IMG/VR virus record: IMGVR_UViG_3300023174_005350 | Location: 1-64,000 of that record | Strand: one strand, 5' to 3' | DNA from: a virus | Length of the DNA stretch: 64,000 nt | In this document: piece by piece, positions 1 through 64,000 of the stretch | Layout: each line of letters starts with the position of its first letter | Position numbering within the stretch: the stretch's first letter is position 1 | Notes under the pieces: model-generated | Told to the model about the DNA's origin: nothing | Seen by the model: the letters and a program-made list of their open reading frames with translations, nothing else | Databases searched by the model: none | Translations under genes and position numbers: made by a program

Positions 1-29
1 AGATTGACAATCTCCAGATTGACGAGTTG

Positions 30-58
30 TTGCGTTCCCTTCGCAGCTAGGATATAAT
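30..58 (+). promoter_or_regulatory. sigma70-like promoter, leaderless type
   Basis: TTGCGT (30-35), 17-nt spacer, TATAAT (53-58). The ATG at 66 lies 7 nt after the -10 hexamer, which is where transcription would start, so no Shine-Dalgarno leader is possible. Confidence 0.75.
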
Positions 59-65
59 AACCACC

Positions 66-263
66 ATGACCATCAACGTTAAGAATCGTGACACTGGCAA
101 GCTTGTTTACTGTGGCGATACCATTGTTGGAATCTATAACGAGCCGTGGATTTTTCTTGCTATGTCAAGCCCAATGACAGTGTGGGTTCGTGACCCGATT
201 ACTGGTGCGGTTGTTGACTTTGACCCGTCCACTATGGTAATCGACGTGGACGTGGTAGCCTAA
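66..263 (+). CDS. small protein of unknown function (65 aa)
   Basis: No family recognised. The 65-residue product has a beta-rich pattern (repeated V/I alternation, WIFLAM and VWVRDP segments) and ends in an acidic-hydrophobic VIDVDVVA tail; it has one cysteine and no zinc motif, unlike most neighbours. The ATG at 66 is chosen because a TATAAT lies just upstream at 53-58 and the start begins ATGACC, as in several other genes of this region. It is the first of the leaderless micro-genes and is followed by palindromic module A. Confidence 0.7.
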   Translation: MTINVKNRDTGKLVYCGDTIVGIYNEPWIFLAMSSPMTVWVRDPITGAVVDFDPSTMVIDVDVVA

Positions 264-290
264 CCTGTAGCCTTGGCACGGAGCTTGCAC

Positions 291-346
291 AGCCGCCGCG
301 CCGTAGGCGCGGCTGGCATTATATCATAATAAAAAATAAAAGCAAG
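291..346 (-). promoter_or_regulatory. palindromic module A with inward reverse promoter
   Basis: GC-rich palindrome: arms 295-302 and 306-313 (8 bp, loop GTA). It is followed by ATTATA at 318-323, which on the minus strand is TATAAT, with CTTGCT (plus 341-346) 17 nt upstream of it. The promoter points leftwards through the palindrome, antisense to the gene at 66-263. No convincing forward promoter abuts it. The preceding sequence AGCCTTGGCA..GAG.TTGCA is shared with module B. Confidence 0.65.
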
Positions 347-445
347 AGAAAAAAACTAATAATGTCCACCCACCCACGGGCAAACGGCGCATGTTAGTCC
401 ATCCAGCAACGGGAGTCAAGGACGAAAAAAAATGCATCCACCCTC

Positions 446-474
446 TTGCACGCACACGGAAGCGCGTCTATAAT
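446..474 (+). promoter_or_regulatory. sigma70-like promoter, leaderless type
   Basis: TTGCAC (446-451), 17-nt spacer, TATAAT (469-474), 6 nt, then ATG at 481. Confidence 0.75.
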
Positions 475-480
475 AAGGGC

Positions 481-666
481 ATGACCAACCAAACCTGCAA
501 CGGACGGCACACGAAGAACGATGGTTCCTACTGGGTGAACGATGCGCGTGGTATCCCGCTTGCCCGCGTCTGCACCAAGTGCGAGGATGCGAAGCTTGCA
601 AAGTATCGGAAGGACGTTCGCACGAACTCTAACTATTGGGCAGACGAGATTGTTGACGGCGACTAA
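481..666 (+). CDS. small basic Cys-containing protein (61 aa)
   Basis: Unrecognised 61-residue protein with a CTKC pair near residue 37 and another Cys near residue 6, rich in K, R and N; it could bind zinc or nucleic acid. The frame is open further upstream (to 391), but ATG 481 is preferred: it sits 6 nt after a TATAAT, begins ATGACC like its neighbours, and is the point where typical small-protein sequence begins (MTNQTC). The last codons contain the -35 of the promoter for the next gene. Confidence 0.7.
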   Translation: MTNQTCNGRHTKNDGSYWVNDARGIPLARVCTKCEDAKLAKYRKDVRTNSNYWADEIVDGD

Positions 667-682
667 GGTTCCAGCGTATAAT
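653..682 (+). promoter_or_regulatory. sigma70-like promoter with leader
   Basis: TTGACG (653-658), 18-nt spacer, TATAAT (677-682). TTCCAGCGTATAATAT (669-684) is identical to 2123-2138. Unlike most promoters here, it leaves a leader of about 33 nt before ATG 722. Confidence 0.75.
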
Positions 683-688
683 ATCCCG

Positions 689-703
689 GCAGTTAACCCG
701 TAG
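689..703 (+). repeat. conserved leader block, copy 1
   Basis: GCAGTTAACCCGTAG, identical in all 15 bases to 1699-1713. Both copies begin 6-7 nt after a TATAAT, at or next to the expected +1, and both are followed by an A-rich GAGAGAAAAAA stretch before the ATG. Confidence 0.75.
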
Positions 704-721
704 CACAAACGAGAGAAAAAA

Positions 722-1024
722 ATGATCATCTTCCGTCGCCTCATCCGTTCCAAGGGTTCTCAGTCCGCGAAGCTTGTCGGTGGACACCGTTTCGCGGTGA
801 ATGTTAAGACGCTGATCGCTCATGCAAAGCAGACCCGTCACGTCTACGCTTTCATTGACGAGAACGGCAACGAAGGGACCATTCGTTCCGGTGTCCTCAT
901 GCGGACGGTTGATAGCCACGTTCGCAACACCCTGACGGTTCAGGATGCGATCCAGCGTCCCTTGCCGTTTTCGGTTGACAACACTCCCGAGGTTGTGATT
1001 CGGAATGGTGTGATTGCAGCCTAG
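722..1024 (+). CDS. protein of unknown function (100 aa)
   Basis: Unrecognised 100-residue protein. Residues 20-60 look like alternating beta strands (FAVNVKTLIAHAK, HVYAFIDENG), with an Asn/Val-rich C-terminal half. It is one of two genes here preceded by a real untranslated leader rather than a leaderless start; the leader shares a 15-nt block with that of the gene at 1732, so the two may be co-regulated although the proteins show no obvious similarity. Its TAG stop is followed at once by the TTGACA of module B. Confidence 0.7.
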   Translation: MIIFRRLIRSKGSQSAKLVGGHRFAVNVKTLIAHAKQTRHVYAFIDENGNEGTIRSGVLMRTVDSHVRNTLTVQDAIQRPLPFSVDNTPEVVIRNGVIAA

Positions 1025-1139
1025 TTGACAACCCCTTGGCTCCCGTGCTAGAATAAGGCGGGAGCCTTGGCATAGAGGTTGCAGCCGCCCTTCGGGCGTC
1101 GGCTGGCACGATTATATCATGGGCAAAAGATAAAAGCAA
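1025..1139. promoter_or_regulatory. palindromic module B with opposed promoters
   Basis: Forward: TTGACA (1025-1030), 18 nt, TAGAAT (1049-1054). The -10 sits in the centre of an inverted repeat, GGCTCCCG (1038-1045) and CGGGAGCC (1059-1066). Then comes the palindrome AGCCGCCC (1083-1090)/GGGC...GGCT (1094-1104), and a reverse promoter: ATTATA (1111-1116), 17 nt, AAGCAA (1134-1139), i.e. TTGCTT-17-TATAAT on the minus strand. The start sites face each other about 43 bp apart. Confidence 0.65.
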
Positions 1140-1174
1140 CTAAAAAAAGAAAAAAAGAAAGTGGTTCCACCCCC

Positions 1175-1203
1175 TTGCAATCGTATGGGAGCGCGCATAT
1201 AAT
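1175..1203 (+). promoter_or_regulatory. sigma70-like promoter, leaderless type
   Basis: TTGCAA (1175-1180), 17 nt, TATAAT (1198-1203), 6 nt, ATG 1210. Confidence 0.75.
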
Positions 1204-1209
1204 ATCGCC

Positions 1210-1377
1210 ATGACCCAGACCGAGTTTCCCTTCCTGAGCAAGATCCGCACCTGCGAGGTTTGCAAGCACTCTTATGTTTCCGTGCTTGTCAACTGGGATC
1301 GTTGCGGAGTGTGCGAGGAAAACGTTAGGAAAGAAAATCTGAAATCAATACTTGCACGCTTCAACGTGAAGGAGTAG
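1210..1377 (+). CDS. zinc-ribbon microprotein (55 aa)
   Basis: 55 residues beginning MTQTEFPFLSKIRTCEVC. Two CxxC knuckles (C15-C18 and C32-C35) separated by 13 residues form a classical zinc-ribbon layout, followed by a basic helix. Function is unknown; such proteins often bind nucleic acid or RNA polymerase, but nothing here proves that. The stop codon TAG (1375-1377) is also the first half of the -10 (TAGAAT) of the next gene, and the -35 of that promoter lies inside this gene. Confidence 0.7.
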   Translation: MTQTEFPFLSKIRTCEVCKHSYVSVLVNWDRCGVCEENVRKENLKSILARFNVKE

Positions 1378-1380
1378 AAT
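1352..1380 (+). promoter_or_regulatory. sigma70-like promoter, leaderless type
   Basis: TTGCAC (1352-1357), 17 nt, TAGAAT (1375-1380), 7 nt, ATG 1388. The -10 overlaps the preceding stop codon. Confidence 0.7.
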
Positions 1381-1387
1381 AACCGCC

Positions 1388-1552
1388 ATGAACAAGCCAA
1401 AGCGAATCAAGATTGTTCTCCAGAAGAAGGCGTGCGTCAAGTGTCTGACGCAATGGCAGACTAGCAATAAGGATAGCAAGGTTTGCCCTTCGTGCGTCAA
1501 TGACCCTTCAACAATCCTCACGCGGTGCCTTGCAAACATTGTGAAGCTGTGA
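1388..1552 (+). CDS. zinc-ribbon microprotein (54 aa)
   Basis: 54 residues starting MNKPKRIKIVLQKKACVKC, with CVKC (16-19) and CPSC (33-36). It has the same two-knuckle layout and nearly the same length as the product of 1210-1377, so the two may be diverged duplicates. The N-terminus is strongly basic. The start has no Shine-Dalgarno and lies 7 nt after a -10 hexamer. Function unknown. Confidence 0.7.
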   Translation: MNKPKRIKIVLQKKACVKCLTQWQTSNKDSKVCPSCVNDPSTILTRCLANIVKL

Positions 1553-1558
1553 GAGAAT
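1530..1558 (+). promoter_or_regulatory. weaker sigma70-like promoter, leaderless type
   Basis: TTGCAA (1530-1535), 17 nt, GAGAAT (1553-1558), 5 nt, ATG 1564. The -10 departs from consensus at two positions; support comes mainly from the shared geometry. Confidence 0.5.
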
Positions 1559-1563
1559 AAGAC

Positions 1564-1683
1564 ATGATCAAAGCAAAGCGGGTTGGCGGTCTTTACTTCC
1601 TGTCCATCGGTCGTCTCCAGATTTCATTTTGTGTCAAGCGTAAGCCTAGCAAGAAAAAGATGTTGGTCCCTCCGCAGTTCTGA
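1564..1683 (+). CDS. basic microprotein (39 aa)
   Basis: 39 residues, MIKAKRVGGLYFLSIGRLQI..., with a hydrophobic middle and a Lys-rich tail (KRKPSKKKM). No family is recognised. It is accepted because it fits the chain of promoter-ATG units, its frame is closed tightly by neighbours on both sides, and its composition matches them. Its TGA is followed within 3 nt by the TATAAT of the next gene. Confidence 0.5.
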   Translation: MIKAKRVGGLYFLSIGRLQISFCVKRKPSKKKMLVPPQF

Positions 1684-1691
1684 TGTATAAT
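1663..1691 (+). promoter_or_regulatory. sigma70-like promoter with leader
   Basis: TTGGTC (1663-1668), 17 nt, TATAAT (1686-1691). It leads into the conserved leader of the gene at 1732. Confidence 0.6.
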
Positions 1692-1698
1692 AACCCTC

Positions 1699-1713
1699 GC
1701 AGTTAACCCGTAG
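1699..1713 (+). repeat. conserved leader block, copy 2
   Basis: GCAGTTAACCCGTAG, identical to 689-703 and in the same position relative to promoter and start codon. Confidence 0.75.
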
Positions 1714-1731
1714 AACGAAAGAGAAAAAACA

Positions 1732-1968
1732 ATGGCTACTTTCCTTGACGTGGCAGAGAAGCTTAACTCCTACAAGCGTTCCAACGGTCAGCGCGTGCTG
1801 TATGTGACCGATGCAGCGATTGTGCTTGACAGTCCGGTAGTGAGCGGTAACGAGGTTGCCGCCGTTATTGAGGGTCAGGTTTGCACGTTCACTCTCGGTG
1901 TCAACTGCTATCGTATGCTCCGCACGCGCCGTGTTGAGACTACTGAAACGTGGACGCTGGACGAGTAA
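1732..1968 (+). CDS. protein of unknown function (78 aa)
   Basis: 78 residues, MATFLDVAEKLNSYKRSNGQ..., with a helical start and beta-like remainder (VLYVTDAAIVLD, VAAVIEGQVCTFTLGV). Not recognised. It has a leader of about 35 nt shared in part with the gene at 722. Module C follows 11 nt after its stop; the reverse promoter of that module would produce RNA antisense to this gene. Confidence 0.7.
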   Translation: MATFLDVAEKLNSYKRSNGQRVLYVTDAAIVLDSPVVSGNEVAAVIEGQVCTFTLGVNCYRMLRTRRVETTETWTLDE

Positions 1969-1979
1969 GAAAATAAAGC

Positions 1980-2061
1980 TTGACAGCTTGCCGAGTCGGT
2001 GGCATAATAGCCGCCGATTTCGGCGGCTGCATATTATATCATAAGGAAAAGAATAAAGCAA
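1980..2061. promoter_or_regulatory. palindromic module C with face-to-face promoters
   Basis: Forward: TTGACA (1980-1985), 17 nt, CATAAT (2003-2008). Perfect palindrome AGCCGCCG (2009-2016), loop ATTT, CGGCGGCT (2021-2028). Reverse: ATTATA (2033-2038), 17 nt, AAGCAA (2056-2061), i.e. TTGCTT-17-TATAAT. The -10 hexamers are 24 bp apart, so both predicted start sites fall inside the palindrome. Confidence 0.75.
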
Positions 2062-2106
2062 TAAAGAAAAGCACGGGAAGATAAGAAAAAAAAGATGTGC
2101 AGGCTC

Positions 2107-2136
2107 TTGATTCCCGTAGAGATTCCAGCGTATAAT
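2107..2136 (+). promoter_or_regulatory. sigma70-like promoter, leaderless type
   Basis: TTGATT (2107-2112), 18 nt, TATAAT (2131-2136), 6 nt, ATG 2143. The 16 bases 2123-2138 are identical to 669-684. Confidence 0.7.
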
Positions 2137-2142
2137 ATGGGC

Positions 2143-2274
2143 ATGAACGAGAACAACAGCTGGTGCAAGGATTGCGGCACGGAGAAGAACCTTGTCATTT
2201 TCTCCGAGGCTCCGAAGGTTGTCCTTTGCACGGAGTGCGCCATGTGGCGTGACAGCAAGATTGACAAGCGGTAA
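2143..2274 (+). CDS. zinc-ribbon microprotein (43 aa)
   Basis: 43 residues, MNENNSWCKDCGTEKNLVIF..., with CKDC (8-11) and CTEC (29-32), a minimal two-knuckle zinc-binding layout. Function unknown. The start follows TATAAT by 6 nt. The -35 (TTGACA) for the next gene lies in its last codons. Confidence 0.7.
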   Translation: MNENNSWCKDCGTEKNLVIFSEAPKVVLCTECAMWRDSKIDKR

Positions 2275-2290
2275 AAGCGCAAGGTATAAT
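2261..2290 (+). promoter_or_regulatory. sigma70 promoter, consensus hexamers, leaderless type
   Basis: TTGACA (2261-2266), 18 nt, TATAAT (2285-2290), 6 nt, ATG 2297. Both hexamers are perfect. Confidence 0.8.
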
Positions 2291-2296
2291 ATCACC

Positions 2297-2527
2297 ATGA
2301 CCAACAACAACGGCGTCACCTTCTGCGATGTGTGCGACAACGAGTGCGAGCAGAGCGAGATCTCTGTGCGTGAGGACTTCAACGGTGAGTGCGAGGAAGT
2401 GTGCCGCACCTGCGTGGATCAGGAGAACATGACGGAGGATGAAGTGGACGAGATGAACATGTTGGAGGAGGAGTCTGACGCCGATGTGCGGGAAGATATC
2501 CTCGATATGTACTACAACGAATATTAG
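2297..2527 (+). CDS. acidic zinc-ribbon-like protein (76 aa)
   Basis: 76 residues, MTNNNGVTFCDVCDNECEQ..., with CDVC near residues 10-13, further Cys at 17 and 31, and CRTC near 36-39, then a very acidic tail (DEVDEMNMLEEESDADVRED). The acidic tail is like that of DNA-mimic or protein-inhibitor phage proteins, which is only a suggestion. The start is chosen by the promoter 6 nt upstream; the frame is open earlier. Its TAG stop runs directly into the TTGACA of module D. Confidence 0.7.
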   Translation: MTNNNGVTFCDVCDNECEQSEISVREDFNGECEEVCRTCVDQENMTEDEVDEMNMLEEESDADVREDILDMYYNEY

Positions 2528-2613
2528 TTGACAGGCGTTGGGGGGTTTGCTATACTAGCCCCCCGCGCCGTAGGCGCGGCTGGCATTATACCCCATGTGT
2601 AGTGGCGAGTCAA
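2528..2613. promoter_or_regulatory. palindromic module D with face-to-face promoters
   Basis: Forward: TTGACA (2528-2533), 17 nt, TATACT (2551-2556). Palindrome CCGCGCC (2563-2569), loop GTA, GGCGCGG (2573-2579). Reverse: ATTATA (2585-2590), 17 nt, AGTCAA (2608-2613), i.e. TTGACT-17-TATAAT. The -10 hexamers are 28 bp apart. Confidence 0.75.
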
Positions 2614-2648
2614 GCTAAAAGCGCAGCGTGGAAAAAATAAATAAATGC

Positions 2649-2677
2649 TTGCGTGTACCCCCGGTTCATGAGAGTAT
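2649..2677 (+). promoter_or_regulatory. weak sigma70-like promoter, leaderless type
   Basis: TTGCGT (2649-2654), 17 nt, GAGTAT (2672-2677), 6 nt, ATG 2684. The -10 is poor, but spacing matches the rest of the family. Confidence 0.45.
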
Positions 2678-2683
2678 GTGCGT

Positions 2684-3049
2684 ATGACCAACAACAACAT
2701 GACCATCGAGATCCGCGTGGGCGACGAGCTTCAGGAGATTGTTGTGTCCACCAAGTGGGAGATTTGCGAGCGTTGCGAGGGCAACGGCAAGCACGACCCT
2801 GAGTCGTTCTCCAACGGCTTTACCCAGAGCGAGTTCTATGAACTCTTCGACGATGAGGAGGAGCGCGAAAACTATTTCAATGGCAAGCACGATGTTGCGT
2901 GCCGCGAGTGCAACGCCTCGGGCAAGGTGCGCGTGCCTGACCTTAGCTCTCTCACGGACGAGGAGCGCGAGGGCTACGAGCGTGCGCTGGAGGACCGTGC
3001 CGACTACGAGCGGGAGTGCCGCTACGAGCGCCGGTACCTCGGGTACTAG
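2684..3049 (+). CDS. DnaJ-type zinc-finger-like protein (121 aa)
   Basis: 121 residues. CERCEGNGKH (C28, C31) and CRECNASGKV (C73, C76) are CxxCxGxG-like repeats as in the cysteine-rich region of DnaJ, but the J domain and the other two repeats are missing. The C-terminal half is a long charged helix rich in E, R and Y. A GTG at 2678 is also in frame; ATG 2684 is preferred because it starts MTNNN, exactly like the gene at 2297, and keeps the 6-nt distance to the -10. Partner and role unknown. Confidence 0.7.
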   Translation: MTNNNMTIEIRVGDELQEIVVSTKWEICERCEGNGKHDPESFSNGFTQSEFYELFDDEEERENYFNGKHDVACRECNASGKVRVPDLSSLTDEEREGYERALEDRADYERECRYERRYLGY

Positions 3050-3109
3050 TTGCCCCTGTCAAGGGGGTGGTGGTTGGCTAAATAAAAAAAATAAAAGCCT
3101 CCCACCCCC

Positions 3110-3205
3110 TTGACGAATATCCACAGGTATGGTAAACTAGCCGCCTCGTTCCTCGGCGGGAGGCTGGGACACCTATATTATATCACGGGTGGATAGGTAG
3201 CGCAA
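3110..3205. promoter_or_regulatory. palindromic module E with face-to-face promoters
   Basis: Forward: TTGACG (3110-3115), 17 nt, TAAACT (3133-3138). Palindrome CCGCC (3141-3145)/GGCGG (3155-3159), with flanking AGCC/GGCT. Reverse: ATTATA (3177-3182), 17 nt, GCGCAA (3200-3205), i.e. TTGCGC-17-TATAAT. The -10 hexamers are 38 bp apart. Confidence 0.65.
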
Positions 3206-3230
3206 GAAATAAAAAAAGATATTCCACCAC

Positions 3231-3260
3231 TTGCCCACCACCATCCTATCAAGGTAAGCT
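3231..3260 (+). promoter_or_regulatory. probable sigma70-like promoter
   Basis: TTGCCC (3231-3236), 18 nt, TAAGCT (3255-3260), followed by a leader with ATAGGAG before ATG 3282. Confidence 0.45.
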
Positions 3261-3281
3261 AGACACATAGGAGAAAAGATT

Positions 3282-3692
3282 ATGGCGAGCAAAGACTACG
3301 AGAAGAACGATAAGTATTATGCAAAGCTTGAGCAACAGATTGAACAGGTTGCACTTATCATGCATAGGCTTAACAACATGTGGAGCTTCACAGGTTCCCA
3401 GCTGTCCTATGCCTGTGACAACTACATGCGTCCCCGTGACCTTGCCACACTAGAGGAGCGTGTGCATTGCTTGGTGCAGGCTTATGCTGCGCTAACAAAG
3501 AGTGTCACCTTGTATACATCTCAGGGATATGTCCTGCCAGCTTTCTGGGATAGTACGTTTGGCAAGCTAGGACAAGATATAATCTTTACCTTGCCTGAGA
3601 TGCTGCATGTCAAAAAAGAAAAAGCCTTCTATAAAAATTTGATAAAGACCTTCACCCTTGCGTGGGGGGAGTCCCCCTCCCTCCCCCTGTAA
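3282..3692 (+). CDS. helical protein of unknown function (136 aa)
   Basis: 136 residues, mostly helical, with aromatic and basic residues; no recognised domain. It differs from the preceding genes in having a conventional leader with AGGAG 8-12 nt before the ATG. It is the last gene of the GC-rich block; base composition drops sharply after it. Confidence 0.7.
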   Translation: MASKDYEKNDKYYAKLEQQIEQVALIMHRLNNMWSFTGSQLSYACDNYMRPRDLATLEERVHCLVQAYAALTKSVTLYTSQGYVLPAFWDSTFGKLGQDIIFTLPEMLHVKKEKAFYKNLIKTFTLAWGESPSLPL

Positions 3693-3726
3693 CGTCCATG
3701 GACCAGAAATATAAGTCTCTATGCTC

Positions 3727-3756
3727 TTGACAAGCGCGCTAAAAGGTGCCTATGGT
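3727..3756 (+). promoter_or_regulatory. possible sigma70-like promoter
   Basis: TTGACA (3727-3732), 18 nt, TATGGT (3751-3756), 24 nt before ATG 3781. It may read the small-protein operon that follows. Confidence 0.45.
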
Positions 3757-3780
3757 CTTAAATATACACGGGACTAAAAA

Positions 3781-4041
3781 ATGAAAAAATTCAAGTTCAA
3801 AATTGGTGATCTCATTGCATGTTATAATGATCCCGATAATTATAAAATAATACTCGGTTGGGTTGTAGACCGTTGGAAAAATAAAAAAGGCGAGAACAAC
3901 TACCATGTACATTGGAGCGATATAGCCGATAATTCGGATTATATACAAACGCCAATAGATGAATATGGCGTAAATGAGTGTTATAATTTACTACAAAAAG
4001 CCATCGAAACGGACACATGGCATGGTAAAAAAATTCTGTAA
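3781..4041 (+). CDS. IGDLV-family small beta protein, member 1 (86 aa)
   Basis: First of at least eight small paralogues between 3.7 and 7.7 kb sharing the pattern IGDLV - about 15 residues - G-[YW]-[IV]-V - about 10-20 residues - Y-x-V-x-W. Here: IGDLIACY, ILGWVVDRW, YHVHWSDI, then a C-terminal helix. The pattern suits a small SH3/KOW-like beta barrel. Comparable proteins occur in many phages but I know of no established function. Confidence 0.7.
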   Translation: MKKFKFKIGDLIACYNDPDNYKIILGWVVDRWKNKKGENNYHVHWSDIADNSDYIQTPIDEYGVNECYNLLQKAIETDTWHGKKIL

Positions 4042-4062
4042 AAAATTTTTTGGAAATTTTTC

Positions 4063-4326
4063 ATGAAAAAATCAAAGTACAATATAGGTGACTTGGTAGC
4101 AACCTATGTCCAATTTGATGATAAAAATGATATATTATTATTAGGATGGATAGTTAGTAAAAATATATATGTTACTATCAATAATAGAATGACGTGGATA
4201 TATGATATAGAATGGGCCGATGGTGAGCAGGAGGATGAAGTAGAAGAAGATGTTGTATATAATGTTATAAAGGCATTTCGGGAAGCAAAGCGCTATAAGC
4301 GTTGGACCCGAAGTAAATGGACATGA
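4063..4326 (+). CDS. IGDLV-family small beta protein, member 2 (87 aa)
   Basis: Core: IGDLVATY, LLLGWIVSK, YDIEWADG, followed by an acidic patch and a basic C-terminus. It begins 21 nt after member 1, with the same MKK(F/S)K start, indicating tandem duplication. It overlaps the following nuclease gene by 10 nt in another frame. Confidence 0.7.
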   Translation: MKKSKYNIGDLVATYVQFDDKNDILLLGWIVSKNIYVTINNRMTWIYDIEWADGEQEDEVEEDVVYNVIKAFREAKRYKRWTRSKWT

Positions 4327-5042
4327 TATATACGGAAGATGAAATAAAAAAACGATGTGTAGAATTAGTGAACGGACCCCCTCTGCCGGTGCTTGGCAAG
4401 GGGGATAAACGTTTTGGCATGACGCTAGAGAGGTATATGAATATCGATATAAACTCTCGCGTAACAAGCGATATTGAAAGTCTTGATTTAGAAATAAAAG
4501 CAAAAATAAAAAAAGAAACAGACCTAACGCTTTTTTCAACAAAACCTGCTTTTCTACGCTTGAATAGCGATGAATTCTTTCGTATTCATAACAAATTAAA
4601 AGATAACACTGAATCCTTGTACACGGACGTAGGCGGCGGCGTGAACTCATTTGGTTTGCAAATAAGCATCCAACAGACTGCTGAAGATATAGAAATGATT
4701 ATCTATGATGCTGAACGGAATATAAATCGCGCTTCAATCAACTTTGGTCACATTAAACATATAGCAAAAATGAAAATGCGAAACCTCTTGGTCGCCTACG
4801 GCGACAGATTGGAGGTTGCGGGCGTCGAACATGTCCGGTTTGATTCAGTTCATATCCACCAAAATTTGAATTTGACGAACGAAAAGATTCGTGACTTTCT
4901 ACTTAATAATAAGATGGTTTATTCTTTCAGACAGCGGAAGCGTCATGGTAAATACAAAGACCATGGTAGTGCATTCCGTTTGACGGATCCAAAATATTTG
5001 AAAGAATTGTATAGCAGTTATGAAGAGATACAACGTAAATGA
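4317..5042 (+). CDS. MvaI/BcnI-like restriction endonuclease fold protein (241 aa)
   Basis: Residues 27-80 carry the block typical of MvaI/BcnI-type nucleases: GKGDKRFGMTLERYMNID, then D52 followed by E59-I-K61 (PD-(D/E)xK-type catalytic trio), then TLFSTKPAF. The C-terminal half is unassigned and may recognise DNA. No DNA methyltransferase lies nearby, so the phage would need modified DNA or another way to protect itself; degradation of host or rival phage DNA is the natural guess. It is embedded in the small-protein array, overlapping both neighbours, and is slightly GC-richer than they are. Family assignment is from memory of the motif. Confidence 0.6.
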   Translation: MDMIYTEDEIKKRCVELVNGPPLPVLGKGDKRFGMTLERYMNIDINSRVTSDIESLDLEIKAKIKKETDLTLFSTKPAFLRLNSDEFFRIHNKLKDNTESLYTDVGGGVNSFGLQISIQQTAEDIEMIIYDAERNINRASINFGHIKHIAKMKMRNLLVAYGDRLEVAGVEHVRFDSVHIHQNLNLTNEKIRDFLLNNKMVYSFRQRKRHGKYKDHGSAFRLTDPKYLKELYSSYEEIQRK

Positions 5043-5242
5043 GAGATGATATTCCAATTGGAACATTGGTTTCCCTAAGTGGTGAAGACATAGGTATTGT
5101 TGTTGATCATCACTATATAAAAGCTTGGCCGGATGAAAGCGCAGATAACATAAGATATAAAGTTATCTATAAAATCAATATCATCAATAAAAATTTATAT
5201 AAATATTGCTATTCATATGAGATGGTAATATTAAGTGAATAG
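5039..5242 (+). CDS. IGDLV-family small beta protein, member 3 (67 aa)
   Basis: Core: IGTLVSL, IGIVVDHHY, YKVIYKI, YSYEMVIL. It starts in an ATGA overlap with the nuclease stop, so the two are translationally coupled. Divergent member; assignment rests on order and spacing of the motif. Confidence 0.65.
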   Translation: MRDDIPIGTLVSLSGEDIGIVVDHHYIKAWPDESADNIRYKVIYKINIINKNLYKYCYSYEMVILSE

Positions 5243-5429
5243 GCGATTCGATACAGGCGATCTTGTGCATTTCAAGATGGATAACGCATATTTTGGCTTA
5301 TGTGTTGTTACTGGTTTTGGAAAAAATTTTTTTAAAGATGGGCAATATACTGTAGTTAATTGTGCTTCTGGTGAAGTGTATATTGCTTTTGATTATGAAC
5401 TATTTTCCGTCGAAGAGTTTGGTATATAA
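5235..5429 (+). CDS. IGDLV-family small beta protein, member 4, GTG start (64 aa)
   Basis: Core: TGDLVHFK, FGLCVVTGF, YTVVNCASG, DYELFSV. The only start that keeps the N-terminal strand is GTG 5235, overlapping the preceding stop by 8 nt; the first in-frame ATG would remove the GDLV motif. Confidence 0.6.
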   Translation: MNRRFDTGDLVHFKMDNAYFGLCVVTGFGKNFFKDGQYTVVNCASGEVYIAFDYELFSVEEFGI

Positions 5430-5443
5430 AACTAATTATATAC

Positions 5444-5674
5444 ATGAGTCGTAAACTAAATGAATATATATATCCCTATAGAAAAATTAGTATTGGAAGC
5501 TTGGTAGAAGTAAAAATTATCAAACGTACAATAGATATATGCATTGTTACTGATAGAAATACTGGTTTACGAGAGAAAGACCATTGGTATATTGTTCGTA
5601 GCATATTTACCGATAAAGAATATGCCGCTTATCCTAATGAATTAAAAATTCTTAGTGGAGAAGTAGAAGACTAA
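5444..5674 (+). CDS. IGDLV-family small beta protein, member 5 (76 aa)
   Basis: Core: IGSLVEVKI, ICIVTDRN, WYIVRSIF, AAYPNELKIL, with an extra N-terminal 15 residues rich in Tyr. Divergent copy in the same tandem series. Confidence 0.65.
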   Translation: MSRKLNEYIYPYRKISIGSLVEVKIIKRTIDICIVTDRNTGLREKDHWYIVRSIFTDKEYAAYPNELKILSGEVED

Positions 5675-5681
5675 TTATTGT

Positions 5682-6212
5682 ATGAATAAAAATAATTCCG
5701 CTGAATTTGATGCATACGTTGAGGAAATAAAAAAAGAATTTCCTAATTTTGAGATTGTTCCAAAACAAGATTCACGTTTAATGAAGTTTATATATAATGT
5801 AACGCTTATGCGTTTTTGGAATCCACAATTCATGGGATATTTTATAACAACTATGTTTGGTAAAGTATATATGCCTAAACAATATATTGGTATGCCTACA
5901 ATGGTTGATGTTTTACGTCATGAAGTTGTGCATTTACGTGATATGAAAAAATATCCTGTACTGTTTGAACTAACTTATATCCTATTTCCTCTGCCAATTG
6001 TCTTTACTATGCGTGCTTTTTGGGAATATCGTGGTTATTGTGAAAGCATTTTAGCTAATAATGATAGATATGGTTATATTTCTAGCAATAGTATTGATTT
6101 TTTTGTGGAACAGTTTACTGGATCGAACTATTTATGGATGTGTCCGTTTCCTAAATTTGTTAGAAATAAATTTCTAAAATTTGCTAAAAGTAAAAATATA
6201 AAGGTAATATAA
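5682..6212 (+). CDS. HExxH zinc-peptidase-like protein (176 aa)
   Basis: LRHEVVHLRD gives an HExxH zinc-binding helix at about H80-E81-H84, preceded by a strand typical of gluzincin/metzincin-like folds. A downstream E near 'YRGYCESI' may be the third ligand. A hydrophobic stretch (FELTYILFPLPIVFTM) follows the zinc helix and could be membrane-associated. Known phage proteins of this size carry the same motif, but their substrate is not established. No signal peptide, so it acts inside the cell or in the virion. Confidence 0.6.
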   Translation: MNKNNSAEFDAYVEEIKKEFPNFEIVPKQDSRLMKFIYNVTLMRFWNPQFMGYFITTMFGKVYMPKQYIGMPTMVDVLRHEVVHLRDMKKYPVLFELTYILFPLPIVFTMRAFWEYRGYCESILANNDRYGYISSNSIDFFVEQFTGSNYLWMCPFPKFVRNKFLKFAKSKNIKVI

Positions 6213-6214
6213 TT

Positions 6215-6679
6215 ATGAAAATTACAAAAGATTATTTACGTCAAGTGATTCGTGAAAGTTTAGAAGAAGTTGGCGAAAAAGAAAATACTAACCCATACTA
6301 TTTAGTTGGTAAGATCTTAGGTACATTGAGTGGTATACTTAGTCTTTTAAGTGTTAGAAACATAAAAGACACTGAAACTGAGTTGGAATATGCTATAACA
6401 ATAGTAAAAAAATTACAAGATAGATTAAGAAAAGAAAATTTACCAACTGTAAGTGAAAACAAGACTATATCCAAAGACTCAATCCGTCAAATGATTCGTG
6501 AAAGTTTGGAAGAAGCAGTATCTTCTGATCCTCGCATGGCTGTATATGATGAATTAATACAAGGTCTTAATAAAGTAGTAAAAAAATATAAAATTTTTCC
6601 CGATACCGATCAAGAAATGAATTTACTTATTGGTAAAGTACAACAACAATTAAGAGATATTAGAGATAATATAAAATAA
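6215..6679 (+). CDS. protein with duplicated MKITK/IRESLEE motif (154 aa)
   Basis: Starts MKITKDYLRQVIRESLEE (1-18); residues 83-100 repeat it as KTISKDSIRQMIRESLEE. Each copy is followed by a helical region ending in a coiled-coil-like stretch, so the gene looks like a fusion of two motif-helix units. Genes at 6681 and 18642 begin with the same motif. I recall similar N-termini in marine phage proteins; function unknown. SD-poor start 3 nt after the previous stop. Confidence 0.65.
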   Translation: MKITKDYLRQVIRESLEEVGEKENTNPYYLVGKILGTLSGILSLLSVRNIKDTETELEYAITIVKKLQDRLRKENLPTVSENKTISKDSIRQMIRESLEEAVSSDPRMAVYDELIQGLNKVVKKYKIFPDTDQEMNLLIGKVQQQLRDIRDNIK

Positions 6680-6680
6680 C

Positions 6681-6908
6681 ATGAAACTTACAAAATCCTT
6701 TATTAAACAATTAATCCGTGAAGCAATAGATGATCCAAGTATTGCTGGTAGCCGTATGAGCGGAGAAGAAGTTTATCATGATGAAGAACGTTATAGAGAA
6801 GGCGAACAGGAAGAAAATGAAGTAATACGTGAACTAGAAGACGTTATTACTGGTTTAATGAATGTAAAAAGAAAGCTTGAATTAGCGCAAAAAAAAGAAA
6901 ATAAATAG
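6681..6908 (+). CDS. MKLTK-motif small helical protein (75 aa)
   Basis: Starts MKLTKSFIKQLIREAIDD, the same N-terminal helix as 6215 and 18642, followed by a highly charged stretch (DEERYREGEQEENEV) and a helix ending in Lys. Last gene before a terminator. Confidence 0.65.
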   Translation: MKLTKSFIKQLIREAIDDPSIAGSRMSGEEVYHDEERYREGEQEENEVIRELEDVITGLMNVKRKLELAQKKENK

Positions 6909-6919
6909 TTTTTAAGATA

Positions 6920-6983
6920 CCCGCTCTGCCTCTATCCCTCGCTTCTGAGTGACATGCCCACTGATGGCGGGTTTTTTATTTTT
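6920..6983 (+). terminator. probable rho-independent terminator with long apical region
   Basis: CCCGC (6920-6924) pairs with GCGGG (6967-6971), followed by TTTTTTATTTTTT. The 42-nt interior holds a further hairpin (AGTG/CACT). It ends the 3.8-6.9 kb operon. Confidence 0.6.
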
Positions 6984-7002
6984 TAAAAACTATTTATATA
7001 TT

Positions 7003-7206
7003 ATGTTCCGTAGAGCATGCTTTGTTAGCTTAGGTGATTTCGTGTATTCAAAAAAGGATACAGATCGAATCTATGGATACGTTACTTGGATAGATGAAAA
7101 TAGTGAAACAGGTGAATTCTACGTAGAAGTTCATCATGATGATGACGCCGATCCTCTTTATTTTTATGACAACGAATTAGTAGTCATGAGAATGGAAAAT
7201 GAGTAA
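7003..7206 (+). CDS. IGDLV-family small beta protein, member 6 (67 aa)
   Basis: Core: LGDFVYSK, IYGYVTWID, FYVEVHHDDDADP, LYFYDNELVV. Upstream in-frame codons lie inside the terminator, so ATG 7003 is the sensible start. It begins a second block of three family members. Confidence 0.65.
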   Translation: MFRRACFVSLGDFVYSKKDTDRIYGYVTWIDENSETGEFYVEVHHDDDADPLYFYDNELVVMRMENE

Positions 7207-7429
7207 AGATCATTTATTATTACACAATATAGGTGATTTAGTTTTAAGTAGAGATAAAAATAATAATATTATATTAGGATATATCACTGGAAAATTCGAT
7301 GGACTTACAACCACTTATTACGAAGTAGAATGGTTGCACGGTGAAGGTTATATGTTTTATGGTTATTATGACATAATAAAGATGAAAGGGGAATTATTAA
7401 AGTTTAAAGAGGAAAAAAAGATTGGATGA
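7199..7429 (+). CDS. IGDLV-family small beta protein, member 7 (76 aa)
   Basis: Core: IGDLVLSRD, IILGYITGKF, YYEVEWLHGEGY, then a Lys-rich tail. Overlaps member 6 by 8 nt. IGDLVLS and the ILG/VLG strand are shared closely with member 8, indicating recent duplication. Confidence 0.7.
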   Translation: MSKDHLLLHNIGDLVLSRDKNNNIILGYITGKFDGLTTTYYEVEWLHGEGYMFYGYYDIIKMKGELLKFKEEKKIG

Positions 7430-7655
7430 GCATAGTATTGGAGATTTGGTTTTATCTTATACATATAACGGAAAAGCCGTTCTAGGAGTCATTAGAAATG
7501 AACAAATCTCCCCTATTGACAAGACGCACAATCTTTATGATATATTGTGGTTAGAGAAAGAAGAAGAGATAGTTAGTGGTTATTACACGCATATAACTAT
7601 AACAAATCTTAAAAAGAATTTAGATAGTTATCTTTATGATTATGATAAAAAATAA
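7422..7655 (+). CDS. IGDLV-family small beta protein, member 8, TTG start (77 aa)
   Basis: Core: IGDLVLSYT, AVLGVIRNE, YDILWLEKEEEI. The only start consistent with the family is TTG 7422, preceded by AGAGGA at about 7408-7413; a nearby ATG (7426) is in another frame. Overlaps member 7 by 8 nt. Confidence 0.6.
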   Translation: MDEHSIGDLVLSYTYNGKAVLGVIRNEQISPIDKTHNLYDILWLEKEEEIVSGYYTHITITNLKKNLDSYLYDYDKK

Positions 7656-7794
7656 ACAAACATTAGAATTGCTATTGTATTCTTTAATAGCATTAAGTCT
7701 CATAACTGCTTCTGTATATCTTGCTTTTACATATCCTAACACGAAACCGGAGCCACGTTATAAAAATACAATACAACGTGATATAAATCCATAA
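7642..7794 (+). CDS. small single-span membrane protein (50 aa)
   Basis: MIKNKQTLELLLYSLIALSL... : a short basic N-terminus, one transmembrane segment at about residues 9-30, then a short polar, Pro-containing tail. It overlaps the previous gene by 14 nt and ends 1 nt before a secreted transglycosylase gene. Position and topology would fit a lysis accessory (spanin- or holin-like), but its length is minimal and no motif confirms this. Confidence 0.5.
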   Translation: MIKNKQTLELLLYSLIALSLITASVYLAFTYPNTKPEPRYKNTIQRDINP

Positions 7795-7795
7795 T

Positions 7796-8434
7796 ATGAA
7801 AAAACTTTTACTTGCTATAGTTGTTTTGATGTGTACTGGCGTTGCTCCTGCGCCTATTATGAAGCCACTTGCATGGGAACAACCGGACAAACCGGGGCGG
7901 CAAAAATGGAGTGAACATACATTCCAGAATATATATCGTAATTTCGATAAGCTCGATAAAGCGATAGATATGCAATATTTTTGTCCTGAGTACAACAGGT
8001 TAAACCGTGATGAGCGTGTTAATGCTTGGGCGCAGCTTATAGCTGCAATCGCATGGTATGAGAGCGGTTGGAACCCCCGTGCCCGAGCCGTGCAGCCGTC
8101 TTTCGGCTATGATAAGGTAACGGGTGAAACTGTTGTGGCAGAAGGACTATTCCAATTAGGCTATATGGATTCGCTGTGGCGAGATTATTGCGAGTTCGAT
8201 TGGTATGGGGATAGAAATCTAAATGATGATGACCTAAGCCGTACCATGATTAATCCGCGTAACCAAATACGGTGTACGGTTGGCATCCTAGCAGACCAAG
8301 TGAATCGCCACGGGCGTATAGTGATACCAAATGGGGCATACTGGTCTGTGCTCATGGAAGGGCATCGGAATCAACGTATAGACGGTATACGGCGTATGGT
8401 GATGCGTATAAAGGGTTGTCTTAACGAGGAGTAG
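7796..8434 (+). CDS. secreted lytic transglycosylase-like protein (212 aa)
   Basis: Sec signal peptide at residues 1-20 (MKKLLLAIVVLMCTG...). The mature part has a lysozyme-like SLT pattern: IAWYESGWNP with probable catalytic E89, and GLFQLGYMDSLW matching the GLxQ motif. It should cleave peptidoglycan glycan strands in the periplasm. Its GC content is well above that of its neighbours, suggesting later acquisition. A strong terminator follows. Alternative: a periplasmic hydrolase used in superinfection control rather than lysis. Confidence 0.7.
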   Translation: MKKLLLAIVVLMCTGVAPAPIMKPLAWEQPDKPGRQKWSEHTFQNIYRNFDKLDKAIDMQYFCPEYNRLNRDERVNAWAQLIAAIAWYESGWNPRARAVQPSFGYDKVTGETVVAEGLFQLGYMDSLWRDYCEFDWYGDRNLNDDDLSRTMINPRNQIRCTVGILADQVNRHGRIVIPNGAYWSVLMEGHRNQRIDGIRRMVMRIKGCLNEE

Positions 8435-8443
8435 ATAATTTCT

Positions 8444-8467
8444 AGCGCGGCGTTGCCGCGCTTTTTA
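8444..8467 (+). terminator. rho-independent terminator
   Basis: AGCGCGGC (8444-8451), loop GTT, GCCGCGCT (8455-8462), then TTTTATTT. Perfect 8-bp stem. Confidence 0.85.
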
Positions 8468-8489
8468 TTTATAGTTAACTGTGTGGTAT

Positions 8490-8495
8490 TATAAT
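8490..8495 (+). promoter_or_regulatory. isolated TATAAT just upstream of an ATG
   Basis: TATAAT (8490-8495) lies 4 nt before ATG 8500, directly after a terminator. No convincing -35 is visible, so the promoter may be weak or need an activator. Confidence 0.35.
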
Positions 8496-8499
8496 TGTT

Positions 8500-8820
8500 A
8501 TGGATAAACTAAAAATATTTCTAGTTGGTTTTGCTTTGGTGAGTAATGGTATTTTTGCATGCTTTTTATCGCGGGCTATACAAAATGGAAGCATGCCTTG
8601 GTGGGCTTCGTATTTAACGAGTTTTATAAGCGCTTCTATATTCGCTTATCAACTTAGGGCAAAGCTGCTGCCTCTAACTCTCATGTCAGTATTCCAAACA
8701 TTTTTCTTTCACGCCGCTTGGTATGCTACCGCCTTTTTTATATTAGGTAACGAATTAAAAGGTATTAAAATTATTGGTTTATTATTTGCATTTGTAGGTA
8801 TGATTATGATGAGTTTATAA
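8500..8820 (+). CDS. small multi-span membrane protein (106 aa)
   Basis: Four predicted hydrophobic segments at about residues 5-25, 34-49, 57-82 and 87-105, with short polar loops: the size and layout of small four-helix transporters of the drug/metabolite superfamily. No diagnostic motif seen, so transport is only possible. The next gene is preceded by GGAGATATACATG, a strong SD. Confidence 0.5.
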   Translation: MDKLKIFLVGFALVSNGIFACFLSRAIQNGSMPWWASYLTSFISASIFAYQLRAKLLPLTLMSVFQTFFFHAAWYATAFFILGNELKGIKIIGLLFAFVGMIMMSL

Positions 8821-8830
8821 GGAGATATAC

Positions 8831-9082
8831 ATGAATAAGTTAACACAAGCACAAGTCGAGAACGCAAAAAATTTATCTTGCGAAGTATGTAGTTGTGAAG
8901 TCATGAAACAAGGTTTTGTTATTAAAACTGTCTCTGGTCTTTTGACTGGTGATTCTAAGGATACATTTGTTCCTGTCCCGGTATTTGCATGCATGAGTTG
9001 CAATCATGTAAATAAATTATTTTCTGAAGAATTAAAAATATCCAATCGAACGTCAAAATCCATTGAGCATGTTCAAGTATAA
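8831..9082 (+). CDS. zinc-ribbon protein (83 aa)
   Basis: CEVCSCEV near residue 17 and CMSCNHVN near residue 56 form a two-knuckle zinc site; between them lies a beta-rich segment (GDSKDTFVPVPVFACMSC). An AAGGAGATATACATG start gives very strong translation initiation. Similar small proteins occur in large phages; function unknown. Confidence 0.65.
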   Translation: MNKLTQAQVENAKNLSCEVCSCEVMKQGFVIKTVSGLLTGDSKDTFVPVPVFACMSCNHVNKLFSEELKISNRTSKSIEHVQV

Positions 9083-9117
9083 TTAATTAAGCGAGTATTG
9101 ACGCAGAGGAAAGGCCG

Positions 9118-9678
9118 ATGTATGATGAAGAACCTTCTTATGAGGTTTTAAATAACATGAAAGTACTTACTCTGGCTTCCAACTATGAACCGCTTGGTGT
9201 TGTTTCTTGGGAGCGTGCCATATCTTTAATTTTTTCCAATAAAGTCACCACTTTAGAAGAATACGATAATATTGTTCGCTCCCCTTCTCTCACCATGAAA
9301 ATACCAGCAGTTATTGTATTTAAAAACAATAAACGTGGTAAACAGAAAAATTCTGTACGATTTTCTAGAAAAAATGTATGGGTTCGTGATGAAGGAAGGT
9401 GTCAATATTGTCAAAAATACGTTTCAATATCAACATTTACAATTGATCACGTTAATCCTAAAACAGCTGGTGGAAAGACTGTTTGGGAAAATGTTGTTAC
9501 CTGTTGTTATGATTGTAATCAAGAAAAAGGCGATAAACAATTAAAAGATGTAAATTTTAAACTAATTAAGCTACCGAAGAAACCAAATAGACTTCCATAT
9601 ATTCAAGAAATTTCTGATGGTTATTATAATTTAGAAAAAAACATACCTCAATCTTGGAAATTCTATTTAGAAAGATAA
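9118..9678 (+). CDS. HNH endonuclease (186 aa)
   Basis: Residues 15-80 form the conserved N-terminal domain (MKVLTLASNYEPLGVVSW), followed by an HNH module: RDEGRCQYCQK, TIDHVNPKTAGG, WENVVTCCYDCNQEKGD. This is the COG1403-type HNH family common in bacteria and phages, which is not necessarily mobile. An internal ATG (9157) would match the usual start of the family; ATG 9118 is kept because GAGGAAAGG precedes it. Confidence 0.8.
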   Translation: MYDEEPSYEVLNNMKVLTLASNYEPLGVVSWERAISLIFSNKVTTLEEYDNIVRSPSLTMKIPAVIVFKNNKRGKQKNSVRFSRKNVWVRDEGRCQYCQKYVSISTFTIDHVNPKTAGGKTVWENVVTCCYDCNQEKGDKQLKDVNFKLIKLPKKPNRLPYIQEISDGYYNLEKNIPQSWKFYLER

Positions 9679-9681
9679 ATA

Positions 9682-10293
9682 ATGTATATAACTGCTATCG
9701 ATACGGAAACTACTGGACTAGATCTCCGCAGGCATCAAATTATTCAACTAGGAGTAATTAAATATAAATTAGAAGATTGTGGTGATTTGAGAGTGTTAGA
9801 AAAATATCAACACAACATTAGGCCAACTAATATTAAAGCCGCCTCAGAAGAAGCATTAAGAATTAATGGATATAATGAAGAAGCTTGGAGAGATTCTGTT
9901 CCTTTTATCGATTGTTTTCCATTATTAGATAATGTATTTCAAACTTCTGAAGCGTTGATTGGTCAAAATCTTATTTTTGATTTACGTTTTCTTAAAAAAG
10001 AATATTGGCGTTATGGTCTTATTATGCCAAAAGTTCCAAAATATATTGATACAAAATATATGGGACAGCAACTGGTAAATGAAGGAAAAATTAAATCATG
10101 CTCTATGGACAGCATGTGTAAGCATTTTAGTATTAAATTTAAAGGTAGAGCGCATACAGCATTGACCGATTGCGAACGTACTGTTACAGTGTGGGAGCGA
10201 TTGACTAAATACACAGAAACAAAATATTTTACTTTTGAGGAGCCATACGATGCATTCAAAAAGAACCATTCAAATGCCGGAAACGTTATCTAG
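9682..10293 (+). CDS. DnaQ-like 3'-5' exonuclease (203 aa)
   Basis: DEDDh exonuclease: motif I DTETTGLD (D7, E9), motif II with GQNLIFDLRFLKK, motif III HTALTDCERT (His and Asp). It resembles the epsilon proofreading subunit and RNase T-type enzymes and would act on DNA or RNA 3' ends. Starts 3 nt after the HNH gene; a small gene overlaps its 3' end. Confidence 0.8.
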   Translation: MYITAIDTETTGLDLRRHQIIQLGVIKYKLEDCGDLRVLEKYQHNIRPTNIKAASEEALRINGYNEEAWRDSVPFIDCFPLLDNVFQTSEALIGQNLIFDLRFLKKEYWRYGLIMPKVPKYIDTKYMGQQLVNEGKIKSCSMDSMCKHFSIKFKGRAHTALTDCERTVTVWERLTKYTETKYFTFEEPYDAFKKNHSNAGNVI

Positions 10294-10450
10294 TAAAGAT
10301 ATAGTAAGCATAGTCCATGTCTTTAAATCTATGTCTGGCGCTGCTAGACATGATTTTTTGTCTTCTCTTATGTTAGAGCATCCTAATCATTATAAAAAAA
10401 TTAGTAAAGCTTTGGGAAAAGAATATAAAAATTCAATTGGGCTAGCATAG
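10250..10450 (+). CDS. small helical protein (66 aa)
   Basis: MHSKRTIQMPETLSSKDIVS..., helical, with positively charged C-terminus. ATG 10250 is set by GAGGAG about 7 nt upstream; the gene overlaps the exonuclease by 44 nt in another frame. Not recognised. Confidence 0.6.
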   Translation: MHSKRTIQMPETLSSKDIVSIVHVFKSMSGAARHDFLSSLMLEHPNHYKKISKALGKEYKNSIGLA

Positions 10451-10482
10451 AGAAATGAAAATTATGTAACTAAATATATAGT

Positions 10483-10505
10483 GAGGGAAAAATCCCTCGG
10501 GAGGG
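10483..10505 (+). promoter_or_regulatory. hairpin next to a Shine-Dalgarno, possible RNA switch
   Basis: GAGGGA (10483-10488), loop AAAA, TCCCTC (10493-10498), immediately followed by SD-like GGGAGGG (10499-10505). The TCCCTC arm could pair either with GAGGGA or with the SD, giving two exclusive structures. Confidence 0.45.
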
Positions 10506-10511
10506 TTACAT

Positions 10512-10670
10512 ATGTTTATGCCAGCAATAATTAAACAACACGAGAAACAAGCTGAAAAACGTTTAGAAATACCCGACTACACACAACAATATTACGAATA
10601 TTTAGAAAAAAAGAAAGAAAAAGAAGAAAATAATAAACCAGAAACCGTAATTCACATCCAAATATACTAA
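10512..10670 (+). CDS. small charged protein (52 aa)
   Basis: MFMPAIIKQHEKQAEKRLEIP..., Lys/Glu-rich helix in the centre (YLEKKKEKEEN) and a beta-like end (ETVIHIQIY). Strong SD-like GGGAGGG 6 nt upstream, with a hairpin just before it. Followed by a terminator. Function unknown. Confidence 0.55.
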   Translation: MFMPAIIKQHEKQAEKRLEIPDYTQQYYEYLEKKKEKEENNKPETVIHIQIY

Positions 10671-10697
10671 TTATTTAGAATTTTTAAGCTTAAGAGA

Positions 10698-10732
10698 ACT
10701 ACTTATGTCATAGCGCATAAGTAGTTTTTTTT
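10698..10732 (+). terminator. rho-independent terminator
   Basis: ACTACTTATG (10698-10707) and CATAAGTAGT (10716-10725) form a perfect 10-bp stem with an 8-nt loop, followed by seven T. Confidence 0.9.
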
Positions 10733-10739
10733 ATTTCCA

Positions 10740-12014
10740 ATGAACCAACTTTTACTAGAAAATGTAAGTCACGAAGATCTAAAGAAATATCTTTTAGAGT
10801 TTTATAGCTATGCCTTAACAAAATTAAATATTAATAGACCACCAAAATTATTTTTTCAAAGAAATAAAATAAACGCAGATAACTTATTTGGAAAAACGGG
10901 TTATTATGATCCAGAAAAAGAGGAAATACATTTATTTATAACAGATCGACATGCAAAAGATATTATTAGATCTTTTGCACATGAATTAATTCATCATATG
11001 CAAAAATTAAAGGGCTTCGATCAAGAAATAGATTTATCTAAAACTAGCAGCGATCCTGCCTATGCTACAAATGATCCAGTATTAAGAAAAATGGAAAAAG
11101 AAGCATTTTTAGAGGGTAATATGTTGTTTCGTGACTGGACTGATATGAAAAAATTGGAGATGAAAAAAATGTTAAATGAAAAAAAAGAATCTACGTTTAA
11201 AGAAAAAGAAGCTGCTATTAAAAAAAGTTTAATAGATCAAGGAAAAACCGCTAAACAAGCTAAAAAAATAGCTCCTAAAATTGCAGGTGCAGAAGCTGCT
11301 GGTAGAACTTACCAAGGTCCGGGTAAACCCATGAAAGAAGTATCATACGAAAAATCTGGTCTTAATAATCCTACTAAGGCAGATCTTGATAAAAACCAAG
11401 ATATTAGCGGTTATGAAAAAGCTCGCGGTAAAGCTATAGAAAAATCTATGAAAGAGGAAAATAATATGAAAGTAAAAGTAAACGAAGTAGAAAAAGAAGA
11501 CACAGAAGAATTGTCCGGTACACCAGAAGATGTTGCTGGCTTAAAGGCAGGTTCTCGTAATCTAGGTGACGAACCAGAAGGCGTTGAACCAGAAGAAGAA
11601 ATGGAATTAGATGTATCTGATGAAGAAGAAAAATTAGGTGGTGGTTTGCCAATGAAGTCGGCAGAACAAATGGCATTTGAAAAAAGATTTGGTGATATGG
11701 ATCCAGAAATGCAAGGAAGATTTTTAGCTCGCTTAGCTCAACAGGCTAAAGATAAAAAAGCTGCAAAAATAGCTTTAAGTGCAGAATTAAATAGAGAAGA
11801 AAGAGCCGCACAAAAAGAAAAAGAAAGGGCTGGCTTTGCTAGTCTTCCCGGCGCTAAACCACCAATGGAAGAAGCATCGGCAACTTTAGCAGAAACAAAA
11901 CAAAATCCATATCCTGTTTTATTTGAAAAAAAGGATCGTTTATTAAAAGAAACATTTAACACAAGAGAAGAAAGAATTTATAACGAATTAGTTAAACGTT
12001 TTCTTAAAAAATAA
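10740..12014 (+). CDS. HExxH metallopeptidase with long charged tail (424 aa)
   Basis: Residues 1-135 form a compact domain with SFAHELIHHMQ (H81, E82, H85): a zinc-peptidase helix. From about 140 onward the protein is low-complexity, helical and highly charged (K/E/A-rich), with acidic PEDVAG.../EGVEPEEEMELDVSDEEE and Gly/Pro breaks, ending in a helix. This peptidase-plus-disordered-tail form, and the helical proteins that follow, would fit a head-assembly protease/scaffold role, but capsid genes are not in view. Function is therefore an inference. Confidence 0.55.
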   Translation: MNQLLLENVSHEDLKKYLLEFYSYALTKLNINRPPKLFFQRNKINADNLFGKTGYYDPEKEEIHLFITDRHAKDIIRSFAHELIHHMQKLKGFDQEIDLSKTSSDPAYATNDPVLRKMEKEAFLEGNMLFRDWTDMKKLEMKKMLNEKKESTFKEKEAAIKKSLIDQGKTAKQAKKIAPKIAGAEAAGRTYQGPGKPMKEVSYEKSGLNNPTKADLDKNQDISGYEKARGKAIEKSMKEENNMKVKVNEVEKEDTEELSGTPEDVAGLKAGSRNLGDEPEGVEPEEEMELDVSDEEEKLGGGLPMKSAEQMAFEKRFGDMDPEMQGRFLARLAQQAKDKKAAKIALSAELNREERAAQKEKERAGFASLPGAKPPMEEASATLAETKQNPYPVLFEKKDRLLKETFNTREERIYNELVKRFLKK

Positions 12015-12286
12015 TGTCTAGAAGCTTCATAATACCTTATGATTTGTCAAGAGTAAGTGCCAGCGTTGCTAGCGCAACTAGTTACGTTGGCACGGCTCAA
12101 GATATAACAGGAGGTGTTTATTTATCTACTGTAGTTTTTGATTCTACGTCTTCTTATTTAGCAACTATACCACAAACAACCGCTACCGGTACTTATTACT
12201 ATCCAATAGTTGAGCAGCAAAATGCTGTTATAACAATTAAAAATAGTTTTTTACCTTATACATTAACGATTGGGAAAAAAGATTAA
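12014..12286 (+). CDS. small beta-rich Ser/Thr protein (90 aa)
   Basis: Ser/Thr/Tyr-rich, few charged residues, strands such as GGVYLSTVVFDS and YYYPIVEQQNAVITI. The composition is that of a virion decoration or structural protein. TAATG overlap with the previous stop shows coupling. No family recognised. Confidence 0.6.
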   Translation: MSRSFIIPYDLSRVSASVASATSYVGTAQDITGGVYLSTVVFDSTSSYLATIPQTTATGTYYYPIVEQQNAVITIKNSFLPYTLTIGKKD

Positions 12287-12290
12287 TAAC

Positions 12291-13778
12291 ATGAAAGAAT
12301 TATTATTTGAAAAAACAATAAATACTCTGCATGAAAATGGAAAATTAACTTTTAAGCAATTAAAAGAAATGATTTCAACTTGCTCATCTTTTGTTTTGGA
12401 AAATAAAAATATAGATAAAAAGAAGCAAGTTTTATTATCTTATTCATGTAATGAAGGAAAAGTAATCGTTGCAGATAATAAAACTGATATTAAAGAGGGT
12501 GGAAAAAAAATAAATGAATATGTAAAGACCTGTGAAGATATGAAGGAAGAGGTCATGTATTCATTAACTAATTTAGAAAATAATATTAATAGCATGAACC
12601 ATGCTGATCAAGAGGAAATTTTCGGTCCAGCAGCTTCGATATATTATAAAATTAATATTTTAAAAAACCCAGAAGATGCTTTAAATTATAATACAAAAGA
12701 TGTAAATATTTTTCCAGAAGGTCATGGAGAATATAATAATGAAGGAAAATTATTAATTAATGAAGTAACCAATCAATACAATAAATTTAATTCTTTATTA
12801 ACTGAATGGCAGGCAAAAAATTTACAAGAAAAGTATAGTTCTGAATGTAACGCTATTGGAAAATTAAAAGAATTACATAATAAACAATATGTAAATTTAG
12901 CTAATAGCAAAATGAATAATTGTCTTTCATCTGTAAATTCATATATAAAAAATGATCGTTTTGCTTTAAACGATAATTCATCTATTAATGATTATATGTT
13001 GTCACGTATTTATATATTGCTAAACACTATTCTAGATCGATCAAAGACTGGCGAATATGGTGCTATAGCAAAGATGAATATGGCTAAACGCATTCTTGGA
13101 ATTGGTGGAATAAGTTATCAAGATATTAATAAAGTATTAGAACCAGAACAAATTTCTTATATTAAAGAAAATATATTAAATAATCAAAGCAAAAACCAAC
13201 TTCTTGAAACAGCGATTAGGCCAATAGAACAAGTAATAGTAGAATATTCAAGTAATATTTTAAAATCAACACAGTCTCTTTTATCTCTTAATGAAGATGC
13301 TTCTTCTAGAAGAGCTTATAAGCAAATTAATAATACTTTAAAATTTATAAATATGAGTAGCGGTTTAAGAACATTAAAAAATGAATTAAAAAATTTAAGA
13401 CATGTAGATAGAAATATAAATAATTATAACAAATCTTTTATTTATGAAGGTCAAATATACAAACCAAATTATTCTTATAAGCCAATAAACGAATTATTAA
13501 AATTATTTAAACCTTTAAATGAACAAGTTATACAAACAAAAATTGTAAATGAAAATAATATTTATGATATAATTAATGAAACAATAAAAAAACGTGGTAA
13601 TAAATATTGTTTAATTTCTAAACAAAATAAACGTAATTTGGGTTGTTATAACACAAAAGCTGGTGCGGAAAAAATAGAAAAACAAGTACAATATTTTAAA
13701 AATGTAAAAGAAGAAACTTCTATGTCGGGTGGTAGTGTTGCTATTGGTGCTGTTCCGAAAGAACAAACGGAGTCATAA
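12291..13778 (+). CDS. long helical protein (495 aa)
   Basis: Asn/Lys/Glu-rich, almost wholly helical, with repeated ELLFEK/NELLKLFKPLNEQ-like amphipathic segments. The C-terminus (residues about 430-475) contains a short compact unit, RGNKYCLISKQNKRNLGCYN, resembling the small 'WCIVS..G..LGCH' unit I recall from other phage structural proteins. ATG 12291 follows the previous stop by 5 nt. No enzyme motif. Probably structural or scaffold-like. Confidence 0.55.
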   Translation: MKELLFEKTINTLHENGKLTFKQLKEMISTCSSFVLENKNIDKKKQVLLSYSCNEGKVIVADNKTDIKEGGKKINEYVKTCEDMKEEVMYSLTNLENNINSMNHADQEEIFGPAASIYYKINILKNPEDALNYNTKDVNIFPEGHGEYNNEGKLLINEVTNQYNKFNSLLTEWQAKNLQEKYSSECNAIGKLKELHNKQYVNLANSKMNNCLSSVNSYIKNDRFALNDNSSINDYMLSRIYILLNTILDRSKTGEYGAIAKMNMAKRILGIGGISYQDINKVLEPEQISYIKENILNNQSKNQLLETAIRPIEQVIVEYSSNILKSTQSLLSLNEDASSRRAYKQINNTLKFINMSSGLRTLKNELKNLRHVDRNINNYNKSFIYEGQIYKPNYSYKPINELLKLFKPLNEQVIQTKIVNENNIYDIINETIKKRGNKYCLISKQNKRNLGCYNTKAGAEKIEKQVQYFKNVKEETSMSGGSVAIGAVPKEQTES

Positions 13779-13781
13779 TTT

Positions 13782-14588
13782 ATGGATCAAATTAATGAAT
13801 TAAGAAGTTATATAAGAAGCGTATTGTTAAAGATACGCAATGAACAAAAACAAAATTTAAAACAAGAACTCCGTGAAGAACGCGCCTTGAGAAAATTAGT
13901 TCGTAAGATGCTATTTGAAGTAAAAGAAACATCTCCACATGAATTAACAGGAATTAACGTTTTAGAAAAACTTCTTGGAAATATCATGCCTGTAATTGAA
14001 ACAGGATATAAAAGCTTAACCACTGATCCACAGCAACGCAAGTCATACGGAGCGCACATTCTAAGAGCCGTACAGAATCTTCTAACTATTCCATCAATGT
14101 ATTTCAGTCTAGATAAAAAAACAGATATGAAGACTGGTGCTGGTGATGAAGAACAAAGCTTGGAAGAGAAAGAAGATGTTAAAGTAAAAATAGGTAAAAA
14201 CGTTCCAGATGAAGAAAAGTTTATTGATATAAATAAACAAAATAAAGAAGATACAGAACAAACTAACAAAGATCCCATGTTAGCCTTTCAAGAAATTAAA
14301 GGTGAAGATCATACTGGAAGGTCTTTCGCATTAGAAACTTTTAAAAAGGTACAAAAACAAATTCTTGAATCTTACTCAACTCTTTCTAACGAAACAGACA
14401 GAGAAGTTTTTGAAGAATATTTATTAACAAATATTAAGTTGTATCTAAAGAACTTTGAAGAAGAACTTTCCGATACTCCACCAGTTCCAACAACTCCATC
14501 TTATGAAGCTGCCGCATCAAAGGTTGATGCCGGTACGGTAGGAAGTGAAGCGCCGCCAGCGGAAGAGCCACCACCAGTAGAGGCTTAA
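13782..14588 (+). CDS. helical protein with Pro-rich tail (268 aa)
   Basis: N-terminus has two helical units (LRSYIRSVLLKIRNEQ and LRKLVRKMLFEVKE) echoing the 'LRQ.IRESLEE' motif of other genes. Middle acidic and Lys-rich; the last 40 residues are Pro/Ala/Glu-rich and disordered. Starts 3 nt after the previous stop and probably belongs to the same assembly group. Confidence 0.55.
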   Translation: MDQINELRSYIRSVLLKIRNEQKQNLKQELREERALRKLVRKMLFEVKETSPHELTGINVLEKLLGNIMPVIETGYKSLTTDPQQRKSYGAHILRAVQNLLTIPSMYFSLDKKTDMKTGAGDEEQSLEEKEDVKVKIGKNVPDEEKFIDINKQNKEDTEQTNKDPMLAFQEIKGEDHTGRSFALETFKKVQKQILESYSTLSNETDREVFEEYLLTNIKLYLKNFEEELSDTPPVPTTPSYEAAASKVDAGTVGSEAPPAEEPPPVEA

Positions 14589-14675
14589 TAAGAAATAGGA
14601 TAATGTTGACGGCCAGCATTCAAACAGCATAAGACGCAAAAATTTGTTTGTTAACCCATCAAAAAAGGAAAATTT

Positions 14676-14948
14676 ATGAATCCAGCAAAACGTAAAAAGC
14701 TTTTAAGATTTAAATTAGATCAAGAAAAATTAGCTAAAAAAATAGAAGTAAAACCAGCTGAAGTATTAGTACAAGAAACTGTATTAGTAATTAAAGAAGA
14801 AATAAAAGAAGAAATCAGCGTTACTCAGGAACAACAAACTACTTTGGAAGTTTCAAATGTAGAGTTAGCTTTAAAACCAATTGAAACTGTAGAAGTTAGT
14901 GAGACTAAGAAAGAAAAGAAAAAGAAATGGTCTTCACAAGATGCATAG
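14676..14948 (+). CDS. Lys/Glu-rich small protein (90 aa)
   Basis: MNPAKRKKLLRFKLDQEKL... : basic helix, then an extended Val/Glu-rich repeat-like stretch and a poly-Lys end (KKEKKKKWSSQDA). AAAAGGAAAATTT precedes the ATG. Likely disordered; function unknown. Confidence 0.6.
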   Translation: MNPAKRKKLLRFKLDQEKLAKKIEVKPAEVLVQETVLVIKEEIKEEISVTQEQQTTLEVSNVELALKPIETVEVSETKKEKKKKWSSQDA

Positions 14949-14960
14949 TTGTGTTATAGT
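14933..14960 (+). promoter_or_regulatory. possible leaderless-type promoter
   Basis: TTCACA (14933-14938), 16 nt, TATAGT (14955-14960), 6 nt, ATG 14967. Same geometry as the micro-gene promoters of the first 3 kb. Confidence 0.5.
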
Positions 14961-14966
14961 AGGATA

Positions 14967-15260
14967 ATGATAACTAAAACATATAAACAAATTGGTGAAG
15001 AAATTGGTAGTTTAGTAGATGAAAAAAATGCAGCATATGGTAGTTCATTTGCTGAGTCTTATAAAATTTTGAGCGTCCTGTATCCTAATGGAATTAATCC
15101 AGAGCAATATACGGACGCTCTTGCTATTATAAGAGTAATAGATAAATTATTTAGAATAGCTAATAAAAAAGATGCTTTTGGTGAATCACCTTGGAATGAT
15201 ATTGCCGGATATGCAATATTAGGGGTCGCTAATGACAGTTCTAAAAACTCATCTAAGTAA
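14967..15260 (+). CDS. small helical protein, DUF1599-like (97 aa)
   Basis: Pattern EKNAAYGSSFAES...QYTDALAIIRVIDKLFRIA...KDAFGESPWNDIAGYAIL resembles an all-alpha domain found in many phages and linked by annotation to nucleotide metabolism or modification. A TTG at 14949 is in frame, but ATG 14967 is preferred as it sits 6 nt after a TATAGT. Biochemical role is not established. Confidence 0.5.
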   Translation: MITKTYKQIGEEIGSLVDEKNAAYGSSFAESYKILSVLYPNGINPEQYTDALAIIRVIDKLFRIANKKDAFGESPWNDIAGYAILGVANDSSKNSSK

Positions 15261-15633
15261 AATAAAACAATATAAAGATAATACATGTAAAGATTATTCT
15301 ATCTCTAAATTATTAAGAGAGCAAAAAAAAAGTAATGATCTTTTTGAAACAATGCTTTGTAATATAAGTCTTGAAGATATAATAGCATTAAGACTAGAGT
15401 TGGCTTATAAATCAATTGGCGTAAGATTATATGGCTTTCCAATATGGAGAAGCACTAATTATATTGTTCAAGAAGCTTTATTAAAGTATGCAGTATCTAT
15501 AAGTACTTCTAAAGGTGAAGCGGCTAGATATCTTGGATTAAATGTTGATAAATTTATTAAATTTCTAAAAAAATATAAAATAGATACTTATTTTAAGAGG
15601 AAAGTAAATGCTGATCACCGAAACACAACTTAA
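15232..15633 (+). CDS. HTH-like protein of unknown function (133 aa)
   Basis: Central segment YGFPIWRSTNYIVQEALLKYAV followed by KGEAARYLGLNVDKFIKFLKKY, which reads as a Fis/sigma-like helix-turn-helix, so DNA binding is plausible. Overlaps both neighbours (29 and 26 nt), consistent with a tight operon leading into the endolysin. Confidence 0.5.
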   Translation: MTVLKTHLSKIKQYKDNTCKDYSISKLLREQKKSNDLFETMLCNISLEDIIALRLELAYKSIGVRLYGFPIWRSTNYIVQEALLKYAVSISTSKGEAARYLGLNVDKFIKFLKKYKIDTYFKRKVNADHRNTT

Positions 15634-16183
15634 AAAGATTTATCCTAATATAAAAAAAGATAAACTAGAATTATATGTTAAAGCTTTTAATAATGTTTTT
15701 CCTTCCTATGGCATCAATACCTCTAGACGGATTGCTGCTTTTCTTGGACAAGTTGGGGTCGAAAGCGGAGAACTCAAATACGACAAAGAACTAGCATCAA
15801 AATATAATAAAAAAGATCCTAGTAATCGATTTGAATCCGTTGGAACTTTATACGAAGGAAGAAAGAATTTAGGTAATACACAAGTTGGTGACGGTCCTAA
15901 ATTTATTGGTCGTGGCATTCTCCAATTAACTGGAAGAGCTAACTATGAAAGCATGTCTAAAATACTAGGAATTGATTTAGTTAATAATCCTGAATTAGCA
16001 TGTGATCCAGAAATAAGTACTAAAATTGCTTGTGAATATTTTAAAAAACGTGGATTATTAGAATTAGCTGACGAATGGAATCTTGATGAAATTACTCGTA
16101 GAGTTAATGGTAATGCAAAATTACATCACGATATAAGAGTTAAATATAGTGAGGCTGCTTTGAAAGTTTTAGATATTAAATAG
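15608..16183 (+). CDS. GH19-type endolysin (191 aa)
   Basis: Glycoside hydrolase family 19 fold: FLGQVGVESGEL with catalytic-type E52, then GDGPKFIGRGILQLTGRANY at about residues 94-113, and RRVNGNAKLH near the C-terminus. Family members in phages hydrolyse peptidoglycan and act as endolysins. No signal peptide, so export needs a holin, not identified here. AGAGGAAAG precedes the ATG. The predicted structured RNA begins right at the stop codon. Confidence 0.85.
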   Translation: MLITETQLKKIYPNIKKDKLELYVKAFNNVFPSYGINTSRRIAAFLGQVGVESGELKYDKELASKYNKKDPSNRFESVGTLYEGRKNLGNTQVGDGPKFIGRGILQLTGRANYESMSKILGIDLVNNPELACDPEISTKIACEYFKKRGLLELADEWNLDEITRRVNGNAKLHHDIRVKYSEAALKVLDIK

Positions 16184-16497
16184 TTAATATTAGGTAGTTG
16201 GCTTAAAAGTAGCAATCTTTAATGAGTGAGACAAAATCCTTGGCTAGTAGATATATGTCCGTTAACAGCGGGGAGTTAAGTGTAGTTTGCCCGAAGAAAG
16301 CGCAACAAAACCCGAAGATAGTTGCGTAGACAACAAGCTGATAGGTAAGCTCCAATATATCATAAATCTTGGGGGTTGGGTAATAGGAAAGTCAGATTCG
16401 TTTGATGGGACAGAAATAAACTTAAGATATAATCATTGAAAAGATTGTATTGTTTACTTCCTCCCTCTCTTTGGTGTAGTAACACGCCTAATATTGA
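16184..16497 (+). ncRNA. candidate structured non-coding RNA (about 314 nt)
   Basis: No gene fits in this stretch, yet it is G-richer than its surroundings and folds: 16184-16194 pairs with 16487-16497 (11 bp, one G-U), closing the whole element; 16250-16256 pairs with 16355-16361 (7 bp); just inside it are a hairpin 16259-16261/16269-16271 and a helix 16272-16277/16348-16353, forming a junction; 16301-16306 pairs with 16321-16326 (6 bp). 16365-16370 may pair with 16441-16446. No known RNA class is recognised. A self-contained RNA or a long leader of the gene at 16513 are both possible. Confidence 0.55.
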
Positions 16498-16512
16498 TGT
16501 TGTTAAAAAAAT

Positions 16513-16782
16513 ATGAAAAAAATTAAAATTGGCAAATGGAATTATAGAGTTTTTAAAACTATTAAATCTAATGGCTTAGAAGAATATGGAATAGTCGAAG
16601 TATATTATGATACTAAAGACAATCCAGCCAGTTATACTGATTATCAGATTCCTTGGGGAGAATCTTTAAAAGATTTGAAATGGGAACTTTCTTCTATGTT
16701 AAAATCCTGTAGACAAGATGTATTAACAGAAGAAGATTTTAAACCGAGAAAAAAGAATGCAAGAAAAAAAATGGAAAGATGA
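16513..16782 (+). CDS. small phage protein of unknown function (89 aa)
   Basis: IGKWNYRVFKT...EYGIVEVYYDTKDNPASYTD...LKDLKWELSSML: a beta-beta-alpha pattern with basic tail (RKKNARKKMER). Known as a conserved type in large phages without assigned role. First gene after the structured-RNA region. Confidence 0.6.
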   Translation: MKKIKIGKWNYRVFKTIKSNGLEEYGIVEVYYDTKDNPASYTDYQIPWGESLKDLKWELSSMLKSCRQDVLTEEDFKPRKKNARKKMER

Positions 16783-16978
16783 AAAAATCTTCTCTTGTTT
16801 TGAAGAAGCAGAACAATATAAAAATACCTTACAAAACTCCCCAGAAGGTGCTACAATGGAGTATAAAATAAAACACAAAGATGGCGTTTTTATTATTAGA
16901 AGCAGAATACATCCAGAACTTATAGAAGCTGTTAAAGAAATAGATGAAAAGCTTTCAAAAAAGAAAGGTAAAATATGA
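16757..16978 (+). CDS. small phage protein of unknown function (73 aa)
   Basis: Starts inside the end of the previous gene (26-nt overlap). Helical start (SCFEEAEQYKNTL), beta hairpin (TMEYKIKHKDGVFIIRSR), basic C-terminal helix. Ends in an ATGA overlap with the protease gene. Confidence 0.55.
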   Translation: MQEKKWKDEKIFSCFEEAEQYKNTLQNSPEGATMEYKIKHKDGVFIIRSRIHPELIEAVKEIDEKLSKKKGKI

Positions 16979-17592
16979 GATTCATTAAACGATTAGAGGA
17001 AGCAGTAGAGCAAGAAACAAAAAAGCGTAAGACTAGTGAACGCGATGATCGTGATCTTGACGTTGAAGTAGATGATAACCATATTTATTTTTATACTGAT
17101 GTAACTAAAGAAAGCGTTCTTAATCTAAATAAAAATTTAGCTAAAATCGAAACAGATATGATGCATACTGGAAATGTTTTAGGTATTCCAACACCAGAAA
17201 TTAAATTACATATCAATAGTCCCGGTGGTAGCTTGTTCGACGGATTAGCAGCAGTAGATTATGTTCGTAGAAGCCGCGCACCAGTTCATTCTGTCATTGA
17301 AGGAATGGCAGCTTCTGCGGCAACACTTATATCAGTTATGGCTCATAAGCGCTCTATTAATAAACATTCATACATGTTGATTCATCAGCTTTCTTCTGGT
17401 GCTATTGGAAAGTTTGAAGAACTAATGGACGATATGGAAAATAATAAAGCTTTGATGAAAGCTATAAAGCAAATTTATCTGGAGCGCACAAAGATTCCAG
17501 AAAACTTGTTGAAAGATATCCTTAAAAAAGATATCTATTTTGACGCAAAGCAGTGCCTGAAGTATGGTTTAGTAGATCAAATTCTAGAATAA
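16975..17592 (+). CDS. ClpP-like serine protease (205 aa)
   Basis: S14/ClpP fold: INSPGGSLFDGLA, nucleophile in GMAASAATL (S114), and catalytic His in MLIHQLSS (H137); the third residue is probably an Asp/Glu beyond residue 150. The N-terminal 35 residues are highly charged. In tailed phages such proteases often mature the capsid; a role in proteolysis of host proteins is the alternative. It is coupled to the previous gene. Confidence 0.8.
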   Translation: MRFIKRLEEAVEQETKKRKTSERDDRDLDVEVDDNHIYFYTDVTKESVLNLNKNLAKIETDMMHTGNVLGIPTPEIKLHINSPGGSLFDGLAAVDYVRRSRAPVHSVIEGMAASAATLISVMAHKRSINKHSYMLIHQLSSGAIGKFEELMDDMENNKALMKAIKQIYLERTKIPENLLKDILKKDIYFDAKQCLKYGLVDQILE

Positions 17593-17603
17593 AGGAAAAT
17601 AAA

Positions 17604-17918
17604 ATGAAGACACTCGTAATGACCGCAGTAGTAGCAGCAATGTTCGTAGGTTGCACTAGCAAGACCTCTGCACCAGCAGCAGGTTCTACTTCCACAACCG
17701 CTCCAGTAGTAGAAGTTTCAGCACCAGCAATCACCACACAAACTTCCCCTTCTGTAGCCGCTCCAGTTGCCCCACAAAGCGCTGTAGTGGCCCCATCAGC
17801 AGGTGGCGCAGCCTCTGCCGCAGCAGCATCTGGTAGTGCCTCTGGAAGCTCCACAGCAGTTTCTACTGGCGCAGCAGGCGCAGTTGCAGCACCAGCAGTA
17901 GCAGCAGATAAGAAGTAA
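17604..17918 (+). CDS. Ala/Ser/Thr-rich lipoprotein (104 aa)
   Basis: Lipoprotein signal MKTLVMTAVVAAMFVGC with lipobox FVGC (C17). The mature part is almost only A, S, T, P, V and G, i.e. disordered and mucin-like, ending in KK. It would be anchored in a membrane facing the periplasm or surface. Codon use is GC-richer than neighbours. ATG 17604 is set by AAAGGAAAA upstream. Possible surface-exclusion or lysis function, unproven. Confidence 0.65.
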   Translation: MKTLVMTAVVAAMFVGCTSKTSAPAAGSTSTTAPVVEVSAPAITTQTSPSVAAPVAPQSAVVAPSAGGAASAAAASGSASGSSTAVSTGAAGAVAAPAVAADKK

Positions 17919-17984
17919 TTTTTATTAATCCCGCAGGTGACGGCATGGGGAGTCTGTTTTTTAATAGACAAATAGATGTCGTCT

Positions 17985-18506
17985 TTATTGTTTCCATCTA
18001 CCATCTTTGTTTAAGAAGTGGTTTTCCATATGACAAGTAGGACATAATACTTCTAAATTTTCTATAGTATTATTTTCTCTGTTTCTATCTTTATGATGAA
18101 CTTCTAATACTTCTGGTATTTTAGAATAATCGCATTTTTCACATTTTACTGCTTTACTTCTAAAAGCTACATCTCTGTATGCCCTGCCAGCGTTTGTATA
18201 ATGCGGCGGTTGAATTTCTTTTATTCCACCAATTCTTTGAGCGATATCTTTGTGTTCCCTACAGCAAAAATATAAACCGCTTCTTGATATTTTCTTTTTT
18301 GATGGTGCTTTGTAAAACATCTTCTTACAGTAAGCACATTCAACGTTTGGTTGATTAATTAAAGCAAATTTTTCTATTTTTTGTTTTTTTATAGCTTCAT
18401 ATGTACATTTTTTGGTACAATACTTCCCGTTGCCTCTATTTACTTCTGATGAACGTGCTTGAAATTCTTTGTTACAGTTTAAGCATATTTTTAAATATGT
18501 AGTCAT
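17985..18506 (-). CDS. HNH homing-type endonuclease (173 aa)
   Basis: Two N-terminal zinc knuckles (CLNCNKEF, CAYCKKMF) and a C-terminal HNH: CEKCDYSKIPEVLEVHHKDRNRENNTIENLEVLCPTCH. One of only two minus-strand genes, in the 0.6 kb between the lipoprotein gene and tRNA-Ala, its start 11 bp from the tRNA 5' end. Typical free-standing mobile endonuclease. Confidence 0.8.
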   Translation of the reverse strand: MTTYLKICLNCNKEFQARSSEVNRGNGKYCTKKCTYEAIKKQKIEKFALINQPNVECAYCKKMFYKAPSKKKISRSGLYFCCREHKDIAQRIGGIKEIQPPHYTNAGRAYRDVAFRSKAVKCEKCDYSKIPEVLEVHHKDRNRENNTIENLEVLCPTCHMENHFLNKDGRWKQ

Positions 18507-18517
18507 ATATATCCTTT

Positions 18518-18589
18518 GGGCTGATAGTTAAATTGGTATAACATTTCCCTTGCACGGAAAAATCTGGAGTTCGACTCTCCATCGGTCCA
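18518..18589 (+). tRNA. tRNA-Ala (anticodon TGC)
   Basis: Acceptor GGGCTGA (18518-18524)/TCGGTCC (18582-18588) with discriminator A; it contains the G3-U70 pair that identifies alanine tRNAs. Anticodon stem TTTCC/GGAAA with loop CTTGCAC gives TGC. T arm TGGAG-TTCGACT-CTCCA. The 3' CCA is not encoded. Confidence 0.85.
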
Positions 18590-18641
18590 CTTATAATTAG
18601 TGTAGATTAACTGTTTTGCACCAAAAAAAGGTATCTCCAAA

Positions 18642-18911
18642 ATGAAAATTACAAAAGAATCTTTAAAAAAATTTATTAAAGAAGAATTAGAAAAAGTTAC
18701 TGAAGAATTAAACCCTTTAGAAAAAGAAAAAGAATTAAAAAATAATATAGAATCTTATCTTTCCTCAATTGAAGAAAAAAAGAAAGACTTTGCAATAGAT
18801 GCTCTTATTTCTTTTTTAAATTACCAACGTCAAAGCACTAAAGATAAAATGGCTTTAGCAAAAGCTAGACAAACTAAAAAAAATCTACCATTTAGGTCAT
18901 ATACGCCATAA
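18642..18911 (+). CDS. MKITK-motif helical protein (89 aa)
   Basis: Starts MKITKESLKKFIKEELEKV, the same N-terminal motif as 6215 and 6681, followed by a Glu/Lys-rich helix and a short basic tail. Separated from the other copies by 12 kb, so the motif is dispersed. Function unknown. Confidence 0.6.
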   Translation: MKITKESLKKFIKEELEKVTEELNPLEKEKELKNNIESYLSSIEEKKKDFAIDALISFLNYQRQSTKDKMALAKARQTKKNLPFRSYTP

Positions 18912-18917
18912 AATTTT

Positions 18918-19109
18918 ATGAAACAAAATAAATCTAGCAATACAATGTGGCTAAGAATAATGGTAGTACTTAATACTATTGCTGTTGCTAGTTATATTTT
19001 TTACGGTGAGTGGGAAAAAAAACAACCACGGATGGTAAAACATGTTTGCCAAACCGTGGCTACTGACCAAGATAAAGGTTTGGTCGCCCTTACTTGCTTA
19101 GAAGACTAG
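18918..19109 (+). CDS. small membrane-anchored protein (63 aa)
   Basis: One N-terminal hydrophobic segment (residues 11-27, MWLRIMVVLNTIAVASYIF) after a basic start, then a 35-residue polar domain with two cysteines, probably periplasmic. Its 3' end overlaps the convergent protease gene by 4 nt. Confidence 0.6.
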   Translation: MKQNKSSNTMWLRIMVVLNTIAVASYIFYGEWEKKQPRMVKHVCQTVATDQDKGLVALTCLED

Positions 19110-19924
19110 ACATTCTCTAGTTGCCACAATCCCTCTGCAAGTGCCAATAATGTTTTAGCATTCTCTAAACTAACACATATTGATATATGTTCATAATGAA
19201 CTGTACGCTTGCTTAATAAACCAATAACTTTGCCTTTATAAAAGATTCCAGAACCACTATGACCGGGAGCAGAAGGAAGAGTAATAATTTCTTCATTGTT
19301 TTCGTCTAATCCCATAAATCTACCATCTGTTACGATGAATATATTTTTTGGATGATATCCCAAAGCAGCACCAGAAATCATTACGCTAGCACCAACTGGT
19401 GGTAATTCATCAGCTAATTCTCTTGCTTCTCCTGCAATACAAGAGCTTTTAATAACTGATAAATCTTGTTTTTCGTTTCCTGCCATTGGAAATGCAACGC
19501 ATTTTTCACCATCTAATCTTTCAACCATCATTTCAATTTTATCTATTTGGAAGAAATAGAATCCGCTTTCGTCTATCTCTAAAGTTGTTTTTTGTGGATG
19601 TGTCACATGAGCAACGCTCAATATTAAACTTTCTTTTTTATTAAAGTTATTTCTGACTACAACGCCGGAACCCGTCCAGCTTTTTTCTTCACTCTTTTCT
19701 TTAGTTTCTTCTGGCATGCTTGCATTTATACCTAAAACGCTAGCTAAATTGGTCCTATGACCAGAAATTTTTGTATAAATCTTAACTGTGCTGCTCATTG
19801 CTTCTCTTGCATCGTATCCTTCTTGTGCAAATAGACCGCAACGTTTAAAACAACCGCTCATCATTACCAACATCATCGTTAAAACTATTAATTTGTGTTT
19901 AATCCATGCTTTATTCCCTTTCAT
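19106..19924 (-). CDS. trypsin-like serine protease lipoprotein (272 aa)
   Basis: Signal peptide with lipobox MSGC (C25), then a chymotrypsin/trypsin fold: TGSGVVV, SVAHV (H106), DLSVI (D154), GHSGSG (S223), all in correct order and spacing. The enzyme should be lipid-anchored and act in the periplasm or on the cell surface. Candidates for its role are cleavage of a receptor or defence protein, or superinfection exclusion. On the minus strand, apart from the main operons, preceded by GGGAGGAG. Confidence 0.75.
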   Translation of the reverse strand: MKGNKAWIKHKLIVLTMMLVMMSGCFKRCGLFAQEGYDAREAMSSTVKIYTKISGHRTNLASVLGINASMPEETKEKSEEKSWTGSGVVVRNNFNKKESLILSVAHVTHPQKTTLEIDESGFYFFQIDKIEMMVERLDGEKCVAFPMAGNEKQDLSVIKSSCIAGEARELADELPPVGASVMISGAALGYHPKNIFIVTDGRFMGLDENNEEIITLPSAPGHSGSGIFYKGKVIGLLSKRTVHYEHISICVSLENAKTLLALAEGLWQLENV

Positions 19925-19937
19925 TAGATACTCTCCT

Positions 19938-19954
19938 CCCTATAAAAGTAGGGG
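19938..19954 (-). promoter_or_regulatory. hairpin overlapping a Shine-Dalgarno
   Basis: On the minus strand CCCTA (plus 19954-19949 region) pairs with TAGGG (plus 19942-19938), 6-nt loop, directly joined to the SD GGGAGGAG of the protease gene; the stem could limit ribosome access. Confidence 0.35.
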
Positions 19955-20076
19955 CTGATCTATTATTAACTAGTAACGAAAAAAATGTTCGGCATTTTCA
20001 CTAAGTTTATACTATTTACTTCTTGGTCTTTTTTTATTTACAAACTTATAGAATTATGCAATAATATTAATATATT

Positions 20077-20163
20077 GGAGTGATGGCCGAGTGGCTGAAG
20101 GCACAGGTTTGCTAAACCTGCGTATTCGAAAGGATACCGATGGTTCGAATCCATCTCACTCCG
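20077..20163 (+). tRNA. tRNA-Ser (anticodon GCT)
   Basis: Acceptor GGAGTGA (20077-20083)/TCACTCC (20156-20162), discriminator G, anticodon stem CAGGT/ACCTG with loop TTGCTAA (anticodon GCT), long class II variable arm, T loop TTCGAAT. CCA not encoded. Confidence 0.9.
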
Positions 20164-20190
20164 TTAACTATTTTAGTTACTAGTTAGTAT

Positions 20191-20400
20191 ATGATCATTC
20201 AGTTGAATCCAATGATTCCTGTTTATAGTCTAAAGCACAACATGAAAGGATATGCTTTTTTAGTTATAGACTATTCTCAAGAACATGATTTATTATTTAC
20301 TGTTGCGCTTGAAAATGGAGAAATATGGACTTTAAAAAATCAAGAACTAAGATTTTGTAAAAATATTTCTTTAGATAGGGAAAAAATGGAGAAAATTTAA
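20191..20400 (+). CDS. small beta-rich phage protein (69 aa)
   Basis: MIIQLNPMIPVYSLKHNMKGYAFLVIDYS... then LFTVALENGEIWTLKNQELRF: a beta-barrel-like pattern resembling the IGDLV family at a distance (conserved strand, G-x-x-x-V, V/W strand). Similar proteins occur in many large phages. Function unknown. Follows tRNA-Ser. Confidence 0.6.
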   Translation: MIIQLNPMIPVYSLKHNMKGYAFLVIDYSQEHDLLFTVALENGEIWTLKNQELRFCKNISLDREKMEKI

Positions 20401-20621
20401 TGAGCGATATTAAAAATGTAGGCACTCTTAAAGTTTTAGAAATAGTAGACAATCCTGACGGTACAGCAACAATACATTTTGATATTAGTGAAGATTTTCA
20501 AGCAAATTTAGTACGTGAGATGGGTTGGCCTGAATGGTCACAAGAGAGATTTGAAAAATTAGTTTTAGAAGCATTAGAAAAAGCAGTAGCTACAAAGCTT
20601 GTTGACCGCGTAGAAGATTAG
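20400..20621 (+). CDS. small acidic protein (73 aa)
   Basis: MSDIKNVGTLKVLEIVDNPDGTATIHFDISEDFQ..., a beta hairpin then a helix with WPEWSQERFEKLVLEALEKA. TAATG overlap couples it to the previous gene. Its last codons hold the -35 of the following methyltransferase promoter. Confidence 0.6.
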   Translation: MSDIKNVGTLKVLEIVDNPDGTATIHFDISEDFQANLVREMGWPEWSQERFEKLVLEALEKAVATKLVDRVED

Positions 20622-20630
20622 TAGTATAGT
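20602..20630 (+). promoter_or_regulatory. sigma70-like promoter, near-leaderless
   Basis: TTGACC (20602-20607), 17 nt, TATAGT (20625-20630), 9 nt, ATG 20640. The expected start site leaves a leader of about 3 nt. Confidence 0.6.
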
Positions 20631-20639
20631 GTTATCACT

Positions 20640-21230
20640 ATGCAAACCACCACCACTACCAACGAAACACTTAATACTCCTGATACTCGTAATATTGTTG
20701 ATAAATATAAATTCGATAGGCTTACTAAATGGACTACAGAATTGATTAAAAAAGACCTTCAACAAAAGTCTTTTCCATTTGCAGTTATGATGGAAAATCT
20801 TGTTGGTGATTTTAATTTGTCTTCTGTTCTGCGTTCTTGTAATGCAATGAATGGTCGTGAAATGTTCTATCTTGGTCGTAAACAATACGATAGACGTGGA
20901 ACCGTTGGGACTCATCACTATACCGATATAATCAATCTAAAGGACCGCGAGGAGCTTCTAAAGTTAAAGGAGCGTTATACTTTTGTTGCACTTGAGAACA
21001 GTGTCCCACAGGCAGAAAGTATTTACGATTTCCAATGGCCTGAGAATCCTCTTATTATCATCGGGGAAGAAGGTGTTGGAATTACTCAAGAGACTCTTGC
21101 ATTGTGTGATAGATTTGTTTATATCAATCAATATGGTAGCGTAAGAAGCATGAATGCAGCAGTAGCTGGAAGTATTGCTATGAATGATTTTGTAATGAAA
21201 TATGTAAAAAATAACAACAACATGCGTTAG
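20640..21230 (+). CDS. SpoU/TrmH-type RNA 2'-O-methyltransferase (196 aa)
   Basis: SPOUT fold with motif 1 around FNLSSVLRSCNA, motif 2 LIIIGEEGVGI, motif 3 YGSVRSMNAAVAGSIAM. These enzymes use SAM to methylate ribose 2'-OH in tRNA or rRNA. Its place next to a phage tRNA gene suggests a tRNA target, which is inference. Has its own promoter with almost no leader. Confidence 0.85.
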   Translation: MQTTTTTNETLNTPDTRNIVDKYKFDRLTKWTTELIKKDLQQKSFPFAVMMENLVGDFNLSSVLRSCNAMNGREMFYLGRKQYDRRGTVGTHHYTDIINLKDREELLKLKERYTFVALENSVPQAESIYDFQWPENPLIIIGEEGVGITQETLALCDRFVYINQYGSVRSMNAAVAGSIAMNDFVMKYVKNNNNMR

Positions 21231-21244
21231 AATACTATTTATAT

Positions 21245-21262
21245 CGTGCTAATAGCCGCACG
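21245..21262 (+). promoter_or_regulatory. leader hairpin before phoH
   Basis: CGTGC (21245-21249) and GCACG (21258-21262) with 8-nt loop, directly joined to GAAGGAA, the SD for ATG 21275. Confidence 0.4.
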
Positions 21263-21274
21263 AAGGAATACATA

Positions 21275-22588
21275 ATGTCTAAAAAATATTACGTGTTGGA
21301 CACAAACGTATATCTAAGCGATTGTGACGCAGTATTCGCGTATAAGAATAATAACGTAGCAATTCCATTAAAAGTATTAGAGGAAGTTGATAAACATAAA
21401 AAGCGTCAAGATGGTGTTGGAGCTAATGCAAGACAGTTTATTCGTACTCTTGATGAATTACGTGAAAAAGGTAGCCTTGACGAAGGTGCAAAGCTCGGCA
21501 AAGGAAAAGGAACCATCTCAGTAATTCCTTGTGACTTATCTCTATTACCAACTGGTTTCGAAAGGGATAATGCTGACAATCAAATTATTGCCGCCACTTT
21601 AACACTTATAAAAGAATTAGGCGATAACAAAAATGTATTCTTAGTATCTCAAGATATTAATATGAGAGTTAAGTGCGACTCTCTTGGTATCAATACCGCT
21701 GATTATATTCCAAATCAAATCGTAGAACGAGCAGAAGAAGTATTTACTGGCTTTACACAATACCTTGTAGATGATGCTTTTATTGATCGTTTCTATGCTG
21801 GCGAAAAGATTTTATTAGAAGAAAAAGATATTAAGCTCCATCCTAATCAATTCTTGATGCTTGTATCTAATGCTAACGATAAAAAAACAGCACTAGCTAG
21901 ATTTAGAGCATATAACTTACCTCTTACTAAAGTAAAAGAATATAAAAATGGTATTTGGGGTATACATGCAAAGAACAAAGAGCAACAGTTTGCTCTAGAG
22001 TTGTTGATGGACCCAGAAGTTAAGATTGTTTCTATTATTGGTCGTGCTGGTGGCGGTAAAACTCTTAACGCATTGGCGGCTGGCCTTCAGCAAATCCTTG
22101 ATGATAAGGTTTATAAAAAGCTAATCGTATCACGCCCAGTTCAACCAATGGGTAAAGATATTGGTTATTTGCCGGGAACACTAGAAGAAAAAATGTCACC
22201 TTGGTTAGCACCTGTTCAAGACAACCTTGAATTCTTAATGGGCGATGATAAAGCGCATCTACAGATGTTGATGGAAGCTGGAACAATTGAAATGGAAGCA
22301 TTGACTTATATTCGCGGTCGTTCTATTGCTAATGCGTTCATTATTATTGATGAAAGCCAAAACTTAACATCTCACGAATTAAAAACTATAATTACTCGCG
22401 TAGGTGAAGGTACAAAAATTGTATTAACTGGAGATATTGAGCAAATCGATAATGCATACGTAGACGCTACAACAAATGGTCTTACATATGCTGTAGAAAA
22501 ATTAAAACCATTTGAAATCTCTGGTCATATAACATTAAAGAAAGGTGAGCGCTCTGCTGTTGCAAGTTTGGCAGCTCAAGTATTATAA
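21275..22588 (+). CDS. phoH: PIN-PhoH ATPase/nuclease (437 aa)
   Basis: N-terminal PIN domain (LDTNVYL near residue 9, DNADNQIIA near 107), then a PhoH ATPase: Walker A GRAGGGKT near residue 255, RPVQPMGKDIGYLPGTL, Walker B IIIDESQN near 358, TGDIEQID, ERSAVASLA. The PIN-PhoH (PhoH2) arrangement in bacteria unwinds and cuts RNA. PhoH-type genes are common in marine phages. It is followed by a coupled 82-residue gene. Confidence 0.9.
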   Translation: MSKKYYVLDTNVYLSDCDAVFAYKNNNVAIPLKVLEEVDKHKKRQDGVGANARQFIRTLDELREKGSLDEGAKLGKGKGTISVIPCDLSLLPTGFERDNADNQIIAATLTLIKELGDNKNVFLVSQDINMRVKCDSLGINTADYIPNQIVERAEEVFTGFTQYLVDDAFIDRFYAGEKILLEEKDIKLHPNQFLMLVSNANDKKTALARFRAYNLPLTKVKEYKNGIWGIHAKNKEQQFALELLMDPEVKIVSIIGRAGGGKTLNALAAGLQQILDDKVYKKLIVSRPVQPMGKDIGYLPGTLEEKMSPWLAPVQDNLEFLMGDDKAHLQMLMEAGTIEMEALTYIRGRSIANAFIIIDESQNLTSHELKTIITRVGEGTKIVLTGDIEQIDNAYVDATTNGLTYAVEKLKPFEISGHITLKKGERSAVASLAAQVL

Positions 22589-22836
22589 TGGAAAATCCTC
22601 AATTAGATGAAGTAGTTCAAAAAGTCAACCCAATGAAAGAATGGCTTGTTGATTACGTTGGAAACAAACTCCAGCCACAAAACAACGAAGTTACTGTAGC
22701 CATGCTCGTTGAAGCAATGGCTGATGAGTTCCCAGAGTTTGTTCTAGCAGTAGCAGAAGAGAATTTTATTAGAGGATATCAACAAGCCTTCGCAGATCTT
22801 GAATCAAAAGGTGAAATAAAAGAAACAAATGAGTAG
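22588..22836 (+). CDS. small acidic protein downstream of PhoH (82 aa)
   Basis: MENPQLDEVVQKVNPMKEWL... then VAMLVEAMADEFPEFVLAVAEENFIRGYQQAF, helical and acidic. TAATG coupling to phoH. Possibly a partner, but function unknown. Confidence 0.6.
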   Translation: MENPQLDEVVQKVNPMKEWLVDYVGNKLQPQNNEVTVAMLVEAMADEFPEFVLAVAEENFIRGYQQAFADLESKGEIKETNE

Positions 22837-23512
22837 TATTAATTATGTCAAAAATTCTGCTAAAAAAAATCAAGCAGATTTTAAACAATTAAATTTGTTT
22901 AAAGACATAATGGTTGTCATTAAAGATCCACTACCAGAAGAATATAATCTAAAAACTATTCTAAAAAAAATAGAAAATAATATTCCAAGACATTTATTTA
23001 ATGATTTAGATATTGTTTATGTTGGTGCTTTTAAAGAATTAAAAGCTAGACAAGTAGAATCAGCCTATATGGATGGAGCGATATACTTAAGCAACGAACA
23101 ACCTAGTGAAGAAAATATATATAATTCAATAATACATGAATTAGCTCATAACGTAGAAAAAGTATTTGAATATGAAGTTTATGGAGATGATAAAATTCTA
23201 GAAGAATTTCTCTCTAAAAGAAAACAATTAAGAAGCATATTAGAATCAAACAATCTATATTGTGACTCAATCCTATACCTTAGACCGGAATTGACTAGAG
23301 ATTTTGATAATTTCTTATTTAAGACAGTAGGATATGATAGACTATCGTTGTTGTCAGCAAATCTTTTTATATCTCCCTATTCTGCAACTTCTTTAAAAGA
23401 ATATTTTGCATCTGGATTTGAGCATTATTTTGCAGATGAAAATCCTGAATACATTAAAAAGATATCTCCAAAATTATATAATAAAATTATTGCCTTGACA
23501 AAGATATATTAA
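22829..23512 (+). CDS. HExxH metallopeptidase-like protein (227 aa)
   Basis: IIHELAHNVE (about residues 103-112) is a zinc helix; a later EYFASGFEHYF segment supplies a likely third ligand Glu, as in gluzincins. Similar to the lethal-factor-like/MPTase class of phage peptidases in layout. No signal peptide. Substrate unknown. Overlaps the previous gene by 8 nt. Confidence 0.6.
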   Translation: MSSINYVKNSAKKNQADFKQLNLFKDIMVVIKDPLPEEYNLKTILKKIENNIPRHLFNDLDIVYVGAFKELKARQVESAYMDGAIYLSNEQPSEENIYNSIIHELAHNVEKVFEYEVYGDDKILEEFLSKRKQLRSILESNNLYCDSILYLRPELTRDFDNFLFKTVGYDRLSLLSANLFISPYSATSLKEYFASGFEHYFADENPEYIKKISPKLYNKIIALTKIY

Positions 23513-23523
23513 TTAGATATAAT
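23495..23523 (+). promoter_or_regulatory. perfect consensus sigma70 promoter
   Basis: TTGACA (23495-23500), 17 nt, TATAAT (23518-23523): both hexamers and spacing are ideal. The -35 lies in the last codons of the previous gene. Confidence 0.85.
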
Positions 23524-23544
23524 GTACCTAGAAAGTGTAGGTAC
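23524..23544 (+). promoter_or_regulatory. inverted repeat at the start site
   Basis: GTACCTA (23524-23530), 7-nt spacer, TAGGTAC (23538-23544), starting right after the -10 and ending 3 nt before ATG 23548. Could be an operator over +1 or a 5' hairpin. Confidence 0.6.
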
Positions 23545-23547
23545 AAA

Positions 23548-24321
23548 ATGTCTAATCATATATCTTTTTCTGCTTTAAAAATTTGGAATGATTGTCCTTT
23601 TAAGTATAAGTTAATTTATGTAGATAACGTTCAGAAATTTCGTGGTAGTGAACACACGGCTTTTGGAACTGCTCTCCATGAAGCTTGTGAAAAAAAACTG
23701 TTAGATAATAACATAAATGAAGTTGAATGTTTTAGCTCTAAGTTTGAAGAAGAACTAAATAAAATTCCTTCTGATATAACAGTAGATAATAAACTAATAA
23801 CTGAGATGAAAGAGCAGGGAAAACTGCTATCTACGATGGCGCTGCCCGCTCTTAAGGAAAAGTTTGGTAACTTTAAAGTATTATCTGCCGAAGAAGATAT
23901 TCTTGAAGCAATCAATAAGATCCCAGAACTAAGTTATAATTTTAAAGGATACATCGATTTAATTCTTCAAACTGAAGATGGGAAAATCCATATTCTAGAT
24001 TGGAAAACGTGTGCATGGGGTTGGGATGCAAAAAAGAAAAGCGATCCAATGATTACATATCAGCTTACCTTTTATAAGTATTTCTATGCTCAAAAGCATA
24101 AGATAGATCCAAAAAATATTGAAACATATTTTGCTCTCCTTAAGCGTACAGTAAAAAAAGACAATGTAGAAATATTTCGTGTAACTAGCGGAGATAAAAA
24201 AACAGAAAATGCATTTAACTTATTAACAAAAGCACTTTATAGTATTAATAAGAATTTTTTTCCAAAGAATCGCTTAAGTTGTAAATATTGCGAATTCAAT
24301 AATACAAAGGAATGCCCATGA
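23548..24321 (+). CDS. PD-(D/E)xK nuclease, Cas4/RecB-like (257 aa)
   Basis: N-terminal SFSALKIWNDCPFKYKL, FGTALHEACE, then the catalytic part GYIDLIL...HILDWKT and a Q/Y motif (YQLTFYKYF). The C-terminus has CKYCEFNNTKECP; with the N-terminal Cys this matches the four-cysteine iron-sulfur layout of Cas4/AddB nucleases. It probably trims DNA ends in recombination or replication. Driven by an ideal promoter. Confidence 0.8.
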   Translation: MSNHISFSALKIWNDCPFKYKLIYVDNVQKFRGSEHTAFGTALHEACEKKLLDNNINEVECFSSKFEEELNKIPSDITVDNKLITEMKEQGKLLSTMALPALKEKFGNFKVLSAEEDILEAINKIPELSYNFKGYIDLILQTEDGKIHILDWKTCAWGWDAKKKSDPMITYQLTFYKYFYAQKHKIDPKNIETYFALLKRTVKKDNVEIFRVTSGDKKTENAFNLLTKALYSINKNFFPKNRLSCKYCEFNNTKECP

Positions 24322-25298
24322 AAACAGCAGTCGTAACAGGAGTTACAGGACAAGATGGAAGTTATCTTGCTGAATTATTATTAGAAAAAGATTATAAGGT
24401 AATTGGTTTAGTTCGCAGAAGTGCAATGGAAGATAAAAAGTTTTATAACATAAGCCATCTTCTACAGAATCCTAATCTAATTTTAGAAAATGGAGATTTG
24501 ACCGACTCACCATCTTTATGGAGAGTCATAAAACAGTACAAGCCAGATGAATTTTATAATCTTGCTGCACAAAGTCACGTAGGCGCTTCTTTTACATCCC
24601 CCGAAAGCACTTTAGAAATAAATGCTACCGGGGTTTTAAATTGTCTAGAAGCGATTCGTAATCTAAAGCCAGATACAAAGTTTTATCAAGCGTCTACTAG
24701 CGAGATGTTTGGAGATAATATGAACGCACCACAGAACGAAGAAACAGTTTTATCTCCTGTTTCTCCTTATGCTTGTGCAAAAGTTTATGCACATAATTTG
24801 GTTATTAACTATCGCAAAGCTTATGACTTGTTTGCGTGTTCTGGTATTCTTTTCAATCATGAATCTCCCCGGCGTGGAGAACAGTTTGTAACACGGAAAA
24901 TTACCAAAGCAGCTGCTAGAATTAAGCTTGGTCTTCAAAATGAACTAAGGCTTGGTAATTTAGAAGCCAAACGCGATTGGGGATATGCAAAAGAATATGT
25001 AGAAGGAATGTGGATGATGATGCAATATCACACCCCGGATGATTACGTTCTGGGCACAGGCGTAACACATACAATAAGTGAATTTATTACTTGCATATCT
25101 GATATTGCTGGTTATAATTTATTTAATCATGTAGTTATTGATGATAAATTCAAACGTCCTAGTGAAGTTCCTTTATTGCTAGCAAATCCTTCAAAAGCAA
25201 AAAGAGTATTAGGATGGCAACCAAAAACAGATTTAAAACAACTAGCAGAATTAATGTATAATTCTGATCTAGAAAAGGAAAAAAATAATGTCAAATAA
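24318..25298 (+). CDS. gmd: GDP-mannose 4,6-dehydratase (326 aa)
   Basis: NAD(P)-dependent short-chain fold: TGVTGQDGSYLAELL, YNLAAQSHVGASF, FYQASTSEMFG, SPYACAKVYAH (YxxxK), FNHESPRRGEQFVTRKI, LGNLEAKRDWGYAKEYV. These blocks are specific for Gmd, which converts GDP-mannose to GDP-4-keto-6-deoxymannose. ATG 24318 is preferred over ATG 24312 because AAAGGA ends at 24311, giving correct spacing. Opens the sugar cluster. Confidence 0.9.
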   Translation: MKTAVVTGVTGQDGSYLAELLLEKDYKVIGLVRRSAMEDKKFYNISHLLQNPNLILENGDLTDSPSLWRVIKQYKPDEFYNLAAQSHVGASFTSPESTLEINATGVLNCLEAIRNLKPDTKFYQASTSEMFGDNMNAPQNEETVLSPVSPYACAKVYAHNLVINYRKAYDLFACSGILFNHESPRRGEQFVTRKITKAAARIKLGLQNELRLGNLEAKRDWGYAKEYVEGMWMMMQYHTPDDYVLGTGVTHTISEFITCISDIAGYNLFNHVVIDDKFKRPSEVPLLLANPSKAKRVLGWQPKTDLKQLAELMYNSDLEKEKNNVK

Positions 25299-25314
25299 AG
25301 TAGTTTGAGTTCCC

Positions 25315-25340
25315 ACGCTGCTAATTATAAGCGTAGGAGG
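25315..25340 (+). promoter_or_regulatory. hairpin next to SD of the HNH gene
   Basis: ACGCT (25315-25319) and AGCGT (25330-25334) form a stem followed directly by AGGAGG (25335-25340). Confidence 0.35.
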
Positions 25341-25348
25341 ACAAACAA

Positions 25349-25987
25349 ATGATTAAAAATTGCATTATTTGTGAAAAACAATTTGAAGCAGCAAGCTGGG
25401 CAACAAAAAGTTGCTCCAAACAATGTAGATTAAAGCATAATAATAGTCGTAGAAAGAAAACAAATCTAAATCATTTAGATACATTTAACTGTAAAGAATG
25501 CGGTATAGAAGTTACAAGATATAGAATACGTAGCGGTTTTTGTTCTCGTTCTTGTGCATCAAAAAAATATATAGCTGATGGTACTTTTAATCAATGGAAA
25601 AAGTATATTCCTAAGAAAAGAACAGCAGAAGAAGAAGTAAATCTTAAATTAAGAAAAGGTGTTTCTAAGCTAATAAGGTTTTATTTATTTAAACAATTAA
25701 TACCAAAAACTTCTTCTACTTGGAAAAACCTACCGTATACGCCAAAAGATTTAAAAGAGCATCTAGAAAAACAATTTGATGATAATATGTCTTGGAATAA
25801 TTATGGAAAATATTGGACTATAGATCACATAATTCCGCAATCAAAGCTTTTGTTTAAAGATTTTAACGATGAAAACTTTTTAAAATGTTGGCGTTTAGAA
25901 AATTTAAGACCATTAGAAAAAATTGCTAATATAAAGAAAAGTAACAAAATTATAGGAGAAACAAATGGAACAGAAAAAGAAAATTAA
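25349..25987 (+). CDS. HNH homing-type endonuclease (212 aa)
   Basis: Two zinc-knuckle segments (CIICEKQF, CKECGIEV...CSRSCASK), then a helical linker and HNH-like core: PKDLKEHLEKQFDDNMSW, YWTIDHIIPQSKL, LENLRPLEKIANIKKSNK. It interrupts the sugar cluster between gmd and a glycosyltransferase, in the same orientation, with its own SD; overlaps the next start by 23 nt. A mobile free-standing endonuclease is the best explanation. Confidence 0.8.
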   Translation: MIKNCIICEKQFEAASWATKSCSKQCRLKHNNSRRKKTNLNHLDTFNCKECGIEVTRYRIRSGFCSRSCASKKYIADGTFNQWKKYIPKKRTAEEEVNLKLRKGVSKLIRFYLFKQLIPKTSSTWKNLPYTPKDLKEHLEKQFDDNMSWNNYGKYWTIDHIIPQSKLLFKDFNDENFLKCWRLENLRPLEKIANIKKSNKIIGETNGTEKEN

Positions 25988-27209
25988 GATTTTGACTCTA
26001 GGGGATCATCCTCTCTCACCATCTGGCGTAGGTAGTCAATGCAACTACATTTTCCAAGGGCTGTTAAAGACAGGAAAATATCAAATTATTTCTCTTGGTG
26101 GAGCTATCAAGCATCAAGATTATCGTCCAACTAAATTCCATGAATATGGAGATGATTTTGTTATTATTCCAGTTGATGGCTATGGAACTCCAGAACTAAT
26201 ACGTAATCTTTTAATGAAAGAAAAGCCAGATATCCTTTGGATGATGACCGATCCACGCTTCTACACTTGGCTTTGGAATATTGAACAAGAAATTCGTCCA
26301 AATATTCCAATTGTGTATTATCACGTATGGGACAACTATCCATATCCAAAGTTTAATCGTTCGTACTATTTATCAAATGATAAAATTGCTACTATTTCCA
26401 AGCTTACGAGCGATATAGTACGTGTAGTAGCACCAGAAGTAGAAGAAGAGTATGTTCCTCACGCAGTAAGTCCTGAATTGTTTAAAATTCTTGATGAAAA
26501 GGAATTTGCTCATTTACGCATTAAAGATAAAACTCTATTCTTCTGGACTAATCGCAATGCTCGTAGAAAGATGAGTGGAAGTGTTGTTTGGTGGTATAAA
26601 GAATTCCTAGATAAAGTAGGACACGATAAAGCATTTCTTTTGATGCATACTGATCCTAAAGATGTGCATGGTCAAGACTTGATTGCCATTGCAGAAGAAT
26701 TAGGTCTTACAAAAGATAATTTTGCCATTTCTCCCGGTAAAGTACCAGCAGCGGATATGGCAAAGTTTTATAATGCCGCAGATTGTACTATTAATATTAG
26801 TGATGCAGAAGGCTTCGGGCTTTCATGCTTAGAAAGCCTATCCTGTGGAACACCAGTTATAGCAAATAAAACTGGCGGCATGCAAGATCAATTAACTGAT
26901 GGCGTAGATACATTCGGCGTATTGATTGAACCAGCAAGCCGCGCAGTAATCGGTTCACAAGAAGTGCCATATATTTATGAAGATCGCGTTAGCAATACAG
27001 ACGTTGTGAATGCGATGATAAAGATTCATAATATGACCCGCGAAGAACGTAAGGCGCTTGGTAAAAAAGGTTATGATAATGTCCAAAAGAACTTTAACTT
27101 TCAAACATTCCAAGAGACTTGGGATAAACTATTCAGTGGCGTTCATGAAAAATTTGGTTCTTGGGAAACACGTAAAGGCTACAAATCTTGGAGCGTAAAG
27201 GAATTCTAA
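25965..27209 (+). CDS. GT-B glycosyltransferase, GT4-like (414 aa)
   Basis: N-terminal LGDHPLSPSGVGSQCNYI, C-terminal donor-binding block DAEGFGLSCLESLSCGTPVIANKTGG, with the E-x7-E motif of GT4 retaining enzymes. Transfers sugar from a nucleotide donor to an unknown acceptor, in the cytoplasm. First of three related GT-B genes in a row. Confidence 0.85.
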   Translation: MEQKKKIKILTLGDHPLSPSGVGSQCNYIFQGLLKTGKYQIISLGGAIKHQDYRPTKFHEYGDDFVIIPVDGYGTPELIRNLLMKEKPDILWMMTDPRFYTWLWNIEQEIRPNIPIVYYHVWDNYPYPKFNRSYYLSNDKIATISKLTSDIVRVVAPEVEEEYVPHAVSPELFKILDEKEFAHLRIKDKTLFFWTNRNARRKMSGSVVWWYKEFLDKVGHDKAFLLMHTDPKDVHGQDLIAIAEELGLTKDNFAISPGKVPAADMAKFYNAADCTINISDAEGFGLSCLESLSCGTPVIANKTGGMQDQLTDGVDTFGVLIEPASRAVIGSQEVPYIYEDRVSNTDVVNAMIKIHNMTREERKALGKKGYDNVQKNFNFQTFQETWDKLFSGVHEKFGSWETRKGYKSWSVKEF

Positions 27210-27210
27210 A

Positions 27211-28437
27211 ATGAAAAAAATATTAATCAGCGGTCCAGTATTGAGCAGAAGCGGCTATGGTGAAATGGCACGTTTCGCATTACGCTCATTATCAAAACAA
27301 AATGTAGATTTATATGTATTACCTACTGCTTGGGGAAATACTGGATGGCTTCATGAATACAATGATGAAAGAAAATATATCGATTCTTTAATTTCTAAAA
27401 CACAAATTTATATTCAACAAAACAATGGACAACCTAAATTTGATGTTTCTGTGCAAGTGAGCCTGCCAACAGAATGGAAAAAAATGGCACTAATCAATAT
27501 TGGGTATACAGCCGGAATCGAAACTAATATTATTTCTCCAGCTTGGCTTGAACCATCACAACTAATGGACAAAATAATTGTCATAAGCAATCACGCTAAA
27601 GCAGGTTTTATAAATACAGTTTTTGGTGATCAAACAGGTCAGCAATATAGAGTAAAAACACCCGTAGAAGTAGTACATCTTCCTTATAGAAACGTAGAAA
27701 AGAAAGATTTAGATTTGCAATTAAAGTATGATTTTAACTTTTTATCTGTATGTCAATGGGGTCCAAGAAAGAATCTTGATCAAACAATCATTGGATTTCT
27801 AGAAGAATTTCGTAATGAAGAAGTTGGTTTAGTATTAAAAATTAATACTTCTAATGATTCTACTATGGATAGAAGTCTAACTCAAAAAAGATTAGAAAAT
27901 CTTTTAAGTAACTATCCAAATAGAAAATGCTCTATAACACTTCTACACGGTCATTTAAGCGATGGAGAGGTGGAATCACTATACACGCATCCAAAAATCA
28001 AGGCAATCGTTTCTACAACCCACGGTGAGGGCTTTGGGCTGCCATTACTAGAAGCAGCTGTTAATGTATTACCCGTAATAGCTACAGATTGGAGCGGACA
28101 TACAGATTTCCTATATCTACCAGAAAATGAAGAAAAAAAGCGTATGTTTGGTAAAATTGATTATGATTTAAAGCCAATTGAAGCTATTCATGTTTGGAAG
28201 GGTGTTTTGGAAGAAGGAACACAATGGGCTTATCCAAAGATGGTTAGTTATAAGGATAGATTACGTGATTGTTACAAAGATTGGGGACGTTATAAATCAC
28301 AAGCCAAAAAGCTATCACCTTGGATAAAAGAAAATTTTTCACAAGAAAAATTATTTTCTAAATTTACCGATAATTGTATTTTAAAAAATGAATATGATGA
28401 TATTATAAATAAATATGAAAATATGGATAAGATATAA
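27211..28437 (+). CDS. GT-B glycosyltransferase (408 aa)
   Basis: SGPVLSRSGYGEMARFALRSL at the N-terminus, FLSVCQWGPRKNLDQTI in the donor domain, and HGEGFGLPLLEAAVNVLPVIATDWSG. Same family as its neighbours but not closely similar, so it probably has a different donor or acceptor. Starts 2 nt after the previous gene. Confidence 0.85.
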   Translation: MKKILISGPVLSRSGYGEMARFALRSLSKQNVDLYVLPTAWGNTGWLHEYNDERKYIDSLISKTQIYIQQNNGQPKFDVSVQVSLPTEWKKMALINIGYTAGIETNIISPAWLEPSQLMDKIIVISNHAKAGFINTVFGDQTGQQYRVKTPVEVVHLPYRNVEKKDLDLQLKYDFNFLSVCQWGPRKNLDQTIIGFLEEFRNEEVGLVLKINTSNDSTMDRSLTQKRLENLLSNYPNRKCSITLLHGHLSDGEVESLYTHPKIKAIVSTTHGEGFGLPLLEAAVNVLPVIATDWSGHTDFLYLPENEEKKRMFGKIDYDLKPIEAIHVWKGVLEEGTQWAYPKMVSYKDRLRDCYKDWGRYKSQAKKLSPWIKENFSQEKLFSKFTDNCILKNEYDDIINKYENMDKI

Positions 28438-29612
28438 TGAAAATAGTATATATTGGACAATTTAATGATGCATGCGGTTATGCAAATGCGGCAAGAAAAT
28501 ATTTAAAGATTTTTGATAAAGACAAATATTTTAAAGAAAATCTCATTCTTGTAAGTGTTAATGCAGAAAAGAAAAATTATGCTTCTAAAGAAGAAACGGA
28601 TTTAATAAATAAATATCTTGTCAAAGATCCAGCATTGTTTAATGAATTAATTAATTCTGGGGAATACATTGTTTTAGTTCATTTTTTGCCTAATATAGCA
28701 ACAGACCCAGTAGTAAAACAAATTATAGAAAAGTCTAAAAAGAGCTTTAATATTGTTTATTGGGAAACAGATGCGCTTCCTAAACAATGGATAGAATTAT
28801 ATAAATCTAAAATATATGATGAAATAATTGTTAATTCAAAATGGAATCAAGAAATATTTAGCAGAGATGCCGGATTAAAAACTAATTTAACATATCTGCC
28901 ATATACGAAAAAAGAATTACAATTTAGTCACGGAGACAAATTTACTATCTTTGCCATGTCTCAATGGGTATTTAGAAAAGGCTTTGATATCCTTATAAAA
29001 GCATATACACAAGAATTTTTCCATAACACAGATACGCAGCTTTTAATTAAAACATATCGCTTTGAAACTACCTCAAGAGACTCAGAGGAAAATGAAAGGG
29101 CAATTATTTTAAAAGAAGCATCAGAATATAAAAAAAGTATTTATGATTATGGTAAAAATTCTGATACATCAATTTATATTATCACTGGTCATATAAGTGA
29201 CGAGAGAATACAAGATTTATATTCTAAATCAAATATATTTTGTTCTACAGCCAGATCAGAAGGGTTTGGAATGACTTTGGCCGATGCTTGTTCATATGGT
29301 ATTCCAATAGTCGCACTAAATACAACTGGTCATATAGATTTTATAGATCCAAAAAATTCTTTTCTTTATAATGGGCATCTAGTTCCAATCAGCAATCAAG
29401 GTTTTCATTTAAATTCTTTAAATATGAATTTTTATGAACCGGATATTTTATCTGTTAGAAAACAACTTAGAATATGTTATAATATTTGGAAAGAAGATAG
29501 AAATAAATTACTAGAAATTGGAAAAAACAATAGACATTATTCACTTTCTATTTTAAATGAAACAAATATTATAAATGATTTTATAAATATTTTAGGATTA
29601 AAAAATGAATAA
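28437..29612 (+). CDS. GT-B glycosyltransferase (391 aa)
   Basis: YIGQFNDACGYANAARKYL, FAMSQWVFRKGFDILIKAY and RSEGFGMTLADACSYGIPIVALNTTG. The second Glu of E-x7-E is replaced (ADACSYG), so activity or donor handling may differ. TAATG coupling to the previous gene. Confidence 0.8.
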   Translation: MKIVYIGQFNDACGYANAARKYLKIFDKDKYFKENLILVSVNAEKKNYASKEETDLINKYLVKDPALFNELINSGEYIVLVHFLPNIATDPVVKQIIEKSKKSFNIVYWETDALPKQWIELYKSKIYDEIIVNSKWNQEIFSRDAGLKTNLTYLPYTKKELQFSHGDKFTIFAMSQWVFRKGFDILIKAYTQEFFHNTDTQLLIKTYRFETTSRDSEENERAIILKEASEYKKSIYDYGKNSDTSIYIITGHISDERIQDLYSKSNIFCSTARSEGFGMTLADACSYGIPIVALNTTGHIDFIDPKNSFLYNGHLVPISNQGFHLNSLNMNFYEPDILSVRKQLRICYNIWKEDRNKLLEIGKNNRHYSLSILNETNIINDFINILGLKNE

Positions 29613-30372
29613 AAAGATTACTTTCTGCACGTATGTATCAGATGATAAAATAACTTATTTTGGACTTTTAAAAATGTTAGCATCTTTTAAAAAATTCCAT
29701 CCAGATATTCCTATATATGTTTTAACTAATAAACATATCAATGCAGAACTTAAAAAATTACCAATGTTTAATAATTTTTATTATTTAAATCCAGTAATGT
29801 CCAATCTGTTAACCTCAAAATATGAAACAGTAGTTCATATTGATGCTGACTGTATAGTTACAGATAGATTAGACGAAATATTACAATGCGATTACGACGT
29901 TGCAGTTGTCAGAAATAATAGCGATAAACAAACTGCTGGAATGGGTCGGCCAGAAACTGCCGATGGAAAAGTAGACGTGTATAAATATATTAATTGCGGT
30001 TTAATAGCGTCAACAAAAAAACAATTTTGGGAAGAATGGATTTATAGAAACATAAAATTACAAAATAAATATAGACAGCACGAACAAGATATTGTAAATT
30101 TAATGCTAGCTGAAGGAAGATATAAAGTAAAAATATTAGATTCTATAAATACTAATCTTTATTATGGTGTTGCTAATGCTTACGGGACAAAATCTCATTG
30201 GGATAGTTGGAAAGAAATAACACTTGAAAAAGATAATAAACTTTATTTAAATAATAAATTAATTAAAGTTTTACATCATGCCGGTGGATTTGTCCAAGAA
30301 AAATTAAATATTGAAGAATTATTTTCACCTGAAGTGTCGGCACATTTAAAAGAATTGTGTGAGGATTTATAA
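29605..30372 (+). CDS. GT-A glycosyltransferase, GT8-like (255 aa)
   Basis: GT-A fold with DxD-type motif in VVHIDADCIVTDRLDEI (about residues 88-104) and a C-terminal HHAGG block typical of GT8-like enzymes. Uses a nucleotide-sugar and metal. Overlaps the preceding gene by 8 nt. Confidence 0.75.
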   Translation: MNKKITFCTYVSDDKITYFGLLKMLASFKKFHPDIPIYVLTNKHINAELKKLPMFNNFYYLNPVMSNLLTSKYETVVHIDADCIVTDRLDEILQCDYDVAVVRNNSDKQTAGMGRPETADGKVDVYKYINCGLIASTKKQFWEEWIYRNIKLQNKYRQHEQDIVNLMLAEGRYKVKILDSINTNLYYGVANAYGTKSHWDSWKEITLEKDNKLYLNNKLIKVLHHAGGFVQEKLNIEELFSPEVSAHLKELCEDL

Positions 30373-30373
30373 A

Positions 30374-31066
30374 ATGTCAAAAAATATTAATTTTTATTCT
30401 TGGGAAAAACAAGATGAATTTGCTTATAACTTAATAGGCGAAAACGGATTTTTTTTAGATTTAGGATGTAGCAGTCCAACGGATGGTAGTAATACGTATG
30501 GTTTAGAAAAGCTTGGTTGGAGAGGTATTTGTTTTGATATAAGAAATTGCGAAGCTGAATATGGCTGGAGCAATATCCGAAAAGAAAAATTTGTTCAAGC
30601 GGATGTAACATCAGATTATTTTTTAAATTTTATCGCTAATATAAAAAATGAAATTCCTGTTGTAGATTATATATCCTTAGATATGGATACAGCAGGACAG
30701 AATTTCGCTTTATTTGGTCTTAACAATATTCTTAAATCTGATATTAAATTTAAATGCTTAACTTTTGAGCACGAATTTCATTATTATGGAGAAAGAAATA
30801 AACTAGAAGGAAAAAGAATGCTTGAAAAAGCAGGATATTTTTGTCTTTTTGATGATGTAGTACTGGTTCAAGATGCTATTCCGCCTTCAAATTATCCCGG
30901 TAAATATTTTGAAGATTGGTATATAAATCCAGAGTTTTTTGATAAATCGATTATTGATTTGGCAACTTCTAAAAAAGATTATAATCTTTGTATTGATTTA
31001 TTAAAAAATTATTTTAATAGGAGTTATACTGCAAATTATATAAATTGCAAAGGCGTACAAAGATGA
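30374..31066 (+). CDS. FkbM-like methyltransferase (230 aa)
   Basis: SAM-binding motif FFLDLGCSSPTDGSNT, then GWRGICFDIR, VDYISLDMDTAG. The layout is that of FkbM-type O-methyltransferases, which often methylate sugars. The frame extends upstream to a GTG (30359), but ATG 30374 directly after the previous stop is preferred. ATGA overlap with the next gene. Confidence 0.75.
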   Translation: MSKNINFYSWEKQDEFAYNLIGENGFFLDLGCSSPTDGSNTYGLEKLGWRGICFDIRNCEAEYGWSNIRKEKFVQADVTSDYFLNFIANIKNEIPVVDYISLDMDTAGQNFALFGLNNILKSDIKFKCLTFEHEFHYYGERNKLEGKRMLEKAGYFCLFDDVVLVQDAIPPSNYPGKYFEDWYINPEFFDKSIIDLATSKKDYNLCIDLLKNYFNRSYTANYINCKGVQR

Positions 31067-32019
31067 AAAAAATTGTTTATATAACTGGATGTTTGGGATT
31101 TATTGGCTCACATCTTACAAGAAAATGTTTGGATCTTGGTTGGTTTGTTAAAGGCATTGATAAAGTTACCTATGCGGCTAATTTACATGCTTTAGAAGAG
31201 TTTAAAAAATATAAAAACTTTTCTTTTGAGCAAAAAGATATTAATGATTTACATTTTTTGTATGATTGTGATTATGTTATCAATACTGCCGCTGAAACAC
31301 ACGTTGATAATTCCATAGTTGACAATAAGGATTTTCTAAAAAGCAACATCGATGGCGTACACAATCTATTAGAATTAATAAAAAATAATAGAAATAATAA
31401 TAAGCCAATTTTTTTACACTTTAGTACTGACGAAGTATATGGCGATATTGATTTTGGATCACATAATGAACTTTCACTTTTAAAGCCAAGCAATCCTTAT
31501 TCAGCTACAAAAGCAGCAGCTGATATGATGATTCTTGCTTGGGCAAGAACATATGATATTAAATATGTAATCGTAAGGCCATCTAATAATTATGGCATTG
31601 GTCAATATGTAGAAAAACTAATTCCTAAAACTTGTAAATATCTTTTCTTAGGTAGAAAAATTCCTTTACATAATAACGGTACTCCAATAAGAACTTGGCT
31701 TCATGCCGATGATACAGCAGAAGCTTGCATTAAAATAATTAATAGTGGCAAAACAAACGAAATATATAATATATGCGGCTCAGAAGAAAAAACTAATATT
31801 GATACTATAAAATCTATAATCAAAGAATATTTTAATTTTAAAGATAAAGAATATGATATCAACAATTATGTTGATATGTCTTATACCAGAAAAGGGCAAG
31901 ATGTTAGATATTCTGTTGAAGATAAAAAATTAAGACAATTAGGTTGGAAAAATACTAAAAAATTTGATGAAGAAATAAAGTCAATAGTAGAGTACTATAA
32001 GGATAATTTTATATGGTAG
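31063..32019 (+). CDS. nucleotide-sugar 4,6-dehydratase, RmlB-like (318 aa)
   Basis: Extended SDR: TGCLGFIGSHL (NAD site), AAETHVDNSI, STDEVYGD (T-D-E active-site motif), PYSATKAAADM (YxxxK), RPSNNYGIGQ, RKGQDVRYSVEDKKLRQLGW. These motifs match dTDP-glucose 4,6-dehydratases; the true nucleotide could be another. The product would be an NDP-4-keto-6-deoxyhexose. Start at ATG 31063, overlapping the upstream stop. Confidence 0.85.
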   Translation: MKKIVYITGCLGFIGSHLTRKCLDLGWFVKGIDKVTYAANLHALEEFKKYKNFSFEQKDINDLHFLYDCDYVINTAAETHVDNSIVDNKDFLKSNIDGVHNLLELIKNNRNNNKPIFLHFSTDEVYGDIDFGSHNELSLLKPSNPYSATKAAADMMILAWARTYDIKYVIVRPSNNYGIGQYVEKLIPKTCKYLFLGRKIPLHNNGTPIRTWLHADDTAEACIKIINSGKTNEIYNICGSEEKTNIDTIKSIIKEYFNFKDKEYDINNYVDMSYTRKGQDVRYSVEDKKLRQLGWKNTKKFDEEIKSIVEYYKDNFIW

Positions 32020-32648
32020 ATAAAAAACTAAAGAAAAGACTTTTAGAAATTTGCTACAATCATAAACTTCATCACTTGGGTAGTTATTTTTCTTCATTAA
32101 ATATTATTGATGAAATTTATTCTGAAATGAAAAAAGATGATATTTTCATTCTTTCTTCTGGTCATGCTGTTGTGGCACTATTTGTAGTTTTAGAAAAATA
32201 TTATGGATTCAATGCAGAAGAATTATTGAAAAAACACGGCGAGCATCCTAAATTAGATGAAGAGCATAAAATCTTTTGTTCTACTGGAAGCCTTGGTTTA
32301 GGATTACTAGTGGCAGTTGGTCGTGCGGTCGCAAATAAAAATAGAAACGTTTATTGTTTGATTTCTGATGGTGAGACAGCCGAAGGAAGTATATGGGAAG
32401 CTTTAAGATATGCCAAAGAATCCAAATTAGATAATTTAAAAGTTTTCGTGAACGCGAATGGCATTTGTGGTTATGATACCGTAAATGTTGATTATTTAGA
32501 AAAAAGAATTAAAGCATTTGATGAAAAAATAAATTTTGTTATTACTACTGTAGAACAAATTCCCGCTCTTAAAGGCATAGAATCTCATTATTGCACATTG
32601 AGCGAAAAAGATTATTTACACGGGTTAGAATATATAAATAGAGAATAA
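32013..32648 (+). CDS. transketolase-like TPP enzyme, N-terminal subunit (211 aa)
   Basis: Thiamine-diphosphate binding half: HHLGSYFSSLNIIDEIY, SSGHAVVALF, ISDGETAEGSIWEAL (GDG-like motif) and FVNANGICGYD. About 60 residues shorter than usual N-terminal subunits. Together with the next gene it should form one TPP active site that moves a two-carbon unit. Confidence 0.8.
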   Translation: MVDKKLKKRLLEICYNHKLHHLGSYFSSLNIIDEIYSEMKKDDIFILSSGHAVVALFVVLEKYYGFNAEELLKKHGEHPKLDEEHKIFCSTGSLGLGLLVAVGRAVANKNRNVYCLISDGETAEGSIWEALRYAKESKLDNLKVFVNANGICGYDTVNVDYLEKRIKAFDEKINFVITTVEQIPALKGIESHYCTLSEKDYLHGLEYINRE

Positions 32649-32651
32649 AAA

Positions 32652-33128
32652 ATGAGAAAAACTTTTGCTACTTTATTACATGAAGAAATGAAAGAAAATA
32701 AAGATATTTATTTGCTTACCGGCGATTTAGGATTTAGACTTTGGGATAATATTAAAAATGATTTTCCTAATAACTATATTAATCCCGGTTCCGCTGAACA
32801 ACTATTGATTGGTATGGCAACTGGATTAGCGTTAGAAGGTAAAATACCTGTTGTGTATTCTATAACTCCTTTTCTTATCTATAGACCGTTTGAAATTATA
32901 AGAAATTATATGCATTACGAAAAGATACCTGTAAAGTTAATTGGCGGTGGCCGTGGAAGAGATTATGGCGTTTTAGGATACACTCATTGGGCCGAAGAAG
33001 ATGAAAAAATTATTGATATATTAAATAACATAAAGCAATATAGACCAGAAAAAAATGAAGATGTAAATTCTTCTTTTAAAGACTTTCTATATTCTAAACA
33101 ACCATGCTATATGAATTTAAAAAAATAA
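32652..33128 (+). CDS. transketolase-like TPP enzyme, C-terminal subunit (158 aa)
   Basis: Pyrimidine-binding domain: YLLTGDLGFRLWDNI, NPGSAEQLLIGMATGLALEG (with catalytic-type E), PVVYSITPFLIYRPFEII. It stops after this domain; the third transketolase domain (about 120 residues) is missing, which suggests a reduced enzyme. Starts 3 nt after its partner. Confidence 0.8.
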   Translation: MRKTFATLLHEEMKENKDIYLLTGDLGFRLWDNIKNDFPNNYINPGSAEQLLIGMATGLALEGKIPVVYSITPFLIYRPFEIIRNYMHYEKIPVKLIGGGRGRDYGVLGYTHWAEEDEKIIDILNNIKQYRPEKNEDVNSSFKDFLYSKQPCYMNLKK

Positions 33129-33129
33129 C

Positions 33130-33987
33130 ATGTTAAATATAATGGTTACTGGCGGCAATGGATTTCTAGGTAAAGAAATCTTATCGTCTTATTTAAAAGA
33201 TAAATATAAATTATTTAATATTAATAGATCTTTATTAGATATTACAGATTTTAATAAAGTAAAAAGTTTTATTTTACAAAAAAATATAGATGTTATTATA
33301 CATTGTGCAGTAAAAGGCGGCAGAAGAAATAGAATAGATACTGCACAAGATTATTATGATAATATTCTAATGTTTGAAAACTTAATTAATAGTTTATCTA
33401 ACATATCTCTTTTTATAAATTTTGATAGCGGCGCAGCATTTGACAGAAGACAAAACATACATCGTTTTAAAGAAGAGCAATTAGGTGATTCTGTACCAGA
33501 CGATTTTTATGGTTCTTCTAAATATACTATATCTAAAAGAATTCTTAATTTAGAAAAAAGTATCAATTTAAGAATATTCGGTTGCTTTTCAGCTAATGAA
33601 GACGAAACAAGATTAATTAAATCAAATATAAAAAAATATATATCTAATGAAGACTTAGTACTTCATCAAAATAGAGAAATGGATTTTATATATTCCAAAG
33701 ACGTTATCTCAGTTGTAGATTTTTATCTAAACAATAGAATAATTTTAAATAAATTACCTAAAGATATTAATCTTTGTTATGAAGAAAAAGCTTCTCTTTT
33801 GCATATATTAAATATAATAAATAATTTGTCAGATAAAAAAAGTAATATTGTTACAAATAATAATAACGATGGTTTATCATATTCAGGTGATGGAAAAAAA
33901 TTAAGTTCTTTAAATATAAAGTTACTTGGTTTAGAATACGGTATAAATGAAGTATACAATACCTTAAGGAAACAAAATGACCAATAA
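33130..33987 (+). CDS. SDR-family NDP-sugar epimerase/reductase (285 aa)
   Basis: TGGNGFLGKEIL (NAD(P) site), IIHCAVKGGRRNRID, and FYGSSKYTISKRI (YxxxK). Resembles GDP-fucose synthase-type reductases acting on 4-keto sugars. A fit to reduce the product of Gmd or of the 3-dehydrase, but substrate is not provable from the sequence. Confidence 0.7.
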   Translation: MLNIMVTGGNGFLGKEILSSYLKDKYKLFNINRSLLDITDFNKVKSFILQKNIDVIIHCAVKGGRRNRIDTAQDYYDNILMFENLINSLSNISLFINFDSGAAFDRRQNIHRFKEEQLGDSVPDDFYGSSKYTISKRILNLEKSINLRIFGCFSANEDETRLIKSNIKKYISNEDLVLHQNREMDFIYSKDVISVVDFYLNNRIILNKLPKDINLCYEEKASLLHILNIINNLSDKKSNIVTNNNNDGLSYSGDGKKLSSLNIKLLGLEYGINEVYNTLRKQNDQ

Positions 33988-35272
33988 AACAGATATCGAA
34001 AAATTTGTTGAAGATATTTATAAAGAAGAAAAAAGCTTTCCATATCTAATAGGTTCTAAAATAAAACCTAAAAACTCTATTCCATATTCTGGCCCATTCT
34101 GGGATCAAGAAGAATTAAAAGCAGTTTTCTCCAGTTTAATTATGGGTAAATGGTTTCCTAGTGGTGGAGAAGTGGCAAAATTTGAATCCAAATTTTCTAA
34201 GATGTTTAATTTGGGCTTTTCTTTAATGGTTAATTCTGGTAGCTCTGCCGATCTTTTAATGATTGCTGCTATTAAAAAGGTATTATCTTGGCAAGATAAT
34301 GATGAAGTAATTTTATCTGTTGTAGGATTTCCCACCACCTTATCCTCACTAGTTTTAAATAAATTGAAACCAGTATTCTGCGATATTGAAATGGAAACAT
34401 TAAACTTTGATATTAGCAAAATAGAAGAATTGATAACTTCTAAAACAAGAGCTATATATATTTCTCCTGTACTCGGAAATTCTCCTGATATGGATGAATT
34501 ATTAAAAATTAAAAATAAGTACAATATTGAGCTTATTTTAGATAACTGCGATTCTTTAGGAAGTAAATGGAAAGGTAAATTTTTAAGCGATTATGCTATA
34601 GCTTCTTCATGTTCATTTTATATGGCACATCATATAGCTACCGGAGAAGGTGGGATGGTTTCTTCTAATAATGAAAAAATTGTGGAAGAAGCTAGAAAAA
34701 TGTGCTGGTGGGGTAGGGATTGTTATTGTGTCGGCAAAAACAATACTTTACCATGCGGAACTTGTGGGCAAAGATTTTCTAAATGGATTAAAGAATATAA
34801 TTATGAGATTGATCATAGATATTTCTTTACATCAATGGGATATAACTTAAAACCATTAGATTTTCAAGGTGCTATAGGATTAGTGCAATTAGATAAATTT
34901 CCTAAAATTGAACAATTAAGAAAAAAGCATAAAAAGGCTATTGAACAATATTTTGTAGATAATGTATCCAACGTCAGATCAATTAAAGAATTGTATCATT
35001 CAGATACATCTTGGTTCGGTGTACCAGTAATTTGTAATACGCCAGAAGACAAAAGAAAGTTAGTTAAGTATTTAGAAGATAACGGTGTTCAAACAAGAAA
35101 CTATTTTGCTGGAAATATTTTATTACAGCCAGCTTATAAAGATTTGGGCGATTGGAAACAATATCCTAATGCTAATAAGGTATTAGATTTAGTATTTTTT
35201 GTTGGCTGTGCGCCATTTTATGATGACAATGATTTAAATTATTTTGAAAATATACTAAAATTATATAAATAG
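33977..35272 (+). CDS. NDP-4-keto-6-deoxyhexose 3-dehydrase, RfbH/DdhC (E1)-type (431 aa)
   Basis: DegT/AHBA aminotransferase fold, but the PLP lysine is replaced by His: SFYMAHHIATGEGG (H218-H219). This marks PMP-dependent 3-dehydrases. Cys191 and Cys249 are exactly 57 residues apart, followed by C251, C260 and C263; the C-x57-C-x-C spacing is that of the [2Fe-2S] site of the CDP-sugar dehydrase E1. The reaction removes the C3 hydroxyl on the way to 3,6-dideoxyhexoses. Its reductase partner E3 is not in the window. The insertion before the last Cys (x8/x11 rather than x7) is unusual. Confidence 0.85.
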   Translation: MTNKTDIEKFVEDIYKEEKSFPYLIGSKIKPKNSIPYSGPFWDQEELKAVFSSLIMGKWFPSGGEVAKFESKFSKMFNLGFSLMVNSGSSADLLMIAAIKKVLSWQDNDEVILSVVGFPTTLSSLVLNKLKPVFCDIEMETLNFDISKIEELITSKTRAIYISPVLGNSPDMDELLKIKNKYNIELILDNCDSLGSKWKGKFLSDYAIASSCSFYMAHHIATGEGGMVSSNNEKIVEEARKMCWWGRDCYCVGKNNTLPCGTCGQRFSKWIKEYNYEIDHRYFFTSMGYNLKPLDFQGAIGLVQLDKFPKIEQLRKKHKKAIEQYFVDNVSNVRSIKELYHSDTSWFGVPVICNTPEDKRKLVKYLEDNGVQTRNYFAGNILLQPAYKDLGDWKQYPNANKVLDLVFFVGCAPFYDDNDLNYFENILKLYK

Positions 35273-35280
35273 GAGATAAT

Positions 35281-35463
35281 ATGAAACTTTCAAATCAAGC
35301 ATTAACTTGTGTAATGGTCGCCCTTCAAAAGAGTCTTATGGAACAAACAGATATTGTTCCACTTTTAAAGGGATTCGATATGGTATTAGAAGGTGAAGAA
35401 TTGATTGTAGCCAATCCTCCAACTACTATTGCCGCAAAACCAATCACTACAGAAGAAAAGTAA
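35281..35463 (+). CDS. small phage protein of unknown function (60 aa)
   Basis: MKLSNQALTCVMVALQKSL... : one helix, then an extended acidic-hydrophobic part and Pro/Thr tail. AGGAGATAATATG start. Similar short proteins occur in large phages. Begins the run leading to the late sigma factor. Confidence 0.6.
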   Translation: MKLSNQALTCVMVALQKSLMEQTDIVPLLKGFDMVLEGEELIVANPPTTIAAKPITTEEK

Positions 35464-35464
35464 T

Positions 35465-35719
35465 ATGCCAACCTATATCTATAAATGTGATAAGTGTAAT
35501 AACACATTTAAAGCTTTTCATGGAATGAATGATACTCTTACTGAGTGTTTAGATTGTCATGAAGTAGGACACACACATAAAATACCAACGTTACTAACGT
35601 CTCTACCAGAACGAGATAAGCAACAAACGGCGGCTGGCACTCGGGTTAAAGAAGCTATAGAAGATAATCGACAGCTATTATTAGATAGCAAACAGGAACA
35701 CCTTAGCAAAAAACTATAA
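35465..35719 (+). CDS. FmdB-type zinc-ribbon protein (84 aa)
   Basis: MPTYIYKCDKCNNTFKAFHGM with a second pair CLDCHEVG: the FmdB/regulatory zinc-ribbon pattern. The rest is helical and charged. ATG 35465 begins directly after the previous stop. Role in the phage unknown; may bind nucleic acid or polymerase. Confidence 0.7.
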   Translation: MPTYIYKCDKCNNTFKAFHGMNDTLTECLDCHEVGHTHKIPTLLTSLPERDKQQTAAGTRVKEAIEDNRQLLLDSKQEHLSKKL

Positions 35720-35720
35720 T

Positions 35721-36098
35721 ATGACTATATTACTATCTATTTTATTGGTATTATCTTTAGTTGGAAACGGTATATTGATTTGGTATACCCGTAAATTAGT
35801 ACAAAATCTATATTATGGTGTAAATAATGCTGATGAAATGCAGAAGTTGCTAAACGAATACTATGATTTGCTAGAGCCATTAGCAACTCTTGAAAACTAT
35901 TATGGTGAACCAGCTATAACATCTGCTATCGCCAATACAAAGTTGGTTATGGAAGCTTGCAAGACATATAAAAACTCAATTATAGAAAGCGACAATGAAG
36001 AAAATCAAGAAGCAGAATCCACCAAAGAAAGTCAAGAAACAAAAGCCAATCAAAGTACCCAGCAAAAAGACGTTAAAACAGCCTCAGTTGGCGCTTAA
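35721..36098 (+). CDS. membrane-anchored coiled-coil protein (125 aa)
   Basis: N-terminal transmembrane segment (residues 2-22), helical domain (YYDLLEPLATLENYYG), then a Glu/Ser/Thr/Gln low-complexity tail. The tail codons (35995-36098) also encode the N-terminus of the sigma factor in another frame. Function unknown. Confidence 0.65.
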   Translation: MTILLSILLVLSLVGNGILIWYTRKLVQNLYYGVNNADEMQKLLNEYYDLLEPLATLENYYGEPAITSAIANTKLVMEACKTYKNSIIESDNEENQEAESTKESQETKANQSTQQKDVKTASVGA

Positions 36099-36879
36099 AA
36101 AGCGTAAATCGAGAAAGTCAAAGACGGGTATAGTGATTAAGCCAAACCTTTCTATAGAGCCTCCAAAGCCATTAGAAAGCAAAAATCAATATTTCACGAA
36201 AGAGCATGAAAATGCCATCTTGGAATATGCTTCTATATTAGATAATAATAGAAAAACAATATTATATATTAATCTTATACAACCTGCATTTAATGAAATG
36301 GTTGAAAAGATAGTTTATACCTATAAATTCAATAGTTTACCTAATATAGATGATTTAAAAAGTGAATGCAAGATATTTCTTACCACAATATTAGATAAAT
36401 ATGATACTTCTAGAGGCTCTAAAGCCTTTTCTTATTTTAGTGTAATCACCAAAAACTGGTTTATACACAAAGTAAAGAAAAATAATAATAAAAAAGAAGT
36501 ATACATAGAAGATATTAAAGACACTTCGCAGGAAGAAGAACTTGTCTATGAAGAATCATATGTTCATAATCGAGAAAAAGAAGAGTTTTGGGCAGCTTTA
36601 GAGAGTGAAATGCATGGTTGGTTTGATAAACGCTTAAAGGAAAATGAAATAAAAGTCTATAAAGCCATAGTTATGCTTTTTAAAGAAAGCGATTCAATAG
36701 AAATTTTTAATAAAAAGGCTATTTATTTATATATGAGAGAAATAACGGGATTAAATACAAAACAGGTTGTAAATAATCTTAAGAAGTTTCGTTATAAATA
36801 TGAAGAATTTAGAGAAAATTGGTCTAATGGAAACATATCACATATAAGAACTAAGGTCTATGTAGATGAGCAATCATAA
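35995..36879 (+). CDS. late sigma factor, T4 gp55-like (294 aa)
   Basis: A Lys/Pro-rich N-terminus (residues 1-50) is followed by helices with GSKAFSYFSVITKNWFIHKVKK, the region-2-like block of gp55-type sigma factors, and a helical C-terminal half. It would direct host RNA polymerase to late phage promoters. It starts 104 nt inside the previous gene; a later start that trims the basic tail cannot be excluded. No late-promoter motif could be recognised against the AT-rich background. Confidence 0.7.
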   Translation: MKKIKKQNPPKKVKKQKPIKVPSKKTLKQPQLALKKRKSRKSKTGIVIKPNLSIEPPKPLESKNQYFTKEHENAILEYASILDNNRKTILYINLIQPAFNEMVEKIVYTYKFNSLPNIDDLKSECKIFLTTILDKYDTSRGSKAFSYFSVITKNWFIHKVKKNNNKKEVYIEDIKDTSQEEELVYEESYVHNREKEEFWAALESEMHGWFDKRLKENEIKVYKAIVMLFKESDSIEIFNKKAIYLYMREITGLNTKQVVNNLKKFRYKYEEFRENWSNGNISHIRTKVYVDEQS

Positions 36880-37168
36880 AAAAAATCTTGAAGAATATAT
36901 AGCCGAAACGACAAACAATATCGAAAATGATAGAGCTTTGGCAACAAAGCTTTTAGTAGATTTAATGTCATATATGGAAAAAAATAAAGACGATAAATAT
37001 GTACATAAAAACTACGGTGAAACAGCGGCAATGTATTTAGAAACATTGCAGAGATCAAACGAACAATTAGTTAAATTAACAACCATCGTTCAAAGACAAG
37101 AAGGTGGAAAAGAGGGCATGTCAAAGAAAGAGAGGGATGATTTATTTGACATGATCAAGGAAAACTAA
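36866..37168 (+). CDS. small coiled-coil protein (100 aa)
   Basis: Helical throughout, KNLEEYIAETTNNIENDRAL... then AAMYLETLQRSNEQLVKLTTIV, with basic C-terminus. Overlaps the sigma factor by 14 nt. No function known. Confidence 0.6.
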   Translation: MSNHKKNLEEYIAETTNNIENDRALATKLLVDLMSYMEKNKDDKYVHKNYGETAAMYLETLQRSNEQLVKLTTIVQRQEGGKEGMSKKERDDLFDMIKEN

Positions 37169-37171
37169 AAC

Positions 37172-38521
37172 ATGTCAGGTCAAACTCCAAATAACTCTTA
37201 TATATCTTCGCTTCTTAATGGGGTAGCTAGGCAAGTATTAGATTTAAAAAATACTTCCGTCGAATCAGCATTACGCTTAATGATGACGGAATTTTTTAAA
37301 AACGACACATTAAAAAATGTACAAGAATTTCAAGGAGAAATAGTTAGAATTGTAGAAGATAAAAAAGAATTTAATTTTTCTCCATTTAATATAATTAATA
37401 ATTTATCTAATACAAATAATTTTAGATATAAAGTTTGGATACCAGATCTTGGAAGTCTTTTAATTAATAAAACCCCATCTGATAATAATCCAAAAGAATC
37501 AATAATAATTGATTTATTGCCAGATTTTGTTATTGCTGATTCATCTATTACAAACTTGGCTGTTAAGGATATAGTTACGGTATCTTTTTTAGACCCAGTT
37601 AATTTTAAAAATGGCGTTATAAAGTCTAAAGCTAATAAAAGCTCTACTGGAGAAGCTGGATCAAATAATAATGGCAATAAGCCATCAAATCCATCTGGCG
37701 CTTTTCCAACACCATCACCAACTCCACCAGAAAAACAAGCCACAGGACAAAATGGCGATACGCAACCACGCCCTGATGATATAGATTTAATAATCTACAA
37801 ATGGGATATACCAGCACCTAGCGCCACAGCCACCCCACCAGACGCTAACGCTTCATCGGATAAGAAAAAGAAACCTAAAAAACCAGTAGGAGAAAATCAG
37901 GGAAATGGAAACGTAGTGCCATCTGGAAAAACAATAAAAGGTAGAAAAATACCAAAAACTCCAAGCGAAGAAGATGAAAAATATGTGGTTATTGAAGCTG
38001 CTGAAGCATTTAAAGAAATGGCTAAAGCGCTTAAAGATCAAAAAGGTTTAACTCTTACAGCTAATTCAGGCTATAGAGGCGCAGAAAAACAGATAAAATT
38101 GTTTAATGAAAGATGGGATATAAAATATGAAGCTAATAGACCAAAAAGATTAAGTAAAAAATCATATAGTAAAATTGGTGGAGAAAACGCACTTAATGAA
38201 AGAGGATTAGCAGAAGGTGTAGCCTGCGAACCTAGCCCAACTGGTCCGCATTTAAAAGGTAAGGCTATTGATATCTATGTTGGAAGTGTTTCATATCCCA
38301 AGGGACAAGAACCTAAAACATCAAAACAAAAACTTTTAGGAAAATTTAAATCAGATATATATTTATGGCTTAAGGATAATGCTTATAAATATGGGTTTTT
38401 TAATACTGGTGCCAATATAGAAACCACACCAGAAGCTTGGCATTGGTCTTATATAAAAGAGTGGAAAGGTAAAAAAGAACAGATAATACTTCCTCCAAAT
38501 AGCTTAGAGCAGGACAAATAA
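37172..38521 (+). CDS. gp5-like puncturing/hub protein with M15 peptidase domain (449 aa)
   Basis: Residues 60-150 look like an OB-fold domain (FRYKVWIPDLGSLLI...IVTVSFLDP), as in VgrG/gp5-type spikes. A Pro/Ser/Asn-rich linker (155-250) leads to an M15/VanY peptidase: TANSGYRG, GPHLKGKAIDIYVG (His and Asp ligands, about 360-367), EAWHWSYI (about 422-427). It would cut peptide cross-links of murein during injection, taking the place of the lysozyme in T4 gp5. First gene of the tail set. Confidence 0.7.
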   Translation: MSGQTPNNSYISSLLNGVARQVLDLKNTSVESALRLMMTEFFKNDTLKNVQEFQGEIVRIVEDKKEFNFSPFNIINNLSNTNNFRYKVWIPDLGSLLINKTPSDNNPKESIIIDLLPDFVIADSSITNLAVKDIVTVSFLDPVNFKNGVIKSKANKSSTGEAGSNNNGNKPSNPSGAFPTPSPTPPEKQATGQNGDTQPRPDDIDLIIYKWDIPAPSATATPPDANASSDKKKKPKKPVGENQGNGNVVPSGKTIKGRKIPKTPSEEDEKYVVIEAAEAFKEMAKALKDQKGLTLTANSGYRGAEKQIKLFNERWDIKYEANRPKRLSKKSYSKIGGENALNERGLAEGVACEPSPTGPHLKGKAIDIYVGSVSYPKGQEPKTSKQKLLGKFKSDIYLWLKDNAYKYGFFNTGANIETTPEAWHWSYIKEWKGKKEQIILPPNSLEQDK

Positions 38522-38565
38522 AATATTTCTATTAATTTTGTATTAAAATTAAAAACTTAAAAATT

Positions 38566-39459
38566 ATGAATAATGTTTACGAAACATCATCTTCAATTGA
38601 TATAAATAAAAAAAACGCAGAACATGGTTTTTTTAATAAACCATTATATGAGCCATCTAACCAAGTGGTTTTTAATAGCTCTATTGCGGAAAAAGTTATA
38701 TATGGAGAAAATAATACATATATTGTGCTTGGACGCGATAGGCCAAGCACATTAACTTCTGGATATGGCGGACTTGGACATAGTAAAGCGGGAGCAATAG
38801 ATATCGTAGTAGGGAGAGTATCTGCGGTCAATGGTAATGAGATAAAAGAAAACAAAGTAAATCCATCATTCTCAGCCGATGCTGCAAGAATTTATTTAAG
38901 TCAAAAATCTAATATAGATGAATATTTTCAAATCGGCTCAAATCCAATAAAAAATGGTTCTAAAGCTTTATCTGCTATTGGAATAAAAGCTGATGATATA
39001 AGAATTATAGCTAGAAATAGTTTAAAAATAGTTACTAGAACTGATCCATTGCTATCTAATAAAAATGTTCCGTATGACACGATGGGAATACAATTAATAG
39101 CAAATAACGATGAAGAAAGTTTACAGCCAATAGTATTAGGAAAAAATTTAGAAACAGCATTAAAGTCTTTACATAATCATTTACAAGATATTGTTTCACA
39201 TATAAAAAATTATGTTATTATACAGAACAAATTTAATGAACAAATATCGGATCATACACACTTTTCTCCGTTTTATGCTCAAAAAACTTCCATTGATCCA
39301 AAGGTGATGATGGAAGCTAAAAAGGCGGCTATAAAGACTTTTACTAATGTAGAAGATCAATTAATGAAAGATTGTAATAATTTAACCAGTTGGTTATCTA
39401 CTTATCTAGTAAACAATAAAAATAACTATATAAATAGTAAATATAATTTTTCAAATTAA
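38566..39459 (+). CDS. tail/baseplate structural protein (297 aa)
   Basis: Contains GRDRPSTLTSGYGG...GAIDIVVGR, a ring of Gly-rich strands, then KADDIRIIARNSLKIVTR, a motif I associate with spike or hub proteins next to gp5-like genes, and a helical C-terminal half. Probably virion structural; exact place in the baseplate unknown. Confidence 0.55.
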   Translation: MNNVYETSSSIDINKKNAEHGFFNKPLYEPSNQVVFNSSIAEKVIYGENNTYIVLGRDRPSTLTSGYGGLGHSKAGAIDIVVGRVSAVNGNEIKENKVNPSFSADAARIYLSQKSNIDEYFQIGSNPIKNGSKALSAIGIKADDIRIIARNSLKIVTRTDPLLSNKNVPYDTMGIQLIANNDEESLQPIVLGKNLETALKSLHNHLQDIVSHIKNYVIIQNKFNEQISDHTHFSPFYAQKTSIDPKVMMEAKKAAIKTFTNVEDQLMKDCNNLTSWLSTYLVNNKNNYINSKYNFSN

Positions 39460-39466
39460 GGCTTAT

Positions 39467-42400
39467 ATGAATAATTTTGATGATGTTAAGTATCCAAATA
39501 ATACAGGGCCAACGCATTTCTTAAATAAAGAAGAAGCTATCGTTGTAACCACTAGAGAAAAAATATTAACTTCTGGAGTTGTTGCTCTTGTTGGAAATAG
39601 ACGCTTGCCTAAAGATACAAAAGTTATTGTTTTGGAAGAATGTCTAGGATTAAGTTCAATATGGAGTTATGTAAAACTTCTAGATGATACATATGGATAC
39701 ATTATCAATAATAGCTTAAGTCCATTACCAAGTACTAAACAGTCATTTTCATGCTCAACAGACAATCAGCATCAGCCGGATCCACTTACACCAGCTATTG
39801 ACTGGAGAGAGCAAAAGCCAAATATCGTTTATATTGATAAAAATTCTGGTAAGGCATGTGTACATTTAGAACTTGAATATCAAACTGTAAACGGCAAAGA
39901 AGATTTAAAAGAAAAAATTAAAGAAGGTTATTATTTAGGTACTTCTCTAATATTACATGAAAATAATAAAAGATACGATAGACAATATGTGGAATATTTA
40001 ACAAATAATTTTTTCTTATTTGCTCAAGCAGAAGAATATTATTTTCCATTAAGAAACTGTTCTACATTAAGAGTTTATGTAACAATACCTATTAGATATT
40101 TATATAGCAATTCAATACCACCATCAGAAGTTCCAGCAGATAACACAGAAGCAGATTTAGAACAATTATTTGGTCAAGCTGCTGTAAACTTCGATGATAC
40201 GCTTTTTTCCGAAAAAGATATAGAACAAACTAATACAACAAACGCCACTGAACAACCGAAATATACTGAAAGAATATTTAAAGATTATTCACAATTTGAT
40301 AATTTTATTAAAGCACTAAGCTATGACTTAGGACAATATCAATTATTATATGCATCTGGCGAATGGGATATTTTACCAGAAGGAATAAACATAAATTTTG
40401 TTGCTGAAATAGCTAATTTAAATATATTTTTTAAAAAAATAAATACTTTTATATATGATAATATATCTAATGCGGGCACCGCAAATGCTTTAACCCCATA
40501 TGTTAATTTATTTACCTTTCAAGACAATAAATGGAAAGGAAAATTAAAGTTTTATATTGACACAGAAGATCTAAAAATAGTTGATATAGTTTTATTTGAT
40601 GAACTAACTGATAAAAAGATTCCATTAAATGCAGGCTATTATTCCACTTTAAATGATGAAATAATAAAAAATAAAACTATAGTAAATTATTTATTAAAAA
40701 TACAAAAAAGCAGTATATTAGAAAATATAGTTGGCGATATTGGTGAAAAAGTTGGTGAAGCGGTTAATACAGTAGCGCAAACAGCGAATGCAACTGGTAA
40801 TAATATTTCTGCTGGTATTAATCAAGCTATAAGTTCTGGTTCTGCTACCATAGGCTCTGTAAGCCAAGATGGTGCTATACAGAATATAGCTGGAAGCATA
40901 TCAGAACAAGCAGCCAATGCGGCTAATAGTTCTTTAGATGCGGCACAGAATGCATTAAATAACGCCAATGTAACCCTTAAGATGTTAAATCCAGATGAAG
41001 GCATGAGAGTTTTTCTCTTAGAAAAACATGAGCCAGTAGTTACTTCGATAAACAGGCGTTCTATGGATTTAGCGAAATGTATACAATCAAATTATGAATT
41101 ACTAACTGATGTAACTAAAAATTATAATAATCCAGCCTTAATAAAACAATATAATGATGCCAGAAAGACAACCGCAGCAAAGCAAAGAGAATTAGAAGGA
41201 GATTTTTTTCAAAAAGCACTATCAAATGATATTAGTAAAATATCTGATAGAAGACTTAGAAAGTTATTTGGTCTTGATCCATTAGTGTCCAAGCCAAATG
41301 ATCCTATTGGTCAATTAAATGAGATATTAGAGATAATAAACTTATTTGATATTCAAAGATTTCTTTTAGAATATTTAAAATGCCAAACGATAGATTTTAA
41401 TCCGCAGCAATTTAATGAACTAATAAGCAAATATCAAAATGTAAAAAAAATGCTAGACGAATTAGCAATTACAACTGTTTGCAATCCATATTTTAAAAAT
41501 ACATTAAAAACTTACTCAACCTTTACTATACCCGTTTTACCAACGCAAAATTCAAATCAATCTTTAATTGAACAATTATTAAAATTAGTATTCAAAGTAA
41601 CTAATGATTTAATAGTATTAGGTATAAGACAACTTTTAACACAATCATTTAAAAATTGTATTGATGATAAAACAAGAAATAATACGCCAAATGGATTTAC
41701 TAATAATCTAGATCCAGCTGCTGGCGTCAATGATCCTGCCATAAATGATTTACTAGATGATTTATATGGTGGGATATATGACGAAAATGGCGATATTGAT
41801 CCTAAAGCACAAGAAGCGGCAAAAGAAAAATTAAAAAATCTATTAGATGAATTGAGTAATTGTTTATCTACTAGAGAATTATGTGCATTGTTAACTGGTA
41901 AAGCTATTAATGATTCTGTTATTGATGCAATAATATCTTTTATAAAAATAAAATATCCTGATCTTGCGGGTAAATTTAATAACAAAGATTATATAGTAAA
42001 TTTCTTCCTTATCTTAGGTAGCAATATTGGCGAAGAAGTAAAAGTTTGCGATGATTTGACTTTTGACTCTACTTTTAACAAGAATCCTCTTTGCGACGAT
42101 GGAACAATACAAAATCTTAGAGATGCTTTATTATCTGGAAAAGGCTTAACTCCTGATCTAGTAAATGATTTATTAAATGATATAAATGATAAGAAAGCAA
42201 AAAACTTAGATGATTTATTAAAGTTCCTAGATTCAGACGAGCCATTTGATTTTAATAATATTCCATCTATCCTATGCCAAAACGGCGTACCGCCAGCTAT
42301 AAAAATTTCACCATCCATGGATAGCTTCAAGACATTATTAAATACATTATTAAAAGATGTATATAATACTTTTGATGCTGAAGCAAAAAATTGGTATAAA

Positions 42401-45073
42401 ACAACTTATTCAATTAGTAGTTCAAGTCCAAATTCATTAAAATTTGATGATAACGGACGAATAGTGACTAATGTATCAAGTGATTCTCTTGGAAATAATG
42501 ATGGAGCACAAAGTGGATCTCAAGAGTTTTTACCAAGTTATTTATTCAATAAAAACATAAACAATATTTCTTCGTTAACAACAGGAACTGAAGATTACAA
42601 ATATATTTCCTATAATATATTCTTGAATGGAATATCACAACAAGAATTAGACATTAATTTAATAGAAATAGGTACAAGAGAAAATATAAAAAACGCAGAA
42701 GATATTCTAAGAAAATTCTTAGGTAAATATAATAATTTATATAATCAATATTTAACTTTTGTCATAGCAGCCGGTGGTTTAGAGGGCATTAGAACTTTAA
42801 CTACTTCTACACAACAGACAAACCAGAGAAATAATACTGGAAATGCTGTTTCTAATACTCTTGATGCATTTGGTAAATTTGTCGGTGGTTTATACGGCTC
42901 ACAATTTGGATCTGAAATATCTAAATTTATAAGAGCGCAAGATATGTTTTTAATGAATAATCTTGTAGATATAAAAGATCAAAATAAAGAAAGCATTGCT
43001 GCAAATGCTTTATTGATGGCAGATTCTGGAATACCAGTATATTTGACGATTATGGATTTTTTGTCTAAATCACAAAGCCAGATGAAAAGTTTGATACAAT
43101 TAATGGCTAATAAACTTAGACCTTCTTCACAAAGTACATTTTTAGATAATGGAGTTGTCGGAAGCTATTCAGACATTAGTATTTTATTGGATGATGCAAT
43201 AAGAAGTTATAATTCTGTTAAAGAAAGTTATGATGTAATATTAAATTCAACAATTAAATATCCAAGTTTTGATATAAATTATGATAATGGTATAAAAGAA
43301 TATTTTAGTTTAAAAAATTACGATGAAACAAATCTATATGATATTAGTAGAATATTAGTAAAGAAAAATTCTAATAATTATTTAAGAATCGGCACAAGAA
43401 CGAAATTAAATGAAGAAACTACTAAGTTTATTTTTAATGATTTAAAAATAAATAAAAAAGATTTTAATAAAATTAAAGTTCTTGATTCATATATTGCATA
43501 TAAAAAAGATTTGTATAATAATGAAATAATTGAAGACATTACAGAAGAAGCTAATTTTGATTCCGCAAGTCTATATTCTTCTTTAGATAATTTATCTTTT
43601 AATAATTTAAAGAAAAAAATTGATAATAAAGATAATTTATTTAATAATTTACACATCCTTCCAATTACTAGCGGTTCTTCACCTAAACAGCCATATACAT
43701 ATTATTTTGGTGATAAACTGGTTATTAAACAAACCCAAGAACAAAAAGCATGTGGCGTTAGACCACATTATTTAGATATAGATAGTATTAAAGAAGATAT
43801 AATAAATGAAAAAGAAAAGAGTTTATGTTCTATAGAAGAAGTAAAAGATGAAAGATTATTAGCTAATCAACCAATAAATACTTCACAATTAGAAAATGTA
43901 GAAACATCCGAAACTCAAAATATAATCCTAAATGGCACATTTAGATTAGCAATCAGAACATATTTACACGACATATTACTTCGTAGCATTAATTTATTTT
44001 CCTATTTTGATCCACAAAGCTTAAGAAAAGAACAAAATTTTATTGATTTTATGGCATATCTAGTAGAATCGGAAATGCGCGGAACAGATAATACTTTCTT
44101 CAATTTAATGATTAACCATTTTAATAAAATGGCTAATTTAACTAATACTAAAACGCAAGAAGAAATACAATTTTTACAAAGGGATATGTTCCGCGACACA
44201 GTTGAAAAAGAACTGCAAAATTATGTATTGCCAAAATTAACAAAAAGAATTTGGGAAGATACAAATGCATATTTAATAAATCAAAAAGTAATAAAACCAG
44301 AACAAAAAATAAAATTAAATAATGTGCTAGATGAATATATAAAAGCTAATAATATTTTAATAGCAAAAAATAAATCAGTATATTTAAGAATTGATAAAGC
44401 AAAAGCAATAAAAGTATTTGATGGTGAATTACAAGCCTTTAGAAGTACAACAGATTATGATCTTTTATTTAATTATCTTTTCCCGCAAACTAAACAATTA
44501 AATTTCTTGTTTATGATGAGCGCTTTGTCAACTTCAACAAGACGCTCAGTAATAGAAGCCTTTAAAGATACTAAATCGTCTATTAGAAATTTGGCAATTA
44601 TAACGCAAACAAACGGTGCAGATGTCGTGCCTGATTTGACAAATGCTCAAGATATTGTCAATACAGATGACGAAGAAATGATAAAAAAATTCCTTTTTGA
44701 AGCTTTAATAAAGACTCCTTACTTAATTTTCAAAGGATATGCTGAGTCATCAGAACCAAACTTATTAATTTCTTCTGGTGTTTACAGAATATTAAGCGCG
44801 ATAATACCAGAAACTCCTTCTCTTATGATACCTGCAAATTCTGGTCTATTAGCTTTAGCAGGTCTATTGCCAATAAATCCAATAGTATATGGAATATATT
44901 TAGCTGGTTTATTCTGGTATGAAGATAAGTCCAGTAATAAAGACGCTGCCACTAAGTCCATGTTGTTAAACATGTTAGAAAAGTCAACTTCTGATATGAA
45001 TTGCGAAACTGTAACTAATAATAATCCAGATAAAATCGTATTAAATCAAGAAGGTATATACGAAACTAAATAA
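39467..45073 (+). CDS. very large tail/baseplate protein (1868 aa)
   Basis: Residues 25-90 look like an SH3-type beta domain. Residues about 430-510 are Ala/Ser/Gly-rich amphipathic helix (VGEAVNTVAQTANATGNN...). The rest is mostly helical with repeated coiled-coil segments; near the C-terminus a hydrophobic stretch (SGLLALAGLLPINPIVYGIY) could cross a membrane. Size and features would suit a tape-measure protein, but its place between spike and gp25-like genes would also suit a hub component. Confidence 0.6.
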   Translation: MNNFDDVKYPNNTGPTHFLNKEEAIVVTTREKILTSGVVALVGNRRLPKDTKVIVLEECLGLSSIWSYVKLLDDTYGYIINNSLSPLPSTKQSFSCSTDNQHQPDPLTPAIDWREQKPNIVYIDKNSGKACVHLELEYQTVNGKEDLKEKIKEGYYLGTSLILHENNKRYDRQYVEYLTNNFFLFAQAEEYYFPLRNCSTLRVYVTIPIRYLYSNSIPPSEVPADNTEADLEQLFGQAAVNFDDTLFSEKDIEQTNTTNATEQPKYTERIFKDYSQFDNFIKALSYDLGQYQLLYASGEWDILPEGININFVAEIANLNIFFKKINTFIYDNISNAGTANALTPYVNLFTFQDNKWKGKLKFYIDTEDLKIVDIVLFDELTDKKIPLNAGYYSTLNDEIIKNKTIVNYLLKIQKSSILENIVGDIGEKVGEAVNTVAQTANATGNNISAGINQAISSGSATIGSVSQDGAIQNIAGSISEQAANAANSSLDAAQNALNNANVTLKMLNPDEGMRVFLLEKHEPVVTSINRRSMDLAKCIQSNYELLTDVTKNYNNPALIKQYNDARKTTAAKQRELEGDFFQKALSNDISKISDRRLRKLFGLDPLVSKPNDPIGQLNEILEIINLFDIQRFLLEYLKCQTIDFNPQQFNELISKYQNVKKMLDELAITTVCNPYFKNTLKTYSTFTIPVLPTQNSNQSLIEQLLKLVFKVTNDLIVLGIRQLLTQSFKNCIDDKTRNNTPNGFTNNLDPAAGVNDPAINDLLDDLYGGIYDENGDIDPKAQEAAKEKLKNLLDELSNCLSTRELCALLTGKAINDSVIDAIISFIKIKYPDLAGKFNNKDYIVNFFLILGSNIGEEVKVCDDLTFDSTFNKNPLCDDGTIQNLRDALLSGKGLTPDLVNDLLNDINDKKAKNLDDLLKFLDSDEPFDFNNIPSILCQNGVPPAIKISPSMDSFKTLLNTLLKDVYNTFDAEAKNWYKTTYSISSSSPNSLKFDDNGRIVTNVSSDSLGNNDGAQSGSQEFLPSYLFNKNINNISSLTTGTEDYKYISYNIFLNGISQQELDINLIEIGTRENIKNAEDILRKFLGKYNNLYNQYLTFVIAAGGLEGIRTLTTSTQQTNQRNNTGNAVSNTLDAFGKFVGGLYGSQFGSEISKFIRAQDMFLMNNLVDIKDQNKESIAANALLMADSGIPVYLTIMDFLSKSQSQMKSLIQLMANKLRPSSQSTFLDNGVVGSYSDISILLDDAIRSYNSVKESYDVILNSTIKYPSFDINYDNGIKEYFSLKNYDETNLYDISRILVKKNSNNYLRIGTRTKLNEETTKFIFNDLKINKKDFNKIKVLDSYIAYKKDLYNNEIIEDITEEANFDSASLYSSLDNLSFNNLKKKIDNKDNLFNNLHILPITSGSSPKQPYTYYFGDKLVIKQTQEQKACGVRPHYLDIDSIKEDIINEKEKSLCSIEEVKDERLLANQPINTSQLENVETSETQNIILNGTFRLAIRTYLHDILLRSINLFSYFDPQSLRKEQNFIDFMAYLVESEMRGTDNTFFNLMINHFNKMANLTNTKTQEEIQFLQRDMFRDTVEKELQNYVLPKLTKRIWEDTNAYLINQKVIKPEQKIKLNNVLDEYIKANNILIAKNKSVYLRIDKAKAIKVFDGELQAFRSTTDYDLLFNYLFPQTKQLNFLFMMSALSTSTRRSVIEAFKDTKSSIRNLAIITQTNGADVVPDLTNAQDIVNTDDEEMIKKFLFEALIKTPYLIFKGYAESSEPNLLISSGVYRILSAIIPETPSLMIPANSGLLALAGLLPINPIVYGIYLAGLFWYEDKSSNKDAATKSMLLNMLEKSTSDMNCETVTNNNPDKIVLNQEGIYETK

Positions 45074-45103
45074 AAACACTAATTATTTGCAGGGAATCAA
45101 AAA

Positions 45104-45478
45104 ATGATCGGATATTCACCAAAGTTACCTCTTGCATATGATAGATCAGATGGTCCTTATCTATTAACAAAAGATATTAAAGAATTAACAAAGCAAAATT
45201 TAAAGATGCTTTTACTCACAGCACCGGGTGAAAGAGTAATGATTCCTAACTTTGGCGTTGGGTTAAAGAATTATCTTTTTTCGCAAGATAATGGAGAATT
45301 AAGACAAAAGCTAAATCAAGAAATTTATAAACAAGCTGATCAATATATACCTTATATAACCATCACTGAATTAGTATTTTCTCCTGTAGATTCTAATGAT
45401 TATAATACGCTTTATATATCAATAAGATATTCTATTGATGGTTTATCTATTAATGATGAATTAAATATCCAAATATAA
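45104..45478 (+). CDS. baseplate protein, GPW/gp25 family (124 aa)
   Basis: LTKQNLKMLLLTAPGERVMIPNFGVGLKNYLF is the diagnostic block of the gp25/W family; the C-terminal part ends in beta strands (YNTLYISIRYSIDG). gp25 is a sheath-initiator/wedge component of contractile tails. Its position just before the gp6-like gene matches other myoviruses. Confidence 0.85.
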   Translation: MIGYSPKLPLAYDRSDGPYLLTKDIKELTKQNLKMLLLTAPGERVMIPNFGVGLKNYLFSQDNGELRQKLNQEIYKQADQYIPYITITELVFSPVDSNDYNTLYISIRYSIDGLSINDELNIQI

Positions 45479-45507
45479 TCTATTTATTTATATTTGAGGC
45501 TAAATAA

Positions 45508-47313
45508 ATGGCAAAAAAAATCGTACCTATTAAATATACCAGCAGAGACTATGAAAGTATTAGAAATGATCTAATACAGCACGCTAAAAGATACTATCCA
45601 GAAACTTATAAAGACTTCAGCGAAGCATCTTTTGGTTCTCTAATGGTTGATACGGTAGCTTATGTAGGAGATATTTTATCTTTTTATTTAGATTATCAAG
45701 CAAATGAATCTTTTTTAGATACTGCATCTGAATTTAATAATATATTAAAGCTAGGCAGACAAACTGGCTATAAATTTTCTAATTCTAATTCATCTACCGG
45801 TATAGCTTCGTTTTATATATCTATTCCTGCAAATTCATCTGGTTTAGGGCCAAATATGGATTATGCCCCAATTCTTAAAAAAGGTAGCACTTTTAGTACC
45901 AATACAGCCGTCAGCTTTATATTAAATGAAGATGTGCGTTTTGATGATCCAAGAAATGAAATAAGAGTATTAAAAGTGGACGTTGATACAGGCACTCCAA
46001 TATTTTATGCTATAAAAGCAAAGGGTTCCGTTATATCTGGTGTTATAGGGGTAGAAAAAATACAAATTGGAGCTTATGAAAGATTTAAAAAAATAGCCTT
46101 GCAGCAATTAGATATTATAGAAATATTATCCGTATTTGATAACGAAGGTAATGAATATTACGAAGTGGATTATCTATCACAAAACATAATTTATAAATCT
46201 ATACCAAATAACAATATTCAAGAGTCTGGAATGGCAAAAGAAATTTTGAAACCATATTTAGTCCCAAGACGTTTCGTAGTAGATAATACGTTAAGAGAAA
46301 CCAGTTTGCAATTCGGCGCTAGCTCAGATCAGATTGTTCAAGATGATATGTCCATGATTGCAGAGCCAACTAATGTGGTATTAAATTTATTTGGTAAAGA
46401 ATATATTTCTAGTGATTCATTCGATCCAACAAGATTATTAAATAGTGATAAGTTTGGTGTTGGTCCTTCTGATACTACTTTAACTATTACTTATAGATAT
46501 AAAGATAGTAATACTCAAGTAAACTTTGCTGCTAATTCATTAACTAGAGTCAATAAAGCAGATTTATTATTTACCGATGAACAAAGTTTAAATGCAACAT
46601 TAAAAAATTCTATCATTAACAGTGTTGAAATCAATAATGATTCTCCGCTGTTAGGCGACAATACAGTTATAGACTCGGATGAGTTAAAAAGAAGAATAGA
46701 GAATGCTTTTGCATCACAAAATAGAGCAGTTACAGAAGCAGATTATAAGTCATTAACATACTTAATGCCACAAAAATTTGGTGCAATTAAAAGAGTAGCA
46801 GTAAAAAAAGATATTAATTCTCCAAGAAGAAATTTGAATCTTTATCTACTATGCGAAGGCTCAGACGGTTATCTAACTTCACCAAATCAATCAGTAAAAA
46901 ATAATTTAAAGACTTGGTTAGATAAAAATAGAATGATTAATGATACAATTGATATATTAGATGGTAAAGTGGTTAATTATGCTATAAATTTCGCGGCTGT
47001 TGGTTCTAGCAATAGGTCTAAATATGACATTTTAACTGATGCGATAAATCAAATAAAAATTGATTTTGCAACATTACCTGATTTTGGCGAACAATTTACG
47101 ATAACTAATGTTTACGATAGTTTAAAAAAAGTAGATGGCTTAATTGATGTAACATCCGTAACAATCGAAGAAAGAGTCGGCGGTCTATATTCAGACGCAC
47201 AATTTAATTTTAAAGCTTATACATCGCCAGATAATAGATATATTAAAGTACCTGATAACGTAATAATGGAATTAAAATATCCTAATAGTAATATTAAAGG
47301 AACTATTTTGTAA
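45508..47313 (+). CDS. baseplate wedge protein, gp6/J-like (601 aa)
   Basis: Starts IKYTSRDYESIRNDLIQH, with FSEASFGSLMVDTVAYVGDIL and YLDYQANESFLDTA, the start typical of gp6/J-type wedge proteins. Middle beta-rich; C-terminal portion has AVTEADYKSLTYLMPQKFG and RVAVKKDI, as in the conserved gp6 core. Wedge dimers of this family form the inner baseplate ring. Confidence 0.85.
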   Translation: MAKKIVPIKYTSRDYESIRNDLIQHAKRYYPETYKDFSEASFGSLMVDTVAYVGDILSFYLDYQANESFLDTASEFNNILKLGRQTGYKFSNSNSSTGIASFYISIPANSSGLGPNMDYAPILKKGSTFSTNTAVSFILNEDVRFDDPRNEIRVLKVDVDTGTPIFYAIKAKGSVISGVIGVEKIQIGAYERFKKIALQQLDIIEILSVFDNEGNEYYEVDYLSQNIIYKSIPNNNIQESGMAKEILKPYLVPRRFVVDNTLRETSLQFGASSDQIVQDDMSMIAEPTNVVLNLFGKEYISSDSFDPTRLLNSDKFGVGPSDTTLTITYRYKDSNTQVNFAANSLTRVNKADLLFTDEQSLNATLKNSIINSVEINNDSPLLGDNTVIDSDELKRRIENAFASQNRAVTEADYKSLTYLMPQKFGAIKRVAVKKDINSPRRNLNLYLLCEGSDGYLTSPNQSVKNNLKTWLDKNRMINDTIDILDGKVVNYAINFAAVGSSNRSKYDILTDAINQIKIDFATLPDFGEQFTITNVYDSLKKVDGLIDVTSVTIEERVGGLYSDAQFNFKAYTSPDNRYIKVPDNVIMELKYPNSNIKGTIL

Positions 47314-48743
47314 TGTCAATAAAGAGATATGTAGCAGATAAAGATACAACTATTACAGACGCCTTTAAGGAAAATCTAATTACTCGCGCCAAAGAATCAA
47401 ATATGGGCGCAGCTGATTCCTTAGAAGTATTTACTATTTATGGTCAAGCAGCTACTTCTTCTCTAGAAAAAAGCAGAATATTGGTTCAATTCCCAATAAA
47501 TGATATATCATCAAGCAGAGACAGTGGCTCATTGCCTGCAAGCGGAAGTGTAAAGTTCTTTTTAAGAATATTTAACGTTGAGCATCCATTTTCTGTACCT
47601 AGAGATTTTACATTATCTATCAATCCTGTATCTCAATCATGGGAAGAAGGCTATGGCCTTGATATGGAAACATATTCCGATAAGGGCTTTGTATCTGGAT
47701 CTGGCGGTTTTGGTGCTACATGGCTAGCAGCAGGAAGCGGTTCTGATTGGTTTAGTGAAGGCTCTGATTATCTAACTGGTTCTGGAAACGATTATACGTA
47801 TTATTTCTCTAGCGGTTTAGAGGATATAGAGTTAGATATTACAGAACTAACAGAACGTTGGATTGATGGTTCTTTAGCAAATAATGGTCTATTAATAAAA
47901 TTATCATCTTCTCTAGAGAATGGATCTACGCTAACAAGTTATTATACAAAGAAATTCTCTGCAAGAGGATCTGAGTTTTACATGCGCAGACCCTGCATTG
48001 AAGCGCGTTGGGATCCATCCGTCACAGACGATAGAAATAACTTTTATGCATATAGCAACTTGTTATCACCTGACGATAATAAAATGAATTTATATTTCTA
48101 TAATAAAGTCAATGGTGCATTAAAGAATATCTATAATAATCCCACATTAGATATAGAGTTTTATACAGATTCTGGTTTTACTAACCAAATAAGCGCTAGT
48201 TACGTTAATGTTACTAATCCGCTTCCCGGTATTTATAGAGCACAAGTTAGCATAGACACAACTTCTAGCGTTCTTTATGATAAATGGGTAAATTCTTTAA
48301 CTTCCTCAACTAAATATTTTTCTGGTTCTTTAGACGTATACCAAAGAGAAGCCGATTCCGTTAGCGATCTCCCTCAGTATATTGTCAATATAACAAATTT
48401 AAAAACTGCTTATTATCAAAATGAAAACGCTAGATTTAATATTTTTGTTCGTGAACGTGATTGGCAACCTAATATTTACACAGTTGCATATAATAATGTA
48501 GAAAATACTGCAATTCCTAATTTATATTATAAAATTTTCCGATATAATGATAATTATACAATAGTAGATTATTCAACAGGATCCCTAGCATATACTAAGA
48601 CATCATATGATTCAAATGGAAATTATTTTGAATTAGACATGAATATTCTTGAAAAAGATTATGGATATGGTATAAAATTAGCAACTTGGGATGGTTCTGT
48701 TTTACGAGAATTTAAAGATACATATAAATTTAGGATTCAGTAA
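47313..48743 (+). CDS. structural protein with DNRLRE-like beta sandwich (476 aa)
   Basis: MSIKRYVADKDTTITDAF..., SRILVQFPIND, FFLRIFNVEHPF, WEEGYG, LDITELTERWIDG: this order of strands is like DNRLRE carbohydrate-binding-type modules. C-terminal half beta-rich. Probably a baseplate surface or fibre-attachment protein. TAATG coupling to gp6-like gene. Confidence 0.6.
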   Translation: MSIKRYVADKDTTITDAFKENLITRAKESNMGAADSLEVFTIYGQAATSSLEKSRILVQFPINDISSSRDSGSLPASGSVKFFLRIFNVEHPFSVPRDFTLSINPVSQSWEEGYGLDMETYSDKGFVSGSGGFGATWLAAGSGSDWFSEGSDYLTGSGNDYTYYFSSGLEDIELDITELTERWIDGSLANNGLLIKLSSSLENGSTLTSYYTKKFSARGSEFYMRRPCIEARWDPSVTDDRNNFYAYSNLLSPDDNKMNLYFYNKVNGALKNIYNNPTLDIEFYTDSGFTNQISASYVNVTNPLPGIYRAQVSIDTTSSVLYDKWVNSLTSSTKYFSGSLDVYQREADSVSDLPQYIVNITNLKTAYYQNENARFNIFVRERDWQPNIYTVAYNNVENTAIPNLYYKIFRYNDNYTIVDYSTGSLAYTKTSYDSNGNYFELDMNILEKDYGYGIKLATWDGSVLREFKDTYKFRIQ

Positions 48744-48745
48744 AT

Positions 48746-51700
48746 ATGTCATTAAAAGATCTTTTTGGTAATGCCTCTGATAAAGTAATTTCTAATAAAC
48801 AGCTACAAGATTTATACGATCAAGCTGAATCTGAAGGATATTTAGAAGAATTACTAGAGGATAAGGAACGATACCAACCAGCAATTGATTTCTCAGATCC
48901 TGCCAATTTTGCTGTTTATGGTTCTGCTGAAAGATATTACGTTGACGGTATTACAAACATATATCAAAATTATCCATATGATGGTTCTAAAAAAGAAAAA
49001 CAGGAATGGAGAAACTTATCTTCTCAATTAGATAATTATATTTTTGATAATATATACCCAAAAACTACTGGATATGTAACTTTTTCTGGTTCTACTCCAT
49101 CAGTACTTTCTACTTATCGCTCTTCTTCTAATGCTCAATACGTTATAGTAAAAGGCGGACCAAACCCTTCTCCAACTGGTAAATTTGAAACAGCAAACAT
49201 ATATGATTTAAATACCAATAGAGAAAGCAATCTTCGAATTTCAGAACATGGTAACACGGTAGAGTTTTGGTTTAAAGATAATACAGTTTCTGGCAGTGCA
49301 TTTTCTCAAGCGAGATATGCTTTGTTTGATTTGTGGAATGGCGTAAGTAACGTAGCAAATAACTATACAAGATTATTAATTGCGAAAAAAGAAAGCGCAA
49401 CAGAAAATAAATTTATTGTTACATATGCATCCGGTTCTAATGGTATAGATGAACATGAATTATCATACAACTTTGATCCCTTCAACTGGCATCATTATGC
49501 GTTTACGTTTGGCAACACAGGTCCAAATCTAAACGATTTGGAAGTATGTTTATACGTCGATGGCGCTTTAGTATCAAGAGATGTAGTAACTAATGGCGGC
49601 GGCATCTCGCTTGCAGATAACGCCAATCTAATAGCCTTCTTGGGCGCTTATAGGTCAGATCCAAACGGTTCTGCTACTAATCTTGCGGGGCTAGGAGCTA
49701 GCTTTGGTTCTTATGATGAATTTAGATTCTGGAAGGCCACAAGAACATCTAGACAAATTTATAGAAATTGGTTTACACAAGTCGGCGGTGGAACAAACAC
49801 TGACGATTCCAATACAAGTTTAGGTGTATATTTTAAATTTAACGAAGGCATAATTGATACCGGTTCTATCAATTCTTTGGATGCTGTTTGTGTAGATTAT
49901 AGCGGAAGAGTATCTAACGGAACTATAAATAATTATAGCTTGAACTGCAAATCTACTTCTTCTGCTATCGATATATATTTCGATAAGACTGTAGAGGGAA
50001 TGGAGCCAAAAGATCCAATTATTTTTTCTTCTAATCCTCTAGTTCAAAACGTATTAACACAATATGCAGAAACTGGATTCCAGTACGATGTGACTAGTAC
50101 TTCTGGGATTTATAAAAAAATCCCTTCATGGATAACGGAAGATGCTGAGAAGGAAAATTATCCAGACTTACAAAGATTAGTCCAGATTATATCAAGCTAT
50201 TTTGATACTCTACAATTGCAGATAAGTAAGCTTTCTTCTATTAAAGATATTGAATATAGCGCACAAACCGACAAACCAAAACCATTCTATTCTAATATTT
50301 TAAATTCTCATGGATTTGATAATATTGAAATTTTCAATGATACAACATTCTTAGAAGATGTTTTGTCCAGAAACGAATCTAGCCAATTTGAAGAAAAAGT
50401 AAATAACATAAAAAATATTATTTACCAAAATATATATAACAATCTTTCCTATATTTACAAGAGCAAAGGTACTGAAAAAGCCTTTAGAAATCTTATTAGG
50501 TCTTTTGGTATAGATAATGAATTAGTAAAAATTAATCTTTATGCTAATAATGCCGAATATGACTTCAGCAATAAATACAACTACACATCGGTATCAAAAA
50601 AGTTTGTTGATTTCAATAGTCCAGATAGAAATAGTGGTGCAATAATACAAAAAAACAAGTCTGGTGATTCTAATACCAGAGGATATATTGCTGGCGTTGC
50701 TTCTGGTAAATTAGATTATGCACCAATTACTGTACAAGCAGAAGTAATATTTCCCAAAAAATCTGATGGCGAATTTGATAGTTATTACACCACTAATTTT
50801 ACTGATGTTTCTTTGTTTGGATGTCATACGGCTGACAGCAACGACTCTATATTAACTTGGCATAATAATGATAACTTTAACTTCCAAGTATATGCCATAA
50901 AGAGCGACATAAACAGTCCAGACGTATATTTTAAATTAACCGGCTCTTTATCTGGTTCAGGTTTTAATATAACTTCCAGTGTCTATAAACACGTATATGA
51001 TAATCAAAAATGGAATTTAGCTGTAAGAATTAAGCCAGAGAAACTTGGTTTTATATCATATTCTTCTGGTAGTTATGAAACAGATTATGTAGTAGAATTT
51101 GTTGGCTTTAATAGCTTATTAGACACAGCCGTAAATGATACATTCATCTTAACGGCATCTATTCCTAAAGACGATGCGCAATCAGCCTTACGAGAAAATA
51201 AAAGATTATACGTAGGTGCTCATTATGACAACTTTAATCCTTCCAATTTATTATCTCAAACAGACGTAAAGATTTCTTCTGTTAGATATTGGTTAGATTA
51301 CTTAACAAATGAAGAATTACAAGTTCATTCGTTTGATGCATCAAACTATGGTACAGTCCATCCTAACTGGAAACCAGAGTTTATAACTGACAGCTTAATA
51401 ATAACAAAAGCTGATATGTTATTGCTTAATTGGACTTTTGATAATGTAACTTCTTCAAATATTAGCGGAGAATTTACTGTAGATGATATATCATCTGGTT
51501 CTCTTGCATTAACAAATAGATATGGAATTGGATGGCTTGGAGATGTTGTTGGATATCAACAATCAGGCTATGGCTTTGGCTTCGATGCATCAGACGCCCA
51601 AGTAACAAACAAAGAATATATCTATTCAGCCAAAGTAGCTACGCCGGAAATATTTAATGGCTCTGACATGATTCAAGTGCCAGATACTGATGATTTTATC

Positions 51701-54700
51701 AGAGAAAAAACCCCAAAGCCACTTTCTTTCTATTTCTCAATAGAAAAGAGCATGGCACAAGTTATTAACGATGAAATATTAAATTGGTTTGCTACAATTA
51801 AAAATTTCAATAATTTAATCGGTCAGCCAAATCAACGCTATAAGAAAGAATATTCAGATCTCGTTCATTTAAGAAAACTTTTCTTTGAAAAAGTAAACAA
51901 TGAACCAGATTATGAAAAGTTCTTAGAATTCTATAAGTGGATTGACTCATCTATATCTATGATGATCGGCCAATTAGCACCAGCATCTTCTAATGTAAGT
52001 GATAAAGTAAGAAACATTATAGAAAACACTGTATTAGATCGTAATAAGTATGAAAATAAAGTAGCTACAATAGAATATAAGGACACTATTGTTCCGCTAG
52101 TTAGCACAGCACAATCATTTAGCTATCCCTTACAAAACGCCCCACATAGCCCAGCCGGTGTTTTATGGTATAAACAAAGAGCCATACGTACTCAAGAAGT
52201 AAGTGGTGGAACAGAAACAATTACTACTCCATTAGAACCACAAAACGACATAGATAGAGAAATTATTAGACAAGTAATAAACTATTCTTCATACGGCAAG
52301 GGAGTACAATTCTACGATACTGGTAGTGACTCCTTCTATGAAGGAAATAAAGATTTAAATAGAAGTTTCTCAAGGCATTATAAATTAGTAGCAGATAAGC
52401 TTCTAATTATAGATGGAACAATTGTTGGCAATGAAATAAGCAATGTTTCTTCTAGCAATGTTTTCCAATTTGCTGGAGATATAGCTGCTTCTTCCAATCA
52501 AACACAAGTAATAGATCCATTTAATTCTAGATTCTCTATTAATTCTAGGCCACAATTATTTGACATAGCTACTTCTGCATCCTATGAAGGTGTTAGAAAA
52601 AGCTCTAAGAGTGTATATAAGTTCAAAAATCCATATGAATATTTCCAAACATCTGGACGTAGCACAAACAATAAATCATTTGTAGATTTAGAAGGAAATG
52701 TATTCTTAGAATATTCTATTAATCCTTTAAATATCGTTGAAAGAGCATTACCAAACAGAGCAATGGAAAATGGTGGGGCTCGCAAGACAATTTTTGTTGA
52801 GCGCTTTAGTGCCCCCGGAGGCTCAGAAGTAAATGCCCGTGGTATGTTGGATCCAGTAGCCGAAGAATTTTCAGTATACAATGGCTTGAACAATAGAAAT
52901 CTTCGCGTAAGGAAATTCTTAGATAGTTGGATGAGAGAATCTGGCAGTATTGATTCTAGCTATCCCTCTTATCATAAGATTATTAAAAACGTTGTTCGTT
53001 ATCCCGGTGATGAAACTGGCACAACAGTAAACGAACAAACGGATAACGGATTTATCAGCCACGCCATACCACGCAGCGATTCACAATATGCTTGGATTAG
53101 TGCATCAATGTCAGGAAATAGCATATTTAGCGGATATGATAGTGAATATGATAACTTAAATAAAGGTTATCAATTCTTGAGCGGAGCTAAAATATCAACA
53201 TATATTTTACCATTTATAAATTATAGATTTTTTGGTAATAATTCATTAGATCAGTATATATCAGATAAAAATATCTATACTTCTTCTAATCTTATTTCAA
53301 CTGGCACTTTACAACCTTTAACCGCACTTAATGCTGCAAATCAATTAAGGTCTTATATATTAAATTTAAATGGTCCTTATCAATATCCTTCTTGGAAACA
53401 AATAAGAAATAGCGAAAATTCGCTAACTATTTTATCAAGAAAGAATAACAATATTACTGTTCAAGATACGCCAACAGTTTTAGATAACCGTTCAGATACT
53501 TTTAAAACATTTAGAGAACCACCAGTAGAATATAACACTCCCATGAAACACACGGTAGATGTTAGTGGATCTACTGGTTCTTTTGATGTGATTAGTTCTT
53601 ATGATAACAACAAGGATAAGTTTGCTAATCCCGCTTTAATGAGCGCTACGGGCCAGTCTAAGCGTGATGAGAAGCAGGCTCATGAAGTACTAATATCTTT
53701 AGCGAACGGCGAATATAAGCCAGAACCAAGAATATTAAACGCTTCTTACACAAGCATGATATTACCAACTAAACAACACGTTGGGTTAAAAGAAACAAGA
53801 ACACGCCCTAGCTACACAGAAGAAGCAGGCACTGGCTCTAATGGATATGATAGAAATGTTGCTGAAATTAGAACTTTCTGGCGTGATTCACTAGCAAATA
53901 GAAAGCGTACAAATGCATTCTATTCTTCTAGCAAAACTGGTTCATTGAACAGTTTAAATATTGCACAATTAAGTGCATCAGCTACATCGTCTGCATACAC
54001 GGGTTATATTCGTTATAGTGGTACATTATTATATGTCCCACAAATTACAGCTAGTAAAAATTATCAAGAATATTACGATGCAGTTAATTCTTTAGAAAAT
54101 AATAATTCTTATTCTATTAATTTAGTTAGCGGCACTGATTATACCCAAAATCAACTATCTATTGATTCTTCTATAATGGGCGATTTAGCTGGATTTGACG
54201 AAATAGAGGCTAGAAACTTTTTAGCTGCTCAAAGTGGCACATATTACTTACAAAATGTTACTAAATCAGATAATGTTGAACAGGTAGAATATTTTAAATA
54301 TGATCCAAGTTATAATTTTGTAAGACCAAAACCATCATATACTTATAAAATTCATTATCCAAGTTGTACATCTGTATATGGTTTTCTAACACCAATATCT
54401 CCGGGTGTAACTTCTTCATATACGGGTTTTAAATATAGACAATTTATAAATGAAGGAATGACTTATAATACTAATATTATAGCAGGGAAGAATCCTTGGT
54501 ATAATACTTATGAACAATTTTTTGAAGATTTAAGACCCTATTCAGCCAATAAAACTATATTACCAGAATATAATTTTAGCGAACACGGCGATTATTATAT
54601 AAAAGAAAAGAATGGCGATTATACATCACAGCCGCCAGAAAATTATATTTCATTTGACGGAAGCGATGTGTCCGTTAATTCTATAGATGGCGCTTATAAT

Positions 54701-57325
54701 ATCACCGATAAATTAGATAATTTTATATTAAATGATTTAGAAGGTGAAAAGAAGATAAAATTACAAATAGATGGTATTAAAAAATTATTACCATATAAAG
54801 GATTTTATCCACAAGAAAGAACTGTTCAAATAGTTGATTTATTTCAAAAGTCTTTCTTTGATATATCAATGAGTGATATAACTGGGGGATATCCAACATT
54901 AGTCGGTAATAAAGATAGAGTTAGGGCTGGTTACCAAGAAACATCAGGTTCACCATTAATACAACAAATGCAAACTTTATTGCAACCTTATTTTGCTCCG
55001 GGTATATTATTTAATACTATAAAATCTGGAATAGCCGTTGATTGGCCAACAATGTATTCAGGAGCTTTTAATTATTATAATAACAAACAATGGGTTTTAC
55101 CGGGCGGTCCTCCTCCGTATGCTGTTCCGTTCCCAATGCGTAAACATGTTACGTCTTCATTTGCAAATTCTTCTACAGATAGCAACATTGTAGTGCTAAG
55201 TGGGAATTTTGATATAAGAGTTCCATTTGAATCTTTATTAGATTTACGAGGATATGATGAAGATATCAATAAATATTTAAATTATTTAGATCCTACTCGA
55301 TATTCTAAAGAAACAAATTTTTTGTATTCAAGTGATTTAAGAAAAAATCCTTTATTTTCTTTTAATAACAAGTATTCAAAAAATAATCAAGGAAAAAAGT
55401 TTATTGATGACAGATATACATTAGCTATAAACAATTTCCTAGCAGAAACACCTAGATTCTTTTTAAAAGATCAACAACTAACAAGTTTTGATAGCGGAAA
55501 ACAATCAAAAGATTTAAATTTCAAAGCTGGCGTGTCATATGAAATGTATGTAAAAATTGAAGCAACCCCAGATTTTAAAATGGTATTAGATACTACTAGC
55601 GAATATAATTACAATTTTGATGTTTACACGGGACTAGTGCCAACTTTTAATACAGTTAAAATTCCAGCTGCTTCTACTTTTGGTCCTCCGACACAATTCT
55701 TCAATTCTTCAACAGGCTCAGAGATTATATATGGCCATAAAGCATATGATGCAGCGGCGTATGCGCCATATGTTCCACCTTATTATTATGGCCCACAATA
55801 TATAAAATTACAATTTGTTCCTACATCAAGTGGAAATTATAAATACGAAGATATTATTTATCAATTAACAGTATCATGCGAACCGGCAACTAGAGATTTA
55901 AATTATTATTTTAGCTCATCAATAAATTCTCTTGGCGGTGATGCATCAACTGGAGATTTTACCGGCTCTACCGCTTATGCTAATAGAATGCCTTTAAGTT
56001 CAAGTATTTTATATAATGTATTAGTTGATGATAAACAAGTTGCTTATAAGTTATCTGGAGAAGTTCAAACTGCAACACAAACTACTGATACATCATTAAG
56101 TCGTTGGAGAATACAAACAAAATTTGAAACCCCAGTATTAAATTTTAATACTGATTTAAATAAATCTATAAGCGTTCTTTATGAAACCGGCTCTCAATTT
56201 TCTACTACTACGCCTAAAGTTGGTGGCGGATTTACTACTATAAATCACAGTTCATCAATAACAAAGTTTGGTTTCACGGGTATGTGGGGCGGATATGCTC
56301 AAACAGGCTCTAATTCTGGCGTAAAATTATCTATTGAACCCGGAAAAGTAGCACCATATAACGAAATAGCGCCAACTGACGACTTAGCTTCTGCTTGCGG
56401 ATTTGATACAAGCGCACAATCAAAGAAATATATTGGTCAAATAGCTCAAAAGAAACAAATCGGTGAAGCAATAGTCATGATTCCATTTACAAAGACTAGA
56501 AATCACATAGGAACTGATGAAAAGAAGGTAGACATAAATAAAGCCATCACAATTCCAGAAATTATTGGAGAAAACGGAAAGACATCCAATAACGTTACTA
56601 ATGGACCATATTATTTTAATGTAGATAAAAATGTAATTAATGATGTTTTCAAAGATAATAATATATCTATTGATTTTAGAGATACAAAAATAACATACCA
56701 AGATATTAAAAATTTGCTTTCAAATACACAAAATATATCTAATAATTCAATTCTAAACTCAATGAAATTAATGACGCAATACGTCGTTCCTCCACATTTA
56801 GATTGGATTTTCGATAGAACAATTAAGCCTTTTGCAATGTATATTTTTGAATTCACACATGATTTAGACGGCGGCGAGTTAGCAGATATATGGCAAGGCG
56901 TTATGCCCACGTCAGCAATGGCTGCGACAAAAGATTCTGTCAGTATCGAACATGCATTTACAGAAAAAGAATTCTTCCACGGTAAAAAACTGCCAGATGA
57001 TATTCAGTGGAAAGTATTTAAGGTAAAGAAACGTGCAAATTATCTATATGATAGCTTGATTAACGGCAAAGAAGAACGCTTTGTGTTTAATCCGGGAACA
57101 TCAGAAGAATTAGTATATTCTTATAATTGGCCTTATGATTATTTCTCACTAGTTGAACTAGTTAATATTAAAGCTTCTTTAGAAGTTGATAACACTAATT
57201 TACAAACACAAGAAACAATAATAAACCCTTCAGAAATAGTTAAGGCTTTACAACAACCAGATTCTCAAAAAAGAATTGCAGAATTAGGAAAAAATACAAA
57301 TAAAAAATTAAAAGGTGTTAAATAG
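48746..57325 (+). CDS. giant tail/baseplate protein with LamG-like domains (2859 aa)
   Basis: Residues about 165-375 form a concanavalin/LamG-like domain (TVEFWFKDN, FNWHHYAFTFGN, VCLYVDGALVS). A second such domain lies at about 650-870 (VQAEVIFPK, KWNLAVRI). Between them, YIYKSKGTEKAFRNLIRSFG resembles the 'KGT..A.R' block of gpI-like tail proteins. The remainder is beta-rich and Ser/Tyr/Asn-rich with few charges. Its length exceeds T4 gp7 (about 1030) nearly threefold. Likely a wedge arm or receptor-binding scaffold. Confidence 0.65.
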   Translation: MSLKDLFGNASDKVISNKQLQDLYDQAESEGYLEELLEDKERYQPAIDFSDPANFAVYGSAERYYVDGITNIYQNYPYDGSKKEKQEWRNLSSQLDNYIFDNIYPKTTGYVTFSGSTPSVLSTYRSSSNAQYVIVKGGPNPSPTGKFETANIYDLNTNRESNLRISEHGNTVEFWFKDNTVSGSAFSQARYALFDLWNGVSNVANNYTRLLIAKKESATENKFIVTYASGSNGIDEHELSYNFDPFNWHHYAFTFGNTGPNLNDLEVCLYVDGALVSRDVVTNGGGISLADNANLIAFLGAYRSDPNGSATNLAGLGASFGSYDEFRFWKATRTSRQIYRNWFTQVGGGTNTDDSNTSLGVYFKFNEGIIDTGSINSLDAVCVDYSGRVSNGTINNYSLNCKSTSSAIDIYFDKTVEGMEPKDPIIFSSNPLVQNVLTQYAETGFQYDVTSTSGIYKKIPSWITEDAEKENYPDLQRLVQIISSYFDTLQLQISKLSSIKDIEYSAQTDKPKPFYSNILNSHGFDNIEIFNDTTFLEDVLSRNESSQFEEKVNNIKNIIYQNIYNNLSYIYKSKGTEKAFRNLIRSFGIDNELVKINLYANNAEYDFSNKYNYTSVSKKFVDFNSPDRNSGAIIQKNKSGDSNTRGYIAGVASGKLDYAPITVQAEVIFPKKSDGEFDSYYTTNFTDVSLFGCHTADSNDSILTWHNNDNFNFQVYAIKSDINSPDVYFKLTGSLSGSGFNITSSVYKHVYDNQKWNLAVRIKPEKLGFISYSSGSYETDYVVEFVGFNSLLDTAVNDTFILTASIPKDDAQSALRENKRLYVGAHYDNFNPSNLLSQTDVKISSVRYWLDYLTNEELQVHSFDASNYGTVHPNWKPEFITDSLIITKADMLLLNWTFDNVTSSNISGEFTVDDISSGSLALTNRYGIGWLGDVVGYQQSGYGFGFDASDAQVTNKEYIYSAKVATPEIFNGSDMIQVPDTDDFIREKTPKPLSFYFSIEKSMAQVINDEILNWFATIKNFNNLIGQPNQRYKKEYSDLVHLRKLFFEKVNNEPDYEKFLEFYKWIDSSISMMIGQLAPASSNVSDKVRNIIENTVLDRNKYENKVATIEYKDTIVPLVSTAQSFSYPLQNAPHSPAGVLWYKQRAIRTQEVSGGTETITTPLEPQNDIDREIIRQVINYSSYGKGVQFYDTGSDSFYEGNKDLNRSFSRHYKLVADKLLIIDGTIVGNEISNVSSSNVFQFAGDIAASSNQTQVIDPFNSRFSINSRPQLFDIATSASYEGVRKSSKSVYKFKNPYEYFQTSGRSTNNKSFVDLEGNVFLEYSINPLNIVERALPNRAMENGGARKTIFVERFSAPGGSEVNARGMLDPVAEEFSVYNGLNNRNLRVRKFLDSWMRESGSIDSSYPSYHKIIKNVVRYPGDETGTTVNEQTDNGFISHAIPRSDSQYAWISASMSGNSIFSGYDSEYDNLNKGYQFLSGAKISTYILPFINYRFFGNNSLDQYISDKNIYTSSNLISTGTLQPLTALNAANQLRSYILNLNGPYQYPSWKQIRNSENSLTILSRKNNNITVQDTPTVLDNRSDTFKTFREPPVEYNTPMKHTVDVSGSTGSFDVISSYDNNKDKFANPALMSATGQSKRDEKQAHEVLISLANGEYKPEPRILNASYTSMILPTKQHVGLKETRTRPSYTEEAGTGSNGYDRNVAEIRTFWRDSLANRKRTNAFYSSSKTGSLNSLNIAQLSASATSSAYTGYIRYSGTLLYVPQITASKNYQEYYDAVNSLENNNSYSINLVSGTDYTQNQLSIDSSIMGDLAGFDEIEARNFLAAQSGTYYLQNVTKSDNVEQVEYFKYDPSYNFVRPKPSYTYKIHYPSCTSVYGFLTPISPGVTSSYTGFKYRQFINEGMTYNTNIIAGKNPWYNTYEQFFEDLRPYSANKTILPEYNFSEHGDYYIKEKNGDYTSQPPENYISFDGSDVSVNSIDGAYNITDKLDNFILNDLEGEKKIKLQIDGIKKLLPYKGFYPQERTVQIVDLFQKSFFDISMSDITGGYPTLVGNKDRVRAGYQETSGSPLIQQMQTLLQPYFAPGILFNTIKSGIAVDWPTMYSGAFNYYNNKQWVLPGGPPPYAVPFPMRKHVTSSFANSSTDSNIVVLSGNFDIRVPFESLLDLRGYDEDINKYLNYLDPTRYSKETNFLYSSDLRKNPLFSFNNKYSKNNQGKKFIDDRYTLAINNFLAETPRFFLKDQQLTSFDSGKQSKDLNFKAGVSYEMYVKIEATPDFKMVLDTTSEYNYNFDVYTGLVPTFNTVKIPAASTFGPPTQFFNSSTGSEIIYGHKAYDAAAYAPYVPPYYYGPQYIKLQFVPTSSGNYKYEDIIYQLTVSCEPATRDLNYYFSSSINSLGGDASTGDFTGSTAYANRMPLSSSILYNVLVDDKQVAYKLSGEVQTATQTTDTSLSRWRIQTKFETPVLNFNTDLNKSISVLYETGSQFSTTTPKVGGGFTTINHSSSITKFGFTGMWGGYAQTGSNSGVKLSIEPGKVAPYNEIAPTDDLASACGFDTSAQSKKYIGQIAQKKQIGEAIVMIPFTKTRNHIGTDEKKVDINKAITIPEIIGENGKTSNNVTNGPYYFNVDKNVINDVFKDNNISIDFRDTKITYQDIKNLLSNTQNISNNSILNSMKLMTQYVVPPHLDWIFDRTIKPFAMYIFEFTHDLDGGELADIWQGVMPTSAMAATKDSVSIEHAFTEKEFFHGKKLPDDIQWKVFKVKKRANYLYDSLINGKEERFVFNPGTSEELVYSYNWPYDYFSLVELVNIKASLEVDNTNLQTQETIINPSEIVKALQQPDSQKRIAELGKNTNKKLKGVK

Positions 57326-57334
57326 GTAAATAAA

Positions 57335-58321
57335 ATGTCTTTTTTTGATAGCAAACAAGAAACCATCAATATAGAGCTTACATCTTATGGCAAACTTTTG
57401 CTATCAAAAGGTAAATTTAAACCTGTTTATTATGCATTTTTTGATGATGATGTTGTGTATGATTCTTCTTATATTCAGATAAGCGAATCACAAAACGATA
57501 TACAACAGCGTATAATGAATGAAACACCCATAAATAAACCGCAAACTATATTTACTGGTGCAGATAAAACAGTTAAACAAAATACAGAATTATACACAGA
57601 ATACCAAAAAATATATAATAATATTTTGCAAGAAAACGAAATATTAAAATTAGTCGAGCAACAGGTAGAATCAGAAAAGAACTATGCTCTTTGTTTTCCA
57701 ATAGGTAAGTCTTCATTTAATAGCGAATACCATCCCGCGTGGAACATCAATTTTATAAGCGGTGCATTATCTTCATCTGCTCCATATGTTGATAATTCAA
57801 ATGGTAAAAGCGGTTCATTGCAACCATATCTAAAAATACCACAATTAAATTTAAAAGACAGCGTTCAAGATGTTTTATTAATAAAAGAAGATGGATTCGT
57901 ATTACCCCCAGAAGAATATGAAAATGTTGGTTTTTTAATAGACGAAGAGGGAAATACTACTACCATTAATATAAAACTAGATCAATATTTATTAGAAGTT
58001 TTAGAAAAAAATGTTGATGACGCAAAAGAAAATTTTGATATGGAAGTGTTTATCGAAGAACCAAATGTATTAGATCCAAATTCTAATTACTGGAGGCAGC
58101 TTAATTTTATAAAAAAACCAGTTATAATTAAAGATAATATTCTTTTAGATAAACCAGAAATACCAGAGAATATTGAAAATTTATATAAAAATCCAAACTT
58201 TGTCGAACACTACTTAAATATATTAATAGACGATGAAATCATTTTACCAGCTAAACAACAAATTAAGGTTGGAACATATGATTCTAATATTACGCCAAGT
58301 TCTATCGGAGAAGATTGTTAA
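57335..58321 (+). CDS. tail protein with DD-motif N-terminal module (328 aa)
   Basis: N-terminus SFFDSKQETINIELTSYGKL...GKFKPVYYAFFDDDVVYD matches in layout the start of the gene at 63718. The rest alternates charged helices and strands. Such proteins are recurrent in large-phage tail operons; likely structural. The stop overlaps the next start (TAATG). Confidence 0.6.
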   Translation: MSFFDSKQETINIELTSYGKLLLSKGKFKPVYYAFFDDDVVYDSSYIQISESQNDIQQRIMNETPINKPQTIFTGADKTVKQNTELYTEYQKIYNNILQENEILKLVEQQVESEKNYALCFPIGKSSFNSEYHPAWNINFISGALSSSAPYVDNSNGKSGSLQPYLKIPQLNLKDSVQDVLLIKEDGFVLPPEEYENVGFLIDEEGNTTTINIKLDQYLLEVLEKNVDDAKENFDMEVFIEEPNVLDPNSNYWRQLNFIKKPVIIKDNILLDKPEIPENIENLYKNPNFVEHYLNILIDDEIILPAKQQIKVGTYDSNITPSSIGEDC

Positions 58322-61300
58322 TGTTTTTTGCATTTAATAAAGAACAAATAAAAGCTGCAAAAGATACAGTTTTTCCAAGCGCTGGATATATTAACTTATC
58401 ATCGGCTATTATCGATAATTATGGTCCTAATTATACATCTATAAAATTGTCGTATATTTTGCAAGACGTTTTAGGAGATTTAAAAGTTTTTAATGTTTTG
58501 ACAGCAAAAAAAATGATGAATCTCAGAATTTTTGAAATTTCCAGTCAACAAATGCAGGATGAATTAGCAAACATAAAAAATATTAAAGACTTAAATTCAC
58601 TCTTAAAAAGTTATGGAGTTTATTATAAGGACGTTAATGCTGCTGTATCATTCGTAGGCGATCCATATAAGCTAGAAGAGCATTATGTACAAAATAATAA
58701 TGTATTTTTAAATTATAATTTTGATTTCTTATTAGCAAAAAAAGATCCAGAATATTTGTCATTTGGCTGCGTATTTTATTATGATGTAAGTGAATATTGT
58801 TTAGAAAATGAAGTATTACAAGACAACGTAACTTACGAAGCTATTTTTGGTGAAATAAAAACTTTTAATTTAATTAACGCTAAAAAACCAGCTTCCGCAT
58901 CATTAAAAGATTTAAGAATAGTAAAAGATATATTTGCGATAGATAGACTTTATGAACAAACGAGTCTTAAAACTACTGGTGTAAAAATACAGAGCGTAGA
59001 TAATAAAAAAATACCTAATAAACAATTTTTTTCTAATATATATTACACAAAAAAAAGCAGCACAGAATTATCAGCTTTATTTAATTTAGACTTTTTTAAA
59101 TTAGTATATGATAATTCTCCTTTAAGAGAAGTAATATATAAAAGCGATTCTGTTGAAAAATTATTGAATCAATCGACAATAAGCCATTTCAAGTTTAAGA
59201 GAAGATTAGTTAAAGAACAATTTAAAAATTACGTTCCAGTAGAACAAGAAAGTTCAGATGTAATTCAAACATATGAAAATACATCAACTGGTTTATTGAC
59301 AAGCGTTGATGATAGTTTCGGTTCTGTAAAAGAATCAGCCATATATACTAATGAAGATTTAAAAATCAGGACTTTTCAACTTCTAGATAAGAAAGTATAT
59401 TCTACTAAAAAAGGTATATATCAATATGGTGTTGAGCTAAAGGTAGTAGATGGCTTAATAGAATATCTATACAACTTAACAGATCAACTTTTGCTTGATA
59501 GCAGTTTATTAAAAAAATATTTATCTGAAACAGATAAGTTTGTAACGATACCAAAAGATTCAAGAAATATAAATCCACATTTATTGCTTAGTTCAGCAAT
59601 AAAGACTGGCTATTATGATCCTTTAAGTGCTCGATTCACGCCAGCATTTTTATATAACGTATTTCCACAACAATATCAAAGCGATATATTAAAGGTAATT
59701 GCGAGATATGTCGAGTCTTTAAGTATATTGGGCATGTTAAAAACATCTGTAGAGGATACAACTTCAGTATTTACTTCTCTTTTAAATCCTTCTTTTGCAA
59801 CAGCTCAAACTATTTCTTATTTTATAAAAGCACATTCTAAGTTAATATCAGAAATTAACAAGATATTAAAAGAAACAAAAAACAACTATTATAAATTAGA
59901 ATATTGGTTTGAAAATGATTACGTAGATGCTTCATATGATTCTTCACTTGGTTATGAATTTATAGAATATGATTCTAATACTGTTATGCAAACAGCAACA
60001 GATGATTATATCAAGATTAGAACCGATGAAGAAATAAAGAAATATTCTAATAATGGTTCAATAAGCGCCGAGCAACAAAAAAATAAATATGCATTTTTAT
60101 CACCAATAAAAGTAACCGCTAGAACTAAAACATTAGAATTAGATAAATTGCTTGAAGAAAAAAATACTTTTGCTTTGCAAGAATATAAAGATACAGAATT
60201 AGATATAAAAAGATATAATTTATTAAAAGATGCCGATAAAGAAGTAATAGTAAGCGATTTAACCAAAGGCTTGAGTGCAGAACAGCAAAAACAAATATTA
60301 AAGAGCAACAGAATATTTAATAATAAATCTGTGTCTCTTGAGATAGTTCAAGATAAAAATGCATTAGTTAGCGGCAGTGAATATAAGGTTATTGATTATG
60401 TCGATCCAACTATGTTGCAATTAGGCTTATCAAAATATATTAATTACTCTAATAATAGTTTTATAAACAAAGCCACTAGTTTATCGCAATCTTATAGCTT
60501 ACAAGCTGACTTGCTAAAGCAAAATAACAGTAGATATTTTGATAATACAAGTGATTATTTAAATGATTTAGATATTAATTCTAAATATCTGTTCTTATAT
60601 TCTTCAATTCATCAAATAGAATATTTAACTTATAAACAAAATTTGAAAGATGAAGTATGGAAATTGTTTGATGAAGAAGCATACCGCAATCTATCAAATA
60701 CTAAAACATTGTTTTGTCGTTTAAAGTTAGTAGATAATCCATTATTTGATCAAATAAAATTACCAGTATTTAATAGTTATTTCTTATTAAATTATATAGA
60801 AGGTGAAAAAACAAGTTCTAGAATGCCATTAGATAAGATACCAGAGGAACCACCAAGAGCACAATTTTTGCCATCGCTTCCTCCATATGTTCCACCAAAA
60901 AAACCTTTTGGTTTATCTAAAAAAGATATTAACCCGTCCGTGATGAACATTTTTAAAGCACCAGAAGATGATATTTATGATTTAGGAACACGTACTGGTA
61001 CAGGAGTTAATGCAGAACAGGATGCTGCATATGAGGCTTATTTAAATAGTTTAGCTTCAGGTCCAGAGTTGCCACAAGAAATATCTCTTCCAACAGATGG
61101 TGCAACACCCAATGTTCCCGGCGATACATATGATAGTGACTCTGCTATGAGTATATTGGCACCAGATACAAGATATTCAATGTATGAAAATCAAGAAATA
61201 AGATTTGGTAACAATAATGATACTATTTTATTGAGATCACAAAATAAAAAGTATCGTTTAGTAGGAAGAAAATATGGGTTATTTTTGCAAGAAGTAGTAA

Positions 61301-61692
61301 TTGATTCTATTGACTCTACAGAATCTGGCATAACATTGTGGGAAATTAGTGATGCGGAAGGTGCCCCAGATGGATTGAAAGATTTCGTAAAAGATAATGT
61401 TTGGGAAATATATGAAAATGGAACCGGAATAAGTAAGCTTGCTATCTTTGCTGGTACTTTATATGTTAGTAGCAATAAAAAATTAATAGCAAGATTATAT
61501 GATAGTAGTTCTATAAATGGAGATTATACAAATAAATTAATTTTACAAGATGATGGTAATTTAGTATTTTATACTAGCGATTATCAAAAACTTTGGGCTA
61601 CTAATACTGATGGTGGTAAAAAATCTTATGCGCCCCAAAATTATAAAGGTCGCGCCGCAAAAGCATATGGGGATAATATAAAAGTTTATTAA
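58321..61692 (+). CDS. large tail protein with C-terminal bulb-lectin domain (1123 aa)
   Basis: Residues 1-840 are helical/mixed and unassigned; then a Pro-rich linker (about 835-875). Residues about 955-1100 are a B-lectin-like beta prism: RLVGRKYGLFLQEV, LWEISDAEG, and QDDGNLVFY, which fits the QxDxNxVxY mannose-binding signature exactly. This would allow binding of a surface polysaccharide. ATG 58321 is preferred to an in-frame TTG six bases earlier. Confidence 0.65.
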   Translation: MFFAFNKEQIKAAKDTVFPSAGYINLSSAIIDNYGPNYTSIKLSYILQDVLGDLKVFNVLTAKKMMNLRIFEISSQQMQDELANIKNIKDLNSLLKSYGVYYKDVNAAVSFVGDPYKLEEHYVQNNNVFLNYNFDFLLAKKDPEYLSFGCVFYYDVSEYCLENEVLQDNVTYEAIFGEIKTFNLINAKKPASASLKDLRIVKDIFAIDRLYEQTSLKTTGVKIQSVDNKKIPNKQFFSNIYYTKKSSTELSALFNLDFFKLVYDNSPLREVIYKSDSVEKLLNQSTISHFKFKRRLVKEQFKNYVPVEQESSDVIQTYENTSTGLLTSVDDSFGSVKESAIYTNEDLKIRTFQLLDKKVYSTKKGIYQYGVELKVVDGLIEYLYNLTDQLLLDSSLLKKYLSETDKFVTIPKDSRNINPHLLLSSAIKTGYYDPLSARFTPAFLYNVFPQQYQSDILKVIARYVESLSILGMLKTSVEDTTSVFTSLLNPSFATAQTISYFIKAHSKLISEINKILKETKNNYYKLEYWFENDYVDASYDSSLGYEFIEYDSNTVMQTATDDYIKIRTDEEIKKYSNNGSISAEQQKNKYAFLSPIKVTARTKTLELDKLLEEKNTFALQEYKDTELDIKRYNLLKDADKEVIVSDLTKGLSAEQQKQILKSNRIFNNKSVSLEIVQDKNALVSGSEYKVIDYVDPTMLQLGLSKYINYSNNSFINKATSLSQSYSLQADLLKQNNSRYFDNTSDYLNDLDINSKYLFLYSSIHQIEYLTYKQNLKDEVWKLFDEEAYRNLSNTKTLFCRLKLVDNPLFDQIKLPVFNSYFLLNYIEGEKTSSRMPLDKIPEEPPRAQFLPSLPPYVPPKKPFGLSKKDINPSVMNIFKAPEDDIYDLGTRTGTGVNAEQDAAYEAYLNSLASGPELPQEISLPTDGATPNVPGDTYDSDSAMSILAPDTRYSMYENQEIRFGNNNDTILLRSQNKKYRLVGRKYGLFLQEVVIDSIDSTESGITLWEISDAEGAPDGLKDFVKDNVWEIYENGTGISKLAIFAGTLYVSSNKKLIARLYDSSSINGDYTNKLILQDDGNLVFYTSDYQKLWATNTDGGKKSYAPQNYKGRAAKAYGDNIKVY

Positions 61693-61698
61693 AAATTT

Positions 61699-63663
61699 AT
61701 GTCAAAAATAGATAAAAAAGTAAGAATCTTGTCCAACGATATTTATGAATTTTCTAAAGATCCATTTAGAAAGCTTGTGAGCGATTTGGATCCAAATACA
61801 TTAGAAATAAAACTAAAGCCAGAATTTAACATATTTAATTATAATGAAGGATATGACAAAAATAATCAGATTCATTTTGGATTTTTTGAAATGAATTGTG
61901 CTAATGGTGCCGCATCTGCATTAGTTAATAGCATTAATAGTATCAAAGATCAAGAAATATATAATACTAATTTATTGTGCTATAACCATAAAGAAATAAA
62001 TGAAGAAGTTAAGAAACAAGGCGAAGAAAATCTATCATTTACGTTAAAATTTGATACTAAATTTATCTATAGCTATCTTTCTAAAAATTATGAAACGTTC
62101 TTGAATGATAACAAAAATATTTCTGAATTAAAGCAGCCAAATTTTTATCAATTCTTAGGCGACAAATATATTAACAACACATTAAAGAAATTTATCGGTC
62201 AAGAATATTTTGTAGAACCACAAAATGTTATAGATTTAAATAACACCAGACCAGAGTTAAAAAATCTTACATTTGATTCAAAATTAGCTTTCAATAATAC
62301 TCTAGCTAATTATAATGGCGTTCTTGGACTTTTTAATACTTTTGCTCCTCAGTTTCCATTTTATTCAGATATTAAAATAGATTATCATTATAAACCAGAA
62401 AATAATATCAGTGATTTATTTCATGATAAAAATTTATATCGTTTGTTATTAGAATATGCTAGCAAATATAACACAACAGATAAAGTCGCTGTATCAAATA
62501 GCGGATTGTTTACGGGAATTCAGCAGATAAATAAAACATATATTCAAAATAATTCCACATTACAACAAACATTAATTAATAAAAATGTCGGTAGTGGCTT
62601 TTTTGACAAATTATTAGAATCTACCAAAATAAATACTAGAAGACTCCCTGAAATAATTGATGGCGCAGAAACATATTCAGAAGTAATAGGTTATGTTTTA
62701 AATAAGTATGATACATTTGGTCCTAAATCTACTCCAATACAACAAATAATATTTCCAAATTTGGGTAATAACTCGTATGTAAATTACATCGATACCCAAA
62801 TAAAATATAATAAAAGATATAAATATACAGTAGATTTATTAGTTTTGTCTGTAGGTGTTTTGTATAAGTATAAGTCCGCAGCAGCTACTTCTAATACAAC
62901 AATCTATGTAGATTACTCTTATCAACCAAGAACTTCATTTTATTTAATTAAAAACAACGTAGAATATACAAATAAATTGTTAAGCTATCCGCCTGTTAAA
63001 CCTTATGTAGAATTTTTACCATATGTTGATACGGATAATAAATTTAAATTAACATTATACAGAAATAGCGTACAAAAAACAATAGAAAAACCAATAAGTA
63101 TTAACGCCTCTGATGAGACTATATTTGAAGATCTAAAAGAAGTACAAAATTCTTTGGATAATACAATTACTTTTACATATGATGATGGAAATGCGACAAA
63201 ATTTGAAATATATAGAACTGTCGATAAACCTTCGGCGTATACAGATTTTAATGGTAAATTGTTAACAATAATAGAAGCTAATGATTTAGATAATATTAGT
63301 TATCAAGATACAATAGCACCAAATAAATATTACTATTATATCTTTAAGGCTATAGATTACCACAATCAATTTTCAAATCCAACAGAGATATATGAAGTTA
63401 TATATTCAAACGGTTCTTTAAATATCAAAACTTTAGATATAAAAATTCCGGAACAAGAATCAGCCCTAACATTTAGAAGATTCTTACAAGTTTCACCATC
63501 AATTGCTCAATTAGAAGCACAAGAAGGAACAAATGATGTAGTTTTGGGTATCATTAAAGATTCATTGTGGGACAAAAAGTTTAAGATTAGATTAACTTCT
63601 CGCTCAACTGGTAAAAAAATCGATTTTAATTTAACTTTTAAATATAATAAGAGATATAATTAA
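61699..63663 (+). CDS. tail structural protein (654 aa)
   Basis: No enzyme motif. N-terminal half mixed; residues about 490-570 look like a fibronectin-III-like beta sandwich (NTITFTYDDGNATKFEIYRT...YYYYIFKAIDYHNQFSNPTEIYEV, given in parts). Starts 6 nt after the lectin gene, so probably made with it and part of the same structure. Confidence 0.55.
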   Translation: MSKIDKKVRILSNDIYEFSKDPFRKLVSDLDPNTLEIKLKPEFNIFNYNEGYDKNNQIHFGFFEMNCANGAASALVNSINSIKDQEIYNTNLLCYNHKEINEEVKKQGEENLSFTLKFDTKFIYSYLSKNYETFLNDNKNISELKQPNFYQFLGDKYINNTLKKFIGQEYFVEPQNVIDLNNTRPELKNLTFDSKLAFNNTLANYNGVLGLFNTFAPQFPFYSDIKIDYHYKPENNISDLFHDKNLYRLLLEYASKYNTTDKVAVSNSGLFTGIQQINKTYIQNNSTLQQTLINKNVGSGFFDKLLESTKINTRRLPEIIDGAETYSEVIGYVLNKYDTFGPKSTPIQQIIFPNLGNNSYVNYIDTQIKYNKRYKYTVDLLVLSVGVLYKYKSAAATSNTTIYVDYSYQPRTSFYLIKNNVEYTNKLLSYPPVKPYVEFLPYVDTDNKFKLTLYRNSVQKTIEKPISINASDETIFEDLKEVQNSLDNTITFTYDDGNATKFEIYRTVDKPSAYTDFNGKLLTIIEANDLDNISYQDTIAPNKYYYYIFKAIDYHNQFSNPTEIYEVIYSNGSLNIKTLDIKIPEQESALTFRRFLQVSPSIAQLEAQEGTNDVVLGIIKDSLWDKKFKIRLTSRSTGKKIDFNLTFKYNKRYN

Positions 63664-63717
63664 ATAAATATCTATTTTTCATACTAGTTATAGGAAAAGA
63701 ATCAAGAGGAAATAAAT

Positions 63718-64000
63718 ATGGCATTTTTGGACAATTCTGGTGATATCATTTTAGACGCTGTTTTAACTGATACTGGTCGCATGAGATTAGCCAAGGGAGA
63801 TGGTTCATTTAGAATAGTAAAATTCGCATTAGCAGATGATGAAATTGATTATACTACATATAATCGTAACACAGGCTCTGCTTTTAGTGATTTAGAAATA
63901 TTACAAACACCCGTTTTAGAAGCATTTACAAATAATTCCGCAACAATGAAAAGCAAATTGATATCTATCAATCGCAATAATTTGCTATTCCTCCCAGTAA
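63718..64000 (+). CDS. tail structural protein, 5' part (94 codons in window)
   Basis: Cut by the window edge. MAFLDNSGDIILDAVLTDTG...LAKGDGSFRIVKFALADDEIDY shares its layout with the N-terminus of the gene at 57335 (F-D, LT..G...L.KG.F, DD..DY). AGAGGAAA precedes the ATG, with 54 nt since the last stop. A structural role is inferred from context. Confidence 0.65.
   Translation, partial: MAFLDNSGDIILDAVLTDTGRMRLAKGDGSFRIVKFALADDEIDYTTYNRNTGSAFSDLEILQTPVLEAFTNNSATMKSKLISINRNNLLFLPV

What the first reader, a model, noticed from the sequence alone, without database searches (positions are those of the whole stretch)
30..2700. Array of leaderless micro-genes, each with its own sigma70 promoter
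Eight starts (66, 481, 1210, 1388, 1564, 2143, 2297, 2684) lie 5-7 nt after a -10 hexamer with a TTG-type -35 at 17-18 nt, so transcription should begin at or within 1-3 nt of the ATG. All eight begin ATGA(C/A/T)C, mostly ATGACC. Five products have paired CxxC motifs. An entire phage region using leaderless mRNAs, with promoters nested in the previous gene's stop codons, is unusual; such mRNAs could be translated when Shine-Dalgarno-dependent initiation is impaired.
Basis: partly seen in the sequence, partly recalled or inferred. Interest (0 to 1): 0.82.

Follow-up and report, generated by a model that had tools for sequence, protein, structure and literature searches.

The report
Conserved array of leaderless phage genes
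One end of this phage contig holds a row of tiny genes, most of them driven by their own promoter placed so that the messenger RNA should begin exactly at the start codon, and the same layout is kept in related phages, making it a dense natural test case for translation without a ribosome-binding site.

Summary
In window 1-3300 the eight ATGs lie 5-7 nt after a -10 hexamer; six of the eight have a strong one (TATAAT or TAGAAT). ATGs 5-7 nt after such a hexamer number 6, against 0.25 in shuffles. Four related IMG/VR contigs (two near-identical) carry the same 50% GC array. Over 44 leaderless starts that I chose by hand in four arrays, the base before ATG is always a pyrimidine (C in 40), the -35 TTG begins 35-36 nt before the ATG in 38, and none has an SD-preceded alternative ATG. 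Orthologous ORFs are under purifying selection. Leaderless sigma70 transcription is the best reading; no RNA was measured. It is not the whole region: 722, 1732 and 3282 are leadered. Nor is it unique: a viral-contig scan finds many leaderless-type starts (110 of 127 open an ORF of 40 aa or more, against 52 of 121 at shifted spacing). New here: the spacers are PeSL-like cassettes, with a covarying GC stem-loop faced by a conserved opposing promoter (24 of 24 with a -35 TTG at 16-17 nt). New variant of a known kind; host unknown.

The parts
66..263 (+). leaderless ORF, 65 aa (MTINVK); -10 TATAAT at 53-58, 7 nt before ATG
   Evidence: ortholog in L002, dN/dS 0.03
481..666 (+). leaderless ORF, 61 aa; conserved C6, H10, C31, C34
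   Evidence: dN/dS 0.11-0.73
722..1024 (+). leadered ORF, 100 aa; weak Pfam DUF7307 (Pam3 gp33-like, below cut-off); promoter 653-682, about 40 nt from -10 to ATG
1210..1377 (+). leaderless ORF, 55 aa, two CxxC
1388..1552 (+). leaderless ORF, 54 aa, two CxxC; -10 TAGAAT overlaps the TAG stop of the previous ORF
1564..1683 (+). leaderless ORF, 39 aa; weak -10 GAGAAT extended by the TGA stop of the previous ORF
1732..1968 (+). leadered ORF, 78 aa, with the GCAGTTAACCCG leader shared with 722
2143..2274 (+). leaderless ORF, 43 aa, zinc-ribbon-like
2297..2527 (+). leaderless ORF, 76 aa, two CxxC; promoter TTGACA-18-TATAAT (12 of 12)
2684..3049 (+). leaderless ORF, 121 aa, two CxxCxGxG-type motifs; weak -10 GAGTAT with TGA extension (AATAAT in L004)
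3282..3692 (+). leadered ORF, 136 aa, with AGGAG SD; last gene of the GC-rich region
273..345 (.). spacer element 1: TTGGCAC-N5-TTGCA (273-289), stem-loop 295-313, opposing minus-strand promoter (-10 at 318-323, -35 at 340-345)
1025..1139 (.). spacer element 2: plus promoter 1025-1054 with dyad 1038-1045/1059-1066 round its -10, TTGGCAT-N5-TTGCA 1067-1083, stem-loop about 1084-1103, minus promoter (-10 at 1111-1116, -35 at 1134-1139)
1980..2061 (.). spacer element 3: plus promoter 1980-2008, stem-loop 2009-2028, minus promoter (-10 at 2033-2038, -35 at 2056-2061)
2528..2613 (.). spacer element 4: plus promoter 2528-2556, stem-loop 2563-2579, minus promoter TTGACT-17-TATAAT (2613-2585)
3110..3205 (.). 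spacer element 5: plus promoter 3110-3138, stem-loop about 3140-3167 (read by eye), minus promoter (-10 at 3177-3182)

Best explanation
This is a compact array of exchangeable phage gene cassettes. Host RNA polymerase with the housekeeping sigma factor reads most of the genes from their own promoter, whose +1 is the A (or the base before it) of the start codon. Each small protein is then made from a leaderless mRNA by ribosomes that bind a 5'-terminal AUG followed by C/A-rich codons. Between cassettes lie PeSL-like elements (stem-loop, often behind a plus promoter and always faced by an opposing promoter) that separate transcription units and give recombination points for gene exchange. Shown: spacing, its conservation, the pyrimidine before the ATG, no SD alternative, coding conservation, gene replacement between arrays. 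Inferred: actual 5' ends, translation, early timing, sigma70 use, separation of transcription units, and a host-takeover role for the CxxC proteins.
For: Shuffle test of -10/ATG spacing in four arrays. 44 starts chosen by hand: C before ATG in 40, T in 4; C+A in codons 2-7 73% v 53% (11 leadered starts) and 46% (rest of the genes); SD core in 12 of 44 v 6 of 11 leadered. TTG of the -35 begins 35-36 nt before ATG in 38 of 44. SD-preceded ATG within 75 nt: 0 of 44. dN/dS 0.00-0.73 in 31 of 31 leaderless comparisons. Distance kept in orthologs, including the L004 ortholog of 2684, where the hexamer improves to AATAAT. Viral scan: at d=6, 110 of 127 ATGs open an ORF of 40 aa or more and 4 of those 110 have an SD core; at d=11, 52 of 121 and 40 of 52. 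CA repeats near the start strengthen leaderless translation (PMC9031893, passages). Genes replaced or inserted between arrays.
Against: No RNA or protein data. Two of the eight hexamers are poor and many -35s weak. RNA polymerase could start 1-3 nt further on and cut the AUG. The host is unknown. The 44 starts were picked partly by their -10, so the -10 itself is not independent there, and orthologs are counted more than once. In another phage group (L129) the same promoter spacing precedes an SD and a second ATG, so the first ATG is not always the start.
Confidence: 0.74

Rival explanations
1. The ATGs are only the favoured pyrimidine-A transcription start context; the ORFs are translated from longer transcripts started at the upstream plus promoters (1025, 1980, 2528), by SD-independent leadered initiation.
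For: Plus promoters lie upstream in four of five spacers; phage L129 shows an SD and second ATG behind the same spacing.
Against: 0 of 44 array genes have an SD-preceded ATG near the start; the 6 nt spacing and C/A-rich codons are kept; stems lie in the would-be leader.
Confidence: 0.14
2. The array is leaderless because its host is one in which leaderless genes are ordinary (actinobacterium, Deinococcus-Thermus), so it is just host-like gene design. This would make the leaderless reading right but unremarkable.
For: Over 20% of genes are leaderless in Actinobacteria and Deinococcus-Thermus (PMC3160421, passages); a relative of the first leaderless gene of L001 occurs in Streptomyces and Mycobacterium phages.
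Against: The rest of the phage does not do it: 2 further hits in window 3.8-64 kb; the best relative of a baseplate protein is in a Microcystis phage at 32%; relatives of the L001 gene also in Synechococcus phages; E. coli-like -35/-10.
Confidence: 0.2
3. The ATG/-10 proximity is a side effect of genome packing and has no translational meaning.
For: Promoters overlap the previous stop at 1388 and 1564.
Against: Several leaderless genes (481, 1210, 2143, 2684) sit behind spacers of 150-220 nt, so there was room for a leader; leadered genes sit in the same array.
Confidence: 0.07

Closest known systems
Leaderless phage genes (lambda cI; PY54 cI and cro)
   Same: strong promoter directly at the AUG, RNA mapped to begin with AUG in PY54 (PMC4488713, passages)
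   Different: single repressor genes of temperate phages; here 8-14 small genes in a row per array
-10 motif adjacent to ORFs in Deinococcus-Thermus and Actinobacteria
   Same: a -10 type hexamer directly before the start codon (PMC12340547 abstract; PMC3160421 passages)
   Different: cellular chromosomes; here a phage cassette array with a -35 TTG kept at 35-36 nt in 38 of 44
PeSLs of T4-type phages (promoter early stem-loop; Arbiol 2010, Comeau 2014)
   Same: early-type promoter plus stem-loop between exchangeable small genes (seen only as described and cited in PMC4503421; the two papers are not held)
   Different: here the stem-loop is faced by a conserved opposing promoter, mostly lacks a U-tract, and the next gene has a second, leaderless promoter
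Mapped phage transcriptomes, e.g. Bacillus phage AR9
   Same: the authors state that phage transcripts are often leaderless (PMC5312081, passage)
   Different: AR9 itself has 26-491 nt leaders

Membership tests
leaderless mRNA genes | promoter placed so that +1 is at the start codon | tested here: met
leaderless mRNA genes | no SD and no SD-preceded alternative start | tested here: met
   SD-like core in 12 of 44 upstream stretches, which would lie outside the mRNA if +1 is at the ATG; 0 of 44 alternatives
leaderless mRNA genes | mapped 5' end at AUG | not testable with these tools
   no RNA data
PeSL elements of T4-type phages | promoter joined to stem-loop in spacers of a variable region | tested here: met
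PeSL elements of T4-type phages | stem-loop is a terminator | tested here: inconclusive
   one of five window stem-loops passes the plus-strand terminator scan (2008-2029)
PeSL elements of T4-type phages | gene exchange at the elements | tested here: inconclusive
   genes inserted or replaced between arrays, neighbours kept; breakpoints not tested
PeSL elements of T4-type phages | carried by a T4-type phage | tested here: inconclusive
   baseplate wedge family hit only
sigma54 promoters | TGGCAY-N5-TTGCW at -24/-12 | tested here: met
   2 of 2 sites in the 75 kb of G000 lie just before a stem-loop
sigma54 promoters | activator site and sigma54-bearing host | not tested
   host unknown; not filed as sigma54
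integron gene cassettes | promoterless cassettes | tested here: not met
   the leaderless genes have their own promoters
integron gene cassettes | attC sites and integrase | not tested
   no attC model was run

The most novel reading that the evidence does not exclude
Each spacer is a two-way control element: a stem-loop clasped by opposing sigma70-type promoters that cannot both be occupied, so that every cassette yields a leaderless sense mRNA and a structured antisense RNA from its 3' side, and the phage shifts the balance during infection. More widely, near-consensus leaderless promoters form an unrecognised gene-expression class in environmental phages.
Probability: 0.25. Interest if true: 0.78.

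Novelty: new variant of a known kind. Interest (0 to 1): 0.62.

Why it matters
It gives, in one short DNA, 8-14 natural leaderless genes beside leadered neighbours on the same phage, with orthologs at several distances: a direct way to test what a 5'-terminal AUG needs. The scan suggests that leaderless starts are common in phages, so that gene callers which lean on SD motifs may misplace starts and miss small genes. The opposing promoters round covarying stem-loops are, in the searches I ran, an undescribed spacer design.

Tried and rejected
Nucleotide matches to named phages: none. Protein 722 in named phages: none; in bacterial genomes: none. Host by tmRNA tag pattern: no match. Rfam on window 1-8000: one match at E 0.9, far below its gathering score. 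PHROGs and Pfam on ten array ORFs: nothing above a Pfam cut-off. Models: 2684 at mean pLDDT 47 is not usable; 481 at 66 is weak; no fold search was run. Integron cassettes: rejected, the genes have own promoters. Plain terminators: rejected for most stem-loops, no U-tract. Sigma54: motif match noted, not adopted. Papers: searches listed no report of an array of leaderless phage genes or of this spacer design; the library holds only open papers, and I read listings and passages, not whole papers.

Limits of the counts: five of the 16 leadered coordinates were mistyped and dropped, so n = 11. The 44 leaderless starts include orthologs and are not independent. L003 was left out of the counts as near-identical to L004. 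The list of dyads only prints stems of 5 pairs or more.
Full report
What was checked. The window is bases 1-64000 of a 75,005-base IMG/VR virus record. The first 3 kb are about 50% GC, the rest about 30%; GC at third codon positions is 0.54-0.83 in 11 ORFs of the array against 0.16-0.43 in 14 others. Six hexamers are strong; GAGAAT before 1564 and GAGTAT before 2684 are weak. Against dinucleotide shuffles the number of ATGs 5-7 nt behind a hexamer at least 5/6 TATAAT is 6 v 0.25. Elsewhere in the window two ORFs show the pattern (8500, 14967).

Relatives. The 100-aa product of 722 finds four IMG/VR contigs: L001 (43 kb), L002 (119 kb), L003 and L004 (near-identical arrays). Searches with profiles of three array proteins and with a stem-loop pattern find these contigs only. 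Counts of spaced ATGs in the arrays of L001, L002 and L004 are 14, 8 and 13 against shuffle means of 0.96, 0.34 and 0.83, with the peak at 6 nt. Genes are partly conserved and partly inserted or replaced between arrays: L002 has two extra leaderless genes (1584, 2044) and a different gene at the place of 2297.

Why leaderless. I listed 44 starts in four arrays (8, 12, 10, 14), chosen by hand from the ORFs and their -10 sites, so the -10 is not independent in this set. Independent of the -10: the base before the ATG is C in 40 and T in 4; codons 2-7 are 73% C+A against 53% in 11 leadered starts and 46% in the rest of the leaderless genes; none of 44 has an SD-preceded ATG within 75 nt; the TTG of the -35 begins 35 or 36 nt before the ATG in 38. 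A pyrimidine followed by A at +1 is the usual start context of sigma70 promoters (recalled). Orthologous leaderless ORFs give dN/dS of 0.00-0.73 in 31 of 31 comparisons; 2297 was not tested. Against: two weak hexamers, many weak -35s, an SD-like core in 12 of 44 upstream stretches, and no RNA.

Not the whole region. Genes 722 and 1732 share a leader with GCAGTTAACCCG and an A-rich stretch before the ATG, about 35-40 nt from their -10; 3282 has AGGAG. So leadered and leaderless genes alternate.

Spacers. The spacers in the window and their counterparts hold a GC stem-loop whose loop and stem vary with pairing kept (two of the window's five were not printed by that script because of imperfect stems and were read by eye). 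Behind it is a minus-strand TATAAT; in 24 of 24 such elements of four arrays a TTG lies at 16 (6) or 17 (18) nt, and 22 of 24 carry the TGn extension. Of the 15 other ATTATA-like sites listed, one (L004 642) had a best -35 ending in CAA, and that at 15 nt. Three stem-loops of the same make lack this -10 (L001 3296, L001 344 and L004 2881). In many spacers a plus promoter precedes the stem-loop; a dyad of 6-8 perfect pairs with differing arms spans its -10 in 14 of the 21 promoters that one search lists, two of those 21 being promoters of genes; the most in 44 leaderless-gene promoters is 5. In others the stem-loop is preceded by TTGGCAY-N5-TTGCA, which fits the sigma54 consensus (recalled); both sites of this kind in the 75-kb record are there, while some sites in G001 lie elsewhere. 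The two promoters face each other at a distance too short for both to be occupied (inference). What the minus transcripts do is open: they would run antisense into the end of the gene upstream. A PeSL-like role in cassette exchange is the nearest known frame.

How common. Of 127 such ATGs, 110 open 40 aa or more, against 36% of other CATGA in the same loci; 4 of the 110 have an SD core. With the ATG shifted by five bases, 52 of 121 open 40 aa or more and 40 of those 52 have an SD core. Of the 127, 15 have an SD-preceded ATG within 75 nt. So leaderless-type starts are widespread among environmental phages. One group (L089, L103, L113, L117, L129 and others; GGTTGAC ... TATAATACACACATG) has several such genes per stretch; in L129 some are followed by an SD and a second ATG, a warning that the first ATG need not be the start.

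Products. Five of the eight products have two CxxC motifs; 481 keeps C6, H10, C31 and C34. No family is reached above a Pfam cut-off and the models are weak. Zinc-binding host-takeover proteins are a guess.

Host. Unknown. A baseplate protein is 32% identical to one of Microcystis phage Mel-JY01; the leaderless first gene of the L001 and L004 arrays is related to proteins of Streptomyces, Mycobacterium and Synechococcus phages (run with the L001 protein).

Verdict. Observation confirmed; leaderless interpretation supported by comparison, not by RNA; singularity overstated; spacer design not found in the searches named.

Noticed in passing
window 273-345, 1025-1139, 1980-2061, 2528-2613, 3110-3205: Stem-loops faced by a conserved minus-strand promoter; 24 of 24 in four arrays have a TTG at 16-17 nt.
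   Followed up: partly
window 1025-1066; L001 1901, 4762, 6304; L004 1479, 4331, 5115: Dyads of 7-8 perfect pairs with differing arms clasp the -10 of spacer plus promoters; purpose unknown (DNA cruciform or RNA hairpin of read-through transcripts).
   Followed up: partly
window 273-289, 1067-1083: Sigma54-like TTGGCAY-N5-TTGCA directly before stem-loops, the only two in 75 kb.
   Followed up: partly
L025 1057-1402 and L026 1635-1980, minus strand: Phage-encoded tmRNA, tag ANDNVELSDYALAA.
   Followed up: partly
window 1; L002 1: Two different phages (89% alike over the first 1.2 kb, less beyond) have contigs that begin at exactly the same base, inside the end of an open frame: genome end or shared assembly break.
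   Followed up: no
L089, L103, L113, L117, L129, L145: Another phage group with repeated GGTTGAC...TATAATACACACATG starts; contigs up to 349 kb.
   Followed up: partly
L001 2269; L004 1840: A gene (MGKTYKDKRE) whose ATG sits 0-1 nt after TATAAT, so it should not be leaderless from that promoter; at L001 it follows the previous stop.
   Followed up: no
L022: Seven tRNA genes in the first 20 kb of the relative G001, upstream of its array.
   Followed up: no
window 1-3700 v 3800-64000: Third-position GC 0.54-0.83 in the array against 0.16-0.43 elsewhere, kept in relatives with the same GC step; cause unknown.
   Followed up: no

What the first reader, a model, noticed from the sequence alone, without database searches (positions are those of the whole stretch)
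1980..3205. Palindromes between face-to-face promoters
Modules C, D and E (and with wider spacing B) have a near-consensus promoter on each strand, both with 17-nt spacers (18 for the forward one in B), pointing at each other with a GC palindrome between the -10 hexamers (24, 28, 38 and 56 bp apart). Predicted start sites fall in or at the palindrome, so the two open complexes should exclude each other. Module A has only the reverse promoter. This could be an on/off switch, an antisense source for upstream micro-genes, an RNA-polymerase trap, or a cruciform site for replication. I know of no described element with this build.
Basis: partly seen in the sequence, partly recalled or inferred. Interest (0 to 1): 0.85.

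Follow-up and report, generated by a model that had tools for sequence, protein, structure and literature searches.

The report
Opposed-promoter hairpin cassettes of a phage
Between groups of small early genes, a family of freshwater phages carries dozens of short DNA cassettes in which a promoter fires backwards, through an RNA hairpin, into the end of the preceding genes, often against a second promoter facing it; this may be an unusual way to end or restrain transcription by making polymerases meet head-on.

Summary
"Near-consensus" is overstated for three reverse -35 boxes (TTGCTT, TTGCTT, TTGCGC), which are extended -10 (TGnTATAAT) promoters. I found five further related islands, one of them sequenced twice. 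The constant core is the leftward, antisense promoter followed at once by a hairpin: 28 of 38 minus-strand promoters in six islands, 0 of 64 promoters in the rest of the window, shuffles 0.17. A facing forward promoter is present in 20 of 25 modules of the G000/G005/G015/G018 group and in 0 of 7 in G006/G016. In the B class both promoters stay invariant while the palindromes change. The forward -10 also lies in the loop of a second hairpin whose arms covary (64/64 cells paired). Modules lack a U-tract, sit at the ends of gene groups and mark breakpoints of gene shuffling. Best reading: transcription-boundary cassettes that use an opposing promoter and hairpin(s) to stop or restrain rightward transcription by head-on collision or antisense, related in role to T4-type PeSLs but inverted in build. 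The function is inferred; no RNA data exist.

The parts
290..345 (-). Module A: GC hairpin (about 290-316), leftward promoter -10 TATAAT 318-323 (extended TGA) and -35 TTGCTT 340-345, spacer 16; no forward partner
   Evidence: orthologues in G005 and G015
1025..1139 (.). Module B: forward promoter TTGACA 1025-1030 / TAGAAT 1049-1054; hairpin 2 arms GGCTCCCG 1038-1045 and CGGGAGCC 1059-1066 around the forward -10; hairpin 1 1082-1105; leftward -10 1111-1116, -35 TTGCTT 1134-1139
1980..2061 (.). Module C: forward TTGACA 1980-1985 / CATAAT 2003-2008; hairpin 2 TCGGTGGC 1996-2003 with GCCGCCGA 2010-2017; alternative hairpin 1 2009-2028; leftward -10 2033-2038, -35 TTGCTT 2056-2061
2528..2613 (.). 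Module D: forward TTGACA 2528-2533 / TATACT 2551-2556; hairpin 2 arms 2540-2547 and 2557-2564; hairpin 1 about 2557-2584; leftward -10 2585-2590, -35 TTGACT 2608-2613
3110..3205 (.). Module E: forward TTGACG 3110-3115 / TAAACT 3133-3138; hairpin about 3139-3165; leftward -10 3177-3182, -35 TTGCGC 3200-3205
   Evidence: hairpin stem replaced but pairing kept in G005
3058..3114 (.). Perfect 13-bp inverted repeat GTCAAGGGGGTGG / CCACCCCCTTGAC whose right arm contains the forward -35 of module E
   Evidence: I11; the right arm and most of the left arm are kept in G015
364..385 (-). Leftward intrinsic-terminator-like hairpin plus T tract just upstream (minus strand) of the module A leftward promoter
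1155..1176 (-). Leftward terminator-like hairpin plus T tract upstream of the module B leftward promoter
1..3700 (+). About 50% GC island of small rightward genes (e.g. 66-263, 481-666, 722-1024, 1732-1968, 2684-3049, 3282-3692), many with their own strong promoter; the modules lie between gene groups

Best explanation
The modules are transcription-boundary cassettes placed at the ends of groups of small early genes in a hypervariable island of a T4-related phage. Each has a leftward host-type (sigma-70) promoter that needs to express no gene. It fires, through a GC hairpin encoded by the first ~30 transcribed bases, against RNA polymerase coming out of the gene group. Head-on meeting of the polymerases, positioned or paused by the hairpin(s), ends or restrains rightward transcription without a classical U-tract. 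In most modules of this clade a forward promoter faces the leftward one; it would load a second polymerase, block the leftward one from running far into the upstream genes, and add rightward transcription. Shown by sequence: the promoters, the hairpins, their conservation and covariation, their place at gene-group ends, the absence of U-tracts, and gene shuffling around them. Inferred: that the promoters fire, that collision or antisense is the effect, and that termination results.
For: The leftward promoter plus immediate hairpin is the constant part: 28/38 minus-strand island promoters against 0/64 in the rest of the window and 0.17 in shuffles; 32 curated modules in six islands. Hexamers are invariant while spacers and palindromes diverge. 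The forward -10 sits in a hairpin loop in face-to-face modules (14 promoters, mean z 2.1) but not at 63 other island promoters (mean z -0.18); arms pair in 64/64 cells with two-sided changes, and 1 of 720 arm permutations does as well. No rightward T-tract (0 of 33) has a qualifying hairpin in the islands, so boundaries need another means. Next gene groups have their own promoters about 36-100 bp beyond the module, so neither module promoter is required to express a gene. In G006/G016 rightward promoters carry spacer hairpins plus T tracts that read as leftward terminators (7 against about 0.3 expected), as expected if leftward transcripts are real. Head-on RNAP collision with a hairpin that positions bidirectional termination is demonstrated for E. 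coli RNA polymerase (PMC13082048).
Against: No transcript data. Hairpin 1 followed by AUUAUAU could itself be a weak rightward terminator (flags module C, modules F and C of G005). The role of the forward promoter is not explained cleanly; it is missing in 12 of 32 modules. In close promoter pairs collision is expected to be reduced (PMC6593788). Leftward terminators next to modules are only modestly enriched (17/32 against 25% in shuffles).
Confidence: 0.4

Rival explanations
1. Antisense-RNA units: the leftward promoters make long, 5'-hairpin-stabilised antisense RNAs that pair with and damp or time the early mRNAs of each gene group; collision is incidental.
For: Leftward RNA would begin with a terminal stem-loop, a known stabiliser (own knowledge). 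In G006 leftward promoters at L095 5147, 6601 and 7717 are each followed further left by a leftward terminator-like site at a sense promoter (4381, 5575, 7217), so each unit would span one gene group.
Against: The sequence downstream of the hairpin is not conserved outside type-I modules, and the forward promoter and second hairpin are then unexplained.
Confidence: 0.25
2. PeSL-like cassette: hairpin 1 is a (weak) rightward terminator for the upstream genes and the module is mainly a homology seed for gene shuffling; the leftward promoter is secondary.
For: Gene order differs between G015 and G018 with block ends at modules, and G005 has an extra gene plus module relative to the window. A 33-nt stretch is shared at 94% with the distant G006. 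Some hairpins are followed by AUUAUAU.
Against: G006/G016 hairpins are followed by AUUCUACC in most cases, not a U-tract. A TTGAC-17-TA[GT]AAT leftward promoter in 7/7 of those modules is not a by-product. In RB49, where PeSLs were defined, 43 of 44 strong promoters in the 50 kb scanned are sense and the clear terminator hairpins lie upstream of the promoter.
Confidence: 0.17
3. DNA-level structure: the palindromes extrude as cruciforms (origin, recombination or promoter melting), with the promoter hexamers held in loops.
For: Covariation of arms fits DNA as well as RNA; the forward -10 lies in a loop.
Against: All 3 non-Watson-Crick cells in the covarying arms are G-T on the + strand and none is A-C; plus-strand RNA folds are on average 1.7 kcal/mol better, a weak hint at RNA. 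No origin hallmark was seen.
Confidence: 0.07
4. On/off switch or polymerase sink: the paired promoters hold one polymerase at a time, as a bistable switch or to titrate host polymerase.
For: Footprints must overlap (gaps 24-56 bp); islands hold many more promoters than chance (31 against 8.3).
Against: 12 of 32 modules have no forward partner, and no regulator or asymmetric output gene is seen.
Confidence: 0.06

Closest known systems
PeSL (promoter early stem-loop) cassettes of T4-type phages (Arbiol 2010, Comeau 2014; originals not held, cited through PMC4503421)
   Same: Strong sigma-70-like promoter plus stem-loop between small genes of a hypervariable region; associated with gene gain, loss and shuffling.
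   Different: In RB49 the promoters are sense and the clear U-tract terminator hairpins lie upstream of them. Here the constant promoter is antisense, the hairpin lies downstream of it, there is no U-tract, and many modules have a facing partner.
Collision-dependent bidirectional terminators of convergent genes in E. coli (ynaJ-uspE; cited in PMC13082048)
   Same: Head-on polymerases with an RNA hairpin between them that positions termination.
   Different: There two genes converge; here a dedicated non-coding promoter would supply the opposing polymerase within 24-56 bp of a facing one or at the end of a single gene group.
Convergent promoter pairs of temperate phages (186 pR/pE, lambda PR/PRE)
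   Same: Face-to-face sigma-70 promoters with transcriptional interference.
   Different: 186 and lambda pairs are 320-340 bp apart and control a lysis decision (PMC6593788). Here many repeated units with 24-56 bp gaps, each with a hairpin between.

Membership tests
PeSL cassette | Lies between small genes of a hyperplastic region of a T4-type phage | tested here: met
   Island of small ORFs with different GC; absent or replaced in relatives with 94-96% PhoH identity. T4-type assignment is tentative: gp55-like sigma E 4e-4, gp6-like baseplate E 7e-19.
PeSL cassette | Sense early promoter preceded by a U-tract terminator stem-loop | tested here: not met
   Promoter adjoining the hairpin is antisense; hairpin is downstream of it; no U-tract. 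RB49 control shows the other order.
PeSL cassette | Mediates modular shuffling of genes | tested here: inconclusive
   Block ends coincide with modules in G015/G018 and window/G005; no statistical test or crossover evidence.
Collision-dependent bidirectional terminator | Opposed transcription across a hairpin | tested here: inconclusive
   Opposed promoter sequences and hairpins found; transcription itself not observed.
Collision-dependent bidirectional terminator | RNA 3' ends made by collision | not testable with these tools
   No RNA data available.
Canonical intrinsic terminator (rightward) | GC hairpin followed directly by a U-tract | tested here: not met
   0 of 33 rightward T-tracts in islands have a qualifying hairpin; hairpins 1 are followed by AUUAUA/AUUCUA. 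A looser scan flags three.

The most novel reading that the evidence does not exclude
A phage-encoded class of compact, U-tract-free transcription boundary in which a dedicated antisense promoter launches a polymerase through a covarying hairpin against the outgoing one, with the facing forward promoter's -10 set in the loop of a second hairpin; repeated many times per genome and exchanged as a cassette.
Probability: 0.3. Interest if true: 0.8.

Novelty: new variant of a known kind. Interest (0 to 1): 0.58.

Why it matters
If the modules work as proposed, they would be a natural, highly repeated use of programmed polymerase collisions as gene boundaries, in elements under 120 bp that could be moved into a reporter directly. 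They would also extend the PeSL idea (regulatory cassettes that let phages shuffle accessory genes) to an inverted, antisense build in uncultured freshwater phages.

Tried and rejected
Phage DNA searches (near, distant) gave no match. Rfam at E<=1 gave only chance-level hits. Pattern scans of viral contigs: most CAGCC...GGCTGG hits lacked a -35 and were dropped as chance; L100-L102 have the promoter pattern but no hairpin, or not in this context. Leftward small ORF starting [A/G]TGCCAA in type-I modules: rejected by inspection, because a 1-nt indel in the loop shifts its frame between window B and G018 B (alignment). Host identification through GDP-mannose dehydratase gave only 47% matches to Pelagibacteraceae, so the host is unknown. 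Spacer hairpins as a general feature of all gene promoters: not seen in the window clade (mean z about 0-0.3), only in G006/G016 (1.1, 0.7). Original PeSL papers could not be read.

Full report
What was checked. The window is the first 64 kb of a 75-kb uncultured virus record. Bases 1-3700 form an island of about 50% GC against about 31% for the rest, filled with small rightward genes, many with a strong promoter a few bases before the start codon. The phage is tentatively T4-related: a gp55-like late sigma factor (E 4e-4) and a gp6-like baseplate protein (E 7e-19). The host is unknown.

The observation. The reverse -35 boxes of A, B, C and E match the consensus at only 3 of 6 bases (TTGCTT or TTGCGC), but these promoters carry TGATATAAT, an extended -10, and T-rich DNA upstream. 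D is near-consensus on both strands.

Relatives. G005 (same left end, 89% and 85% identical blocks) and G015 (about 73%) hold orthologous islands. G018/G019, two near-identical records, hold seven more modules. The more distant G006 and G016 hold three and four modules of a second type. G001 and G003, whose PhoH is 96% and 94% identical to the window's, have no such module in the island regions examined, so the module is a property of the exchangeable island, not of the core genome.

What is constant. In six islands 38 minus-strand promoters were found; 28 are followed within 32 nt by a hairpin of -10 kcal/mol or better. Shuffled islands give 3.9 promoters and 0.17 with a hairpin; the rest of the window 0 of 64; DNA around phoH of relatives 8 of 684. 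The curated set is 32 modules. Counting by hand, a facing forward promoter is present in 4/5 (window), 4/6 (G005), 6/7 (G015) and 6/7 (G018), and in 0/7 of G006/G016. So the leftward promoter plus hairpin is the core, and the facing pair is a variant of one clade.

Conservation. In six B-class modules the invariant columns are TAGTTGACA (stop codon plus -35), TGCTAGAATA (extended -10), TTGGCA, GTTGCA and ATTATATCA (the minus -10), while the palindrome bases differ. In D the two hexamer pairs persist though spacers and palindrome are rewritten and the gap nearly doubles between the window and G005. In E the hairpin stem of G005 is new sequence that still pairs.

A second hairpin, not in the finding. 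The forward -10 of face-to-face modules lies in the loop of another inverted repeat: 14 promoters have mean z 2.1 and 8 have p<0.05, against mean z -0.18 and 2 of 63 for other forward promoters of the islands. In eight B-class modules the arms pair in 64 of 64 cells (61 Watson-Crick, 3 G-T), most of the eight pair positions show changes on both sides, and only 1 of 720 permutations of arms among six non-redundant modules does as well. Some of these modules are orthologues or paralogues, so the number is not a probability. Because the arms change sequence but keep pairing, they are structure rather than a fixed protein site.

Context. Each module ends a gene group: in B and D the forward -35 starts at the base after the stop codon. 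The next gene group has its own promoter about 36-100 bp beyond the module. So neither module promoter is needed to express a gene. By a strict scan no rightward intrinsic terminator exists in any island (0 hairpins before 33 T-tracts), whereas in G006/G016 seven leftward T-tracts, all at rightward promoters, have a hairpin (about 0.3 expected). There the spacer palindromes of gene promoters double as leftward terminators, which suggests that leftward transcripts exist and need ending. Leftward terminators next to the modules themselves are only modestly enriched (17/32 against 25%).

Mechanism. Convergent polymerases are known to terminate by head-on collision, positioned by nascent-RNA hairpins (PMC13082048), and interference between convergent promoters is established (PMC6593788). 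A leftward promoter with a hairpin at the end of a gene group, with no U-tract and nothing to express, fits a collision-type boundary best (0.4). Antisense control is close behind (0.25). These two share most predictions and are separated by the cis/trans and mutant tests listed.

Relation to known kinds. The nearest kind is the PeSL of T4-type phages. As a control, in 50 kb of RB49, 43 of 44 strong promoters are sense and the clear terminator hairpins lie upstream of the promoters. The present modules have the reverse order and orientation, so they are not filed as PeSLs, though they may play the same part in gene shuffling: block ends between G015 and G018, and the extra gene plus module of G005, fall at modules.

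Limits. No RNA data; promoter calls rest on the consensus of a different host; island boundaries were chosen by GC; modules within a genome are paralogous; several counts rest on manual curation of 32 modules.

Noticed in passing
window 1-60 and L094 1-60: The window's record and G005 begin at exactly the same base although they are separate assemblies (75 kb and 119 kb); this could be a physical genome end or a shared assembly break.
   Followed up: no
window 689-724 and 1699-1734: A 36-nt leader GCAGTTAACCCGTAG...ATG is shared (86%) by two genes of the island and recurs in G005, G015 and G018; possibly a common 5' UTR element.
   Followed up: no
L095 2317, 4361, 5555, 7199, 7939 and L142 1964, 6657, 10637: Spacers of rightward gene promoters in G006/G016 contain palindromes which, with the A-tract upstream of the -35, read on the other strand as intrinsic terminators: a promoter that doubles as a terminator for the opposite strand.
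   Followed up: partly
L097 2000-7060 (G003): The island of a relative with 94% identical PhoH uses different intergenic elements: repeated GTGTCAC...GTGACAC palindromes and short GGGG/CCCC hairpins with T-runs.
   Followed up: partly
window 267-289, 1063-1083; L120 12103 and 12879: Type-I modules share TTGGCATRGRGRTTGCA between forward promoter and hairpin; role unknown.
   Followed up: partly
window 24312-35272: Cluster of sugar-nucleotide and glycosyltransferase genes (GDP-mannose dehydratase, three glycosyltransferases, DegT aminotransferase).
   Followed up: no
record position 69001-70500 (L002): A second stretch of raised GC (0.47 and 0.41) in the 75-kb record, not examined.
   Followed up: no

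Follow-up and report, generated by a model that had tools for sequence, protein, structure and literature searches.

A viral DNA stretch of 64,000 nucleotides (IMG/VR record IMGVR_UViG_3300023174_005350, positions 1 to 64,000; hereafter the window) carries a structured RNA whose two ends, judged by sequence comparison, together rebuild a domain of ribosomal RNA, and this RNA belongs to a family that is very widespread in phages, among them many large phages that otherwise have little in common. The structured RNA, located at 16184-16497, had been proposed in an earlier sequence-only reading and is confirmed here by comparative analysis; its ribosomal likeness and its spread lay beyond the view of that reading. 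The domain is the GTPase-associated centre (GAC), or L11/thiostrepton domain, which comprises H43 and H44 and spans about positions 1047-1112 of E. coli 23S rRNA. On computational evidence, the likeness to the GAC in sequence, secondary structure and tertiary fold is almost certain.

The structured RNA and its locus

The sequence-only reading had described a gap behind the endolysin gene (15608-16183), G-richer than its surroundings, closed by an 11-bp helix and devoid of any reading frame of note. This description holds. The gap runs from the endolysin stop (16183) to the ATG at 16513, where a small gene adjoining the candidate RNA begins; it contains 22.6% G compared with 17.3% in the window, is overlapped by short ORFs only (50 aa), and includes the closing helix 16184-16194/16487-16497, which shows compensatory changes across relatives. 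A junction drawn at 16250-16277 with 16348-16361 is backed by the relatives in part, with some compensatory changes; of 11 sequences, 6-10 can form helix P3 (16250-16255/16356-16361) and 8-11 the P3 base (16271-16273/16351-16353). Another helix, 16301-16306/16321-16326, displays clear compensatory changes and is absent from the minimum-energy fold. The folding energy of the window RNA as a single sequence (z = -1.9; 3 of 100 shuffles equally good) is only mildly beyond chance, so energy alone is insufficient and the comparative evidence decides. Strong covariation was found among homologues, and Rfam searches with the window, its relatives and the named phages matched no known family, which together uphold the claim of a new structured RNA. 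Its parts are as follows.

16184-16497, plus strand: whole RNA, a GAC-like core with an inserted arm; kept in relatives at the same locus and the best place in the window for the phage-only covariance model
16184-16194, plus strand: P1 5' strand (end of H42; rRNA register G1055-C1104), complementary to 16487-16497
16195-16218, plus strand: H43-like hairpin (23S about 1057-1081), from alignment to E. coli 23S 1054-1088 and covariation of 1057-1081 and 1058-1080; A1067 corresponds to 16205 and U1072 to 16210
16219-16227, plus strand: J43/44 and the H44 5' strand (to position 1090), conserved UUUAAUGAGU / UUUAAAGAGU; 1082-1086 covaries in the family
16228-16231, plus strand: P2 5' strand, foot of the inserted arm; GAGA pairs with UCUC at 16466-16469, with family-wide covariation
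16232-16465, plus strand: inserted arm, lineage-specific; helices 16259-16263/16267-16271 and 16301-16306/16321-16326 supported, 16250-16255/16356-16361 partly
16466-16469, plus strand: P2 3' strand, pairing with 16228-16231
16470-16473, plus strand: UUUG linker from arm to H44 (UUUG in 156 of 176 representatives)
16474-16485, plus strand: H44 end (23S 1091-1102) with loop GUAGUA; G1091-C1100 invariant, 1092-1099 in a triple with 1072; U1092 corresponds to 16475 and A1099 to 16482
16487-16497, plus strand: P1 3' strand, complementary to 16184-16194

Related phages were gathered from IMG/VR by endolysin and ClpP-like protein queries. Most relatives with the same slot carry the RNA, about 67-90% identical, and insertion of tRNA or other genes on either side has not displaced it. 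A tmRNA takes the place of the RNA in L011 and L013 (4856-5144 and 4575-4869, respectively), and the phages of L011 and L012 have the RNA at another site (L059 and L060). A tmRNA lies just upstream of the RNA in L009 (4563-4908), L035 (2311-2600), L048 (6844-7132) and L051 (271-560, minus strand). This locus is a genome region for translation-related RNAs. The tags of the relatives' tmRNAs include ANDDVDSEFYALAA and VNDDVEFESYALAA.

Correspondence of the core to the GTPase-associated centre

Four motif scans of IMG/VR yielded further loci, and named isolates were found by short queries. The resulting family set is motif-gathered rather than a census; after removal of duplicates it comprises at least 198 distinct RNAs, of which at least 176 remain as representatives at a limit of about 85% identity. 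Conservation at the 5' end (GUAGGCUUAGAAGUAGCCAUC..UUUAAAGAGU where best preserved) corresponds to H43/H44 in 23S rRNA; at the 3' end the conserved stretch, GGUGUNRNAACAC or GGCGUNRNAGCAC, matches the last portion of H44 including the GUAAUA loop. Of the members tested singly, most have their best local match in the whole of E. coli 23S at 1054-1088. The window RNA alone scores 39 against E. coli 23S, with 40 for the best shuffle, so its identity as a GAC rests on the family.

A covariance model was built from 40 phage cores, leaving out the insert and including no rRNA. When E. coli 23S is searched with this phage-only model, positions 1047-1112 match over the full length of the model (69.2 bits, E 2.9e-18), and the next match in that search reaches 12 bits; the E-values are rough, given a short calibration. 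The window RNA is its best place in the 64 kb despite the insert (25.5 bits, E 1e-4), and the model places the RNA in 25 of 27 whole phage records, which had been chosen for carrying the motif. Its second-best place in the window, 3058-3114 on the minus strand (15.8 bits, E 0.06), is without the H44 part and is probably a chance match. With the GAP32 RNA as BLASTN query, 5375 of 5426 complete E. coli genomes gave matches, at a median of seven places each, and ten out of ten among the matches listed are 23S rRNA. The same kind of search with a short member gave no match in E. coli genomes; the GAP32 RNA is longer and closer to 23S.

In the 40-sequence alignment 91.7% of the cells are paired, and the covariation score is 0.568 versus 0.177 in shuffles (reached in 0 of 500; because shuffling takes no account of relatedness, the figures should not be read as probabilities). 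With the partners shifted by 1-3 columns, the score falls to 0.09-0.18. The sequence of P1 varies in nearly every member and that of P2 also varies, with complementarity kept in both. At the base of H43, 1057-1081 pairs in 150 of 152 members (permuted maximum 127) and 1058-1080 in 151 of 152, with four Watson-Crick types (permuted maximum 82). Of the 152 members, 133 have U-A, C-G or A-U at the tertiary pair 1082-1086, against a permuted maximum of 100. Positions 1060 and 1088, a further tertiary pair, are U and A in all 152, A1084 and G1091-C1100 are likewise invariant, and 1087-1102 has changed from G-C to A-U in two members.

Conn, Gutell and Draper (1998) reportedly described that position 1072 of rRNA covaries with 1092-1099 as C(C-G) or U(U-A). 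Among the 176 representatives this triple is C(C-G) in 128, U(U-A) in 46 and U(U-G) in two, with no violations. The motif scans had fixed one end of the RNA or the other, and the triple was therefore checked end against end: where the 5' end was picked with U1072 the 3' pair is U-A (31) or U-G (2), and where it was picked with C1072 the 3' pair is C-G in 93 of 93. The rule also holds where no pattern had fixed the 5' end (63 members) or the 3' end (47 members). One apparent exception, in L053, has ends 463 nt apart and spans a U-type RNA of the same contig, which terminates 175 bases ahead of the C-type 3' end; most simply, the ends of two copies were paired. Related inserts occur in ME3, of the U type, and GAP32, of the C type, which indicates that the switch between types arose within one lineage.

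The window member belongs to a class in which J43/44 is one base shorter. The shorter form accompanies G1103 (16 of 21, versus A1103 in 146 of 152 otherwise) and also GUA or GUG before 1059, a correlated change at the three-way junction.

The phage core thus has in common with the 23S GAC (H43/H44, E. coli 1051-1108) its sequence, the P1, H43 and H44 pairs in register, the triple 1072/(1092-1099), the 1082-1086 pair, and the invariant U1060, A1084, A1085, A1088, U1094 and A1098. It differs in being a free-standing gene, in an unconserved P1 sequence, in a relaxed A1067 and in the arm at 1090/1091; the uninterrupted H44 strand 1087-1102 of the 23S GAC is absent in all phage members, which have an arm of 23-365 nt there. 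These features bear on the idea that the RNA is a captured, functionless scrap of host 23S rRNA, or contamination. Genuine 23S rRNA, uninterrupted, does occur in deposited phage records, such as MZ092003 (Pd_22F) and the short records OR845016, OR847528 and KM209255, where it is most likely host contamination. The family, however, has its own signature in the arm at 1090/1091 and the UUUG linker. In complete isolate genomes the RNA is flanked by phage genes, and its covariation attests to selection, so that this idea is refuted for the family and retains a negligible probability. Membership in a full-length LSU rRNA is ruled out by the flanking phage and tRNA genes and by the lack of any LSU match in the Rfam search.

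The inserted arm and the genomic surroundings

The arm lies between 1090 and 1091 in every member and measures 23-365 nt (median 150). The linker on its 3' side is UUUG in 156 of the 176 representatives, UUUA in 16, UUCG in three and UUCA in one. The common insertion point and linker point to one origin, for which capture of the GAC from rRNA is the simplest story that we infer. In the window's group, helices P2 and P5 of the arm are supported, P3 partly, and conserved motifs occur; the consensus fold of the insert shows little covariation there, so the fold of the insert is settled only in part. An insert motif close to CACCCCGGARACGGUAAGGCUGAA just before the P2 3' strand marks a sub-family (pf16, UNO-G1W1, 4_4572, Astolliot, Milchi, L083, L091 and L109), and a second sub-family has ACCCUUAGAG before the P2 3' strand (ME3, GAP32, CBB, L069, L081 and L103).

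The core is constant while the inserts span 23 to 365 nt, from which it follows that the shared function lies in the core. The large arm could carry the main function. In a rival reading, the GAC fold would be a rigid scaffold or dock for a non-ribosomal phage or host protein, with the arm as the active part and the likeness to rRNA due to descent only. In keeping with a scaffold, every phage group conserves a long arm of its own, and the family as a whole keeps to one insertion point (1090/1091) and to the UUUG linker. Against this, arms are wholly unlike between groups and shrink to 23-50 nt with the core retained, and we regard a scaffold as quite improbable.

The RNA often sits in tRNA/tmRNA clusters. 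Named isolates that carry it include pf16, GAP32, CBB, Serratia BF, 4_4572, ME3 and Astolliot; in pf16 it is located between tRNA-Asn and tRNA-Pro, with a predicted length of about 190 nt. The annotated neighbours are tRNAs in pf16, UNO-G1W1, Astolliot, Milchi and 4_4572, and unrelated genes in GAP32, CBB, Vibrio 2.275 and XacN1; in the isolate records the RNA itself is unannotated, or overlapped by a hypothetical-protein call only. Two GAC-like RNAs lie close together in L297, L204, L053 and Astolliot (L144); in Astolliot one RNA is of the C type, and the one directly upstream of it has the U-A form at its 3' end. When isolate phages and plasmids were searched by BLAST with the window RNA, there were only short chance matches or none, because the insert and P1 diverge. 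Among GTDB contigs, 24 exact matches to the U-type 3' motif were found, none with the GAC part upstream, and for the U type there is therefore no sign of cellular copies.

The tRNA-cluster context and the changing neighbours suggest that the RNA is very probably a trans-acting small RNA and not an mRNA leader. A cis-acting element, whether leader, processing site or terminator of the tRNA or endolysin transcripts, would agree with the frequent position of the RNA between tRNA genes or just before a small same-strand gene. Yet the neighbours on both sides differ between phages, and no terminator-like site was found. Leaders of ribosomal protein operons (L1, L10, S15, L20 and others) do mimic rRNA, acting in cis, and like them the phage RNA is a non-rRNA molecule that imitates the binding site of a ribosomal protein. 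Those leaders, however, are parts of the mRNA of the very protein that binds, preceding its gene, whereas the phage RNA moves between loci; the L11 gene was found in 0 of 25 RNA-carrying phage records (controls 14 of 14 positive), the neighbours vary, and no Rfam leader matched. Ribosomal-protein leaders were rejected on these grounds, and we consider any cis-acting role highly improbable.

Phage RNAs already known were compared as well. ROOL and GOLLD are also large structured phage RNAs, often near tRNA genes (PMC12286853); the GAC-like RNA differs in its rRNA-domain core and did not match their Rfam covariance models. T4 RNAs C and D and phage tmRNA resemble it as stable phage RNAs at a like locus, with tmRNA in the very slot in L011 and L013. 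GAC and family motifs are at noise level in rnaC and rnaD. ARAGORN and Rfam were negative for tmRNA at the locus and positive for the neighbours' tmRNAs, and the window RNA has neither a tRNA-like part nor a tag reading frame. Inspection by eye gave no support for a group I intron, RNase P or tmRNA. That phages supply tRNAs, tmRNA and a few ribosomal proteins is established, but a free-standing RNA copy of a functional rRNA domain, present in many phage groups, appears to be undescribed, and our search of published open-access papers found no description of a GAC-like phage RNA.

Possible roles of the RNA

We favour, by a modest degree, the proposal that this stand-alone phage RNA with GAC-copying ends is a trans decoy for host uL11. 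Its ends, by the comparative evidence, fold as a copy of the GAC (H43/H44), with the arm inserted in H44 between 1090 and 1091, and the RNA would act in trans by binding the host ribosomal protein uL11, which would thereby be drawn off ribosomes or assembling 50S subunits. L11-poor ribosomes would respond weakly to RelA and to some factors, and a weak RelA response would suit a phage that needs ongoing translation in a starving host.

The H43/H44 fold kept in the phage RNA is the L11-binding fold. Together with the lack of an L11 gene in the 25 phage records tested, its retention argues for host L11 as the natural partner, and L11 is probably the protein bound. The consequences downstream are more speculative: drawing on known ribosome biology, it is possible that ribosomes hold less L11 and that the stringent response is dampened or the action of factors changed. 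Ribosomes that lack L11 are relaxed (relC). Thiostrepton bound at the GAC blocks activation of RelA (PMC5829649).

The GAC mimic may instead, or in addition, bind translational GTPases such as EF-G or another factor; as a factor decoy it would then slow host translation or redirect it. Its fold is that of the factor-binding centre, and the title of a paper cited in PMC5829649 (Munishkin and Wool 1997) reports that EF-G binds oligoribonucleotides which mimic the thiostrepton domain. A1095, which is A in 160 of 176 representatives, is mostly kept, so some factor-facing constraint may remain. A-site tRNA and thiostrepton both make contact with A1067. The A/R tRNA stacks on A1067, which also determines thiostrepton resistance (PMC5829649). 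This key contact of the factor site is A in 33 and not A in 18 of the 51 members gathered without 5'-pattern selection, while the buried tertiary residues U1060, A1084 and A1088 are kept in 51 of 51. The relaxed A1067 makes it less credible that the RNA serves mainly as a decoy for factors or antibiotics, and a factor decoy appears unlikely.

A bL12-like protein over the Pfam cut-off is present in three of the 25 RNA-carrying records (G009, G013 and UNO-G1W1 PP551948), a presence that would also agree with a factor decoy. Such proteins fit an interest in the stalk that is not general, and a link to the RNA is possible.

Returning to the uL11 decoy, its broader form would be a widespread, undescribed class of trans-acting phage RNA that mimics a ribosome centre, recruits or titrates uL11 or factors, and thereby changes how host ribosomes work or weakens (p)ppGpp signalling, with the lineage-specific arm supplying a second, phage-specific activity; we hold the chances of this wider picture to be evenly balanced. 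The family offers a concrete, testable RNA for phage takeover of translation in culturable phages, such as the P. putida phage pf16, and, for a classic RNA tertiary fold, a collection of naturally occurring GAC variants. It would also account for otherwise empty gaps in the tRNA clusters of many large phages.
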